Source: a virus
Length of the DNA stretch: 32,686 nucleotides
Reading direction: 5' to 3' (one strand)
Virus record (IMG/VR): IMGVR_UViG_3300044733_001452
Span: 1-32,686 of that record
A program made the translations under genes and the position numbers. Shown piece after piece: positions 1 through 32,686 of this stretch. The notes under the pieces were generated by a model that did not search any database, had not been told where the DNA came from, and saw nothing but the letters and a program-made list of their open reading frames with translations. Position 1 is the first letter of the stretch; the number at the start of each line of letters is the position of its first letter.

Positions 1-91
1 TGTCTAGAAAAAGACAAACTAATGTCCTTAAAACTTCTAGAAATACTAAGCATTTAAACAATGAGTATATTTAATATATCTATAATACTTT

Positions 92-331
92 TTAAATCAT
101 TTTTCCGTATGTTGGTTCAGTTCCATAGTCCCAATCATCATAATCTTCATCATTTCTGATTTTTTCATGCAATTCAGTTTGTTTTTTTAGATTATGCTTT
201 GGAGCATTATCGTGCATAATCTCTTGAATTACTCTCTTTGGTTTTTCTGTATCAATATCAGTGATGAGTCTTGCAGTTCCCCACATTTCTCTCATATAAT
301 TTTTATCTCGATCAACTTGGTAAAATGACAT
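92..331 (-). CDS. small hypothetical protein (79 aa)
   Basis: Unrecognised charged, soluble-looking protein with a K/E/D-rich C-terminal half and no membrane segment. The ATG is preceded by a good Shine-Dalgarno (GGAG about 8 nt upstream), which fixes the start. A perfect palindrome lies just upstream of that site. It is the last gene seen on this minus-strand run; positions 1-91 beyond it hold no supported gene. Confidence 0.7.
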   Translation of the reverse strand: MSFYQVDRDKNYMREMWGTARLITDIDTEKPKRVIQEIMHDNAPKHNLKKQTELHEKIRNDEDYDDWDYGTEPTYGKMI

Positions 332-340
332 TTTAGCTCC

Positions 341-364
341 TCTGTTTTTAAATTTAAAAACAGA
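341..364. promoter_or_regulatory. perfect 24-nt palindrome before the 92-331 gene
   Basis: TCTGTTTTTAAA followed by its exact reverse complement, with no loop, ending a few bases before the Shine-Dalgarno of the 92-331 gene. It could be an operator or an AT-rich hairpin in the leader. No matching regulator can be named. Confidence 0.55.
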
Positions 365-369
365 ACTTT

Positions 370-391
370 TAAGGAGGTTGCTATCTCCTTT
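370..391 (-). terminator. hairpin after speD
   Basis: Inverted arms AAGGAG and CTCCTT with an 8-nt loop, directly downstream of the speD stop on the minus strand. A short T-rich run follows about 12 nt later. It is a plausible weak terminator or 3' stabilising hairpin. Confidence 0.5.
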
Positions 392-397
392 AAGTAT

Positions 398-724
398 TTA
401 ACGATCAATGAATTTAAGGTTATATTTTTCTGAATTTAAGTACTTTAAAAGTTCAATTGCAATAATTTTAGGATTTCCATCACCACAGGTATAAACATCA
501 ATCGCAATGCACCCATTTTCTGGCCAAGTATGACAAGAAACGTGACTTTCTGCAAGTGCAATTACAATTGTACATCCTTGAGGAAGAAAGCAATGAGAAA
601 AAATGTTTAAAATTGTCATTTTTGCACGTTCAATACCTCTTTCCATTGTTTCTTGAAGAGATATTACATCATTTAAAAGGTTAAAATTAACATTATACAC
701 CTCTAAAAGTAGGTGTTTTCCCAT
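398..724 (-). CDS. speD: S-adenosylmethionine decarboxylase proenzyme (SpeD)
   Basis: Pyruvoyl enzyme that decarboxylates S-adenosylmethionine to give the aminopropyl donor for polyamine synthesis. The diagnostic ESHVSCHTWPE stretch supplies the self-cleavage serine (ESH), the catalytic His (CHTWPE) and, with DVYTCG, the catalytic Cys, in the spacing of the bacterial class 1b enzyme. The open frame extends upstream to a TTG at 754, but the ATG at 724 gives the family-typical start MGKHLLLE and a 108-residue protein, close to the short prokaryotic form, so that start is preferred. Marine T4-like cyanophages are known to carry speD as an auxiliary metabolic gene. A late-type AATAAATA lies about 37 nt upstream. 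Confidence 0.93.
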   Translation of the reverse strand: MGKHLLLEVYNVNFNLLNDVISLQETMERGIERAKMTILNIFSHCFLPQGCTIVIALAESHVSCHTWPENGCIAIDVYTCGDGNPKIIAIELLKYLNSEKYNLKFIDR

Positions 725-759
725 TGAGTGCTGTTCCAATTCAATATCGAGCAAAAAAT

Positions 760-1416
760 CTATTTATTTTGTTTTTCTTGAGGAGTTTCCCAAAAATATT
801 CGTCAGTATCTCCCAATCTTGACCACTTTAATCCAACTTCTGTACTATAAATTTTTGTTGAAATTTTAAAATCTGGTGTTTTTGGAGTTTCTGGTGTTCT
901 AGATGGACTATAAAGTCTCATTCTATTATTTGGATATAGCACAAATTGCCCATTTTCTAACATAATACAGTTATGAGACTTATGCTCTTCTGGCATTTCG
1001 CTAGTGCCACAATCAATTTTATCATTATATGGGTGGTAATTATCTAAACTGAACAAGTATTGACCTTTAAGTTGACCAAAATCTCTTGTACGAACTTCAA
1101 AATCTAATTCACCGATATGTTTTTTCTGAACGCACACAACTCCGTAACTCATACAGTCCCAAAATTGTAAGTTGGGAAGGTCTAAATCTAGTTCTGGATT
1201 TTTTGGAGACGAGACAAATGCAGAAATTGGCAATTTATCATATAATGCACCATATTCTGGCAAATATGTTTCGAAATAAAAAGAGCGTCCAGGTATCGAC
1301 TTTGCCGAAATCCAAACACCCTCTACAAATTCTCCATATCCATCTTGAAAATCACGAAGATATTCTTTGCGAATCCACACTTTTTGTGCGGGCAAATTTA
1401 CAATCAATTGACTCAT
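760..1416 (-). CDS. conserved-looking hypothetical protein (218 aa)
   Basis: Not recognised. Begins MSQLIVNLPAQKVWIRKEYL and is rich in aromatic residues and short beta-like segments (QFVLYPNNRMRLYSPS near residues 157-172), which suggests a small beta protein. The ATG overlaps the stop of the upstream 46-aa gene (ATGA), indicating translational coupling. The C-terminus is hydrophilic and Pro/Thr-rich. No catalytic motif is visible. Confidence 0.8.
   Translation of the reverse strand: MSQLIVNLPAQKVWIRKEYLRDFQDGYGEFVEGVWISAKSIPGRSFYFETYLPEYGALYDKLPISAFVSSPKNPELDLDLPNLQFWDCMSYGVVCVQKKHIGELDFEVRTRDFGQLKGQYLFSLDNYHPYNDKIDCGTSEMPEEHKSHNCIMLENGQFVLYPNNRMRLYSPSRTPETPKTPDFKISTKIYSTEVGLKWSRLGDTDEYFWETPQEKQNK
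761..768 (-). promoter_or_regulatory. candidate late promoter (AATAAATA) for speD
   Basis: TATTTATT on the plus strand reads AATAAATA on the minus strand, one base from the T4 late consensus TATAAATA. It overlaps the stop of the upstream gene and sits 37 nt before the preferred speD ATG. Chance occurrence in AT-rich DNA is possible. Confidence 0.4.
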
Positions 1417-1553
1417 GCTTTGCCTTGACCTCGGTACTTCTTACGTGCCCCATTGCGACTCGTAGCAGCATATTTAGTATTTCTACCTTCACCTTGTCGA
1501 GTATTCTTCGGAATACTCTCAATCTTCATATCCTTCCGACTCTTTTGTGCCAT
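1413..1553 (-). CDS. short basic protein (46 aa)
   Basis: Found by reading the gap upstream of 1416. It starts MAQKSRKDMKIESIPKNTRQ and ends in a Lys/Arg/Gly-rich tail (RKKYRGQGKA). It is very basic and probably binds nucleic acid. A GGAG Shine-Dalgarno lies about 8 nt before the ATG and the TGA overlaps the next start as ATGA. Two TTATAAAAACC copies upstream may be late-type promoter elements. Confidence 0.8.
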   Translation of the reverse strand: MAQKSRKDMKIESIPKNTRQGEGRNTKYAATSRNGARKKYRGQGKA

Positions 1554-1573
1554 TTTAGTTCTCCATCTAACGG

Positions 1574-1595
1574 TTTTTATAAGGGGGTTTTTATA
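1574..1595 (-). promoter_or_regulatory. two tandem TATAAAAA elements
   Basis: On the minus strand TATAAAAACC occurs twice, 14 nt apart, 21 and 35 nt before the ATG of the 46-aa gene. Each is one base from the T4 late promoter core. Function is inferred from position only. Confidence 0.35.
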
Positions 1596-1615
1596 AAGTC
1601 TCTCAAGCCAATAAA

Positions 1616-1654
1616 AATGCCTCTATAAGACGATACAAACCTTATAGAGACATT
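1616..1654 (-). terminator. rho-independent terminator after the glycosyltransferase-like gene
   Basis: Long stem with arms CTCTATAAG and CTTATAGAG, extended outward by AATG/CATT across one mismatch, with an 11-nt loop. On the minus strand the stem is followed by TTTTTATT. It lies about 50 nt after the stop of the 1703-2452 gene. Confidence 0.75.
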
Positions 1655-1702
1655 CTATCATAACGTTTCAAAGAAGGTCAAGAAATACCTTCTAGACACT
1701 TA

Positions 1703-2452
1703 TCAGATGATTCGTGTCTTTTCGTGACCAACTCGAATCAAAGGGTCACACCAAATCTCATATCCTTGCTCTTTCGCATCCAGACAGAATGAAACATCCT
1801 CTCCACACATATCTTGAACTTCTCCAGATTCAAAGACCTGCATCTTCGGTGCAAACCAAGGATACTCAAGACTTTCAAATACTCCCTTCTTAATCAGCAC
1901 CCATCCAAATCCAGTATAATCAACTGTAAATGGTTTACGACGTTTCTGAATTGTATCCAGTGTCTCGTGATTCATTACACCACCAGACTTACGGAAATCA
2001 TCTTCTTCTAACCAATGTGCAACAGATGTGGTGTGACCATCCTCAGTGCAATACCATCCAGCAGCAATATCCTTATCCATTGCAACAAGACGATAGAACT
2101 TCTCAGTGTCAAAGACAATATCACTGTCAATCCAGAGTTGATAATCATATTGCAGTTTACCATCCCAAGGAATCTGCTTGGGACCTCTGAGAACGTTTGC
2201 ACCAAGTACCTTGCATCGTGCAAAGTTTACCATACTCGAATAATCTTGACTAATCTGAATACTCGCACCACTTTGTACCAAATCAAAACAAAGTTGTACG
2301 AAGTTCTTCAGATAAATGTAAGATACTCCTCGTCCAGGAAGACAAAAAACAATTGACTTCCCACGAATCATCTCCTTTGCTGCTTCTAAATCAAACTCTC
2401 CCTCCACAGGTCCTGTGGGAAGTTTTGCTTTTACTGTAAATCCTTTAGCCAT
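1703..2452 (-). CDS. GT-A fold glycosyltransferase-like protein
   Basis: 249 residues with the hallmarks of a nucleotide-sugar transferase. LWIDSDIVF at about 107-114 supplies the DxD metal/nucleotide-sugar motif, GEDVSF at 217-222 could supply the acidic acceptor-side residue, and VGHEKT near the C-terminus a metal-binding His. An N-terminal KSIVFCLPG stretch fits the first beta strand. Proteins of this kind are common in cyanophages and could modify virion or host surface glycans; substrate and target cannot be read from sequence. A strong terminator follows, so it is probably the end of a transcription unit. Confidence 0.72.
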   Translation of the reverse strand: MAKGFTVKAKLPTGPVEGEFDLEAAKEMIRGKSIVFCLPGRGVSYIYLKNFVQLCFDLVQSGASIQISQDYSSMVNFARCKVLGANVLRGPKQIPWDGKLQYDYQLWIDSDIVFDTEKFYRLVAMDKDIAAGWYCTEDGHTTSVAHWLEEDDFRKSGGVMNHETLDTIQKRRKPFTVDYTGFGWVLIKKGVFESLEYPWFAPKMQVFESGEVQDMCGEDVSFCLDAKEQGYEIWCDPLIRVGHEKTRII

Positions 2453-2493
2453 AAAATAATTTTTTCGATACTACATTATTTTACCACGACAAC

Positions 2494-2664
2494 TCATTCA
2501 TTGCAATGGTCTTCGTTCTTATTTAGAGATACTTGAATATCCTTGTCATTTCCCCCAGAAGTCCATACAATTCCTCTGACAAGTTTCAGATTCTCCTGTA
2601 AATCACTCTGCGGCACTTGACTTAATATTTCATTGCCTTTTACTGAAATATTATACGTATTCAT
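2494..2664 (-). CDS. small hypothetical protein (56 aa)
   Basis: Too short for routine calling. It starts MNTYNISVKGNEILSQVPQS and ends KNEDHCNE. The ATG overlaps the last 14 nt of the 2651-2803 gene in another frame, with a purine-rich AGAAGAGG immediately before it. No family recognised. The overlap fits the local style of coupled genes, but the case is weaker than for ATGA junctions. Confidence 0.5.
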   Translation of the reverse strand: MNTYNISVKGNEILSQVPQSDLQENLKLVRGIVWTSGGNDKDIQVSLNKNEDHCNE

Positions 2665-2803
2665 CCTCTTCTATCTTTCGGAGTAAATCTTCGACTTCTT
2701 CTCTTAAACTATGATTGATGACCAATATCTTATCAGTATCTAAACGATGCTGTATCGTATCAATCAACAAGTCTTTTTCGTAATCATCAAAAGTAATTCT
2801 CAT
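2651..2803 (-). CDS. small acidic hypothetical protein (50 aa)
   Basis: The frame is open further upstream into the HNH gene, but the ATG at 2803 has GAGAG 5 nt upstream and gives MRITFDDYEKDLLIDTIQHR as the N-terminus, so that start is preferred. Helical, acidic protein ending KIEEDEYV. Function unknown. Confidence 0.65.
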   Translation of the reverse strand: MRITFDDYEKDLLIDTIQHRLDTDKILVINHSLREEVEDLLRKIEEDEYV

Positions 2804-2832
2804 TATTCTCTCATTTTGTTTTTTATTATATA

Positions 2833-3735
2833 TCATTTTTTTGTTTTTTGATAAACCCATTTACCATTTTCCTTTACCCATGTAGTACCATCAGCACGAG
2901 TTCTAATAGTTCCATCGGGTAGTGGTTTTCTTTTTGGTTTATTTTCTTTAAAACTCTTTCCTCTGAACTTAGGATTGTTTGTCTGATAAACCCATTTACC
3001 ATTTTGTTTTATGAAAGTTCCAGGTTTTCCATTTACTTTTCTTGTTGTAACAGTTCCATCAGGTAATGTATTCCATGATACTCCTTTCAATCCCCTATTC
3101 CATGGAGGTGTATTTTTTGGAATTAAAATCCACTCACCATCTTTTTTGATATAATCACTAGACTTTCCTTTTGCTCTCCTAATACTCCCTTCTGGTAAAC
3201 CAACCATCTCCATGTTTTCTTTATGTGTTCCCCATTTTAAATTTGTATAATGATTATTCCTATTATTTCCATCCATGTGTAATATCTCACTATGTCTTTC
3301 AGGATTAGGAATAAATGCTTCCGCAACTAATTGATGAATTGATTTTTTAATTTGTTTATACTTTCCAGTTTCATCATACATTGAGATGTTTATGCATTCA
3401 TATTGATGTTCTGGATATTTTGAGTGTCCCCTGAACGCAGGTTTTAGATATATTAACCCATTTTCATTAATTTCTCCGTATTTTCCATTCCTATCATATT
3501 TTCCAGGTTTGCGATATGCTCTCCCGTCCTCAGTGATATAATACCCAGGATATTGAGTTTCTCTCATATTTTCGGACAATCTTATGGGGGGATAATTATA
3601 AACAACTCTTTTAGGATTTTCCTTTGATATTTTCCTTTCTTCTTTTGGTTTTTTCATATATACCCATTTTCCATCTTTTCTGATGTATTTGTTTCCTTGG
3701 GTGTTTGTCTTAATAGTTCCTTCTGGGTAATTCAT
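2833..3735 (-). CDS. HNH homing endonuclease with four repeated DNA-binding-like modules
   Basis: 300 residues from the ATG at 3735. A NUMOD4-like start (YPGYYITEDGRAYRK, about 62-76) is followed by an HNH_3-type core: IHQLVAEAFIPNP (about 133-145) and ILHMDGNNRNNHYTNLKW (about 151-168). A 25-28-residue unit of form PEGTIKT..G..YIKKDGKWVY appears once before the core and three times after it. The frame is open to a TTG at 3861, but that part crosses a tandem 13-bp A/T repeat and looks non-coding. No good ribosome site is visible at any candidate start, so the start is uncertain. Probably a free-standing mobile endonuclease. Confidence 0.8.
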   Translation of the reverse strand: MNYPEGTIKTNTQGNKYIRKDGKWVYMKKPKEERKISKENPKRVVYNYPPIRLSENMRETQYPGYYITEDGRAYRKPGKYDRNGKYGEINENGLIYLKPAFRGHSKYPEHQYECINISMYDETGKYKQIKKSIHQLVAEAFIPNPERHSEILHMDGNNRNNHYTNLKWGTHKENMEMVGLPEGSIRRAKGKSSDYIKKDGEWILIPKNTPPWNRGLKGVSWNTLPDGTVTTRKVNGKPGTFIKQNGKWVYQTNNPKFRGKSFKENKPKRKPLPDGTIRTRADGTTWVKENGKWVYQKTKK

Positions 3736-3751
3736 AATTTTATGTTTTAAC

Positions 3752-3777
3752 TTTTTTGGAAAAATTTTTTGGAAAAA
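3752..3777. repeat. tandem 13-bp A/T-tract repeat
   Basis: TTTTTTGGAAAAA occurs twice back to back and is followed by seven T. The 13-bp unit would break any reading frame it was copied into, which argues that the HNH gene starts downstream of it. A-tracts of this kind bend DNA. Confidence 0.8.
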
Positions 3778-3861
3778 TTTTTTTATTTGAAAGACAATTA
3801 CTCTCTCGTTTTCGGTTCGGTGTAGCCTTGAAGGACCCATTAAAATTATATACGGGGGCAA

Positions 3862-4374
3862 CGGTTAGATATAAGAATACAACAACACAAAATATAACTG
3901 TCAAACAGTGCTGTTTAATTATAATACACGAAGAATCACGAATACTTTATAATCATTACTGTCTTATTCTAATAACAAACTATATGGGGGGTGTTGTTAT
4001 AACGAAAGAGCACGTTATAAGTCATTATACAACACTGTCAGATTCAAATACGAAACTGTATGGGGGGTGGTATAAATGACGAAGTGCTTCTAAAGTATAA
4101 GACAGTGAGACTACAAGTAAGTACACAGAACTGTATACAACGAATAGTATAGCACAGGACTGAAAGAATTGCAAACTGTATGGGGGGTGTCTTATAACAC
4201 TACTGTTGTATTGTTACACTATAAGACGAGCATATACTTATACTGTGAGTACAACGAAGTGCTATAACGAACTGTTATGTATAACGAAGTCTTATGACGA
4301 AGTGCTATGAATAACGAACAGTTTTCCACAGGATATAACGAACTTTCCACAGGTTTTCCACAAGCACGTTCCGA
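3862..4374. other. gene-free iteron-rich region, candidate replication origin or RNA locus
   Basis: No supported gene in about 510 nt between two HNH genes. It holds three copies of AAACTRTATGGGGGGTG (3977, 4053, 4173), twelve copies of ACGAA (from 3928 to 4342, many as TAACGAA or GACGAAGTGCT), and three DnaA-box-like sites at its right end. Repeats, A-tracts and host-initiator-like sites together resemble a replication origin, but a repeat-rich noncoding RNA is an alternative. T4-type phages usually do not rely on DnaA, so an origin role is a hypothesis. Confidence 0.45.
4322..4362 (+). promoter_or_regulatory. three DnaA-box-like sites
   Basis: TTTTCCACA at 4322-4330, CTTTCCACA at 4343-4351 and TTTTCCACA at 4354-4362, all in the same orientation, close to the DnaA box consensus TTATNCACA. 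From memory, TTTTCCACA has been described at cyanobacterial origins. CCACAGG recurs in the first two. Binding is untested. Confidence 0.5.
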
Positions 4375-4782
4375 CTAATTGTTAATACTCTCAATAAATG
4401 AATCTAATAACTCAACGGCATCATAACCTTCTTCTGCTTTTCTGTCTAACAAATCACATAAGATTGCAATCTGTTTGTATAAGGGCACTCTCATTCTTTC
4501 AGTTGGACCTAGATTCTTATACTTTTGGGGTCTTCCTCCTGCAATAATTTTAGGTCGAAACTCTTTATTCTTTTTAGTCTTTTCGCAATGGCATTTATTG
4601 CATAATAACTGACATTTTGATAATTCATTTTCCATTTCTTCTTTTGGTTTATGATAACCAGAAGATATGTTGAATGATTTTATAGAAGGATCTATATGGT
4701 CAAATTCTAATTTATCAGTAGCACCACATTTGATACATTTTCCTCCCAGTTTTTCAAGTAAAATCTGTCTAAAATAGTTCAT
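4375..4782 (-). CDS. HNH endonuclease with C-terminal ribbon-helix-helix-like tail
   Basis: 135 residues. Zinc-ribbon HNH core: CIKCG (16-20), LEFDHIDP (25-32), CQLLCNKCHCEKTKK (57-71), giving two Cys pairs, the catalytic D-H and the terminal N/H. After a basic linker, residues 96-133 (RMRVPLYKQI...LLDSFIESI) look like a ribbon-helix-helix DNA-binding module and resemble the 54-aa protein at 10428-10592. It follows a strong hairpin that holds a late-type promoter element in its loop, so expression may be switched between early read-through and late initiation. Likely a free-standing homing endonuclease. Confidence 0.85.
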   Translation of the reverse strand: MNYFRQILLEKLGGKCIKCGATDKLEFDHIDPSIKSFNISSGYHKPKEEMENELSKCQLLCNKCHCEKTKKNKEFRPKIIAGGRPQKYKNLGPTERMRVPLYKQIAILCDLLDRKAEEGYDAVELLDSFIESINN

Positions 4783-4787
4783 ACGTA

Positions 4788-4843
4788 TTTTGTCCCGTTA
4801 TACCTTAATATTTAGGCATTTTAGTAGGTATAACGGGACAAAA
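4788..4843 (-). promoter_or_regulatory. 18-bp perfect hairpin with a late-type promoter in its loop
   Basis: TTTTGTCCCGTTATACCT at 4788-4805 is the exact reverse complement of 4826-4843, with a 20-nt loop. It ends 5 nt before the HNH ATG, so in read-through RNA it would bury the ribosome site. The loop carries CTAAATA (minus strand, 4809-4815), a late-promoter-like core. RNA starting there would lack the upstream arm and be translatable. This mirrors the described regulation of phage T4 I-TevI. Confidence 0.6.
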
Positions 4844-5117
4844 CTATAATGCCCCGAAAAAGTATTGCAATCACTGGGTTCTGCGTATTTCTTATCAGTT
4901 ATGGGAGTTTATAATATTCCCTCCCCTCCCGACCCTATAAGTCTATCGCAGAATCAGTGAGACTCACGATACGATGTGCCAGTTACTGCAGTGGTTTGAG
5001 ACCTATGAGTCTTACGAGTAACTAGCAAAATACTCCCAAGACTCATAAGATGTGTGAGTCTCAGGAGTTTCATTGTCTATATGTCTTGTGCCACCCCTAG
5101 GAGTGTCTATAAGGTGC

Positions 5118-5146
5118 TTGACTTTTTTTGGTTCTTATGGTATAGT
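5118..5146 (+). promoter_or_regulatory. sigma70-type promoter on the plus strand
   Basis: TTGACT, 17-bp spacer, TATAGT. It is the only well-formed promoter seen on the plus strand, where no gene follows. Predicted RNA start is near 5153. The transcript would run into the antisense of the 5373 gene, so it may make a small or antisense RNA. Confidence 0.55.
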
Positions 5147-5158
5147 GCGGGCTTAGAC

Positions 5159-5206
5159 AACAAGAACTAGAGGGGTTTAGAGAAGCATAAGAACAAGAAC
5201 TAGAGG
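5159..5206 (+). repeat. 15-nt direct repeat downstream of the plus-strand promoter
   Basis: AACAAGAACTAGAGG occurs at 5159-5173 and 5192-5206, a 33-nt period, within the first 55 nt predicted to be transcribed from the promoter at 5118. Confidence 0.7.
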
Positions 5207-5372
5207 CATTTACATCACATAATATAACACTATCATCATAACACAACAAAACACTCAACTATGTTTTTTAATACATTTAATTTAATTATGAAATGTAACG
5301 TAATTGTGTTCTAATTGATAATTCATGCTTATGAGCATAAGAATAAGTGTGTGAGAAAAGAGAGAAATAGTC

Positions 5373-5576
5373 TCAAACTTGCACATAAGGTGAAGCACTT
5401 ATCAGTTGTGATTGAATATCTTCAATCTCATTTACATCATCATACTCTGCTAAATCTACTGGATGAAACTCATTCAGATTGATTGTATTATCATTGTAGA
5501 TAGGAGCATAGAATAGTTCATACTCTTCACCTAACGTATAAACACAACCGTGATTTTCTTTATGAAGAATAAGCAT
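5373..5576 (-). CDS. small acidic hypothetical protein (67 aa)
   Basis: Starts MLILHKENHGCVYTLGEEYE. No motif of known function; acidic C-terminal half. I believe similar short proteins occur in other cyanophages, but this is recollection only. The start overlaps the stop of the 42-aa gene upstream (TGATG). Confidence 0.7.
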   Translation of the reverse strand: MLILHKENHGCVYTLGEEYELFYAPIYNDNTINLNEFHPVDLAEYDDVNEIEDIQSQLISASPYVQV

Positions 5577-5704
5577 CAGAATTGTTGCGAGAGTTTAATA
5601 GCATCAGTGATAGAAGTAGTGAGATACTTGCAATCACCATTGGAAGTACAAATAGCATACACAGGTTGTTGTGTATGAATGTCGTAGGTAAAACGGATAA
5701 TCAT
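5576..5704 (-). CDS. small hypothetical protein (42 aa)
   Basis: Found in the gap between larger frames. Starts MIIRFTYDIHTQQPVYAICT and ends KLSQQF. It begins 4 nt after the previous stop and its own TGA overlaps the next ATG as TGATG, the usual junction style here. Function unknown. Confidence 0.7.
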   Translation of the reverse strand: MIIRFTYDIHTQQPVYAICTSNGDCKYLTTSITDAIKLSQQF

Positions 5705-5708
5705 TAGG

Positions 5709-5918
5709 TCAGTTAATGAATTGATAAAAGTCAGGCACCCAGAGAATCTCTACTGGTTCATCATAATCTTCATGAGTAAAAACTTCTCCCCACTCCATAA
5801 AGATTGAACGTGCATTGAGTCGATTCTTTTTGTTCTTTTTGTTGAGAAGTTTATGAAACCTTTGTTCAACTTGATGAAATGTAATATCCATCTGTTGATT
5901 TAGTTGTTCGTCAGTCAT
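5709..5918 (-). CDS. small hypothetical protein (69 aa)
   Basis: ATG at 5918 gives MTDEQLNQQMDITFHQVEQR. A TTG 15 nt upstream overlaps the previous stop (TTGA) and is an alternative start. The middle is basic (LLNKKNKKNRLNARS) and the end acidic and aromatic. No family recognised. Confidence 0.65.
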   Translation of the reverse strand: MTDEQLNQQMDITFHQVEQRFHKLLNKKNKKNRLNARSIFMEWGEVFTHEDYDEPVEILWVPDFYQFIN

Positions 5919-5929
5919 TGTATTCAGAA

Positions 5930-6103
5930 TCAAACTCGGGAGAGAGCATCAGTTTTTTGTTTGGGATTTGTGACTTGTTTCATCCAAGAGGATTTACGAT
6001 TCGAATGAATCTGTGAAGGCAATTTGGATTTACCTTGCACTTCATTGATAAGAGAAATGAAGTGCATAAAGAATTGCTTCTCCATTCGTTGCTCGGTGGT
6101 CAT
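5930..6103 (-). CDS. small basic hypothetical protein (57 aa)
   Basis: The frame is open to 6184, but a consensus promoter at 6126-6154 places the RNA start near 6119, so upstream starts are not transcribed from it. The first ATG after that is at 6103 (MTTEQRMEKQFFMHFISLIN). The C-terminus is Lys/Gln-rich. The exact start (6103, 6085 or 6067) is not certain. Confidence 0.6.
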   Translation of the reverse strand: MTTEQRMEKQFFMHFISLINEVQGKSKLPSQIHSNRKSSWMKQVTNPKQKTDALSRV

Positions 6104-6113
6104 CTCTTGAGTC

Positions 6114-6195
6114 TGAACTTCGTTCATCATAGCACGGATTGGGGGGTTTGTCAAGGGGTGTGGGATTGTTCTACCTATCAGCATCCCTGATGGGT
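6114..6195 (-). promoter_or_regulatory. consensus sigma70 promoter with flanking hairpin and start-site dyad
   Basis: TTGACA (6149-6154), 17-bp spacer, TATGAT (6126-6131): the best promoter of the window's cassette family. A stem-loop with arms ATCAG/CTGAT (6173-6195) lies upstream and a dyad TGAAC-N3-GTTCA (6114-6126) just downstream of the -10. It drives the 5930 gene and those below it. Confidence 0.85.
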
Positions 6196-6203
6196 ATGTT
6201 GGA

Positions 6204-6452
6204 CTACAGTTGAGAGAGTACCCACATCATTGCAGACACTTCTTGTTTCGTATTCCAAGCACTTACATCTTCAGTCATATGTCCATTGGGACGTAAAATT
6301 GCAACTTCATAAGTGTTCTCATTGATGTTGCCATAAAGACCACAATTTGGTGGTCCAGCAACAACAGAAATCTCCCAATCATTAGGAAACTTGTACCGTG
6401 CTCGAATACACTCAGGAATTGTGTGCGGTTCAAACTTAAGACAGTCGAACAT
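6204..6452 (-). CDS. hypothetical protein (82 aa)
   Basis: Starts MFDCLKFEPHTIPECIRARY; a central Gly/Asn-rich stretch (GPPNCGLYGNINENTYEVAI) suggests a small beta sheet, and the C-terminus is helical. It begins 3 nt after the DUF2786 gene and shares its transcript. Function unknown. Confidence 0.75.
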   Translation of the reverse strand: MFDCLKFEPHTIPECIRARYKFPNDWEISVVAGPPNCGLYGNINENTYEVAILRPNGHMTEDVSAWNTKQEVSAMMWVLSQL

Positions 6453-6455
6453 AAC

Positions 6456-7130
6456 TTACACTCCACACAGTTGTTTTGCCACAGAACCAGATGCTTGACG
6501 GTTCAAAGAAACACCAGCACCTACGTTTGCACCAGAATAAGCACCAGCACCACTTGCACCATTCATCTTCTTGGCACGTCCGAATCGCATCGTAGAGAGT
6601 TTATCACTCACTGCTTTTGCATCATCATGAACTCGATTCTCTGCCAGTTTCATTTCCTTCAGACGTTCTGCAACTTTATCTGCAAATGCCTTACGGAAAT
6701 TAAGTTTGAAAGACCGAGAAACAGTTTTACCAGTCACATCACAGAGGATTTTCTCTGCTTTGTGTGCAACATCTGCTTCATTCTCCATCACCTGAACCAG
6801 ATAATCATAATAGAGTCGCACTTGGATTTGTTGTGCTTCACTACCAATGATTTGCAGAGACTTACTATCCCCACTCTTCAGATATGCTTTTGCATCATAG
6901 AATGTTGCAATCGCATTAGCAAGAGTAGTCAGTGCAACATTCACACGTTTGAAATTGATGAAGGATTCATCAAAAACTTGAGTTTCAGTTGCTTCGGTGA
7001 TTGTAACACCATACTGTTTGCACAGTTTATCAATCATCTTGGCAGCAGCATCTGCCTCACCTTCAAAAGAAGTTCCTTCCTGAAGTTTCAGAATGGATTG
7101 AATCTTTGCGATGACTTGCTGACGATCCAT
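6456..7130 (-). CDS. DUF2786 domain protein
   Basis: 224 residues. Residues about 5-48 (IQSILKL...EGEADAAAKMIDKLCKQYGV) match the DUF2786 signature of paired helices with a Glu-Ala-Ala core. The middle (about 60-170) is mostly helical with basic patches (GKTVSRSFKLNFRKAF). The C-terminus is a low-complexity Gly/Ala/Ser stretch. DUF2786 proteins are found in phages and bacteria without an established biochemical role. It is first in its operon, downstream of a cassette promoter at 7183. Confidence 0.8.
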   Translation of the reverse strand: MDRQQVIAKIQSILKLQEGTSFEGEADAAAKMIDKLCKQYGVTITEATETQVFDESFINFKRVNVALTTLANAIATFYDAKAYLKSGDSKSLQIIGSEAQQIQVRLYYDYLVQVMENEADVAHKAEKILCDVTGKTVSRSFKLNFRKAFADKVAERLKEMKLAENRVHDDAKAVSDKLSTMRFGRAKKMNGASGAGAYSGANVGAGVSLNRQASGSVAKQLCGV

Positions 7131-7182
7131 AACAAGAAATAAAGAATTGGACTCGGATGGGACTGACCCCTTCCACCCTCTT

Positions 7183-7240
7183 AATATACCACATTTGAGG
7201 GTCTGTGCTCATTTAGTGTGCCACTAGAACAAGTGGCACA
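7183..7240 (-). promoter_or_regulatory. promoter/stem-loop cassette
   Basis: Perfect stem-loop TGTGCCACT-agaaca-AGTGGCACA (7217-7240), then GAGCAC near -35 and TATATT (7183-7188) as -10, 52 nt before the DUF2786 gene. Shares TGAGTCCAATGAT upstream of the hairpin with the cassettes at 8.2 and 10.4 kb. Resembles the PeSL (promoter-early stem-loop) cassettes described in T4-type phages. Confidence 0.75.
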
Positions 7241-7274
7241 TGGTATCATTGGACTCATGTGGGACAGGTTATCG

Positions 7275-7478
7275 TCAAGTCAAAACGTGCCGATAGTCAA
7301 TAGACTTAATACACCATCCAGTTGCACAGGTAATCTCTTCTAAGAGGTCATCTTCATCTTCTGCATCCCAAATCTCACCAATCATTTCAGATGTGAGACG
7401 ATCTTTGTCATACGCATCCATCTCATCTTCACCATCGAAATCAAACTCGATGTAGGTAACTTGAAATTGCATCATCAA
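7275..7478 (-). CDS. small very acidic hypothetical protein (67 aa)
   Basis: Dominated by Asp/Glu (FDFDGEDEMDAYDKDR, WDAEDEDDLLEE). It overlaps the previous stop as TGATG; three Met codons sit near the start, so the exact one is uncertain. It lies two genes after an ArdA-like gene; a DNA-mimic role is conceivable but unsupported. Confidence 0.7.
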   Translation of the reverse strand: MMMQFQVTYIEFDFDGEDEMDAYDKDRLTSEMIGEIWDAEDEDDLLEEITCATGWCIKSIDYRHVLT

Positions 7479-7723
7479 ACAGTAGCAAATGGATTGGCAA
7501 GTTGTGGAATTGTATTGAAGTCTACAACCTCATAAGGAATTGTGTGATTGAGATACTCTTGAATCTCAAGATTCATCTCAATTCGATTGAGAAATATCTT
7601 AGATTGTGTTTGTCCCATAAAAGTAAGAGTCTTTAGAAACCACTCTTTTGATACATCACCAAATGGTGTTTTGATTGGATAAAAATCAACCACCATTGAA
7701 CCATCTTTAGATTGAAGTTTCAT
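7475..7723 (-). CDS. hypothetical protein (82 aa)
   Basis: Starts MKLQSKDGSMVVDFYPIKTP; an alternating hydrophobic beta-like N-terminus then a helical middle (EWFLKTLTFMGQTQSKIFLN). It begins 3 nt after the ArdA-like gene. No family recognised. Confidence 0.72.
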   Translation of the reverse strand: MKLQSKDGSMVVDFYPIKTPFGDVSKEWFLKTLTFMGQTQSKIFLNRIEMNLEIQEYLNHTIPYEVVDFNTIPQLANPFATV

Positions 7724-7726
7724 AGT

Positions 7727-8173
7727 TCAGAATTTGGTATCAAAAACAAAACCATTGACATAGACACAATCAAGATTATCAAAGGTATTTTCCCAGTCAA
7801 TCTCAATAAAATCAGGAAAATCAACAGAATAACAATCACTCACATAGTTTTCTGCATATTCTGCTTTAGAACTCCATGCTCCACGATAAGCATCCATAAA
7901 TCCACCAAGTTCATAAACACCAAACTCCTCAATGAAAGCATCTACTGCATCATAAGAATAAGTTTCACCTGCATCCACATAATCATCATAATGCTCACAG
8001 AAAGCATTATCACCATGCTCTTGGATGAAGATAATCATATCATCCAGATAGAAGTTTTCTTCCAGATAATACTCAATCTTTTCTACAGTAGTTTCATTCA
8101 GAAACTGCTTATAGTTCTCATTGGTGAGTTGAGAGTAATCTACAGTTTCTTTCACGTTTGGAAGGGAAATCAT
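7727..8173 (-). CDS. ardA: ArdA-like antirestriction protein
   Basis: 148 residues, strongly acidic. The block at about 80-110 (FIEEFGVYELGGFMDAYRGAWSS...EYAENYV) matches the ArdA signature around FxxAYxGxxxSxxxFA, and the C-terminal IDWENTF...VYVNGFVFD matches the family ending. ArdA proteins mimic bent B-form DNA and occupy type I restriction enzymes in the host cell. The usual length is about 165 residues, so this is slightly short. It heads an operon behind a cassette promoter at 8197, consistent with early expression when injected DNA needs protection. Confidence 0.8.
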   Translation of the reverse strand: MISLPNVKETVDYSQLTNENYKQFLNETTVEKIEYYLEENFYLDDMIIFIQEHGDNAFCEHYDDYVDAGETYSYDAVDAFIEEFGVYELGGFMDAYRGAWSSKAEYAENYVSDCYSVDFPDFIEIDWENTFDNLDCVYVNGFVFDTKF

Positions 8174-8184
8174 TGGTTTGTTTC

Positions 8185-8256
8185 GATTACTTCGTAATCA
8201 TAGCACGGGTCAGGGAGGTTTGGGAGTTATATGTGCCACTAGAAGAAGTGGCACAT
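8185..8256 (-). promoter_or_regulatory. promoter/stem-loop cassette with GATTAC dyad
   Basis: Perfect stem-loop ATGTGCCACT-agaaga-AGTGGCACAT (8231-8256), -10 TATGAT (8197-8202) preceded by GTGC, and a dyad GATTAC-N3-GTAATC (8185-8199) overlapping the -10 and the predicted start site. Drives the ArdA-like operon. Confidence 0.78.
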
Positions 8257-8272
8257 CCCATCATTGGACTCA

Positions 8273-8701
8273 TCAAAACTGTTGTTCGATGAGTTTCGAA
8301 AGTTCTACAAAAGAATAACCAGAATCGTTTAGATTGGCAATCTCACTGTGATAGAACCAATTATCTTCATTTTCATCCTCAGTTACATCAACTCGCACCT
8401 GAGGATTCTTGAATGTCATTCCTGCCCATTCTCTTACAGAGTCAGGTAGAAACTCACTCTCTTCATCAAAATACCAATAGTCCATTGTATCTGGAGATTC
8501 TTCCTCAGAGTTTTCTGAATAACCCCTAAAATCCCATTCTTGATTCTTTTCTTGTGAATACAAATCACAAAGAACACCTAGGCAACAGTAACCATCGGCA
8601 CCTCGGAGTTTCTCACTGCCCTGTTCGTATTTGCCAGAACGCAGAGCATCAATCCACTTTTCTTTGACTTGTGGATTCATTTTGTTGATGAGAGTTTTCA
8701 T
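8273..8701 (-). CDS. conserved phage hypothetical protein with YCCLGVLCDL motif
   Basis: 142 residues. KWIDALRSGKYEQGSEKLR at about 16-34 followed by GYCCLGVLCDLY is a recurring phage and bacterial signature whose function, to my knowledge, is not established. The C-terminus (IANLNDSGYSFVELSKLIEQ) also belongs to that family pattern. The acidic insert at 58-115 is variable. Last gene before the 8.2-kb cassette. Confidence 0.8.
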   Translation of the reverse strand: MKTLINKMNPQVKEKWIDALRSGKYEQGSEKLRGADGYCCLGVLCDLYSQEKNQEWDFRGYSENSEEESPDTMDYWYFDEESEFLPDSVREWAGMTFKNPQVRVDVTEDENEDNWFYHSEIANLNDSGYSFVELSKLIEQQF

Positions 8702-8705
8702 TGTT

Positions 8706-8912
8706 TTAATTCACAGCAAGAACAAGATTTGCAACTCGATTCTCAGGAACAAACTCCTGAAGTTTATCACACAACAACTCAAATTGTTGCATCATATTAC
8801 GATAATAAGCAGCACCTTGATGGTCTCCATCATCATATACTCCTTCTTCTACAAGTTCAAGAGCAGAGATAATATCCATCAACTGACCAGATGTAAATGA
8901 AATTGAAGTCAT
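8706..8912 (-). CDS. small hypothetical protein (68 aa)
   Basis: Helical, starts MTSISFTSGQLMDIISALEL. ATGA overlap with the previous gene's stop. No family recognised. Confidence 0.72.
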   Translation of the reverse strand: MTSISFTSGQLMDIISALELVEEGVYDDGDHQGAAYYRNMMQQFELLCDKLQEFVPENRVANLVLAVN

Positions 8913-9067
8913 ACAATATCCAGAAGAGTGAAGATTTCTTGTTGTGTTTGAGTGAATAGAGTATCAGGTTCAGGATAGTTGTAAAGTTCTTCCTGAAACT
9001 CTTTGTAGTGATACAACATATCACGCAAAGCAGTGAGTTGTTTATCAGTCAGTGCTTCTTCAATCAT
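8909..9067 (-). CDS. small hypothetical protein (52 aa)
   Basis: The ATG at 9067 has GAGAAAG 6 nt upstream and gives MIEEALTDKQLTALRDMLYH; an ATG at 9085 overlapping the upstream stop is the alternative. Helical and acidic. Function unknown. Confidence 0.62.
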   Translation of the reverse strand: MIEEALTDKQLTALRDMLYHYKEFQEELYNYPEPDTLFTQTQQEIFTLLDIV

Positions 9068-9077
9068 TAGAACTTTC

Positions 9078-9275
9078 TCAAGCATTGTAAATGGCATCAC
9101 GGCAGACATTGGAAAACTTATCAGCAATTTTGGTGTAATCTTCTACACGTTTCATCCAATAACTTTTATTATCAACAGATTCTTCTTCATACCGTTTCAT
9201 CAGAGCAACAGCACTATAAAGTGCAGAAATCATATCGGTTTCTTCATTGAAAGTAAAACCAGGAACGACTGCCAT
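9078..9275 (-). CDS. small hypothetical protein (65 aa)
   Basis: Starts MAVVPGFTFNEETDMISALY; helical, no known motif. First gene after the 9.3-kb cassette, whose -10 lies 25 nt upstream of the ATG. Similar in size and composition to the 8706 protein; they may be distant paralogues (MISALYSAV versus IISALELVE). Confidence 0.7.
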   Translation of the reverse strand: MAVVPGFTFNEETDMISALYSAVALMKRYEEESVDNKSYWMKRVEDYTKIADKFSNVCRDAIYNA

Positions 9276-9286
9276 TGCTTTTCTCT

Positions 9287-9357
9287 TGATTACTCCGTAA
9301 TCATAGCACGGGTCAGAGGAGTTTGGTCGATTATAGGGACAGTGCCACTTGTGGCAC
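9287..9357 (-). promoter_or_regulatory. promoter/stem-loop cassette embedded in the end of a methyltransferase gene
   Basis: Stem-loop GTGCCAC-tt-GTGGCAC (9342-9357), -10 TATGAT (9300-9305) and dyad TGATTAC-N3-GTAATCA (9287-9303). The whole cassette lies inside or against the last codons of the 9290-9859 coding region. Drives the 9078 gene. Confidence 0.75.
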
Positions 9358-9859
9358 AGAGGTATAGGGGACCGTAGTGCCCAAAGATATGATTGAACCT
9401 TTCAATACGATTACCGAGATAAACAATCGCAGATTGAAATGGTGCTGCACCTTTTCCTGAACCAAATTTCAATCTTTTATTTACAGCAATCCAAGGATAA
9501 GAACTTATAGATGTCCACCATTTTGTTGATATATCCAATTTAATCAGCAAAATCATCTCTTTACTATTTCCACACTCATATTGTTTTGCAGCATATGGAA
9601 TCCATTCTTTACTATTACTGTAAGGATGATTCATAAACACAGATTCTGCAATCCAATCGTGTGCTAATCCATTTGTTTTTTCTGTATAAACTTTCTTCGC
9701 AGGTACATTTGGATTTTGTTCATCATTTGAACAAGGGTCCAAATCAATCGAACCCTCGAAAAAAGCAATTACATCAGAAACAAATGCAGGTGGTGTGTTC
9801 CAGCAGTCTGTTTTATTTCCTGTTGTTGCTGTAAGTGCTTTAAGTGCTGATGATGTCAT
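9290..9859 (-). CDS. dam: phage-type DNA N6-adenine methyltransferase (Dam family)
   Basis: 189 residues. WNTPPAF (20-26), DLDPCSN (39-45), VFMNHPYS (74-81) and FGSGKGAAPFQSAIVYLG (132-149) follow the order of the phage Dam family (PF05869). Adds a methyl group to adenine N6, probably masking phage DNA from restriction. The usual NPPY catalytic motif reads NHPY here. The last 20 or so residues (CATSGTVP...TRAMITE) are encoded by the downstream promoter cassette, so the native C-terminus was probably replaced. It starts 1 nt after a PD-(D/E)XK-like gene, forming a restriction-modification-like pair. Confidence 0.85.
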   Translation of the reverse strand: MTSSALKALTATTGNKTDCWNTPPAFVSDVIAFFEGSIDLDPCSNDEQNPNVPAKKVYTEKTNGLAHDWIAESVFMNHPYSNSKEWIPYAAKQYECGNSKEMILLIKLDISTKWWTSISSYPWIAVNKRLKFGSGKGAAPFQSAIVYLGNRIERFNHIFGHYGPLYLCATSGTVPIIDQTPLTRAMITE

Positions 9860-9860
9860 T

Positions 9861-10334
9861 TTAATTACCTTTTTGAATACTTCTACAAAACTCTTCTTGA
9901 CTCATAATATTTACATTTGGACCAAGAAGTTTCATTCTTTTCTTGAACCTTTCACTAAGATATTCTTCTTTCCAAGACCAACCATTGTCACCACACAAAA
10001 CAATTATAGCAGATTCGTAACCATAATCATCAATAGCATCTTGCAATTTCATAACTTCAAAGGGAACTTTTTCTTCTGCTGTTCCAGAAACCTCTTGGTA
10101 TTTGAGACTAATTAGTTGCCCACCTTTATGATTAGAAATTGGACGTTTCCTATTTTTTGGAGTATGAGTTTCCCCACCAATCATCAAATCAACAACGTGT
10201 ACTCCATCATTTCGTTTTTTGCCAATGATGACTTGAGATTTTACTGTTTGTGAAAAGTTTTCAACTAAAAACTTTTCAATTTCTTTTTCATTAAGAGTTC
10301 CAGTTGTTGTATCTCTAGAAGCAGTGGTTGCCAT
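9861..10334 (-). CDS. PD-(D/E)XK nuclease-like protein
   Basis: 157 residues. GVHVVDLMI (44-52) supplies the first Asp, QLISLKYQ (73-80) the S-x-K strand, and GTAEEKVPFE (84-93) downstream acidic residues, a layout like the PD...SxK...E variant seen in Cfr10I/NgoMIV-type restriction enzymes. The Glu normally two before Lys is Ser (S76). VNIMSQEEF closes the fold. Immediately followed by the Dam-type methyltransferase, which suggests a restriction-modification or self-sparing nuclease pair; activity and specificity are unknown. First gene after the 10.36-kb cassette. Confidence 0.62.
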   Translation of the reverse strand: MATTASRDTTTGTLNEKEIEKFLVENFSQTVKSQVIIGKKRNDGVHVVDLMIGGETHTPKNRKRPISNHKGGQLISLKYQEVSGTAEEKVPFEVMKLQDAIDDYGYESAIIVLCGDNGWSWKEEYLSERFKKRMKLLGPNVNIMSQEEFCRSIQKGN

Positions 10335-10342
10335 AATCCTTT

Positions 10343-10414
10343 GTGTATGAATACACTATAGCACCCCAGAGGGGTCTGTGCTCTTTTAGTATGCCAGTAC
10401 CACAAGTGGCACAC
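10343..10414 (-). promoter_or_regulatory. promoter/stem-loop cassette
   Basis: Stem-loop GTATGCCA/TGGCACAC (10389-10414, one mismatch), GAGCAC as -35, 17-bp spacer, TATAGT (10355-10360) as -10, then a dyad GTGTAT-ga-ATACAC (10343-10356). Same GAGCACAGACCCC box as at 13.47 kb. TGAGTCCAATGAT precedes the hairpin and its TGA is the stop of the 10428 gene. Confidence 0.78.
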
Positions 10415-10427
10415 CGTATCATTGGAC

Positions 10428-10592
10428 TCACGTTAGATTGTGTATGAACTTCTTTAACAGGTGTTTGCCCTTATCTACATCAAAACGATTGTCTAATGTA
10501 ACCATCAGTTCCAAAATAAGGTCAGCATAACATTTTGGAACTCGAATGTGTGTTGTTTCACCTGATTGTGGAAATTTCTTTGTGAAAGGCAT
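10428..10592 (-). CDS. small ribbon-helix-helix-like protein (54 aa)
   Basis: Found in the gap downstream of the helicase. After a basic N-terminus, THIRVPKCYADLILELMVTL at 14-33 and GKHLLKKFIHNL at 42-53 give the strand-helix-helix pattern of MetJ/Arc-type DNA-binding proteins. The same pattern ends the HNH protein at 4375-4782. Its stop is the first codon of the conserved cassette sequence. It could be a small transcriptional regulator. Confidence 0.6.
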   Translation of the reverse strand: MPFTKKFPQSGETTHIRVPKCYADLILELMVTLDNRFDVDKGKHLLKKFIHNLT

Positions 10593-10620
10593 AGTTTATA
10601 TGTGGGACAGATAGAATTAT

Positions 10621-11853
10621 CTATACACACAACTCTCCTTTGACAAAGATAGCATTCACCACATTCTCAAGTTGTCGAGCAATCTTATCACCATAATTGT
10701 TTTGCACTGGAACAGTGATAGTGCCAAATGGTTTGCGATAAAGTGCAAACTGACCTGCTGCAATCTTACCATCTTGAATATCCTTACGGTCATCCTTGTT
10801 CATACGAATCACACGACCAATCGTTTGTGCCATCTCAATCATAGGAAGATTGCGAAGCATAATGCAATGAGTCAGACCGTGAATACTAATACCCTCACTC
10901 ATAATTGAGTAATGAAACACAATGAACTTCTTGTCTGGGTCAGCACCAAACTCACTCATTTTCTCAAAGAATACTTCACGAGACACTTTCTGCTTGTCAA
11001 TGTAAGCACCGTGCTTGGAAGTGATATGCATAATTGTGTAACCCATATCATTGAGTTGTTGAAGCAAATCACTTTCAGTAAACATAGACCAAATCACTTT
11101 GGTGCTGGGTGCAGCAACAAGAACTTTAGGTGCATCACAATCAGAAATCTCTGACAGAATACCTACAATGTTCTCTGCATCTACAAATGCAGCATTTTCT
11201 TTAGTGCGAATGGTTTGTGCTTCATAAGGCACAACTTTAGGAGGAATGATACTACCAGCATCAATGAGTTCTTGTGCTGGAATACTGATGATGTTATTAC
11301 CATAAACATCAGTATTATTCATAGACTCCATACTGTTATTGAACTTCGGAGTTGCAGTGAAGAAATAAGCATTATCTGCAACTGATGAAGTGTGAGCAAT
11401 ACCCACAAAGTTAGAAGGTTTCACACAATGATGTGCTTCATCAAAATACACAACATCAATCTCAATATCTGATTCATTCACCCGACCAATGGAATTATAT
11501 GTGGTGAAGATAAAGTGGTGCTTTCCACTTCCGATTGCAGTGTCATTGTATTCTGCAATGTCTGCTGGTTTAGTAGATGACTGGTGCTGTGTTTCCCCAC
11601 TGTGGCAGTGCATATAAGCAACATTGAGTCCTTGTAAATATGCTTCAAACTCCGAACAAAGTTGATTTGCAAGCAGAATACGAGGAGCAACAACAACAAA
11701 CGTCATCGGTTCTGTTGCATTCAGAATCCTTTGACGGGCATCTTCCATCATCACAACAGTTTTCCCACCACCAGTAGGAATATACACAGAACCTTTAATG
11801 GAGTTCTGAACTGCTTTCAGAGCACGTTGTTGATAAGGAAGAAGAGTCAGCAT
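10621..11853 (-). CDS. SF2 DEAH-box DNA/RNA helicase
   Basis: 410 residues. Q-like motif LLPYQQRAL, Walker A PTGGGKT (26-32), DEAHH (138-142), motif III TATP (166-169), motif V SEGISI (319-324) and motif VI QTIGRVIRM (343-351) are all intact, so an ATP-dependent translocase or helicase is predicted. The layout is that of the UvsW/type III restriction-like branch. In T4, UvsW unwinds branched intermediates and R-loops; whether this is the functional equivalent cannot be told. The frame starts at TTG 11856, but ATG 11853 is the likely start. It heads an operon behind the 11.88-kb promoter. Confidence 0.88.
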   Translation of the reverse strand: MLTLLPYQQRALKAVQNSIKGSVYIPTGGGKTVVMMEDARQRILNATEPMTFVVVAPRILLANQLCSEFEAYLQGLNVAYMHCHSGETQHQSSTKPADIAEYNDTAIGSGKHHFIFTTYNSIGRVNESDIEIDVVYFDEAHHCVKPSNFVGIAHTSSVADNAYFFTATPKFNNSMESMNNTDVYGNNIISIPAQELIDAGSIIPPKVVPYEAQTIRTKENAAFVDAENIVGILSEISDCDAPKVLVAAPSTKVIWSMFTESDLLQQLNDMGYTIMHITSKHGAYIDKQKVSREVFFEKMSEFGADPDKKFIVFHYSIMSEGISIHGLTHCIMLRNLPMIEMAQTIGRVIRMNKDDRKDIQDGKIAAGQFALYRKPFGTITVPVQNNYGDKIARQLENVVNAIFVKGELCV

Positions 11854-11872
11854 CAATAAGTCAAGTAACGTT

Positions 11873-11938
11873 TGTATTCATACATTATAGCACCCCTCCC
11901 GTGCGTTCGGGAAGAGTGCTGGACGGTTCCACAAGTGG
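11873..11938 (-). promoter_or_regulatory. promoter/stem-loop cassette
   Basis: CCAC-aa-GTGG remnant of the common hairpin (11929-11938), a second stem CCCG-N6-CGGG (11898-11911), -10 TATAAT (11884-11889) preceded by GTGC, and a dyad TGTAT-tc-ATACA (11873-11884). No clear -35. Drives the helicase operon. Confidence 0.7.
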
Positions 11939-11946
11939 CACAGAGG

Positions 11947-12483
11947 TCACATAAACTCCACTGAAACACTTATCACATTTTTATGTGGAGATTTTTGTCT
12001 CCCATTATATAAGTTTCTAAGACTGGTTGGTTTGTAGCCATTTTCAATGGCCCAAGTTTGAAGTGATTTTATCATAATGAAGTTTTCATTGTCAAATGTT
12101 ATTCTATAAGTTTTTGCCATAGGATTACATTCACCAACATAACTTCCTTTTAATTTTTTAGTTGCCTTCATTTTTTCCACGGAAGATTTGGGTATAGTTT
12201 TTTCTTTCCAATAAGAAGTTTTACCAAAGTTTGCAATACTTATTTTTCTTTTTGTCTCTTCTGTATGGGGAATACCTTTATTGTATGGTATTCTTCCTTT
12301 TAATGCTTCACTAATTTTTTTCTTAGTTTCTTTGGTATGAGAAATTCCTTTGTTCCACGGTTTTCCTTTGAACCAAGGAGAAGTCCATTGTTTTTCAACA
12401 AAGGAAGTTTCTTCAAAATATAAAAAGTCTGGTGCATCAATACCTAACGATTCATTGATGCATTTAACATCTAAAACTTGCAT
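11947..12483 (-). CDS. NUMOD3 DNA-binding protein lacking a nuclease domain
   Basis: 178 residues. Two NUMOD3-type modules, GISHTKETKKKISEALKG (46-63) and GIPHTEETKRKIS (70-82), then a helix-turn-helix-like end (KTYRITF...IKSLQTWAIENGYKPTSL). This is the DNA-binding half of GIY-YIG/HNH homing endonucleases; no GIY-YIG or HNH core is present and none fits upstream, where a terminator lies. Either a degenerate homing endonuclease or an independent binding protein. A late-type ACTAAATA lies 27 nt upstream, as for the intact endonuclease genes. Confidence 0.72.
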   Translation of the reverse strand: MQVLDVKCINESLGIDAPDFLYFEETSFVEKQWTSPWFKGKPWNKGISHTKETKKKISEALKGRIPYNKGIPHTEETKRKISIANFGKTSYWKEKTIPKSSVEKMKATKKLKGSYVGECNPMAKTYRITFDNENFIMIKSLQTWAIENGYKPTSLRNLYNGRQKSPHKNVISVSVEFM

Positions 12484-12509
12484 AACTGCTCTAAAGTTGG
12501 GTGCTTTAC

Positions 12510-12516
12510 TATTTAG
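12510..12516 (-). promoter_or_regulatory. late-type promoter element (CTAAATA)
   Basis: ACTAAATA on the minus strand 27 nt before the 11947-12483 gene, immediately after a terminator. Shares TAAATA with the T4 late consensus; the same spacing is seen at 4809 and 31612. Confidence 0.4.
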
Positions 12517-12517
12517 T

Positions 12518-12542
12518 TAAAAAGGAGCATTTCTGCTCCTTT
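12518..12542 (-). terminator. rho-independent terminator
   Basis: AAAGGAGCA-tttc-TGCTCCTTT, a perfect 9-bp stem, followed on the minus strand by TTTTTAAC. Ends the 13.4-12.6 kb operon and separates it from the NUMOD3 gene. Confidence 0.85.
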
Positions 12543-12581
12543 ACCTGTGAAGATTGCACCCAACCCAGGCATTATTATATA

Positions 12582-12764
12582 TTAGTCCAAGATAAACTCT
12601 TGGATGATGTAATCACAAGTCACTTCGTATTTTGAAGCAAGTTCTTCAACATAAAGTGCATATTCATCTGCATACTTAGAATCTTCGTGTTCGCAGAACA
12701 GGTCAAGAGTAGAATCGTGCATTTTGTTTTGATTAACTAAAAGGTGTAAAATAAACTTAAACAT
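12582..12764 (-). CDS. small hypothetical protein (60 aa)
   Basis: Acidic, starts MFKFILHLLVNQNKMHDSTL; the first 11 residues are hydrophobic. TGATG overlap with the upstream stop supports this start, though the ATG at 12722 (MHDSTLDLF) is possible. Function unknown. Confidence 0.6.
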   Translation of the reverse strand: MFKFILHLLVNQNKMHDSTLDLFCEHEDSKYADEYALYVEELASKYEVTCDYIIQEFILD

Positions 12765-13144
12765 CAGAACAAAATTGGTTCAAGAGTAGGTTCAGCAAAC
12801 CCAAACTCAACAGGAGAAACTTCCTTAAACTCATCAGTTCCAGGAATCTGCTTATAGCAGTGCAAAGAACCCTCAAGAACCTTATTAAGTTCAGTATTCA
12901 CCTTATCAACCCCTACAGAGTCATTATACTCAGGTTCAGGGGTCTTGTCAACCACATCAAAGATAATTAGATTGACACAAGCATCCTTTGCTTCTTTGAG
13001 AGTCTTTGTGACTTGTTGAGGAGTGTCTACAACATCAACAACAATCCACTTAGCAGCAGATGCTTTACGAATGAATCCAACAGTGTTAGAATCCTTCTGA
13101 ACTTCGTAGATACCAGCAGACAGACGAGGAAAGGTGAAAGTCAT
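12764..13144 (-). CDS. hypothetical protein (126 aa)
   Basis: Starts MTFTFPRLSAGIYEVQKDSN. The first 60 residues (beta-rich VGFIRKASAAKWIVVDVV, then TLKEAKDACV) look like a small alpha/beta domain; the rest is acidic and likely flexible. No family recognised. Middle gene of a three-gene operon from the 13.45-kb cassette. Confidence 0.75.
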   Translation of the reverse strand: MTFTFPRLSAGIYEVQKDSNTVGFIRKASAAKWIVVDVVDTPQQVTKTLKEAKDACVNLIIFDVVDKTPEPEYNDSVGVDKVNTELNKVLEGSLHCYKQIPGTDEFKEVSPVEFGFAEPTLEPILF

Positions 13145-13176
13145 AATGAAGTATGATTGATTAACTTAAGTGTGAA

Positions 13177-13425
13177 TCAGTAGCAGTATTCAGGAAGAAT
13201 GCAGAAGTTACCGCAATACATACGAACCCAGTTCAAGGTGTCAGCATAGCAACGAGGTTCAGATACTACCGTGCTCACATTCTTACGAGGATTGTAAGCA
13301 ACGGCAATATAACGATAAAAATCAGGAGATTCTTCAATCTCTTGAATCCACATTTGATTGACATTACCTTCATGCCAATCCCAACGAGAGGTGGTGTAGT
13401 TAAAGATAGTATCAAGGTCGGTCAA
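13177..13425 (-). CDS. hypothetical protein with TTG start (82 aa)
   Basis: No ATG fits before residue 25; the TTG at 13425 has AAAGGA 6 nt upstream and follows a cassette promoter by 27 nt, so TTG is the likely start. Trp- and Tyr-rich (TTSRWDWHEGNVNQMWIQEI), ending CILPEYCY. Function unknown. Confidence 0.7.
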   Translation of the reverse strand: MTDLDTIFNYTTSRWDWHEGNVNQMWIQEIEESPDFYRYIAVAYNPRKNVSTVVSEPRCYADTLNWVRMYCGNFCILPEYCY

Positions 13426-13451
13426 GTGGTATCCTTTGCTTGTGTCCCTGT

Positions 13452-13510
13452 ATTATAGGGCATCAGGGGGGTCTGTGCTCATTTACTGTGCCAGTGCTAC
13501 GAGTGGCACA
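13452..13510 (-). promoter_or_regulatory. promoter/stem-loop cassette
   Basis: Stem-loop TGTGCCA/TGGCACA (13487-13510), GAGCAC (13475-13480), 17-bp spacer, TATAAT (13452-13457). The box GAGCACAGACCCC is shared with the 10.36-kb cassette. Confidence 0.78.
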
Positions 13511-13519
13511 TTGGATAAA

Positions 13520-14302
13520 TTATAAGACCCTTATAATGAAAGCAAGTGCATGATATGGAGGTAAGTTTTGGTTTAAACCACTAACACCCTCTGGTGTAAC
13601 AGCAACACTGTGGGAGTGACTTCCATTAGAATTAGTGCCTGCAGCAAATGCTGCTAATCTTTGTCCGTCATTTCCGCCAGATTGTTCCAATTCGGTAACA
13701 TTGCCAGTGTTTGTTACATTAACAATTCCATTATAACCATCTTTTATAGCACCAGCTGAACCTTGGGCAAAACCATATCCGTGATTGTGTGCAGAAGCTG
13801 TATCAGTGATAGATGTGTGTCCGTGAGAAACTACAACAGCATCCGCACTACCACCAGTTTGATTGACACCAACTCCAGGATAAACATTATCTCCTCCACT
13901 GGTAGAACCAACAATAAATTTATCTCTTAGGTCTGGAGTTTTTGTAATTGTTGGTCTTAATGGAGAAGTTGATGGTAAATCAGTTCCATTGCATAGTTGC
14001 CAACCATCTGGTGTCGTAGTTCCAGACCACATAAGAATTGCACCAAGTGGAACTAATGATGATGATGAAGCAAGCTTATCTGCAGTTACAGAGGAATTTG
14101 CAAGTTTATCTGTAGTTACAGAAGAATTTTGAATATGATTAGTTCCGACTGCTCTTTGAGAATTATCACTAGCACTACTTTGTAGTTTAGCAGCAGTTAC
14201 AGCAGAATCATTGATATCATTTGTTGTTACTCCAGAAGTAGCTATTTCTGTTGCACCTATAGAACCCGTAGCTACAAGACCACTTTGTATTTGAGTTGCC
14301 AT
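13520..14302 (-). CDS. tail-collar domain fibre protein
   Basis: 260 residues. The N-terminal 80 are Ser/Thr/Ala-rich with near-repeats (SSVTTDKLANSSVTADKLAS), typical of a fibre shaft. From about 84, PLGAILMWSGTTTPDGWQLC and PDLRDKFIVGS give the phage Tail Collar domain (PF07484), followed by a Gly/His-rich region and the usual end YHALAFIIRVL. Virion tail-fibre tip or collar protein, probably involved in host attachment. A late-type AATAAATA lies 28 nt upstream, fitting a structural gene. It ends next to an early cassette, so it sits as a late island among early genes. Confidence 0.88.
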   Translation of the reverse strand: MATQIQSGLVATGSIGATEIATSGVTTNDINDSAVTAAKLQSSASDNSQRAVGTNHIQNSSVTTDKLANSSVTADKLASSSSLVPLGAILMWSGTTTPDGWQLCNGTDLPSTSPLRPTITKTPDLRDKFIVGSTSGGDNVYPGVGVNQTGGSADAVVVSHGHTSITDTASAHNHGYGFAQGSAGAIKDGYNGIVNVTNTGNVTELEQSGGNDGQRLAAFAAGTNSNGSHSHSVAVTPEGVSGLNQNLPPYHALAFIIRVL

Positions 14303-14329
14303 TATAGTTTTACTTTAATTTCGTAAAAC

Positions 14330-14337
14330 TATTTATT
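14330..14337 (-). promoter_or_regulatory. late promoter (AATAAATA) for the fibre gene
   Basis: AATAAATA on the minus strand, one base from TATAAATA, 28 nt before the fibre ATG and just before the upstream gene's stop. The position and the structural gene downstream make this the most credible late promoter here after 28372. Confidence 0.65.
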
Positions 14338-14339
14338 GA

Positions 14340-14531
14340 TTACTTTGTAGATTCCTTCACAAGGACAACCTCATTATATTGATTTGGATAAACTAAAAGA
14401 CAAACATCCTTTGATTTGTGTTCCATTCTACGAACACAAATTGTAATGTATTTTTCGCAGACAAAATAAACTTTACCGTACATTCCACGATAGTAAACTT
14501 CAATTCCTTCTGCAAATGTTATTCTTGGCAT
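14340..14531 (-). CDS. small hypothetical protein (63 aa)
   Basis: Starts MPRITFAEGIEVYYRGMYGK; alternating pattern of a small beta barrel (VYYRGMYGKVYFVCEKYITI), perhaps SH3-like. I recall near-identical short proteins in other T4-like cyanophages, unverified. Function unknown. Confidence 0.72.
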   Translation of the reverse strand: MPRITFAEGIEVYYRGMYGKVYFVCEKYITICVRRMEHKSKDVCLLVYPNQYNEVVLVKESTK

Positions 14532-14552
14532 TTGAACTAATTTAATTCAAGA

Positions 14553-14711
14553 CTATTTAATTTCATTACTTGGAGGATGTTTCAGTCTTTCAATACCCAC
14601 TGCTTTATCATAAATATCAAACATTTTCTTATCACGTTTGATTAGAAATGCGTTCCATCCAAGAATAGCAATAAAAGCAAGAAAGATGTAAGTAATAGTT
14701 TTAGAATTCAT
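14553..14711 (-). CDS. single-pass membrane protein (52 aa)
   Basis: Found between larger frames. MNSKTITYIFLAFIAILGWN starts a membrane helix (about 5-24) followed by a basic KRDKK stop-transfer stretch and a hydrophilic tail ending HPPSNEIK. TATAAATT lies 10 nt upstream. Possibly an inner-membrane peptide; role unknown. Confidence 0.65.
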   Translation of the reverse strand: MNSKTITYIFLAFIAILGWNAFLIKRDKKMFDIYDKAVGIERLKHPPSNEIK

Positions 14712-14729
14712 TTCAAATAAAATTTATAT

Positions 14730-15128
14730 TTACTTATACAAATATTGCCCACTCCAATCAGCACGTTGATACATTTCCTCACGAGACTTATCATCAAGAA
14801 GGTTGTACCGAATACCTTTGGCAGGTGCTTTCCACGATGCTGGTTTATAAACATCAGCAGTCTCTTTATCTACAAAGAGATGAACGTGACTTTGATTATA
14901 ATCTCTCATTATAATCTTATGGTACTTGCGAAGAGTATTGATATAAAACTCTGGAACATCTTCACCTTCACAAAGTTTATCAATTTGCTCTTGATGATAT
15001 TCTACATTCTCACCTTTTTCAATGTATTTGCGGTGATTATCAATACGATGCGATTGATAGTTAGTGCGAAGAACCTCACAAAGAGTTTGAGTGTATTGAA
15101 GAACCTTATCAGCAGTCGCAGTAGTCAT
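14730..15128 (-). CDS. conserved-looking phage hypothetical protein (132 aa)
   Basis: The C-terminal block DKETADVYKPASWKAPAKGI followed by RYNLLD and a closing ADWSGQYLYK looks like a conserved phage/bacterial signature of unknown role. The N-terminal half is helical and basic. ATGA overlap with the 41-aa gene upstream. Confidence 0.75.
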   Translation of the reverse strand: MTTATADKVLQYTQTLCEVLRTNYQSHRIDNHRKYIEKGENVEYHQEQIDKLCEGEDVPEFYINTLRKYHKIIMRDYNQSHVHLFVDKETADVYKPASWKAPAKGIRYNLLDDKSREEMYQRADWSGQYLYK

Positions 15129-15250
15129 TTGAAGTTCAGTTTGTTTTTGAGATGTTGAAGTGCTTGCTTGCGGGATTTAAGTTTTCCCTTACAAGTTCCT
15201 TTAGTATTCTTTTGTTTTCCTGAGTTATGTTGCCAATTTGGGGTAGTCAT
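15125..15250 (-). CDS. small basic protein (41 aa)
   Basis: Found in a gap. MTTPNWQHNSGKQKNTKGTC then a Lys-rich helix ending HLKNKLNFK. Strong purine-rich ribosome site (AAGGAAAGGAG) against the ATG and ATGA at its end. Likely binds nucleic acid. Confidence 0.68.
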   Translation of the reverse strand: MTTPNWQHNSGKQKNTKGTCKGKLKSRKQALQHLKNKLNFK

Positions 15251-15261
15251 CTCCTTTCCTT

Positions 15262-15331
15262 GGTATGAACCTATTATAGGGCATCAGGGAGGTCTGTGGG
15301 GGTTTATTGTGCCACTAGAAGAAGTGGCACA
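15262..15331 (-). promoter_or_regulatory. promoter/stem-loop cassette
   Basis: Perfect stem-loop TGTGCCACT-agaaga-AGTGGCACA (15308-15331), CACAGACCTCCC box, -10 TATAAT (15273-15278) inside the palindrome CCTATTATAGG. The upstream HNH gene stops one base before the hairpin. Confidence 0.75.
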
Positions 15332-15808
15332 TCAACTATAGCAATACTCTTTCCACTCAGGAACATTTGCTCTATCTAAAGAAAATAACATTTTATTAAA
15401 TGGTTTCTTTGGAATAGTTTGAAGAATCATATTAGTATCTTCAAGTAGTTTGTTGCCTTTTCTCATATTACAAGGCATACAAGCAACCACAAGATTTTCC
15501 CAAGTATCTTCACCACCACGAGAACGTGGAATAATATGGTCGATAGTTAATTCTCTTGTCGAACCACAATACTGACACTTATGCCCATCACGTTTATAAA
15601 TCATAGTTCGTGATGGTTTGGTTTGCATTAGTTTTTCATATGGTAACTTAATATAATTTACCAATCGAATCACTCTCTTACCGAGTGCTTGTGCTTTATT
15701 TTTCATAAGAAGCACAATTGCTCTTTTCCAATTACAAAAGTTAAGAGGTTCAAAACTTGCGTTTAGAACAAGTATGGTTTGGTATGGTTCAAGTTTTAGA
15801 TAGTCCAT
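15332..15808 (-). CDS. HNH endonuclease, cyanobacterial type
   Basis: 158 residues. N-terminal VLNASFEPLNFCNWKRAIVL and the HNH core with CQYC (78-81), LTIDHIIPRSRGGEDTWENL (87-106) and ACMPCNMRKGN (109-119) match a chromosomal HNH protein widespread in cyanobacteria and copied in cyanophages. CxxC pairs, catalytic D-H and the final N are intact. It may not be a homing enzyme; role in DNA processing is unknown. TATAAATT lies 14 nt upstream and a 17-bp hairpin just before it. Confidence 0.88.
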   Translation of the reverse strand: MDYLKLEPYQTILVLNASFEPLNFCNWKRAIVLLMKNKAQALGKRVIRLVNYIKLPYEKLMQTKPSRTMIYKRDGHKCQYCGSTRELTIDHIIPRSRGGEDTWENLVVACMPCNMRKGNKLLEDTNMILQTIPKKPFNKMLFSLDRANVPEWKEYCYS

Positions 15809-15821
15809 CGACCTTTATATG

Positions 15822-15829
15822 AATTTATA
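15822..15829 (-). promoter_or_regulatory. late-type promoter element (TATAAATT)
   Basis: TATAAATT on the minus strand, one base from the late consensus, 14 nt before the HNH ATG. AAAGG lies between, so a late RNA would have a very short leader. Confidence 0.45.
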
Positions 15830-15832
15830 AGT

Positions 15833-15895
15833 GAACAGATTTTAACTCTTTTATTATCTAGATGTCAAATAACAAATCAGAGTTAAAACCTGTTC
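15833..15895. terminator. 17-bp inverted repeat, probable terminator
   Basis: Arms 15833-15849 and 15879-15895 (GAACAG.TTTTAACTCT) pair with one mismatch around a 29-nt loop. TTTTT follows on the plus side only, so it looks like a plus-strand terminator, yet the genes on both sides are on the minus strand. It may stop or stabilise the 15902 transcript. Confidence 0.55.
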
Positions 15896-15901
15896 TTTTT
15901 A

Positions 15902-16120
15902 TCAGAGAGCAGTCACAGCACCATCAACATCAGTCAGAGACACATAACCATCATCATCAACTGCTTGAGTGTAGTTCTCAAGAACAGTAGAATCATAATT
16001 ATCCAGTGCTTCTACGAGTTCAGCACCAGTTTCTGCTTTCGTGATATTTACAATCAGTTGAGCACCAGCAGGATTGGTATCAACGAGTTCAGCAGCAAGA
16101 GCAACCAGTTTGGCAGACAT
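15902..16120 (-). CDS. small acidic hypothetical protein (72 aa)
   Basis: Starts MSAKLVALAAELVDTNPAGA; Ala/Val/Asp-rich, probably a compact helical fold, ending DVDGAVTAL. Directly downstream of three tRNAs on the minus strand. Function unknown. Confidence 0.7.
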   Translation of the reverse strand: MSAKLVALAAELVDTNPAGAQLIVNITKAETGAELVEALDNYDSTVLENYTQAVDDDGYVSLTDVDGAVTAL

Positions 16121-16163
16121 TATAATAAAAGCAAGGTGAATGTTTGGGTATTGTTATACCCAA

Positions 16164-16236
16164 TGGAAATAACTGGACTTGAACCAGTGGTCTTTCGATT
16201 ATCAGTCGAATGCTTTACCAACTAAGCTATATTTCC
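16164..16236 (-). tRNA. tRNA-Ile (GAT)
   Basis: Acceptor GGAAATA/TATTTCC, anticodon arm TTCGA-CTGATAA-TCGAA giving GAT, T arm with GTTCAAG, discriminator A. No CCA encoded. Confidence 0.93.
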
Positions 16237-16239
16237 AGA

Positions 16240-16311
16240 TGGGTTATGTTGGATTTGAACCAACGACTAATCGGTTAAAAGCCGAATACTCTATCACTGA
16301 GTTAATAACCC
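16240..16311 (-). tRNA. tRNA-Lys (TTT)
   Basis: Acceptor GGGTTAT/ATAACCC, anticodon loop CTTTTAA giving TTT, T loop GTTCAAATC, discriminator A. Three nucleotides from tRNA-Ile. Confidence 0.93.
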
Positions 16312-16315
16312 GAGG

Positions 16316-16404
16316 CGGAAGTGGTTGGATTTGAACCAACGGATGCCCTAAAGAACATCGGGAGATTAGCAATCTCCTGCATTAAACCACTCTGCCACAC
16401 TTCC
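16316..16404 (-). tRNA. tRNA-Ser (GCT)
   Basis: Acceptor GGAAGTG/CACTTCC, anticodon loop TTGCTAA giving GCT, long variable arm as expected for serine, discriminator G. Confidence 0.92.
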
Positions 16405-16414
16405 AAAAAAGAAA

Positions 16415-16558
16415 TTAAACACCCAAAGGATATTCAATTTCAATTTCATCTTCGTCAGGAAGACCAAGTTGAAGACTAATGTAGTCTTCATAATCAACAC
16501 CGAGAAACTTTTTAGCAAAGTCCTCGTAATCATCGTGAAGAACGCAAGTGTCAATCAT
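16415..16558 (-). CDS. small acidic protein (47 aa)
   Basis: Found upstream of the tRNAs. MIDTCVLHDDYEDFAKKFLG then an acidic end (LPDEDEIEIEYPLGV). AAGGAGG lies 5 nt before this ATG; an adjacent ATG 3 nt earlier is possible. Expressed from the 16.58-kb cassette and probably cotranscribed with the three tRNAs. Confidence 0.7.
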   Translation of the reverse strand: MIDTCVLHDDYEDFAKKFLGVDYEDYISLQLGLPDEDEIEIEYPLGV

Positions 16559-16574
16559 CATAACCTCCTTGACT

Positions 16575-16643
16575 TGATGAATACATCATAGCATGGTCAG
16601 GACCGTTTGGAAAGTGTTGTGTGCCACCTAAAAAAGTGTCACA
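16575..16643 (-). promoter_or_regulatory. promoter/stem-loop cassette
   Basis: Hairpin TGTGCCAC/GTGTCACA (16620-16643, one mismatch), -10 TATGAT (16585-16590) after a TGAC-CATGC stretch, and dyad TGATG-aata-CATCA (16575-16588). The stop of the 16639 gene lies inside the hairpin. Confidence 0.72.
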
Positions 16644-16869
16644 AGGTCTCAACGTCCTCCAGCAATTCTGGATTGTATTCTTTTACTTCTGTGATGAGTT
16701 CTTCATCATTATACTCATTGAGATTGGAAACAAGAGTATCATAAACAAAACACTCCATTGTCTTCATATCCATTGAATCCATTATTTGTTGTGCATAATC
16801 TTCAATGAGTTTTTCACGATTGAGAGACATTTTGTTAAACTCCAAGATTTCTTTGTAAAGGTCAGTCAT
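16639..16869 (-). CDS. hypothetical protein (76 aa)
   Basis: ATG 16869 overlaps the previous stop (TTGATGA). Starts MTDLYKEILEFNKMSLNREK; helical and acidic, ending NPELLEDVETL. Function unknown. Confidence 0.7.
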   Translation of the reverse strand: MTDLYKEILEFNKMSLNREKLIEDYAQQIMDSMDMKTMECFVYDTLVSNLNEYNDEELITEVKEYNPELLEDVETL

Positions 16870-17090
16870 CAAACAGCATCAATTTCAGCAAGTTTCTTTT
16901 GCTTTCGCAAATCAGTGATAATCATTTGAAGTTCAGCAATATCTTCATACAGAACTTCTGCTTCATCAGCAAGATTTTCGTATTGAAATGAAGACCTTGC
17001 TTTCTTCATTTGCTTGAGAAGTTTATCATACTTCTTCTTTGCTTCTTTGAGTTCTTTTTCGTAATCTTGAATAGACTTTGAGTAATTCAT
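16869..17090 (-). CDS. coiled-coil protein (73 aa)
   Basis: MNYSKSIQDYEKELKEAKKK then heptad-like Leu/Lys/Glu pattern through about residue 65; a single long coiled coil. Function unknown. ATGA overlap with the 43-aa membrane protein. Confidence 0.72.
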   Translation of the reverse strand: MNYSKSIQDYEKELKEAKKKYDKLLKQMKKARSSFQYENLADEAEVLYEDIAELQMIITDLRKQKKLAEIDAV

Positions 17091-17218
17091 TTGTTGAAAG
17101 GAGAATTGAAATAACTACGAAAAACAGTAATAAGAATAACAAAAGTAAAAATAAGACCACCCAAACCAGCAATAGTAGTCCCATCACCAGTGAAATTGTA
17201 AGTTGAAATCTGGTTCAT
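17087..17218 (-). CDS. single-pass membrane protein (43 aa)
   Basis: Found in a gap. MNQISTYNFTGDGTTIAGLG leads into a helix GGLIFTFVILITVFRSYF (about 20-37) and a short tail. First gene after the promoter at 17241. Role unknown. Confidence 0.68.
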   Translation of the reverse strand: MNQISTYNFTGDGTTIAGLGGLIFTFVILITVFRSYFNSPFNK

Positions 17219-17240
17219 CGTTTGATTGATTTACTCCGTA

Positions 17241-17299
17241 ATCATAGCACAAAAAAGGGGCACTTGCAACCGTCAATAGACAGTTCGGCAAGTGTCCCC
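17241..17299 (-). terminator. rho-independent terminator overlapping the next promoter
   Basis: Arms GCAAGTGTCCCC/GGGGCACTTGC (one bulge, 17257-17299) followed on the minus strand by TTTTTT. The 3' arm contains TTGCAA (17264-17269), which with 17 bp and TATGAT (17241-17246) forms the promoter of the 17087 operon. The stop of the 17273 gene is in the loop. Confidence 0.85.
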
Positions 17300-17500
17300 A
17301 CCAGAAAGACCAATGTTTTCTGAAATGGCATAGCACAAATTACCGTGCAAATCGTAATCAAGTTGTCCCATTTTATCTACTACTGCATCAGAAATCATTT
17401 GAATAAGAAACCCAATCCATCGTTCATCGTTGTAGATATATTCTACAACTTCTGGTGCAAGTGCAGCAGCAATTTTATTCAGAGACTTAGCAGAAATCAT
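17273..17500 (-). CDS. hypothetical protein (75 aa)
   Basis: MISAKSLNKIAAALAPEVVE, amphipathic helices, ending SGGDTCRTVY inside the terminator hairpin. ATGA overlap with the upstream membrane protein. Function unknown. Confidence 0.7.
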   Translation of the reverse strand: MISAKSLNKIAAALAPEVVEYIYNDERWIGFLIQMISDAVVDKMGQLDYDLHGNLCYAISENIGLSGGDTCRTVY

Positions 17501-17751
17501 TGGTCGGTAGAAGTATAAAAAACAAAATCAACAACACGATTGCTGTTTGTCTTAACACTATTTACAATAGTTTCACCATTATCCAACCACCACAGTTGTG
17601 CAACAGTAGCAAAATAAGAAACTACACCAACAACAATCGCACAAATCGTAGCAACAACAAAGATGATGCTTTCACCAAACTTCACATAATCAATCTTCTG
17701 TAGATTACCATAAAGGTCATCAGCAGGAGGAAATCCAAGTGTTGAGTTCAT
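17497..17751 (-). CDS. membrane protein (84 aa)
   Basis: ATG 17751 gives MNSTLGFPPADDLYGNLQKI; the open frame runs to a TTG at 17787. A hydrophobic stretch (about 29-56, SIIFVVATICAIVVGVVSYF and on) is long enough for one or two helices. Likely inner or thylakoid membrane; role unknown. Confidence 0.68.
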   Translation of the reverse strand: MNSTLGFPPADDLYGNLQKIDYVKFGESIIFVVATICAIVVGVVSYFATVAQLWWLDNGETIVNSVKTNSNRVVDFVFYTSTDQ

Positions 17752-17797
17752 TTTAATAAAGAAAAAGAATTGTGGTCTCTGTCTCAACCACCCTTTA

Positions 17798-17855
17798 AGA
17801 ATACCACAGTTTATGGTCTGTGCTCTTTTACTGTGCCACTAGAACAAGTGGCACA
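17798..17855 (-). promoter_or_regulatory. promoter/stem-loop cassette
   Basis: Perfect stem-loop TGTGCCACT-agaaca-AGTGGCACA (17832-17855), GAGCACAGACC box, -10 TATTCT (17798-17803). Hairpin identical to the 7.2-kb cassette. Confidence 0.75.
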
Positions 17856-17858
17856 CGA

Positions 17859-18053
17859 CTATGGAGTGGGGTCATAATAAACAATCTCTTCCAGTGCAGG
17901 AAGAATTTCATATTGAATAGTTTCCAAATGAGTTCCAATAATAGTCATATCCATCTCGTGAAGTTTATTTTCACGTTCTACAACTTCTTTGAGAATCTTG
18001 TATGCTTTTTCGATTTCAGCATAAGAATAGATGATTTTGGATTCCATTACCAT
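17859..18053 (-). CDS. coiled-coil-like hypothetical protein (64 aa)
   Basis: Helical with Glu/Lys heptads (YAEIEKAYKILKEVVERENK). GAGG precedes the ATG at 18053; ATG 18047 is possible. Overlaps the upstream stop. Confidence 0.68.
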   Translation of the reverse strand: MVMESKIIYSYAEIEKAYKILKEVVERENKLHEMDMTIIGTHLETIQYEILPALEEIVYYDPTP

Positions 18054-18310
18054 TCACCTCGTTGAATCATAATTTTTTTAATTTCAGTATATATAAACTT
18101 CTTTAGTTTTTCGTCGTTTGTACTTTCAAAAGCAGCATACAATCTCTTTAGATAGTCTTCTTGTTTTGTGATATTCACAACTTTAACATTTGTGACACCA
18201 ATATCACGCATAGAAGAACCTGCTTTTGTTTTTGCTCTTCCAAAATTGCCAGTTACATTACCTTGAGTACGAAGTTTAGGTTTGATTTTAGAAAGATTAG
18301 AGTAAATCAT
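18047..18310 (-). CDS. small basic hypothetical protein (87 aa)
   Basis: MIYSNLSKIKPKLRTQGNVT; basic N-terminal half (GRAKTKAGSSMRD) and a helical C-terminal half (YLKRLYAAFESTNDEKLKKF). Probable nucleic-acid binder. ATG 18310 used; a TTG one codon upstream is also open. Confidence 0.7.
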   Translation of the reverse strand: MIYSNLSKIKPKLRTQGNVTGNFGRAKTKAGSSMRDIGVTNVKVVNITKQEDYLKRLYAAFESTNDEKLKKFIYTEIKKIMIQRGEW

Positions 18311-18322
18311 CAATCAGGTCAT

Positions 18323-18354
18323 TGATACAAGTATCATAGCACCTACTCTGGTGC
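18323..18354 (-). promoter_or_regulatory. promoter with start-site dyad and stem-loop
   Basis: Stem-loop GCACC-N6-GGTGC (18339-18354), -10 TATGAT (18333-18338), dyad TGATAC-aa-GTATCA (18323-18336). No clear -35. Overlaps the end of the 18343 gene. Confidence 0.6.
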
Positions 18355-18528
18355 TTTGGGGGGTACAGGGGACACTTTCGCATCTGGTCCCTTGACCTCA
18401 ACAAATAACCTATTCAATATATCATCACAAACTTGATATGATTTAGATGTTAAACCAACTTTATTCATTTGATATAATCTTACAGCATTATAGATAATCT
18501 TTTTTTCTTCTAAATTAAATTCAGTCAT
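18343..18528 (-). CDS. small hypothetical protein (61 aa)
   Basis: MTEFNLEEKKIIYNAVRLYQ; helical. The Pro-rich end (KVSPVPPKAPE) is encoded by the downstream promoter region and is probably a read-through tail. Function unknown. Confidence 0.65.
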   Translation of the reverse strand: MTEFNLEEKKIIYNAVRLYQMNKVGLTSKSYQVCDDILNRLFVEVKGPDAKVSPVPPKAPE

Positions 18529-18844
18529 CTAACTCCACATCTTTCACAAGGTCTTTGAGATTATTAACAAAATCTTCATCCATAGGAATCAGTTTCTCTT
18601 CACCTCTATCAATTCTATCGCACATTTCCATAAGGTACTCAAGAAACTCTTTTGGTAAAGTTTCATCCATATTGATAGAACACCAGAACCAATTATAACA
18701 TTCTTCATATGGGTCGTCAGTTTTTAGAAGAGCATAGTCCTTATAGTTTCCACTAATAAGGTCTCTCCACATCTTGAAGTTGTTCCACATCTCCCTCCAA
18801 CCAGTTTGAAAGCAGTGTCCGAAATAATACTCAAACCAATTCAT
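18521..18844 (-). CDS. hypothetical protein (107 aa)
   Basis: Trp- and Tyr-rich N-terminus (MNWFEYYFGHCFQTGWREMW) and an acidic C-terminus. Soluble and helical by appearance. No family recognised. Confidence 0.72.
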   Translation of the reverse strand: MNWFEYYFGHCFQTGWREMWNNFKMWRDLISGNYKDYALLKTDDPYEECYNWFWCSINMDETLPKEFLEYLMEMCDRIDRGEEKLIPMDEDFVNNLKDLVKDVELDD

Positions 18845-19386
18845 CAGTGCTCTACCATTCCCTGAAGATACCTTATCGTATCATCCATACGGGCATCAGT
18901 CAAGTGTGCTGCAGGATTGAACCCAAGATGTGTATTATGTTGATTCAACCAGTGTATCATAAGTTCTTCATCACCACCCACAAGAACATACAAATACTTA
19001 TAGAGTTGTAGTAGTTTCAGTGGTTCAATGTCACCCAAAGGCATATGGAGAGCATTTGCTGCTTTTGTTGCTTTTTCTTTTAGAAATTCTTCATCAGTCA
19101 AACGAGCAATCAGTTCTTGTCGTTTTTGTTCTTTGAGTTTCTCTTCTTCTTTTTGTTTCAACATACTCACAAAAGTATCCATTAGATAGTCAAAAGAACA
19201 ACCAGAATTATACCAATTACTTTCACATTCTTTAGTGATAAAGGTTGTTTCATCAAAGTTATTGGTATAAAGTTCATAGAACCTGATTTTGTAATCACCA
19301 TCCGTATCTTCCTTCACATCATAAGAAAGACCAAGTTGAGTTGCGTAAGTGAAAAGTTCAAGAAGGTCAGTTGTGGAAACAGTCAT
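18844..19386 (-). CDS. protein with MbcA/ParS/Xre antitoxin-like C-terminal domain
   Basis: 180 residues. N-terminal about 1-75 is an unrecognised alpha/beta region, 75-100 a charged coil, and about 138-178 (GGDEELMIHWLNQHNTHLGF then NPAAHL..ARMDDTIRYLQGM) follows the toxin-binding domain pattern of MbcA/ParS/Xre antitoxins: a WLN...LG.NP turn and a final helix. No RES-type toxin is beside it. It could neutralise a host toxin or use the fold for another purpose. TGATG-type junction with the 18521 gene. Confidence 0.55.
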   Translation of the reverse strand: MTVSTTDLLELFTYATQLGLSYDVKEDTDGDYKIRFYELYTNNFDETTFITKECESNWYNSGCSFDYLMDTFVSMLKQKEEEKLKEQKRQELIARLTDEEFLKEKATKAANALHMPLGDIEPLKLLQLYKYLYVLVGGDEELMIHWLNQHNTHLGFNPAAHLTDARMDDTIRYLQGMVEH

Positions 19387-19415
19387 CAGGTGTCTGTGTG
19401 TATGAGAGTATTATA

Positions 19416-19700
19416 TCAAATGGAATGAGGATAAGTTATTTCGGTAAAAGGAAGAGTTTCCAGTTCTTCATCAGTAAATTGAATGCCATCATCAAGTCGT
19501 GCTTCATTTTTATAGAGATAGAACTGCTTGAAATTCACAACAGTTCCTCTCAAATCACCATCTCCATCTACTTGATAAACAAGAACATCACAATACTTAT
19601 TCCTATCATAAGTCAGGATTGTTGCCTTACGAATAGGTGCTTTTTCTCCCTCAACATCACCATAAGATGGAATAGGATAATCAGTAAAGGCATCAAGCAT
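19416..19700 (-). CDS. hypothetical protein (94 aa)
   Basis: The frame is open to 19739 but that part covers the -10 box; ATG 19700 has AAAGGAACTCCAA before it, the leader also used at 21439. Starts MLDAFTDYPIPSYGDVEGEK; beta-rich middle. Function unknown. Confidence 0.7.
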   Translation of the reverse strand: MLDAFTDYPIPSYGDVEGEKAPIRKATILTYDRNKYCDVLVYQVDGDGDLRGTVVNFKQFYLYKNEARLDDGIQFTDEELETLPFTEITYPHSI

Positions 19701-19715
19701 TTGGAGTTCCTTTGT

Positions 19716-19790
19716 GTATGAGAGTATCATACCACCCACAGAGGCACCCAGAGCATCCCCTGTGCCAGTTCATCAAGTGTCCTCACCCAA
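19716..19790 (-). promoter_or_regulatory. promoter with dyad and diverged stem-loop element
   Basis: -10 TATGAT (19726-19731) with dyad GTATGA-N5-TCATAC (19716-19732). Upstream element TGTGCCAGTTCATCAAGTGTCC is a diverged copy of the common hairpin and supplies the stop of the 19773 gene. Confidence 0.6.
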
Positions 19791-19925
19791 GTTCTTATAA
19801 ATCGCATCCATCCATATCTTATCAAAATATTTCCTGTCTTCATCAGTAATCATATTTGCTCTCATATACTCTTCAAGTGTGATGTTATTATCATCCAAGA
19901 ACTTTTGGAGTTCTTCAATAGTCAT
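19773..19925 (-). CDS. small acidic hypothetical protein (50 aa)
   Basis: ATG 19925 overlaps the previous stop (ATGACTATTGA). MTIEELQKFLDDNNITLEEY; helical. Ends GEDT within the cassette element. Confidence 0.65.
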   Translation of the reverse strand: MTIEELQKFLDDNNITLEEYMRANMITDEDRKYFDKIWMDAIYKNLGEDT

Positions 19926-20175
19926 CCAAAGAAACCTCAAAGGTAATTCTAGCACCAGTAGTATTGATATACTTATGTCCCATTTCCATATTCATACTTA
20001 CCACCTGTGCCTCACCATTTTTGATTTTTTCTGCTACTTGTTGAAAAGATGCTTTCAAGTCATCAAGGTCATAAGATTTAAGTTTTGATAGTTTTGGTTT
20101 CTCTACTGGTTTTGGAGGTTCTGGTGGTTTTGGATTGTAGAGTTCATTATATTTTTCTATGAGTGGGTTAGTCAT
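19915..20175 (-). CDS. Pro-rich hypothetical protein (86 aa)
   Basis: MTNPLIEKYNELYNPKPPEP, a Pro/Lys-rich linker (15-30), then a helix and a beta-like end. Could be a partner-binding peptide. ATGA overlap upstream. Confidence 0.7.
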   Translation of the reverse strand: MTNPLIEKYNELYNPKPPEPPKPVEKPKLSKLKSYDLDDLKASFQQVAEKIKNGEAQVVSMNMEMGHKYINTTGARITFEVSLDDY

Positions 20176-20375
20176 CCTCCCAAATCTCCACTCACTACAA
20201 TAGGTTCTACATCACCACAGACAACTTCTGCGTTCATTTGTTCCATAATAATAGACACCTTATCCATAACTCTTTCTCTGGTTTCTTGTGTCCAAATGCT
20301 ATTTCCAACGACACTCAAACTTTTATAAAGAGTATTATGGATTACCATAAGGTCTGCTGCTGATAGTTTAGTCAT
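20172..20375 (-). CDS. small hypothetical protein (67 aa)
   Basis: MTKLSAADLMVIHNTLYKSL; two helices then a beta-like tail. ATGA overlaps at both ends. Function unknown. Confidence 0.7.
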   Translation of the reverse strand: MTKLSAADLMVIHNTLYKSLSVVGNSIWTQETRERVMDKVSIIMEQMNAEVVCGDVEPIVVSGDLGG

Positions 20376-20506
20376 TCCTCATCCCCAATATTTCCCCAAC
20401 GATGAAGTGCTTCACGAATAGTATTTCTAACTTCGGGATAAAGATTGTAATACCCTCCAATCTCATCCCAAAGTTCATCAATTTGTTCGTCGGTTGGTTC
20501 AGTCAT
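20372..20506 (-). CDS. small acidic protein (44 aa)
   Basis: Found in a gap. MTEPTDEQIDELWDEIGGYY, ending HRWGNIGDEE. Its first 7 nt and the 24 nt before it belong to a 31-nt direct repeat shared with the 20549 gene start. ATGA overlap at its end. Confidence 0.68.
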   Translation of the reverse strand: MTEPTDEQIDELWDEIGGYYNLYPEVRNTIREALHRWGNIGDEE

Positions 20507-20508
20507 AA

Positions 20509-20547
20509 TCAATAATCAACTCCTTCTGTTTTTTCAATTTCAGTCAT
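20509..20547 (-). CDS. possible 12-codon mini-ORF
   Basis: ATG with GAGGTAAAG upstream, reading MTEIEKTEGVDY then TGA two nucleotides before the next ATG. Could be a leader peptide coupling translation of the 20372 gene. Size makes it uncertain. Confidence 0.35.
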   Translation of the reverse strand: MTEIEKTEGVDY

Positions 20548-20548
20548 T

Positions 20549-20815
20549 TTACTTTACCTCACCTTTTCGTAAGTCAATAAACACAAATTTATCATTTATT
20601 TGATGAATTATAAACCACGAAGAGTTTTCATCATCAATCATAGTTTTTACTTCATCAAGAGTATCATACAACTTCAAAAACTCCCAATCACTCCATTTAC
20701 CAGTAAGTTCGTGATGAGTTCCTTCATCAATCCAAAATTGAAAAGAATACTGAAAGTCAGTATCACTTATATTACGAATTTTATGAGTATCGGTTAGGTA
20801 TAGTGGTTCAGTCAT
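20549..20815 (-). CDS. hypothetical protein (88 aa)
   Basis: MTEPLYLTDTHKIRNISDTD; Trp/Phe-rich middle (FQYSFQFWIDEG) and a beta-like C-terminus (SSWFIIHQINDKFVFIDLRK). A TTG two codons upstream is better placed from AAGGAG and is an alternative start. Function unknown. Confidence 0.68.
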   Translation of the reverse strand: MTEPLYLTDTHKIRNISDTDFQYSFQFWIDEGTHHELTGKWSDWEFLKLYDTLDEVKTMIDDENSSWFIIHQINDKFVFIDLRKGEVK

Positions 20816-20858
20816 AATCAATAATCAACTCCTTGGTATTAATGTTGAAGGATTTCAT
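20808..20858 (-). CDS. possible 16-codon mini-ORF
   Basis: ATG overlaps the stop of the 20855 gene as ATGA; reads MKSFNINTKELIIDYD and stops inside the start of the 20549 gene. The same arrangement as the 20509 mini-ORF suggests a coupling device. Confidence 0.4.
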   Translation of the reverse strand: MKSFNINTKELIIDYD

Positions 20859-21061
20859 TTCACATCCACCCAATCATCATAATAATATCCATAAGAACCT
20901 CCACCACTATGATTTTTACATAGAATATTACTACAAGAAAACCAATAGTCAAAGTTTTTACTTTCTGGTCGCACTTCCAAAAGAGATTGATTACACAGGT
21001 ATTCTAACACAGGATTTTCACAATCGGTGCATTTACCAACAACACCCAAACAATCATTCAT
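20855..21061 (-). CDS. small Cys-rich protein (68 aa)
   Basis: CTDC (11-14) and CSNILC (43-48) plus a Cys at 23 suggest a zinc ribbon or knuckle. C-terminus Gly/Tyr-rich (GGGSYGYYYDDWVDVK). ATGA-type overlap with the upstream gene. Confidence 0.7.
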   Translation of the reverse strand: MNDCLGVVGKCTDCENPVLEYLCNQSLLEVRPESKNFDYWFSCSNILCKNHSGGGSYGYYYDDWVDVK

Positions 21062-21227
21062 TTTCTTTCCTCCAAGTGTGTAGGATTTCTCCTGTTTCCT
21101 TATGAATCAAATGTGCCCAATCAACTTGGTTGGTTTCACACACTCTAACAAAATTTTCTTTACTTGAACTATAAGCAACAATAGGAAGAAGGTGGGAGTG
21201 ATGATAGTAGATTGCGGAAAGGGTCAT
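21054..21227 (-). CDS. small hypothetical protein (57 aa)
   Basis: Found in a gap. MTLSAIYYHHSHLLPIVAYS, ending HTWRKENE. ATGA overlap with the upstream gene and an 8-nt overlap with the next. I recall no family. Confidence 0.65.
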   Translation of the reverse strand: MTLSAIYYHHSHLLPIVAYSSSKENFVRVCETNQVDWAHLIHKETGEILHTWRKENE

Positions 21228-21439
21228 TGTGGGTCTCCTACAAGTCCAGAATATTTTTCTCTATCCCAACCATCAGTATAACCTCTTTCATATTCAATTT
21301 CAGCAACTCGTTGAGCAAACTTCGTAGCAACCTCACGAAATGCGTTGTTCATAGCACCAGTCATTACACCAGCACCAAGAGTACTCATCCCAAACTCTGT
21401 TCCATCTCCCCAGAGTTCCATTAGTTCTTGTTCAGTCAT
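21224..21439 (-). CDS. hypothetical protein (71 aa)
   Basis: ATG 21439 with AAAGGAACTCC; upstream codons overlap the promoter. MTEQELMELWGDGTEFGMST; Ala/Gly-rich helices (GAMNNAFREVATKFAQRVAE). Function unknown. Confidence 0.7.
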   Translation of the reverse strand: MTEQELMELWGDGTEFGMSTLGAGVMTGAMNNAFREVATKFAQRVAEIEYERGYTDGWDREKYSGLVGDPQ

Positions 21440-21463
21440 TGGAGTTCCTTTGTTTGTCCTACT

Positions 21464-21495
21464 ATTATAAGGCATCACAGACCACTCTGGATGCC
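21464..21495 (-). promoter_or_regulatory. promoter with stem-loop
   Basis: Stem-loop GGCATC-N13-GATGCC (21471-21495) running into -10 TATAAT (21464-21469). The diverged TGTGCCAGTTCTTCAAGTGTCC copy lies just upstream, inside the end of the 21495 gene. Confidence 0.62.
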
Positions 21496-21704
21496 TACTG
21501 TGCCAGTTCTTCAAGTGTCCTCTGTTCCTCGTAAATCACATAATTACAAAGATGCTCAATATCTTTTGCATTCACATTACCAAGAAGTCTTACATTTGGT
21601 TCCCAAGAACAAGCACAAATCCGTAGTTCCTCAGCAATTTTCTTGATGTTTTCATAATCCTCATTCATACTTTTGAGTGCGGTTTCCCATTCTTCGTCAG
21701 TCAT
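21495..21704 (-). CDS. small acidic hypothetical protein (69 aa)
   Basis: MTDEEWETALKSMNEDYENI; helical. The C-terminus TLEELAQ is encoded by the cassette element. ATGA overlap upstream. Confidence 0.68.
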   Translation of the reverse strand: MTDEEWETALKSMNEDYENIKKIAEELRICACSWEPNVRLLGNVNAKDIEHLCNYVIYEEQRTLEELAQ

Positions 21705-21868
21705 CGTTCAGCAACAACGATAAAATCATTCATAGAAATACTCCTCTTACTTTTAGCAAGAATACCTTGATTGGGAAAATAAGGAACTGCTACAAGATTA
21801 TAGAATGGTCTCAACTGCTCATAGAGAGTATAAAGGTGTCCGTCTTTCTTGTATCTGTAGAGTTTCAT
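21701..21868 (-). CDS. small basic protein (55 aa)
   Basis: Found in a gap. MKLYRYKKDGHLYTLYEQLR, beta-like and basic, ending FIVVAER. Starts from the junction GGAGGCACTATGA. Confidence 0.66.
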   Translation of the reverse strand: MKLYRYKKDGHLYTLYEQLRPFYNLVAVPYFPNQGILAKSKRSISMNDFIVVAER

Positions 21869-22068
21869 AGTGCCTCCAGTTCATCAGCAAGTTCATAAAG
21901 CAATCGAGCATCAACTACCATATCTTCTATATCCTGGTCTCTACAACACTGATAGTATTGATGTTCATTCACAATAGCACGAATAACAGCAACAACTCCA
22001 TCTTTTGGAAAGTTGTAAGTATCCTCTGCTTCGTATGCTCTCATAATCTTTTTTGCTCTTTCAGTCAT
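21865..22068 (-). CDS. small acidic hypothetical protein (67 aa)
   Basis: MTERAKKIMRAYEAEDTYNF, helical, ending DELEAL at the GGAGGCACTATGA junction. Function unknown. Confidence 0.7.
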   Translation of the reverse strand: MTERAKKIMRAYEAEDTYNFPKDGVVAVIRAIVNEHQYYQCCRDQDIEDMVVDARLLYELADELEAL

Positions 22069-22241
22069 AGTGCCTCCACATTATAGGAAAGACGATTTAG
22101 ATAATCTACAACAGGGTCAAAGTAGAGTTGGTCAGCAACCTCACGGATTGCCGATGCCAGTGCTTCCTTCATATCATCTGTGGGTTCAACAATCAATTCT
22201 GCTTTGAATGCTTCCCAAACTTTGTATGCTGCGTCAGTCAT
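22065..22241 (-). CDS. small hypothetical protein (58 aa)
   Basis: Found in a gap. MTDAAYKVWEAFKAELIVEP, ending SYNVEAL at a second GGAGGCACTATGA junction. The helical middle (KEALASAIREVADQLY) recalls the 21865 and 21224 proteins. ATGA overlaps at both ends. Confidence 0.67.
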   Translation of the reverse strand: MTDAAYKVWEAFKAELIVEPTDDMKEALASAIREVADQLYFDPVVDYLNRLSYNVEAL

Positions 22242-22465
22242 AGTTCTAAAAGTTCATCACAAATAGCATCAATCTCTTTGAGACATTCATCCCATCCAGC
22301 ATTAAACATCACATCCAGTTCATCAGTAAAATCAATCTTATTAGTTCCTGATAGTTGCTTACGAAGTTGTTGAAGAACTTCTTGAAGCATCCAAGCAGTA
22401 TTGTGTGCTTCACTTTTACAAATAACTTTTAGAAGTTCTTCTGCTCGTTCTTTATTCGTGGTCAT
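22238..22465 (-). CDS. small hypothetical protein (75 aa)
   Basis: ATG 22465 gives MTTNKERAEELLKVICKSEA; helical, acidic C-terminus. Overlaps the end of the 22452 gene in another frame. Confidence 0.68.
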   Translation of the reverse strand: MTTNKERAEELLKVICKSEAHNTAWMLQEVLQQLRKQLSGTNKIDFTDELDVMFNAGWDECLKEIDAICDELLEL

Positions 22466-22634
22466 AATACATCTCCTGTTCATAACGGACATAATCACTT
22501 TGAAGATAGTTAAAGAACTCTCCGTCTTCACTTCTCATAGTATAGCACCATTCATCAAAGATTTCCCCAATCCACCACCACCCGACTTGGATTTTTTCAA
22601 AGAAGTGCATAGGACGATTATAGAGTTTAGTCAT
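22452..22634 (-). CDS. small aromatic-rich protein (60 aa)
   Basis: ATG 22634 overlaps the upstream stop (ATGACTAA). MTKLYNRPMHFFEKIQVGWW then WIGEIFDEWCYTMRSEDGEF; a Trp-rich core, not clearly membrane. Function unknown. Confidence 0.66.
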   Translation of the reverse strand: MTKLYNRPMHFFEKIQVGWWWIGEIFDEWCYTMRSEDGEFFNYLQSDYVRYEQEMYYDHE

Positions 22635-22896
22635 TCCATCCATCAAAGTATTCTGTGAAAAAGTTAAAACTCAAACCAACCTTACCAACTTGAAAATCTA
22701 CTCCAAAAAGAGAAGAAGAAGTAAGAAATGAGAGCATGATGTGAAATCCACCATTACTATGAACTAAACTACTGGGATTTTCATAATTCACCCAAAGTAA
22801 TGAACGATTATTGATGACACCGAACTGCCAAGTGCGGTCAGTTTCATCATTATCCCAAACTTTTTTATCGTATTGAAAGAGTTTAAGTGGTTTCAT
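22627..22896 (-). CDS. hypothetical protein (89 aa), paralogue-like to 23905-24144
   Basis: MKPLKLFQYDKKVWDNDETD; ends LSFNFFTEYFDGWND. Shares the layout K.LF.Y.KK at the start and a hydrophobic aromatic stretch ending in a GxWD/N-acidic tail with the 23905 protein. Function unknown. Confidence 0.68.
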   Translation of the reverse strand: MKPLKLFQYDKKVWDNDETDRTWQFGVINNRSLLWVNYENPSSLVHSNGGFHIMLSFLTSSSLFGVDFQVGKVGLSFNFFTEYFDGWND

Positions 22897-22909
22897 CGGT
22901 TTGTTTCTT

Positions 22910-22953
22910 ATGAAGTCATTATACAAGGAAAAAGGGCACCTGTGGAGATGCCC
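22910..22953 (-). terminator. terminator fused to a promoter
   Basis: GGGCA-N10-TGCCC (22934-22953) followed by TTTTT on the minus strand, then -10 TATAAT (22918-22923) and a weak dyad ATGA-ag-TCAT. A diverged TGTACCAGTTCGTCAAGTGTCC copy precedes it. Confidence 0.7.
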
Positions 22954-22965
22954 TGTACCAGTTCG

Positions 22966-23217
22966 TCAAGTGTCCTTTACTACCTCACACAAAGGAAAGA
23001 TTTTGGTTCTTGAAATAAATCCAGGTTTTGTGTATTTGTCCTTATAATCTGCTGCGAATACCCGTGCTTGTTCTTTGGTTTCAAAAGGTCCAAAGTATCT
23101 GTGTAGCATATCAAATCTACCACCATCAGGAGTATAAAGACCCACTATCCACTTATGAGAATGTTCTGGATAAGTGTCATTTTCAGCAATCCAGTCGTAA
23201 TATTCGTCCTTATTCAT
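22966..23217 (-). CDS. hypothetical protein (83 aa)
   Basis: MNKDEYYDWIAENDTYPEHS; middle GPFETKEQARVFAADYKDKY. The fold is probably alpha/beta. Its end (EVVKDT) is in the cassette element. Function unknown. Confidence 0.7.
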   Translation of the reverse strand: MNKDEYYDWIAENDTYPEHSHKWIVGLYTPDGGRFDMLHRYFGPFETKEQARVFAADYKDKYTKPGFISRTKIFPLCEVVKDT

Positions 23218-23468
23218 TTCAGTTCCTCTTCAATCCTTTCAATCTCAAAGATTTCATTTAGAAACTCTAGACCATACTTACCAACAACCCAAGCATCCTT
23301 GTCCTCAAAGAACCTATTCCCGATGGTTTCCATATCATAACCTTCTGTGGTTTTATTGAAGAAGGCAACGACATAACAACTATCACCAGAGTCGTGAGTA
23401 TACCACTTGACGAGTTCATACTTGTTGTTGACTTTGCTCCAACGGAACTCAATATCACGAAACCTCAT
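23214..23468 (-). CDS. hypothetical protein (84 aa)
   Basis: MRFRDIEFRWSKVNNKYELV, beta-rich, acidic C-terminal helix (FEIERIEEELK). ATGA overlaps at both ends. Function unknown. Confidence 0.7.
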   Translation of the reverse strand: MRFRDIEFRWSKVNNKYELVKWYTHDSGDSCYVVAFFNKTTEGYDMETIGNRFFEDKDAWVVGKYGLEFLNEIFEIERIEEELK

Positions 23469-23659
23469 TTGCCCTCCAGTTCATCAAGTTTCCCATTCAC
23501 AAAACCAGTCATATCAAGTGTGCGTGGGTCTATACCTTCATCAAGACAATCAAGATTGAACTCCATCACAGCACCAAGAATCAGACATGCTTTACGTTTA
23601 TCATCCAGTGGTTGAGAAACATAATGAATGATGTGCTCGTAGAGTTGGTCGTAGGTCAT
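23465..23659 (-). CDS. small hypothetical protein (64 aa)
   Basis: ATG 23659 lies after the promoter at 23682. MTYDQLYEHIIHYVSQPLDD; helical, ends GKLDELEGK. Confidence 0.68.
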   Translation of the reverse strand: MTYDQLYEHIIHYVSQPLDDKRKACLILGAVMEFNLDCLDEGIDPRTLDMTGFVNGKLDELEGK

Positions 23660-23681
23660 TGGTTTGTTATGTATGAGAGTA

Positions 23682-23708
23682 TTATAGGGCATCCACAGGG
23701 TCTGTGGT
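23682..23708 (-). promoter_or_regulatory. promoter with stem-loop
   Basis: Stem-loop CCACAG-ggt-CTGTGG (23694-23708), -10 TATAAT (23682-23687); ACAGACCC box as in other cassettes, and a TGTGCCAGTTCTTAAGGTGTC relative of the common element upstream. Confidence 0.65.
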
Positions 23709-23726
23709 GAGGTCTTGTGCCAGTTC

Positions 23727-23912
23727 TTAAGGTGTCTCCTTACTCCAATAGTATTTCAGTTTATCACCATCCGCAGAAATATTCAAGTGGTAGATTTTAT
23801 CATCCTCAGTATAAACTCCAATCCAAAGAGTTCTTTCATTCATACTTTCCAGATGAAACATTTGAATGTCTTGCAACACAATTTCGTCTGGGTTTTCTTG
23901 AAATCTACTCAT
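23727..23912 (-). CDS. small hypothetical protein (61 aa)
   Basis: ATG 23912 overlaps the upstream stop (ATGAGTAG). MSRFQENPDEIVLQDIQMFH; beta-like C-terminus (RTLWIGVYTEDDKIYHLNIS). Function unknown. Confidence 0.67.
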   Translation of the reverse strand: MSRFQENPDEIVLQDIQMFHLESMNERTLWIGVYTEDDKIYHLNISADGDKLKYYWSKETP

Positions 23913-24144
23913 CCCAACTACCCCAGGTAATACCAAGAAGTTCAAAGGCAAATCCAAACTTCCAGAACCAGAAGAGAATATCAATCACACGATTGTTTCC
24001 AATTCCAATTTGAAGATAAGGATTTCCAGGATATTCACTCCAATCAAGACTAAGTTGTAAAAATGAACGTCTTTTACCTTTGAGAAGAGTAAATATATGC
24101 TCTACACCATAGTCTTCTTTTTTGCGATAATCAAAGAGTTTCAT
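23905..24144 (-). CDS. hypothetical protein (79 aa), paralogue-like to 22627-22896
   Basis: MKLFDYRKKEDYGVEHIFTL; hydrophobic aromatic C-terminal stretch (IDILFWFWKFGFAFELLGIT) ending GSWDE, possibly membrane-associated. Overlaps the upstream 44-aa gene by 14 nt. Confidence 0.68.
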   Translation of the reverse strand: MKLFDYRKKEDYGVEHIFTLLKGKRRSFLQLSLDWSEYPGNPYLQIGIGNNRVIDILFWFWKFGFAFELLGITWGSWDE

Positions 24145-24265
24145 TTCTTTTCTCCATAAGTTCTTTCAACTTCTCTTTGCCGTATTCAGTCAATTCGTGT
24201 TTTTGTTTGCGGAGTTCTTCTATTTCTTCTTGAGTGAGATTAACCCACGGCATATCATCGTTCAT
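24131..24265 (-). CDS. small charged helical protein (44 aa)
   Basis: Found in a gap. MNDDMPWVNLTQEEIEELRK then Lys/Glu-rich helix to ELMEKRNETL. ATGA overlap with the upstream gene. Confidence 0.66.
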   Translation of the reverse strand: MNDDMPWVNLTQEEIEELRKQKHELTEYGKEKLKELMEKRNETL

Positions 24266-24987
24266 CGTAGTTTCTCCTTCATTTTATTGAGACAATGATT
24301 AAATCCATCAACAAGTAGTTCGGTATCTACATTCTGTGAACCAGCAGCAGATTGATACTTTGGAAGCCAATCTTCTACCAAATCTACAATATCATTACAG
24401 GCATCAAAATCATAACCAAGTTCATCTACCAATCTATTAAAAAGTTTTTGTGCTTGGTGTTTTTTAATTAACCTATTCACAACCTCATCCATCGGTTTTG
24501 GATTATCTTTCTCATCCCAATATGCTCTCACATTCCTATAAGGTTCATCAACTACATCATCATACTTCCCCTTCTTCACATCGTTGAACCACACACCTTC
24601 AAGCAAACGATGAGTTTCACCATCAGTAATTTTTACCAAAATCACACCATTATCAGTTTTTTTCTTATACCAATTGTGGTTCATACCAGAAAAGTCAAGA
24701 CGATAATAAACCTCATCATTATAAGAGACAACCTCACCCTTAACAGTATATTGAAGGTTCATTCTTGGTGGTTGAGATTTATGTGTTTCAATCTCTTTGA
24801 GGAGTTCCAGTTTCTTTTGAAGCACTTTGATTTCTGCTTCTGTTTTTTCAATATCAGATTTGAAAGTCATTTGTTTAAAATAAGGAGTAGCATCCATCAC
24901 ACCATCTTTGATTGCTTGTCTAAAGGCATCACGGAGACCAGTATCCACTTGCTCTGGTGTCTGGGGAGTTGGTTGAAATTCAGTCAT
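24262..24987 (-). CDS. hypothetical protein with coiled coil (241 aa)
   Basis: MTEFQPTPQTPEQVDTGLRD; coiled coil at about 43-68 (DIEKTEAEIKVLQKKLELLK), then a beta-rich domain (VKGEVVSYNDEVYYRLDFSG) and a helical C-terminus. One of the largest proteins in this block, no family recognised. ATGACTGA start overlapping the previous stop; ATG 24996 is also possible. Confidence 0.72.
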   Translation of the reverse strand: MTEFQPTPQTPEQVDTGLRDAFRQAIKDGVMDATPYFKQMTFKSDIEKTEAEIKVLQKKLELLKEIETHKSQPPRMNLQYTVKGEVVSYNDEVYYRLDFSGMNHNWYKKKTDNGVILVKITDGETHRLLEGVWFNDVKKGKYDDVVDEPYRNVRAYWDEKDNPKPMDEVVNRLIKKHQAQKLFNRLVDELGYDFDACNDIVDLVEDWLPKYQSAAGSQNVDTELLVDGFNHCLNKMKEKLR

Positions 24988-25333
24988 TTGTTTCATCCCA
25001 AGGTGCTTTACGATTCATAAGTTCTTTAATTCTTTCCACCACAGCAGGGTCTTGTGGTTCATTGATTCGTCGCACAAGTTCATCATATGCTTCTGCAGAC
25101 AAAGTAATTCTCTCAGGTTCTTGTGCTAATCTCAACCTGCGTTCTGGACTGATGGTTAGATTGTATGGGTCATCATAAGGATAGATGTATTCTCGATACC
25201 ATCCAATACTCAAACTCTCCCAGAACTCACCATAACCCCATTCATCACCGTCATCATAACAGTCAAGAATATACAGGACATTACGAAATCCATCAAGGAA
25301 GAGTTCCCATTTTGTTGGGTTTTCAAATCTCAT
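24980..25333 (-). CDS. protein with TacA-like (DUF1778) antitoxin C-terminus
   Basis: 117 residues. N-terminal part is acidic and aromatic (LDCYDDGDEWGYGEFWESLS), unrecognised. C-terminal about 74-113 (ERITLSAEAYDELVRRINEP then VVERIKELMNRKAPWD) follows the toxin-neutralising tail of DUF1778/TacA antitoxins, including the final PW. The ribbon-helix-helix DNA-binding part is missing and no acetyltransferase toxin is adjacent. Could be an anti-toxin decoy. Confidence 0.5.
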   Translation of the reverse strand: MRFENPTKWELFLDGFRNVLYILDCYDDGDEWGYGEFWESLSIGWYREYIYPYDDPYNLTISPERRLRLAQEPERITLSAEAYDELVRRINEPQDPAVVERIKELMNRKAPWDETND

Positions 25334-25482
25334 TTGTTTTTTCCAATCACAGCAATTACTTTACGGTTTGGATACTTCTCTACAATTATATCACGAGCAT
25401 CCTCATAATCAATCGCATCTTCTACAACTTCATAATACACAGTCTTATCTGTGGAATCATAAGTTTGGACTTCATAAGTCAT
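25330..25482 (-). CDS. small acidic hypothetical protein (50 aa)
   Basis: ATG 25482 has GGAGGAGAAG upstream. MTYEVQTYDSTDKTVYYEVV then DYEDARDIIVEKYPNRKVIAVIGKNK in shorter form: beta-beta-alpha-beta pattern of a small Tyr-rich domain. ATGA overlaps at both ends. Confidence 0.7.
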   Translation of the reverse strand: MTYEVQTYDSTDKTVYYEVVEDAIDYEDARDIIVEKYPNRKVIAVIGKNK

Positions 25483-25673
25483 TTCTTCTCCTCCATTTGC
25501 ATATAGGCACATTCTTTAAATCGTTCCCAATCATTACGACTGAAGTTGTCTGAAGCATAAGGAATACCCACAGCACTCGCACAATATCGTGCTACACTTT
25601 CTGGCATATGTTCCAGTTGATATGAGTGTGTGGGATATTGAAGAATTGTAGAAGCAGCAAGAAAAGCAATCAT
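25479..25673 (-). CDS. small exported or membrane protein (64 aa)
   Basis: N-terminal hydrophobic stretch (MIAFLAASTILQYPTHSYQL) resembling a signal sequence; two Cys (31, 55) could form a disulfide after export. Next to a membrane-anchored Pro-rich protein, overlapping it by 4 nt. Function unknown. Confidence 0.66.
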   Translation of the reverse strand: MIAFLAASTILQYPTHSYQLEHMPESVARYCASAVGIPYASDNFSRNDWERFKECAYMQMEEKK

Positions 25674-25942
25674 GGTTTTTCGGGAAGCACAGGAGGGGGA
25701 GGAGTTAGAGGAGGTTGAACCACTTGAACTGGAGGAGTTACAGGTTGCTGAACTACTTGAATTTGAGGAGTAATAGGTTGTTCTTTTTTTGCTTCTAGTT
25801 GTTGCTTTAGGTCTTCAATAATAACCTGTTGTTTCTGACTATTCTCTTGTTGATTGTCAAAGACCTTATATGCAGTAATAGAAGTTGCTGCGATTGTACC
25901 CAGAGCAGCAATCGTTGAAACAGTAGTACTAAACCGACTCAT
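25670..25942 (-). CDS. membrane-anchored coiled-coil Pro-rich protein (90 aa)
   Basis: N-terminal membrane helix (about 7-25), coiled coil (about 31-55, Gln/Lys-rich) and a Pro-rich tail with repeats (QQPVTPPVQVVQPPLTPPPP). This topology is like an inner-membrane spanin subunit or a periplasm-spanning protein. No lipobox partner is visible, so a lysis role is speculative. Confidence 0.62.
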   Translation of the reverse strand: MSRFSTTVSTIAALGTIAATSITAYKVFDNQQENSQKQQVIIEDLKQQLEAKKEQPITPQIQVVQQPVTPPVQVVQPPLTPPPPVLPEKP

Positions 25943-26138
25943 TTTTCTCCAAGATAGTTTTAATTTGTTTAAGGTCTTCTACTCGTTGTTTTGCTTCATC
26001 ATACTGCTCACAATACCAATCAAGGTCATTGTTCTCATAATTAGTTTCCTCTCTAATGTCCCATTCAAGACATTGTAGGTGCCCTTCTTGGTCTTCTATA
26101 AAGTAGTTGAGAGTATCAATCAGAGACATTTTCATCAT
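25929..26138 (-). CDS. acidic coiled-coil protein (69 aa)
   Basis: Start uncertain (ATG 26138, 26135 or 26129; the open frame reaches a GTG at 26156). Helical, DWYCEQYDEAKQRVEDLKQI. Overlaps the next gene by 14 nt. Confidence 0.62.
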   Translation of the reverse strand: MMKMSLIDTLNYFIEDQEGHLQCLEWDIREETNYENNDLDWYCEQYDEAKQRVEDLKQIKTILEKNESV

Positions 26139-26179
26139 CAAATTCAAATCATTCACACAAAGAGTTCATTAGTTAGGTT

Positions 26180-26695
26180 TCATTTTACTTTACCATGAAG
26201 AGGACAGTCACCATTCACCCATTTACGGTCATTAGGCATCTCTGCATTGTCCATCACGGGGCACTTGCAACCTGCTCTACATGCTTGATCTGAACCAGGA
26301 ACTAAACCATTCCACTCTTTATATTGCTCTGGAAGAACTCTTGCAAGTTTTTCTTTTAACTCACGAACTTCTTCCTTTAATGCATAATACTCATCATCAG
26401 TGTGATATTGCTTATCTTGCAGTTCATATTCATTCATCAACTTCTTCATCTGTTCTCCATCGTTACTATCGTTGAATGCAAGACGGCAAGCACCATCCAT
26501 AATGCTATACTCAGCAAAATCCATAGCACGAAGAAATGCCTTGAACAGTTCAAAGTGCTGATAAACATTCATATCTTGAGCAGGTGCTTCAATCGTAATT
26601 GAATGCTTATCAACAATCTCTGGAAAATATTTACTCGAAATAGTTGCTTCAGTGTTGTTGATGTAGCAGAGTTTTACCGTTGCGTCGTAAGTCAT
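26180..26695 (-). CDS. hypothetical protein with C-terminal Cys/His motif (171 aa)
   Basis: Residues about 1-85 beta/alpha, 95-118 a coiled coil (LKEEVREL), and 137-168 a Cys cluster (CRAGCKCPVMDNAEMPNDRK then WVNGDCPLHG). The CxCPVxDN...DCPLHG ending recurs in phage proteins and probably binds zinc. Function unknown. Confidence 0.72.
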   Translation of the reverse strand: MTYDATVKLCYINNTEATISSKYFPEIVDKHSITIEAPAQDMNVYQHFELFKAFLRAMDFAEYSIMDGACRLAFNDSNDGEQMKKLMNEYELQDKQYHTDDEYYALKEEVRELKEKLARVLPEQYKEWNGLVPGSDQACRAGCKCPVMDNAEMPNDRKWVNGDCPLHGKVK

Positions 26696-26700
26696 TTGAT

Positions 26701-26865
26701 TTAACGAGAATAATAAAGTTCTTCTTGAATGCTTGTGAGTTTATTATACAATTGATTGACAGAAATCGAAAGAGTTTCTTCAACAATCATTTGATTTTGT
26801 TTTGAAAGCAATTGAAGTGAAGTCAGAATAGCATCAATCTCTGGTTTATTCAGTTCTACTGTCAT
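26701..26865 (-). CDS. small helical protein (54 aa)
   Basis: ATG 26865 with GGAGG upstream. MTVELNKPEIDAILTSLQLL; two amphipathic helices. ATGA overlap upstream. Confidence 0.68.
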   Translation of the reverse strand: MTVELNKPEIDAILTSLQLLSKQNQMIVEETLSISVNQLYNKLTSIQEELYYSR

Positions 26866-27068
26866 TTTACAATCCTCCAATGTTCGTTTCCATTCTTCGG
26901 CAACCACATAAAGTATTTCCTATTCAAAGAGGCAAGAAATATCATATCACCTTTTTCTTGTTCTACGTGGCATCCGTGAAGATTATCCATAATGTTTGCA
27001 AACCGATTCTTTGCTTTTGAAGAAATTGGTTCAACATTCACCATTTTACGTTTTTCTTTAGTCATCAT
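26862..27068 (-). CDS. small basic hypothetical protein (68 aa)
   Basis: MMTKEKRKMVNVEPISSKAK; basic N-terminus, beta-like end (YFMWLPKNGNEHWRIVK). Overlaps the upstream stop (TGATG). Function unknown. Confidence 0.68.
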   Translation of the reverse strand: MMTKEKRKMVNVEPISSKAKNRFANIMDNLHGCHVEQEKGDMIFLASLNRKYFMWLPKNGNEHWRIVK

Positions 27069-27475
27069 ACTGCAAGAGCACCAGAGGGGATTTCAACGAC
27101 TTCAAACGTTTTTCCGTCTTCATACTTATAACAATCATAGCATACCCATTCTCCATTTACAAAGAGATAAGCATACTCTTCACCATTTTCAAGATACTCA
27201 TTGAGATTAGCATCAAGACGAGGAGGACAATCCTCACCACGGAGGGAATAATAATTTGGACCATACTTGGATGCTTTACCATCACAATCAAATGGAGTAT
27301 CAGTCCAGCAAGAACTCATATCACCACCATCAATCAGTTCTTCGGCAAGAGATTTGGAGTTGTAGTGAGTAGTAAGAATACGACCCAACCAAGATGGGTA
27401 TCCATCCCAATGGTGATAAGAAGATAATACAGAACCATCAGAGAGTTCAATACCGATGCGTGACCTTGTACTCAT
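27065..27475 (-). CDS. conserved-looking phage hypothetical protein (136 aa)
   Basis: MSTRSRIGIELSDGSVLSSY then HHWDGYPSWLG is a recognisable N-terminal signature of many phage proteins of unknown function. CxxC-like pairs further on (CWTDTPFDC, CYDCYK). Alpha/beta fold likely. First gene after the 27.5-kb promoter. Confidence 0.78.
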   Translation of the reverse strand: MSTRSRIGIELSDGSVLSSYHHWDGYPSWLGRILTTHYNSKSLAEELIDGGDMSSCWTDTPFDCDGKASKYGPNYYSLRGEDCPPRLDANLNEYLENGEEYAYLFVNGEWVCYDCYKYEDGKTFEVVEIPSGALAV

Positions 27476-27487
27476 TTGCTTTGTTTG

Positions 27488-27558
27488 ATTACTCTGTAAT
27501 TATAGCAGGTCTGCAAGGGCATTGGAGGGGTTGTGTGCCAGTCCTCACAGTGACACAA
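27488..27558 (-). promoter_or_regulatory. promoter/stem-loop cassette
   Basis: Hairpin TTGTG/CACAA around the TGTGCCA element (27531-27558), -10 TATAAT (27499-27504), dyad ATTAC-N3-GTAAT (27488-27500). Heads the long run of small genes from 27.5 kb downward. Confidence 0.68.
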
Positions 27559-27578
27559 GGCACAAAAATAGGAGGCAT
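27489..27578 (-). CDS. possible 29-aa read-through ORF across the cassette
   Basis: AAGGAGG, 4 nt, ATG, then MPPIFVPCVTVRTGTQPLQC and an end AIITE, stopping just before the 27065 gene. It runs through the hairpin and promoter. Because its ribosome site and AUG are also inside a terminator hairpin, real translation is doubtful. Confidence 0.25.
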   Translation of the reverse strand: MPPIFVPCVTVRTGTQPLQCPCRPAIITE

Positions 27579-27589
27579 TACACCTCCTT
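27565..27589 (-). terminator. rho-independent terminator
   Basis: AGGAGG-tgtaatg-CCTCCT on the minus strand followed by ATTTTTG. Ends transcripts from the HNH gene and structured region above, before the 27.5-kb cassette. Confidence 0.75.
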
Positions 27590-27810
27590 GTAAGTTTTGG
27601 GTAAGAAGGAAACTTATAACCCCCTCACTCGTTTAGTTCAAACAGAAACTGTTTGACGAGAGAAAGCAACAATGTTGTTTACGTTTGTTTGTTTGTTCCG
27701 TCAACAGATAATACATACATCCCAGTCGATTCTATTTTATCCCCACGAAATGGAGATAATCGGTACTGCCCCGATGTGTTGGAATATAGAGGTTTATCCT
27801 CTTGAACTCT
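27590..27810 (-). ncRNA. structured noncoding region, candidate stable RNA
   Basis: No gene in this stretch. On the minus strand it can form AGAGG-ataaa-CCTCT, ATCGG-ggcagta-CCGAT, an 8-bp TTATCTCC/GGGGATAA stem, a long-range TTGACG/CGTCAA pair and CAAACAG-ttt-CTGTTTG, and ends in a terminator. Together this suggests a processed RNA of about 200 nt beside a tRNA cluster, comparable to the stable RNAs of T4. It could equally be a long 3' untranslated region. Confidence 0.4.
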
Positions 27811-28350
27811 TTATATAGTAGCACACATTTCAATTAAATTCAAGAGAACATCTTCAGCATATTTGTTTTTAGCAAAATTTAAAGTCGTGCTAATAAATTG
27901 TATATTTCCTTTTACATATCCTTTTGAACTATCAATCCTATCTAAACTAGCAACTAAATTTGGATTTGATTTATCGTGAGATTGGTCAGTCAAAGGAAGA
28001 ACTAATTCTCTTTTTAAATAAGGACATTTGCCTTCTTGTATTTCCCACACTTCTTTTAGATAATTCAAATCAATATCACATTCTCTATTTTTAGATTTAC
28101 TTCTGCTTCTAACTTTTTTTAAAGTTTCTCTAAAAGAAGAATAGTCATCTTTATCACTTCCACTAAATTGCTTTATAAAATTTTTGTTAGTTTCACTTTT
28201 TCTCCAACTATCCAAATAAGAAGTATCATGAGAACTGCTGGAGCATTTTAAACTACAAAAAAATGGAGTTCCCAATTTAATTTTCCTATTATATTCACTT
28301 TTAATTTTTTCAAACTGCGACCCACATTTTTTACAAATACAACTAACCAT
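27811..28350 (-). CDS. HNH-family homing endonuclease
   Basis: 179 residues from ATG 28350, which has GGAG 8 nt upstream; a GTG at 28362 is open but lies before the ribosome site. CKKC (6-9) and CSLKC (32-36) form a zinc finger. The C-terminal block EGKCPYLKREL and ASLDRIDSSKGYVKGNIQFI with N.AKN after it is the phage SLDRID-type HNH signature. A perfect TATAAATA lies 22 nt before the ATG. Flanked by tRNA-Ala and a structured RNA. Confidence 0.8.
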   Translation of the reverse strand: MVSCICKKCGSQFEKIKSEYNRKIKLGTPFFCSLKCSSSSHDTSYLDSWRKSETNKNFIKQFSGSDKDDYSSFRETLKKVRSRSKSKNRECDIDLNYLKEVWEIQEGKCPYLKRELVLPLTDQSHDKSNPNLVASLDRIDSSKGYVKGNIQFISTTLNFAKNKYAEDVLLNLIEMCATI

Positions 28351-28371
28351 AGTGCTCTCCACAACTATAGT

Positions 28372-28379
28372 TATTTATA
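28372..28379 (-). promoter_or_regulatory. consensus T4-type late promoter (TATAAATA)
   Basis: Exact match to the T4 late consensus on the minus strand. Predicted RNA start near 28366 leaves a 16-nt leader that contains the GGAG ribosome site of the HNH gene. Confidence 0.75.
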
Positions 28380-28400
28380 ATATTCCCTTACTCTCCACAA

Positions 28401-28473
28401 TGGAAGCATCGAGTCTCGAACTCGAAACCTCTTGAATGCAAATCAAGTGCTCTACCAATTGAGCTATGCCCCC
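28401..28473 (-). tRNA. tRNA-Ala (TGC)
   Basis: Acceptor GGGGGCA/TGCTTCC (two G-T wobbles), anticodon arm CTTGA-TTTGCAT-TCAAG giving TGC, T loop GTTCGAG, discriminator A. Confidence 0.92.
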
Positions 28474-28478
28474 ATAAT

Positions 28479-28497
28479 GAGTGTAATTAATACACTC
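28479..28497 (-). other. inter-tRNA spacer hairpin
   Basis: GAGTGTA-attaa-TACACTC, perfect 7-bp stem between tRNA-Ala and the Asn-like element. One of five comparable hairpins next to tRNAs here. Confidence 0.75.
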
Positions 28498-28500
28498 AAA

Positions 28501-28573
28501 CTCCCCACCTAGGTAACGCTCCTAGCTATCTCGAATTAACAGTTCGGCCCATTCGCTTGCTTGGTCGTGGGGA
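28501..28573 (-). tRNA. tRNA-Asn-like (GTT) with non-canonical D and T loops
   Basis: 73 nt in exact tRNA spacing: acceptor TCCCCAC/GTGGGGA (7 perfect pairs), discriminator G as in tRNA-Asn, anticodon arm CCGAA-CTGTTAA-TTCGA giving GTT, T stem CTAGG/CCTAG (5 perfect pairs). But the T loop is AGCGTTA instead of TTCRANT, the D loop (GCAAGCGA) lacks GG, and position 8 is G. Elbow contacts of a normal tRNA could not form. Decayed, specialised or decoy tRNA are all possible. Confidence 0.6.
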
Positions 28574-28584
28574 TTATAAAAACG

Positions 28585-28746
28585 TCAAGTATTCATTAAA
28601 TACTCAACAGTGTTTGCTACATCATTCATAGCATCACGAAGATTTTCTCTTTGACCTGATTCTTGTTTAACAATTGGACGATGATCATCACAAAGAGTCC
28701 ATCTCCATTGATTCATTTCTTTACAGTACCAAAGATTAATTTTCAT
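28585..28746 (-). CDS. small hypothetical protein (53 aa)
   Basis: Found in a gap. MKINLWYCKEMNQWRWTLCD, ending ANTVEYLMNT. I recall a similar short protein in cyanophages, unverified. Its ATG overlaps the end of the 28736 gene. It ends 11 nt before the Asn-like tRNA. Confidence 0.7.
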   Translation of the reverse strand: MKINLWYCKEMNQWRWTLCDDHRPIVKQESGQRENLRDAMNDVANTVEYLMNT

Positions 28747-28891
28747 TCTTGTTGTATTCGATTTTAATCCAATTCATAAGTGCATTGAGTTCCATTCTTT
28801 TTTCTTCAGTAAAGTCATTACCTTTATTGAAAAGATAAAAGTCCAGTGCTTCAATTACAACTTCTCTATCTCTTTGTGAAATTAAGGACAT
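28736..28891 (-). CDS. small helical protein (51 aa)
   Basis: The frame is open into tRNA-Pro, so the ATG at 28891 is used: MSLISQRDREVVIEALDFYL, ending KIEYNKNEN. Function unknown. Lies between tRNA-Pro and the 53-aa gene. Confidence 0.66.
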   Translation of the reverse strand: MSLISQRDREVVIEALDFYLFNKGNDFTEEKRMELNALMNWIKIEYNKNEN

Positions 28892-28931
28892 AATGAATTT
28901 GTAGTATTTGGAGATATTTAGATTCTCCAAG

Positions 28932-29003
28932 TCGGGGTGACTGGGATCGAACCAGTGTCTTTTTGCTCCCAAAGCAAACCGTCTACCGCTGACTTACACC
29001 CCG
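28932..29003 (-). tRNA. tRNA-Pro (TGG)
   Basis: Acceptor CGGGGTG/CACCCCG, anticodon arm TTTGC-TTTGGGA-GCAAA giving TGG, T loop GTTCGATC, discriminator A. Confidence 0.93.
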
Positions 29004-29010
29004 TAATGTT

Positions 29011-29030
29011 TAGCAATCTTATGATTGCTA
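29011..29030 (-). other. inter-tRNA spacer hairpin
   Basis: TAGCAATC-ttat-GATTGCTA, perfect 8-bp stem between tRNA-Pro and tRNA-Val. Confidence 0.78.
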
Positions 29031-29031
29031 G

Positions 29032-29104
29032 TGGGAAATCACAGATTCGAACTGTGGACTTTCTGCGTGTAAAGCAGACACTCTAACCACTGAGTTAATC
29101 TCCC
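29032..29104 (-). tRNA. tRNA-Val (TAC)
   Basis: Acceptor GGGAGAT/ATTTCCC, anticodon arm TCTGC-TTTACAC-GCAGA giving TAC, T loop GTTCGAATC, discriminator A. Its first base directly follows the encoded CCA of tRNA-Gly. Confidence 0.92.
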
Positions 29105-29179
29105 TGGAGCGGACAATCGGATTCGAACCGACGACATCTAACTTGGAAGGATAGCGTTCTACCACTGAACTATGTCCGC
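29105..29179 (-). tRNA. tRNA-Gly (TCC) with encoded CCA
   Basis: Acceptor GCGGACA/TGTCCGC, anticodon loop CTTCCAA giving TCC, T loop GTTCGAATC, discriminator T followed by CCA in the DNA. The only tRNA here with an encoded CCA. Confidence 0.92.
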
Positions 29180-29194
29180 ATTATTTGATTGTAA

Positions 29195-29214
29195 GACAGA
29201 ATCAAAATTCTGTC
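29195..29214 (-). other. inter-tRNA spacer hairpin
   Basis: GACAGAAT-caaa-ATTCTGTC, perfect 8-bp stem between tRNA-Gly and tRNA-Thr. Confidence 0.78.
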
Positions 29215-29215
29215 A

Positions 29216-29287
29216 AGCCCCCGACAAGATTTGAACTTGCGACCAATGGTTTACAAAACCATTGCTCTACCACTGAGCTACAAGGGC
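29216..29287 (-). tRNA. tRNA-Thr (TGT)
   Basis: Acceptor GCCCTTG/CGGGGGC (two wobbles), anticodon arm ATGGT-TTTGTAA-ACCAT giving TGT, T loop GTTCAAATC, discriminator T. Confidence 0.92.
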
Positions 29288-29291
29288 ATTA

Positions 29292-29307
29292 TGCTCCATA
29301 AGGAGCA
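29292..29307 (-). other. inter-tRNA spacer hairpin
   Basis: TGCTCC-ataa-GGAGCA, perfect 6-bp stem between tRNA-Thr and tRNA-Ser. Confidence 0.75.
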
Positions 29308-29308
29308 A

Positions 29309-29393
29309 CGGAAGTGGTAGGATTCGAACCCACGATGGCTTTCACCATGCTTGTTTTCAAGACAAGTTCCTTCAACCACTCGGACACACTTCC
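29309..29393 (-). tRNA. tRNA-Ser (TGA)
   Basis: Acceptor GGAAGTG/CACTTCC, anticodon arm CTTGT-CTTGAAA-ACAAG giving TGA, long variable arm, discriminator G. Shares acceptor sequence with tRNA-Ser(GCT) at 16.3 kb. Confidence 0.92.
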
Positions 29394-29413
29394 ATTCATC
29401 AATTATACACTAT

Positions 29414-30253
29414 CTATACAACGGAGTCAAGTGTATAATTGGTAATGAGCAACTCAGTCTTTACATTGTCCTGAGTTCCTTTCTCACCACGATGAACCAT
29501 CGAATACCTTAACTTCCATTCATTTAGATTATACTCTTTATAACGACTCAATAACCAATCATTGAGATTGTAAGTAATCATAAAACGATGAGGACATTTA
29601 TCCACATCATCAGCAAATCTTTCGTGAGAGAATGATGAGTGAAGTTTTCTTCCAGTTCCATAAAGGAAGTCCTTAATATCATAAGGTGGGTCAAGAAATA
29701 CAAACACATCATCACCCTCTGCGTTCATCACTTCTTCATAGTCAATGTTTGTAATCCTCCAGTCCTTAATAATATAAGAATACCTAGGAAGTTTATCAAT
29801 ACCAACCAATGAGAAGTTAGAACGTGATGCTTGAACTGAAAATGTTGAGTTCTCTGTAAGACCAGAATAAGAACACTTATTCATTACAAAGAACGCAACT
29901 GCTTGGTCGATTGGTTCAAGATTACCAATCGTGTGAGAGTAATCATCAAAGAGTTCTCGGTGTGCATTATCATCACCATTCACTTCTTCTTTGATTGCTC
30001 TCAACTTATCTTTAAGAACTTGTCCGTCATCACGAAGTTGAACCCAAAAGTTATACAAGTAATAATACTTGTCATTGACCCAGATGGGAACTTTTGGATA
30101 GTTTTGTGATACCATTAAAGAAATGCTTCCACCACCCAAGAAGGGTTCACGGAACTCTTTGAAGTCACTTGGAAACCAAGGAGCAAGAGTTTTTAATGCT
30201 TTACTCTTGCCTCCAGGGTAACGGAGCATTGTCTTTAACGGAAATTGTTTCAT
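29414..30253 (-). CDS. dam: D12-class DNA N6-adenine methyltransferase (T4 Dam-like)
   Basis: 279 residues. MLRYPGGKSKAL (9-20) and FREPFLGGGS (34-43) form the AdoMet-binding part, VFLDPPYD (185-192) the catalytic DPPY motif, and NTFSV-like plus ITYN.ND segments complete the MethyltransfD12 pattern of T4 Dam and DpnM. It methylates adenine in a short site (GATC for T4 Dam; site unknown here). Overlaps the upstream 193-aa nuclease-like gene by ATGA, giving a second methyltransferase/nuclease-like pair. Tandem with the tRNA cluster on the same strand. Confidence 0.93.
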   Translation of the reverse strand: MKQFPLKTMLRYPGGKSKALKTLAPWFPSDFKEFREPFLGGGSISLMVSQNYPKVPIWVNDKYYYLYNFWVQLRDDGQVLKDKLRAIKEEVNGDDNAHRELFDDYSHTIGNLEPIDQAVAFFVMNKCSYSGLTENSTFSVQASRSNFSLVGIDKLPRYSYIIKDWRITNIDYEEVMNAEGDDVFVFLDPPYDIKDFLYGTGRKLHSSFSHERFADDVDKCPHRFMITYNLNDWLLSRYKEYNLNEWKLRYSMVHRGEKGTQDNVKTELLITNYTLDSVV

Positions 30254-30831
30254 CGGTTCTTAATCCAGTTATTCATCGTTTCACGAAGAAGGTCAGACAG
30301 TCTATCAGGAGACGCAGGAAAAGTAAAGTTAGCAATATCCAAATCAAGAACAGTGAGTTCATTGATAGGAAATTGAACCATTACCCCATCACCTTTGCTT
30401 ACATAATACTTCTGTGCTGTCTCACGAGAAGCAATAGCAACTCGATAAGCATCACGGTCGATAATCATTACATAATCAAACTTGTCTTCTGTTTTGAACC
30501 GATTGAATGCAACTTCACTCACATCTCCTCGGTAGTTTTTCATCTTAACATCTTTGCAGGTTCCATCTTTTTTGAAGAAACCTTTGAGGAACTTTGCTTC
30601 AATACGAACAAGTTCTTCAAGAACTTTCAAGAGAAAATCAACACCATCTTCGTCAATATATTCAACCTGTGAAAAACAAGCAATAGCAAGTTCAAATACT
30701 TTTGCTCTCAAAAAGTTATCTGAATTACTCTTAAATCCTTTATCAGAATAAGCATCTTTAACTGCCCCAAAGATAAGGTTCCAGTCAAATTCAGTTTCAC
30801 AGATGTTTTTAAATTCAGTAGTCGTAATCAT
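30250..30831 (-). CDS. restriction-endonuclease-like protein paired with Dam
   Basis: 193 residues. LVRIEAKFLKGFFKKDG (74-90), KDVKMKNYRGD (93-103) and KFDYVMIIDRDAYRVAIA (117-134) resemble a type II restriction-endonuclease-like pattern (E-x-K, basic strand, then FDYLLI) often seen beside methyltransferases. No enzyme of known specificity is recognised, and the first acidic residue of a PD-(D/E)XK site is not obvious. Coupled to Dam by ATGA; could be a true restriction partner or a host-DNA nuclease. Confidence 0.45.
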   Translation of the reverse strand: MITTTEFKNICETEFDWNLIFGAVKDAYSDKGFKSNSDNFLRAKVFELAIACFSQVEYIDEDGVDFLLKVLEELVRIEAKFLKGFFKKDGTCKDVKMKNYRGDVSEVAFNRFKTEDKFDYVMIIDRDAYRVAIASRETAQKYYVSKGDGVMVQFPINELTVLDLDIANFTFPASPDRLSDLLRETMNNWIKNR

Positions 30832-30865
30832 AAGTTAGATAATTCTATAAGTTAGAGTTTACGAT

Positions 30866-30881
30866 TTGCCCTTTCGGGCAA
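30866..30881 (-). terminator. hairpin directly after tRNA-Leu
   Basis: TTGCCC-tttc-GGGCAA, perfect 6-bp stem abutting the tRNA 3' end; no T run. More likely a processing or stability hairpin than a terminator, because dam lies downstream. Confidence 0.55.
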
Positions 30882-30965
30882 TAGGAGTAGGGAGACTTGA
30901 ACTCCCACGACCTTAAGGTCAACAGATTTTAAGTCTGGTGTGTCTACCGATTCCACCATACTCCC
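30882..30965 (-). tRNA. tRNA-Leu (TAA)
   Basis: Acceptor GGGAGTA/TACTCCT (G1-T72 wobble), anticodon loop CTTAAAA giving TAA, long variable arm (GACCTTAAGGTC), T loop GTTCAAGTC, discriminator A. Confidence 0.93.
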
Positions 30966-30973
30966 ATAAGACA

Positions 30974-31002
30974 ATCATACCACAGAGAGTTGTGATTGTC
31001 AA
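30974..31002 (-). promoter_or_regulatory. consensus sigma70 promoter for tRNA-Leu and the Dam pair
   Basis: TTGACA, 17-bp spacer, TATGAT on the minus strand, 9 nt before tRNA-Leu. The -35 and -10 are also the arms of an inverted repeat (GACAATCA/TGATTGTC). Confidence 0.88.
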
Positions 31003-31087
31003 GGGTTGCCGTGTGGTTGTGAGTCTAAATCAAAACTCTTTGATAAATGCCCCACTGGATTTTATCTAAAGTCTTGAACCACGGCGA

Positions 31088-31161
31088 TGCTCGCCAAGGG
31101 AATTGAACCCTTCTCCGCCAAATTATGAGTTTGGAGCATTCTACCAGATTGCTAGACGAGC
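31088..31161 (-). tRNA. tRNA-Met (CAT)
   Basis: Acceptor GCTCGTC/GGCGAGC, anticodon arm CCAAA-CTCATAA-TTTGG giving CAT, T loop GTTCAATTC, discriminator A. A paired position 1-72 excludes the bacterial initiator; elongator Met or lysidine-modified Ile cannot be distinguished. The first 10 nt overlap the 3' end of the HNH gene. Confidence 0.9.
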
Positions 31162-31583
31162 GTTTGTAAGAACTCTTCCCAACTATTACCATAATGTAAT
31201 ATATGATGACAATTGTGACAAAGAAGATCACATTTGTCAACTTCTTCTTTAATGGTTTTCCATTTCCTATTCGCAAATGATCTCCCATCAAGTTTTAATT
31301 CTTTTTGGGAAGGGTCCCTATGATGAAAGCATAGAGTTGCTGGTCTATTTTCTCCACAAGATTGGCACTTACCACCTTTATATTGAAGAGATTTCCATTT
31401 GTTGGAATAACCTCTTGCTTTTTGTTCGGTATAAGTGTTTCTGTTCACGATATTTTCATCATTTTTATAACGCCATTTCTGTCTACAAGCATTACTACAC
31501 CATTTTTTTAGTCGTCCTTTTGTCATTCTTTCATTAAGAATGTCGCATCTACAACCTTGACAAGTAGTAATAGTGGTAAACAT
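31152..31583 (-). CDS. HNH homing endonuclease ending inside tRNA-Met
   Basis: 143 residues from ATG 31583 (a GTG at 31610 is also open). N-terminal CQGC (8-11) and CSNACRQKWR (29-38) zinc finger; HNH core CQSCGENR (73-80), LCFHHRDPS (84-92) and CDLLCHNCHHILH (118-130). The last codons and stop (LV-stop) are formed by the tRNA-Met acceptor stem. CTAAATA lies 29 nt before the ATG. Likely a free-standing homing enzyme next to a tRNA target. Confidence 0.86.
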   Translation of the reverse strand: MFTTITTCQGCRCDILNERMTKGRLKKWCSNACRQKWRYKNDENIVNRNTYTEQKARGYSNKWKSLQYKGGKCQSCGENRPATLCFHHRDPSQKELKLDGRSFANRKWKTIKEEVDKCDLLCHNCHHILHYGNSWEEFLQTLV

Positions 31584-31611
31584 AATGGTGTTATGGTGAT
31601 ATACATACACC

Positions 31612-31618
31612 TATTTAG
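31612..31618 (-). promoter_or_regulatory. late-type promoter element (CTAAATA)
   Basis: GCTAAATA on the minus strand, 29 nt before the HNH ATG. Same core and spacing as at 4809 and 12510. Confidence 0.4.
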
Positions 31619-31635
31619 CATAAAAAGATGAGAAC

Positions 31636-31875
31636 TTACACACTCATCAGCATACCATCTTTCTTCATTTGAGAAATCATTTTACCTACACTTTCTCCAT
31701 TATCAAAAGCAGTATAAAGACTGTCTTTGAAACCTTCAATGCTATCACACTTGAAGATATAAAACTTATCAGGTTTGTAAGTGTAAGCAACACCGACTTC
31801 ACTGGTTTCTTGATTAAAAGAAACTTTAGCAACAGCAGAGGAGTTTGTCACTTCAAGGACTTCCATTTGCCTCAT
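31636..31875 (-). CDS. KTSC-domain-like protein (79 aa)
   Basis: VTNSSAVAKVSFNQETSEVG then YTYKPDKFYIFKC and AFDNGESVGKMISQ follow the KTSC pattern (S...V.Y....L.V.F..G..Y.Y......F......S.G). The family is small and its function unknown to me. MRQMEV start; ATG 31866 with GAGG is an alternative. Expressed from the promoter at 31894. Confidence 0.6.
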   Translation of the reverse strand: MRQMEVLEVTNSSAVAKVSFNQETSEVGVAYTYKPDKFYIFKCDSIEGFKDSLYTAFDNGESVGKMISQMKKDGMLMSV

Positions 31876-31880
31876 TCATT

Positions 31881-31923
31881 TGATTACCTTGCAATCATAG
31901 CACGGGTTCTGGGGTCTTGGCAA
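31881..31923 (-). promoter_or_regulatory. sigma70-type promoter with GATTAC dyad
   Basis: TTGCCA (31918-31923), 18-bp spacer, TATGAT (31894-31899) preceded by CCCGTGC, and dyad TGATTAC-N3-GCAATCA (31881-31897, one mismatch). Confidence 0.75.
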
Positions 31924-31926
31924 GGG

Positions 31927-32337
31927 TCAGGGACGGTTCAGCAACTGTCTCATCCCTGTCCTTTTCACAAAAGATTCAAGTCCTTGATTGATGGGACGCA
32001 CTTTCACATAAATTTCTTCAGGAACTTCACCAAAGTATCCTTGTAACCAAGGACACAGCCACACAGGAATACAAAGTGTCGTATCACTATAAGTCGTTCC
32101 TTCTTCATCAGATACTTCTTTTACAAGCAAAGTATCATAATCATCAGGTTCTTCTGTATTCAAACTGATTTCCATTTGGTCTTCTGCAACTGCGTGTCGT
32201 CCAGTTTCAAAATAAAAGTGCTCGTCAATTGCTTCTTCGGTTCCATTCATCAAGAGTTCTTGAACCGTATTATTATGTGGATGGTCGAATGCCCACAATC
32301 CATCTTCAAGTTTGTAAGCAAGTACAGTCAGTTCCAT
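31927..32337 (-). CDS. conserved hypothetical protein with WLCP motif (DUF6717-like)
   Basis: 136 residues. YKLEDGLWAFDHPHNNTVQE (8-27) and TLCIPVWLCPWLQGYFGEVP with EEIYVKV match a family pattern (GLWAFD ... GWLCP...YF..AP..LYVK) that I associate with DUF6717; the name should be checked. Function unknown. Follows a strong terminator/promoter at 32.36 kb. Confidence 0.72.
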   Translation of the reverse strand: MELTVLAYKLEDGLWAFDHPHNNTVQELLMNGTEEAIDEHFYFETGRHAVAEDQMEISLNTEEPDDYDTLLVKEVSDEEGTTYSDTTLCIPVWLCPWLQGYFGEVPEEIYVKVRPINQGLESFVKRTGMRQLLNRP

Positions 32338-32344
32338 AGTCTTC

Positions 32345-32393
32345 TTGGATTTCCAATATCATAGCATAAAAAAAGGTGCCTTTGGGGCACCTT
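32345..32393 (-). terminator. rho-independent terminator fused to a promoter
   Basis: AAGGTGCC-ccaaa-GGCACCTT followed by TTTTTTT on the minus strand (32368-32393), then -10 TATGAT (32358-32363) and a small dyad TTGGA-tt-TCCAA (32345-32356). Terminates the 32416 gene and starts the next unit. Confidence 0.88.
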
Positions 32394-32415
32394 GGGACGG
32401 TTTGGGAAGTGGTCC

Positions 32416-32686
32416 TCAACCGATGATGCTATCTCTCCACTCTTCACTCATATTTGACATAATTGCAATTGCTGCTTCTTGAGTATCAGCATATCCTTCA
32501 TCAAGAAGATGCGAAAGAATTAAATCAAACATATCAAAATCTTCTTTCTTAGTTCCTTTTCTTGGATATGTAACTGCTTGTGGTTCTCCAGCACCTTTGA
32601 CAACACGAGTAACTTCAGCAGCATGACGGCTACCATACTCTCTTGCCATTTGACCTGTCATTCTCTTCACATAAGGCTTTTCTCTA
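32416..32686 (-). CDS. partial hypothetical protein, cut by the window edge
   Basis: The frame is open to the window edge, adding REKPYVKR before the internal Met codons, so the true start is outside. C-terminal DLILSHLLDEGYADTQEAAI then MSNMSEEWRDSIIG is a recurrent ending of small cyanophage proteins as I recall. Function unknown. Confidence 0.7.
   Translation of the reverse strand, partial: REKPYVKRMTGQMAREYGSRHAAEVTRVVKGAGEPQAVTYPRKGTKKEDFDMFDLILSHLLDEGYADTQEAAIAIMSNMSEEWRDSIIG

Follow-up and report, generated by a model that had tools for sequence, protein, structure and literature searches.

A cyanophage tRNA-Asn(GUU) with a rewired, probably functional elbow and its relatives in phages and bacterial tRNA arrays

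Introduction

The elbow formed by the D and T loops has been described as a universal feature of tRNA (PMC7912444, PMC4810234), with the exposed 19–56 pair as a docking site for RNase P, the L1 stalk and T-boxes (PMC4810234) and with U54, U55 and G18 as the main sites of modification (PMC7912444). Departures from this scheme have been reported. Animal mitochondrial tRNAs with degenerate elbows lie off the D/T-loop consensus (PMC4394434, PMC7033119), and eukaryotic initiator tRNA carries A54–A58, a non-U54 T loop in which 54 still pairs with 58 (PMC7912444). Among accessory tRNA sets, the Anabaena tRNA operon comes on only under translational stress, and the repressor that keeps it silent acts on rtcB and a slipin gene as well (PMC10272220). 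Phage tRNAs that resist anticodon nucleases, shifted from the host consensus in the anticodon loop, have been described in a study that called tRNAs with ARAGORN and tRNAscan-SE (PMC10264068).

Here we analyze a tRNA-shaped element from IMG/VR virus record IMGVR_UViG_3300044733_001452, of which positions 1 to 32,686 were studied; this whole stretch of 32,686 nucleotides is referred to as the window. The element belongs to a set of tRNAs, termed rewired below, that share some traits with each of the systems above and differ from each. Rewired tRNAs exchange matched pairs and keep 19–56, whereas animal mitochondrial tRNAs lose elbow contacts (PMC4394434, PMC7033119). They change both 54/58 and 18/55, in many isoacceptors, whereas in eukaryotic initiator tRNA 54 alone is altered. 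As in the tRNAs that evade anticodon nucleases, their shift from the host consensus may serve escape, but it affects the elbow instead of the anticodon loop (PMC10264068).

Results and Discussion

The element, its neighborhood and its detection

A sequence-only reading of the window had placed a tRNA-like element at 28501–28573. These coordinates are correct, and the element lies on the minus strand (Table 1), where it reads, 5' to 3', TCCCCAC GA CCAA GCAAGCGA ATGG G CCGAA CTGTTAA TTCGA GATAG CTAGG AGCGTTA CCTAG GTGGGGA G. Its length of 73 nt, the 7/7 acceptor, the 5/5 T stem, the GTT anticodon, G73, the AGCGTTA T loop, the D loop devoid of GG and the G at position 8 could all be verified, and with 7-nt T and anticodon loops and standard spacing the cloverleaf is of regular build. 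The same reading had all stems kept, which is true of the perfect acceptor and T stems, but the D stem has 3/4 pairs (inner A·A) and the anticodon stem 4/5 (C·A at 27–43). In length, spacing, CUGUUAA loop, G73, G53–C61, R57 and C56 the element resembles canonical bacterial and phage elongator tRNA-Asn(GUU), and it differs from it at positions 8, 14, 15, 18, 48, 54, 55 and 58, with the partners altered too. In place of a canonical elbow (TTCRANY with G18 G19) it has AGCGTTA and A18 G19, and with an intact cloverleaf, G55/A18, C56/G19 and a non-U·A 54/58 combination it falls in the rewired class, the A18 G19 assignment being a model with one inserted base at 20a.

Table 1. Positions of the Asn element, its parts and its neighbors in the window, and of nuclease genes beside bacterial tRNA arrays
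Feature	Coordinates	Strand	Evidence
Canonical tRNA-Ala(UGC), neighbor	28400–28474	−	ARAGORN, Rfam
Rewired-elbow tRNA-Asn(GUU), 73 nt, no encoded CCA	28501–28573	−	T-loop-agnostic structural scan; 107 homologous copies
Acceptor 5' strand UCCCCAC, 7/7 paired with 28502–28508	28567–28573	−	10 acceptor variants in relatives
Positions 8–9, GA, with G8 replacing U8	28565–28566	−	8×14 table
D arm CCAA-GCAAGCGA-AUGG; loop 28553–28560 with A18 G19 (model), plus G14, C15	28549–28564	−	Relatives
Anticodon arm CCGAA-CUGUUAA-UUCGA	28531–28547	−	Pairs 29–41 and 30–40 change on both sides
Anticodon GUU (Asn)	28538–28540	−	Sequence
Variable loop GAUAG with G48; C15–G48 proposed to replace G15–C48	28526–28530	−	15×48 table
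T arm CUAGG-AGCGUUA-CCUAG	28509–28525	−	Exact arm recurs in other isoacceptors
T loop A54 G55 C56 G57 U58 U59 A60	28514–28520	−	Loop occurs with many other stems
Acceptor 3' strand GUGGGGA	28502–28508	−	Stem covariation in relatives
Discriminator G73 (Asn identity)	28501	−	G73 in 37/37 rewired tRNA-Asn
Canonical tRNA-Pro(UGG), neighbor	28931–29003	−	ARAGORN
HNH_4 endonuclease genes beside tRNA arrays	L372 18693–19361; L371 4656–5249; L259 2276–2995		

speD and further typical cyanophage genes are present in the phage, and tRNA-Pro(UGG) is the first of an ARAGORN-called cluster with Val, Gly, Thr, Ser, Leu and Met tRNAs that reaches 31161. The 12 tRNAs of the window are spread over 16163–31161 among phage genes and do not form a dense accessory array of at least 15 tRNA genes. 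A tmRNA-like gene at 27572–27824 (minus strand) scores 79.8 bits with the Rfam cyano_tmRNA model and 55.3 bits with the permuted tmRNA model, both above gathering; blastn against 50,697 phage records found no match to it, ARAGORN did not report it, and it looks like a phage-borne permuted tmRNA of the cyanobacterial type.

ARAGORN returned 11 other tRNAs from the window, all on the same strand, and missed the Asn element, and Rfam gave nothing at this locus even at E ≤ 10, the RF00005 gathering threshold not being reached. When the window was scanned for tRNA geometry regardless of T-loop sequence, the 11 canonical tRNAs and the Asn element came out and nothing else; 20 shuffles, the reversed window and the complemented window gave zero. 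Folding energy did not discriminate on either strand and was dropped: that of the element is unremarkable (z −1.4), and its minimum free energy structure retains the acceptor and T stem, not the full cloverleaf. The support for the element is thus comparative and not thermodynamic. In viral loci ARAGORN found 977/983 canonical tRNAs, 70/208 of AGCGU type and 0/37 of GGCAG type; RF00005 is passed by some other rewired tRNAs, for instance a Pelagibacter phage Gly tRNA at 49.5 bits.

A conserved lineage of rewired tRNA-Asn

Homologues of the element were retrieved through their D and anticodon arms with a pattern containing CAAGCGA, which places no demand on the T loop but does on the D loop. This yielded 107 full-length copies on about 104 phage contigs from independent metagenomes. 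Barring one broken copy, their T loops are AGCGTTA, GGCAGTA or GGCGGTA, and a TTCRANT loop was found in none of the 107. Among 15 unique intact sequences, both partners change in 9/9 variable stem pairs, four of which belong to the acceptor (48 cells; mean of shuffles 13.4). Pairing is complete (100%) in the acceptor and T stems, the acceptor being 7/7 paired in every intact relative. The GUU anticodon, U33, A37, G73 and U1–A72 are invariant in these 15 relatives, as is the D loop, part of which the retrieval pattern required, while the D stem varies from CCA/UGG to CCG/CGG. G55 and C56 stay fixed in the cyanophage Asn lineage while the stems turn over, and the tRNA neighbors of the element vary from relative to relative. 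The alignment thus bears out both the stem covariation and the persistence of non-canonical loops that the sequence-only reading had proposed to look for, and its preference for a specialized tRNA over simple decay is upheld: judged by these sequences, the Asn element is conserved and not decaying. It also forms a separate lineage, since the nearest canonical-elbow Asn tRNA among the examined loci is identical at just 41/73 positions and the Asn tRNA of cyanophage S-CREM1 at 24/73.

The exact 17-nt T arm occurs in 63 IMG/VR stretches, nearly all tRNA-shaped, with differing anticodons and acceptor stems, and in a search of known phages was met in Vibrio phage CHOED only. This recurrence could have come from a mobile T arm or a shared attachment sequence, but the AGCGTTA loop is also found with other, freely covarying T stems, for which reason the idea was rejected.

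Covariation of the elbow contacts

Contact tables were built from D arms of one fixed length, in which positions 18 and 19 are unambiguous (473 of 1,565 unique tRNAs). In these, U55 goes with G18 in 276/278 cases and G55 with A18 in 176/190. At 19/56 all four Watson–Crick pairs occur, C56 being matched by G19 in 443/453 tRNAs, U56 by A19 in 14/14, G56 by C19 in 2/2 and A56 by U19 in 4/4. These counts include related sequences; removing redundancy by anticodon, D loop and T loop leaves 328 entries and the same pairing rules, which hold also for loop types outside the search pattern. Mutual information is highest for 18×55 (0.452, against a within-anticodon permutation maximum of 0.053), and 19×56 stands out for position 19 (0.116 against 0.031), D19 versus 55 being at background. 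D18 correlates with 54, 58 and 60 as well because loop types travel together. Position 54/58 is U·A, A·U, G·G, A·A or C·A and combines with either 18/55 state. U8 is found with A14, G8 with G14, and A8 with U14 or A14, and 15/48 covaries as G–C, A–U or C–G, less strictly in rewired tRNAs.

Mapped onto the Asn element, these rules lead us to propose that A18·G55 replaces G18·Ψ55, A54·U58 replaces U54·A58, G8·G14 replaces U8·A14 and C15–G48 replaces G15–C48, and that G19–C56 is kept. The last pair is available under the pairing model that assumes a base at 20a, and 19–56 covaries in the class; A54·U58 is not obviously isosteric with U54·A58. The earlier description of the element as having no canonical elbow is correct as far as it goes, but a compensated elbow appears to take its place, each altered position having an altered partner. 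A Watson–Crick 19–56 pair would leave intact the flat face that RNase P and the ribosome read, whereas the usual targets of elbow modification (U54, U55, G18, A58) are replaced. Such a tRNA would keep its docking face and may be independent of, or unrecognized by, enzymes that read other elbow residues.

Charging signals

G3·U70 is the alanine determinant, and it is present in 14/14 rewired tRNA-Ala and in 4/619 other rewired tRNAs. The discriminators of rewired tRNAs track the amino acid, with G73 in 37/37 Asn, 22/22 Asp and 13/13 Trp, U73 in 21/21 Cys and A in 75/75 Ile tRNAs. U1–A72, which marks tRNA-Asn for the amidotransferase route, is the invariant first pair of the Asn family. Charging signals are thus kept in the class as a whole, the Asn family included, which speaks for working tRNAs rather than decoys, and members of the class look chargeable.

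The wider class in viral genomes

Relaxed IMG/VR scans combined with a structural filter gave at least 164 unique tRNAs with an AGCGTTA loop, of class I and class II, with many T stems and at least 26 anticodons. CCA is encoded in 150 of these at least 164 tRNAs, one scan pattern having required CCA. A loop-agnostic scan of the same loci added the T loops AGCATTA, ATCGTTA, TGCRANT, GGCAGYA, CGCGATA, TTTGANT and more; reversed controls totaling 1.95 Mb gave 0 matches. Frequencies are biased by retrieval, since the AGCGTTA loop served to find many of the sequences and the D loop to find the Asn relatives. Vibrio phage CHOED carries an unannotated rewired tRNA-Tyr, and Vibrio phage pv27 a tRNA-Phe with ATCGTTA plus G18 G19. 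We found no description of rewired-elbow tRNAs in the open-licence literature, and they apparently constitute a large, undescribed class.

Several further observations concern the composition of this class. Ile(GAT) accounts for 40/89 AGCGTTA locus–anticodon cases in viral loci L118–L227 and lies outside the 25 commonest canonical anticodons of the same loci. An unannotated rewired tRNA-Gly(ACC) is present in Pelagibacter phage HTVC008M (L263, 2959–3032), between cobS and a ribosomal protein S21 gene, and in many marine contigs (L123, L150, L208 and others); its A34 is of a kind unusual in bacteria outside Arg. Rewired class II tRNAs with a CTTATAA or TTTATAA anticodon loop, a long variable arm and a tiny D loop (AAG) occur in L126, L133, L143 and others. 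Every CCA-ending tRNA that the scan found in the viral stretches L170 and L136 is rewired (21 and 15, respectively; canonical 0).

Accessory arrays in bacteria

A scan of genomes for Ile-GAT with an AGCGTTA loop matched 35 contigs, of which about 30, mostly from Verrucomicrobiota, are genuine and have long tRNA arrays; the other five show no tRNA structure and were set aside as chance. The complete 5.96-Mb Verrucomicrobiota chromosome G103 has an array of 32 tRNAs for 19 amino acids at about 1,305,043–1,308,640 (L372, 15043–18640). All 32 have a non-canonical T loop with G55, whereas the 42 scattered tRNAs of the chromosome have TTCRANY, except one tRNA-Ala(CGC) with TTTGATC. This tRNA-Ala(CGC) (L410, C1:2726480–2726620) combines U56 with a matching G18 A19, so that the 19–56 exchange occurs outside arrays too. 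The T-arm pattern was found in 6/115 sampled Verrucomicrobiota genomes, with arrays confirmed in two (G001, G103), and the rewired array is for that reason to be regarded as accessory; with the scattered tRNAs canonical as well, the idea that Verrucomicrobiota are a lineage with normally rewired tRNAs was rejected.

An HNH_4 endonuclease gene lies by Verrucomicrobiota arrays; homologues are located next to tRNA arrays on plasmids of Nostoc and Mycobacterium and, among phages, in tRNA-rich ones such as S-CRM01 and Tunturi_5. No rtcB was found beside the Verrucomicrobiota array examined. Tunturiibacter phage Tunturi_5 (L380, 232157–248585) has many tRNAs together with a tRNA nucleotidyltransferase, an RtcB-type ligase and a RimK-like protein, a region that resembles the regulon of the Anabaena tRNA operon. 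The Anabaena cryptic operon and the Nostoc plasmid arrays (PMC10272220) are likewise accessory, and in Nostoc an HNH gene lies alongside and some tRNAs are rewired: Ile(GAT) has GGCAGTA with an A18 G19 D loop (AAAAGTG), and Glu(CTC) has TGCAACT. Most Nostoc array tRNAs have a canonical elbow, as do most of the Mycobacterium plasmid array, whereas the Verrucomicrobiota array is wholly rewired.

What the exchanged elbow may be for

From this comparative evidence we consider it quite probable that this cyanophage element works as a tRNA-Asn(GUU) and that its elbow is made of different residues that remain in contact, and we infer that it would be transcribed, charged and used. With less confidence we infer that it may owe its retention to working without host elbow modification, to escaping enzymes that recognize or cut the normal elbow during infection or translational stress, or to both. 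That rewired tRNAs more broadly form a parallel functional class, their elbow exchanged under selection and evading elbow-reading modification enzymes or tRNA-destroying effectors, with a near-complete second set held in reserve in some Verrucomicrobiota, is plausible but falls a little short of what we would call probable. Three explanations of the exchange come on top of the better-supported claim of a functional tRNA and are alternatives to one another.

The first, which we hold tentatively as a real possibility, is escape from an elbow-reading nuclease or toxin, be it a host defense, the toxin of a rival or the phage's own enzyme, with the rewired survivors sustaining translation. The whole rewired sets in accessory bacterial arrays point this way, as do array-type HNH genes beside arrays on Nostoc and Mycobacterium plasmids and, with RtcB, in Tunturi_5; induction of the Anabaena tRNA operon by translational stress, in co-regulation with rtcB (PMC10272220), and the described phage tRNAs resistant to anticodon nucleases (PMC10264068) would fit as well. 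Our analysis, however, found no specific elbow-reading nuclease, most Nostoc and Mycobacterium array tRNAs are canonical, and rewired and canonical tRNAs are found together in the same phages; with 11 canonical tRNAs in the window itself, an indiscriminate attack on canonical elbows cannot account for everything. Rather less likely is modification independence, by which the elbow would fold without m5U54, Ψ55 and Gm18 so that bulk tRNA matures without host TrmA, TruB and TrmH. It would account for the replacement of exactly the modified residues with retention of C56 and G19 (PMC7912444), but the ATCGT class with G18 G19 retains U55, and modification independence and escape from tRNA-damaging effectors are indistinguishable by sequence.

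The main rival to any such advantage is neutral compensatory drift, in which the contacts of weakly constrained phage and accessory tRNAs change and their partners then repair them. The existence of rarer solutions (T·A/A·G, A·T/G·T, G·G/A·G, and A–U at 19–56), the co-occurrence of canonical and rewired tRNAs in 85/110 loci and the G18 A19 with U56 of even a scattered chromosomal tRNA-Ala(CGC) speak for drift. Against it, AGCGTTA recurs in at least 26 anticodons and in phages of unrelated hosts, rewiring takes in the whole 32-gene array but not the 42 tRNAs scattered over that chromosome, the cyanophage Asn lineage holds G55 and C56 while its stems turn over, and the Ile(GAT) bias falls outside the commonest canonical anticodons; we regard drift as unlikely. 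tRNA 3' halves are classical attachment sites, and an altered T-loop half could in principle block use of the gene by integrases or satellites; such avoidance at the DNA level does not account for the matched changes in the D loop, located beyond the usual attachment core, and is very improbable. The odd elbow on a tRNA shape had also suggested a decoy that traps nucleases, an RNA outside translation, but class-wide retention of charging identity (discriminators and G3·U70 by amino acid), covarying acceptor and anticodon stems and the largely encoded CCA make this reading scarcely credible. A decaying pseudo-tRNA or sequencing error, for which the misses by ARAGORN and Rfam might be taken, can be dismissed in view of 107 copies from independent metagenomes with compensatory stem changes.

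Conclusions

The functional, rewired tRNA that we favor for the Asn element bears on more than one phage. The matched exchange at 18/55, 19/56, 54/58, 8/14 and 15/48 provides natural double-mutant evidence for these contacts and suggests that elbow contacts are interchangeable in working tRNAs. Phage tRNAs are undercounted by tRNA finders, and a rewired elbow is a concrete candidate for the purpose of some of them. tRNAs with a distinct elbow could also be used to test which enzymes and toxins really read it.
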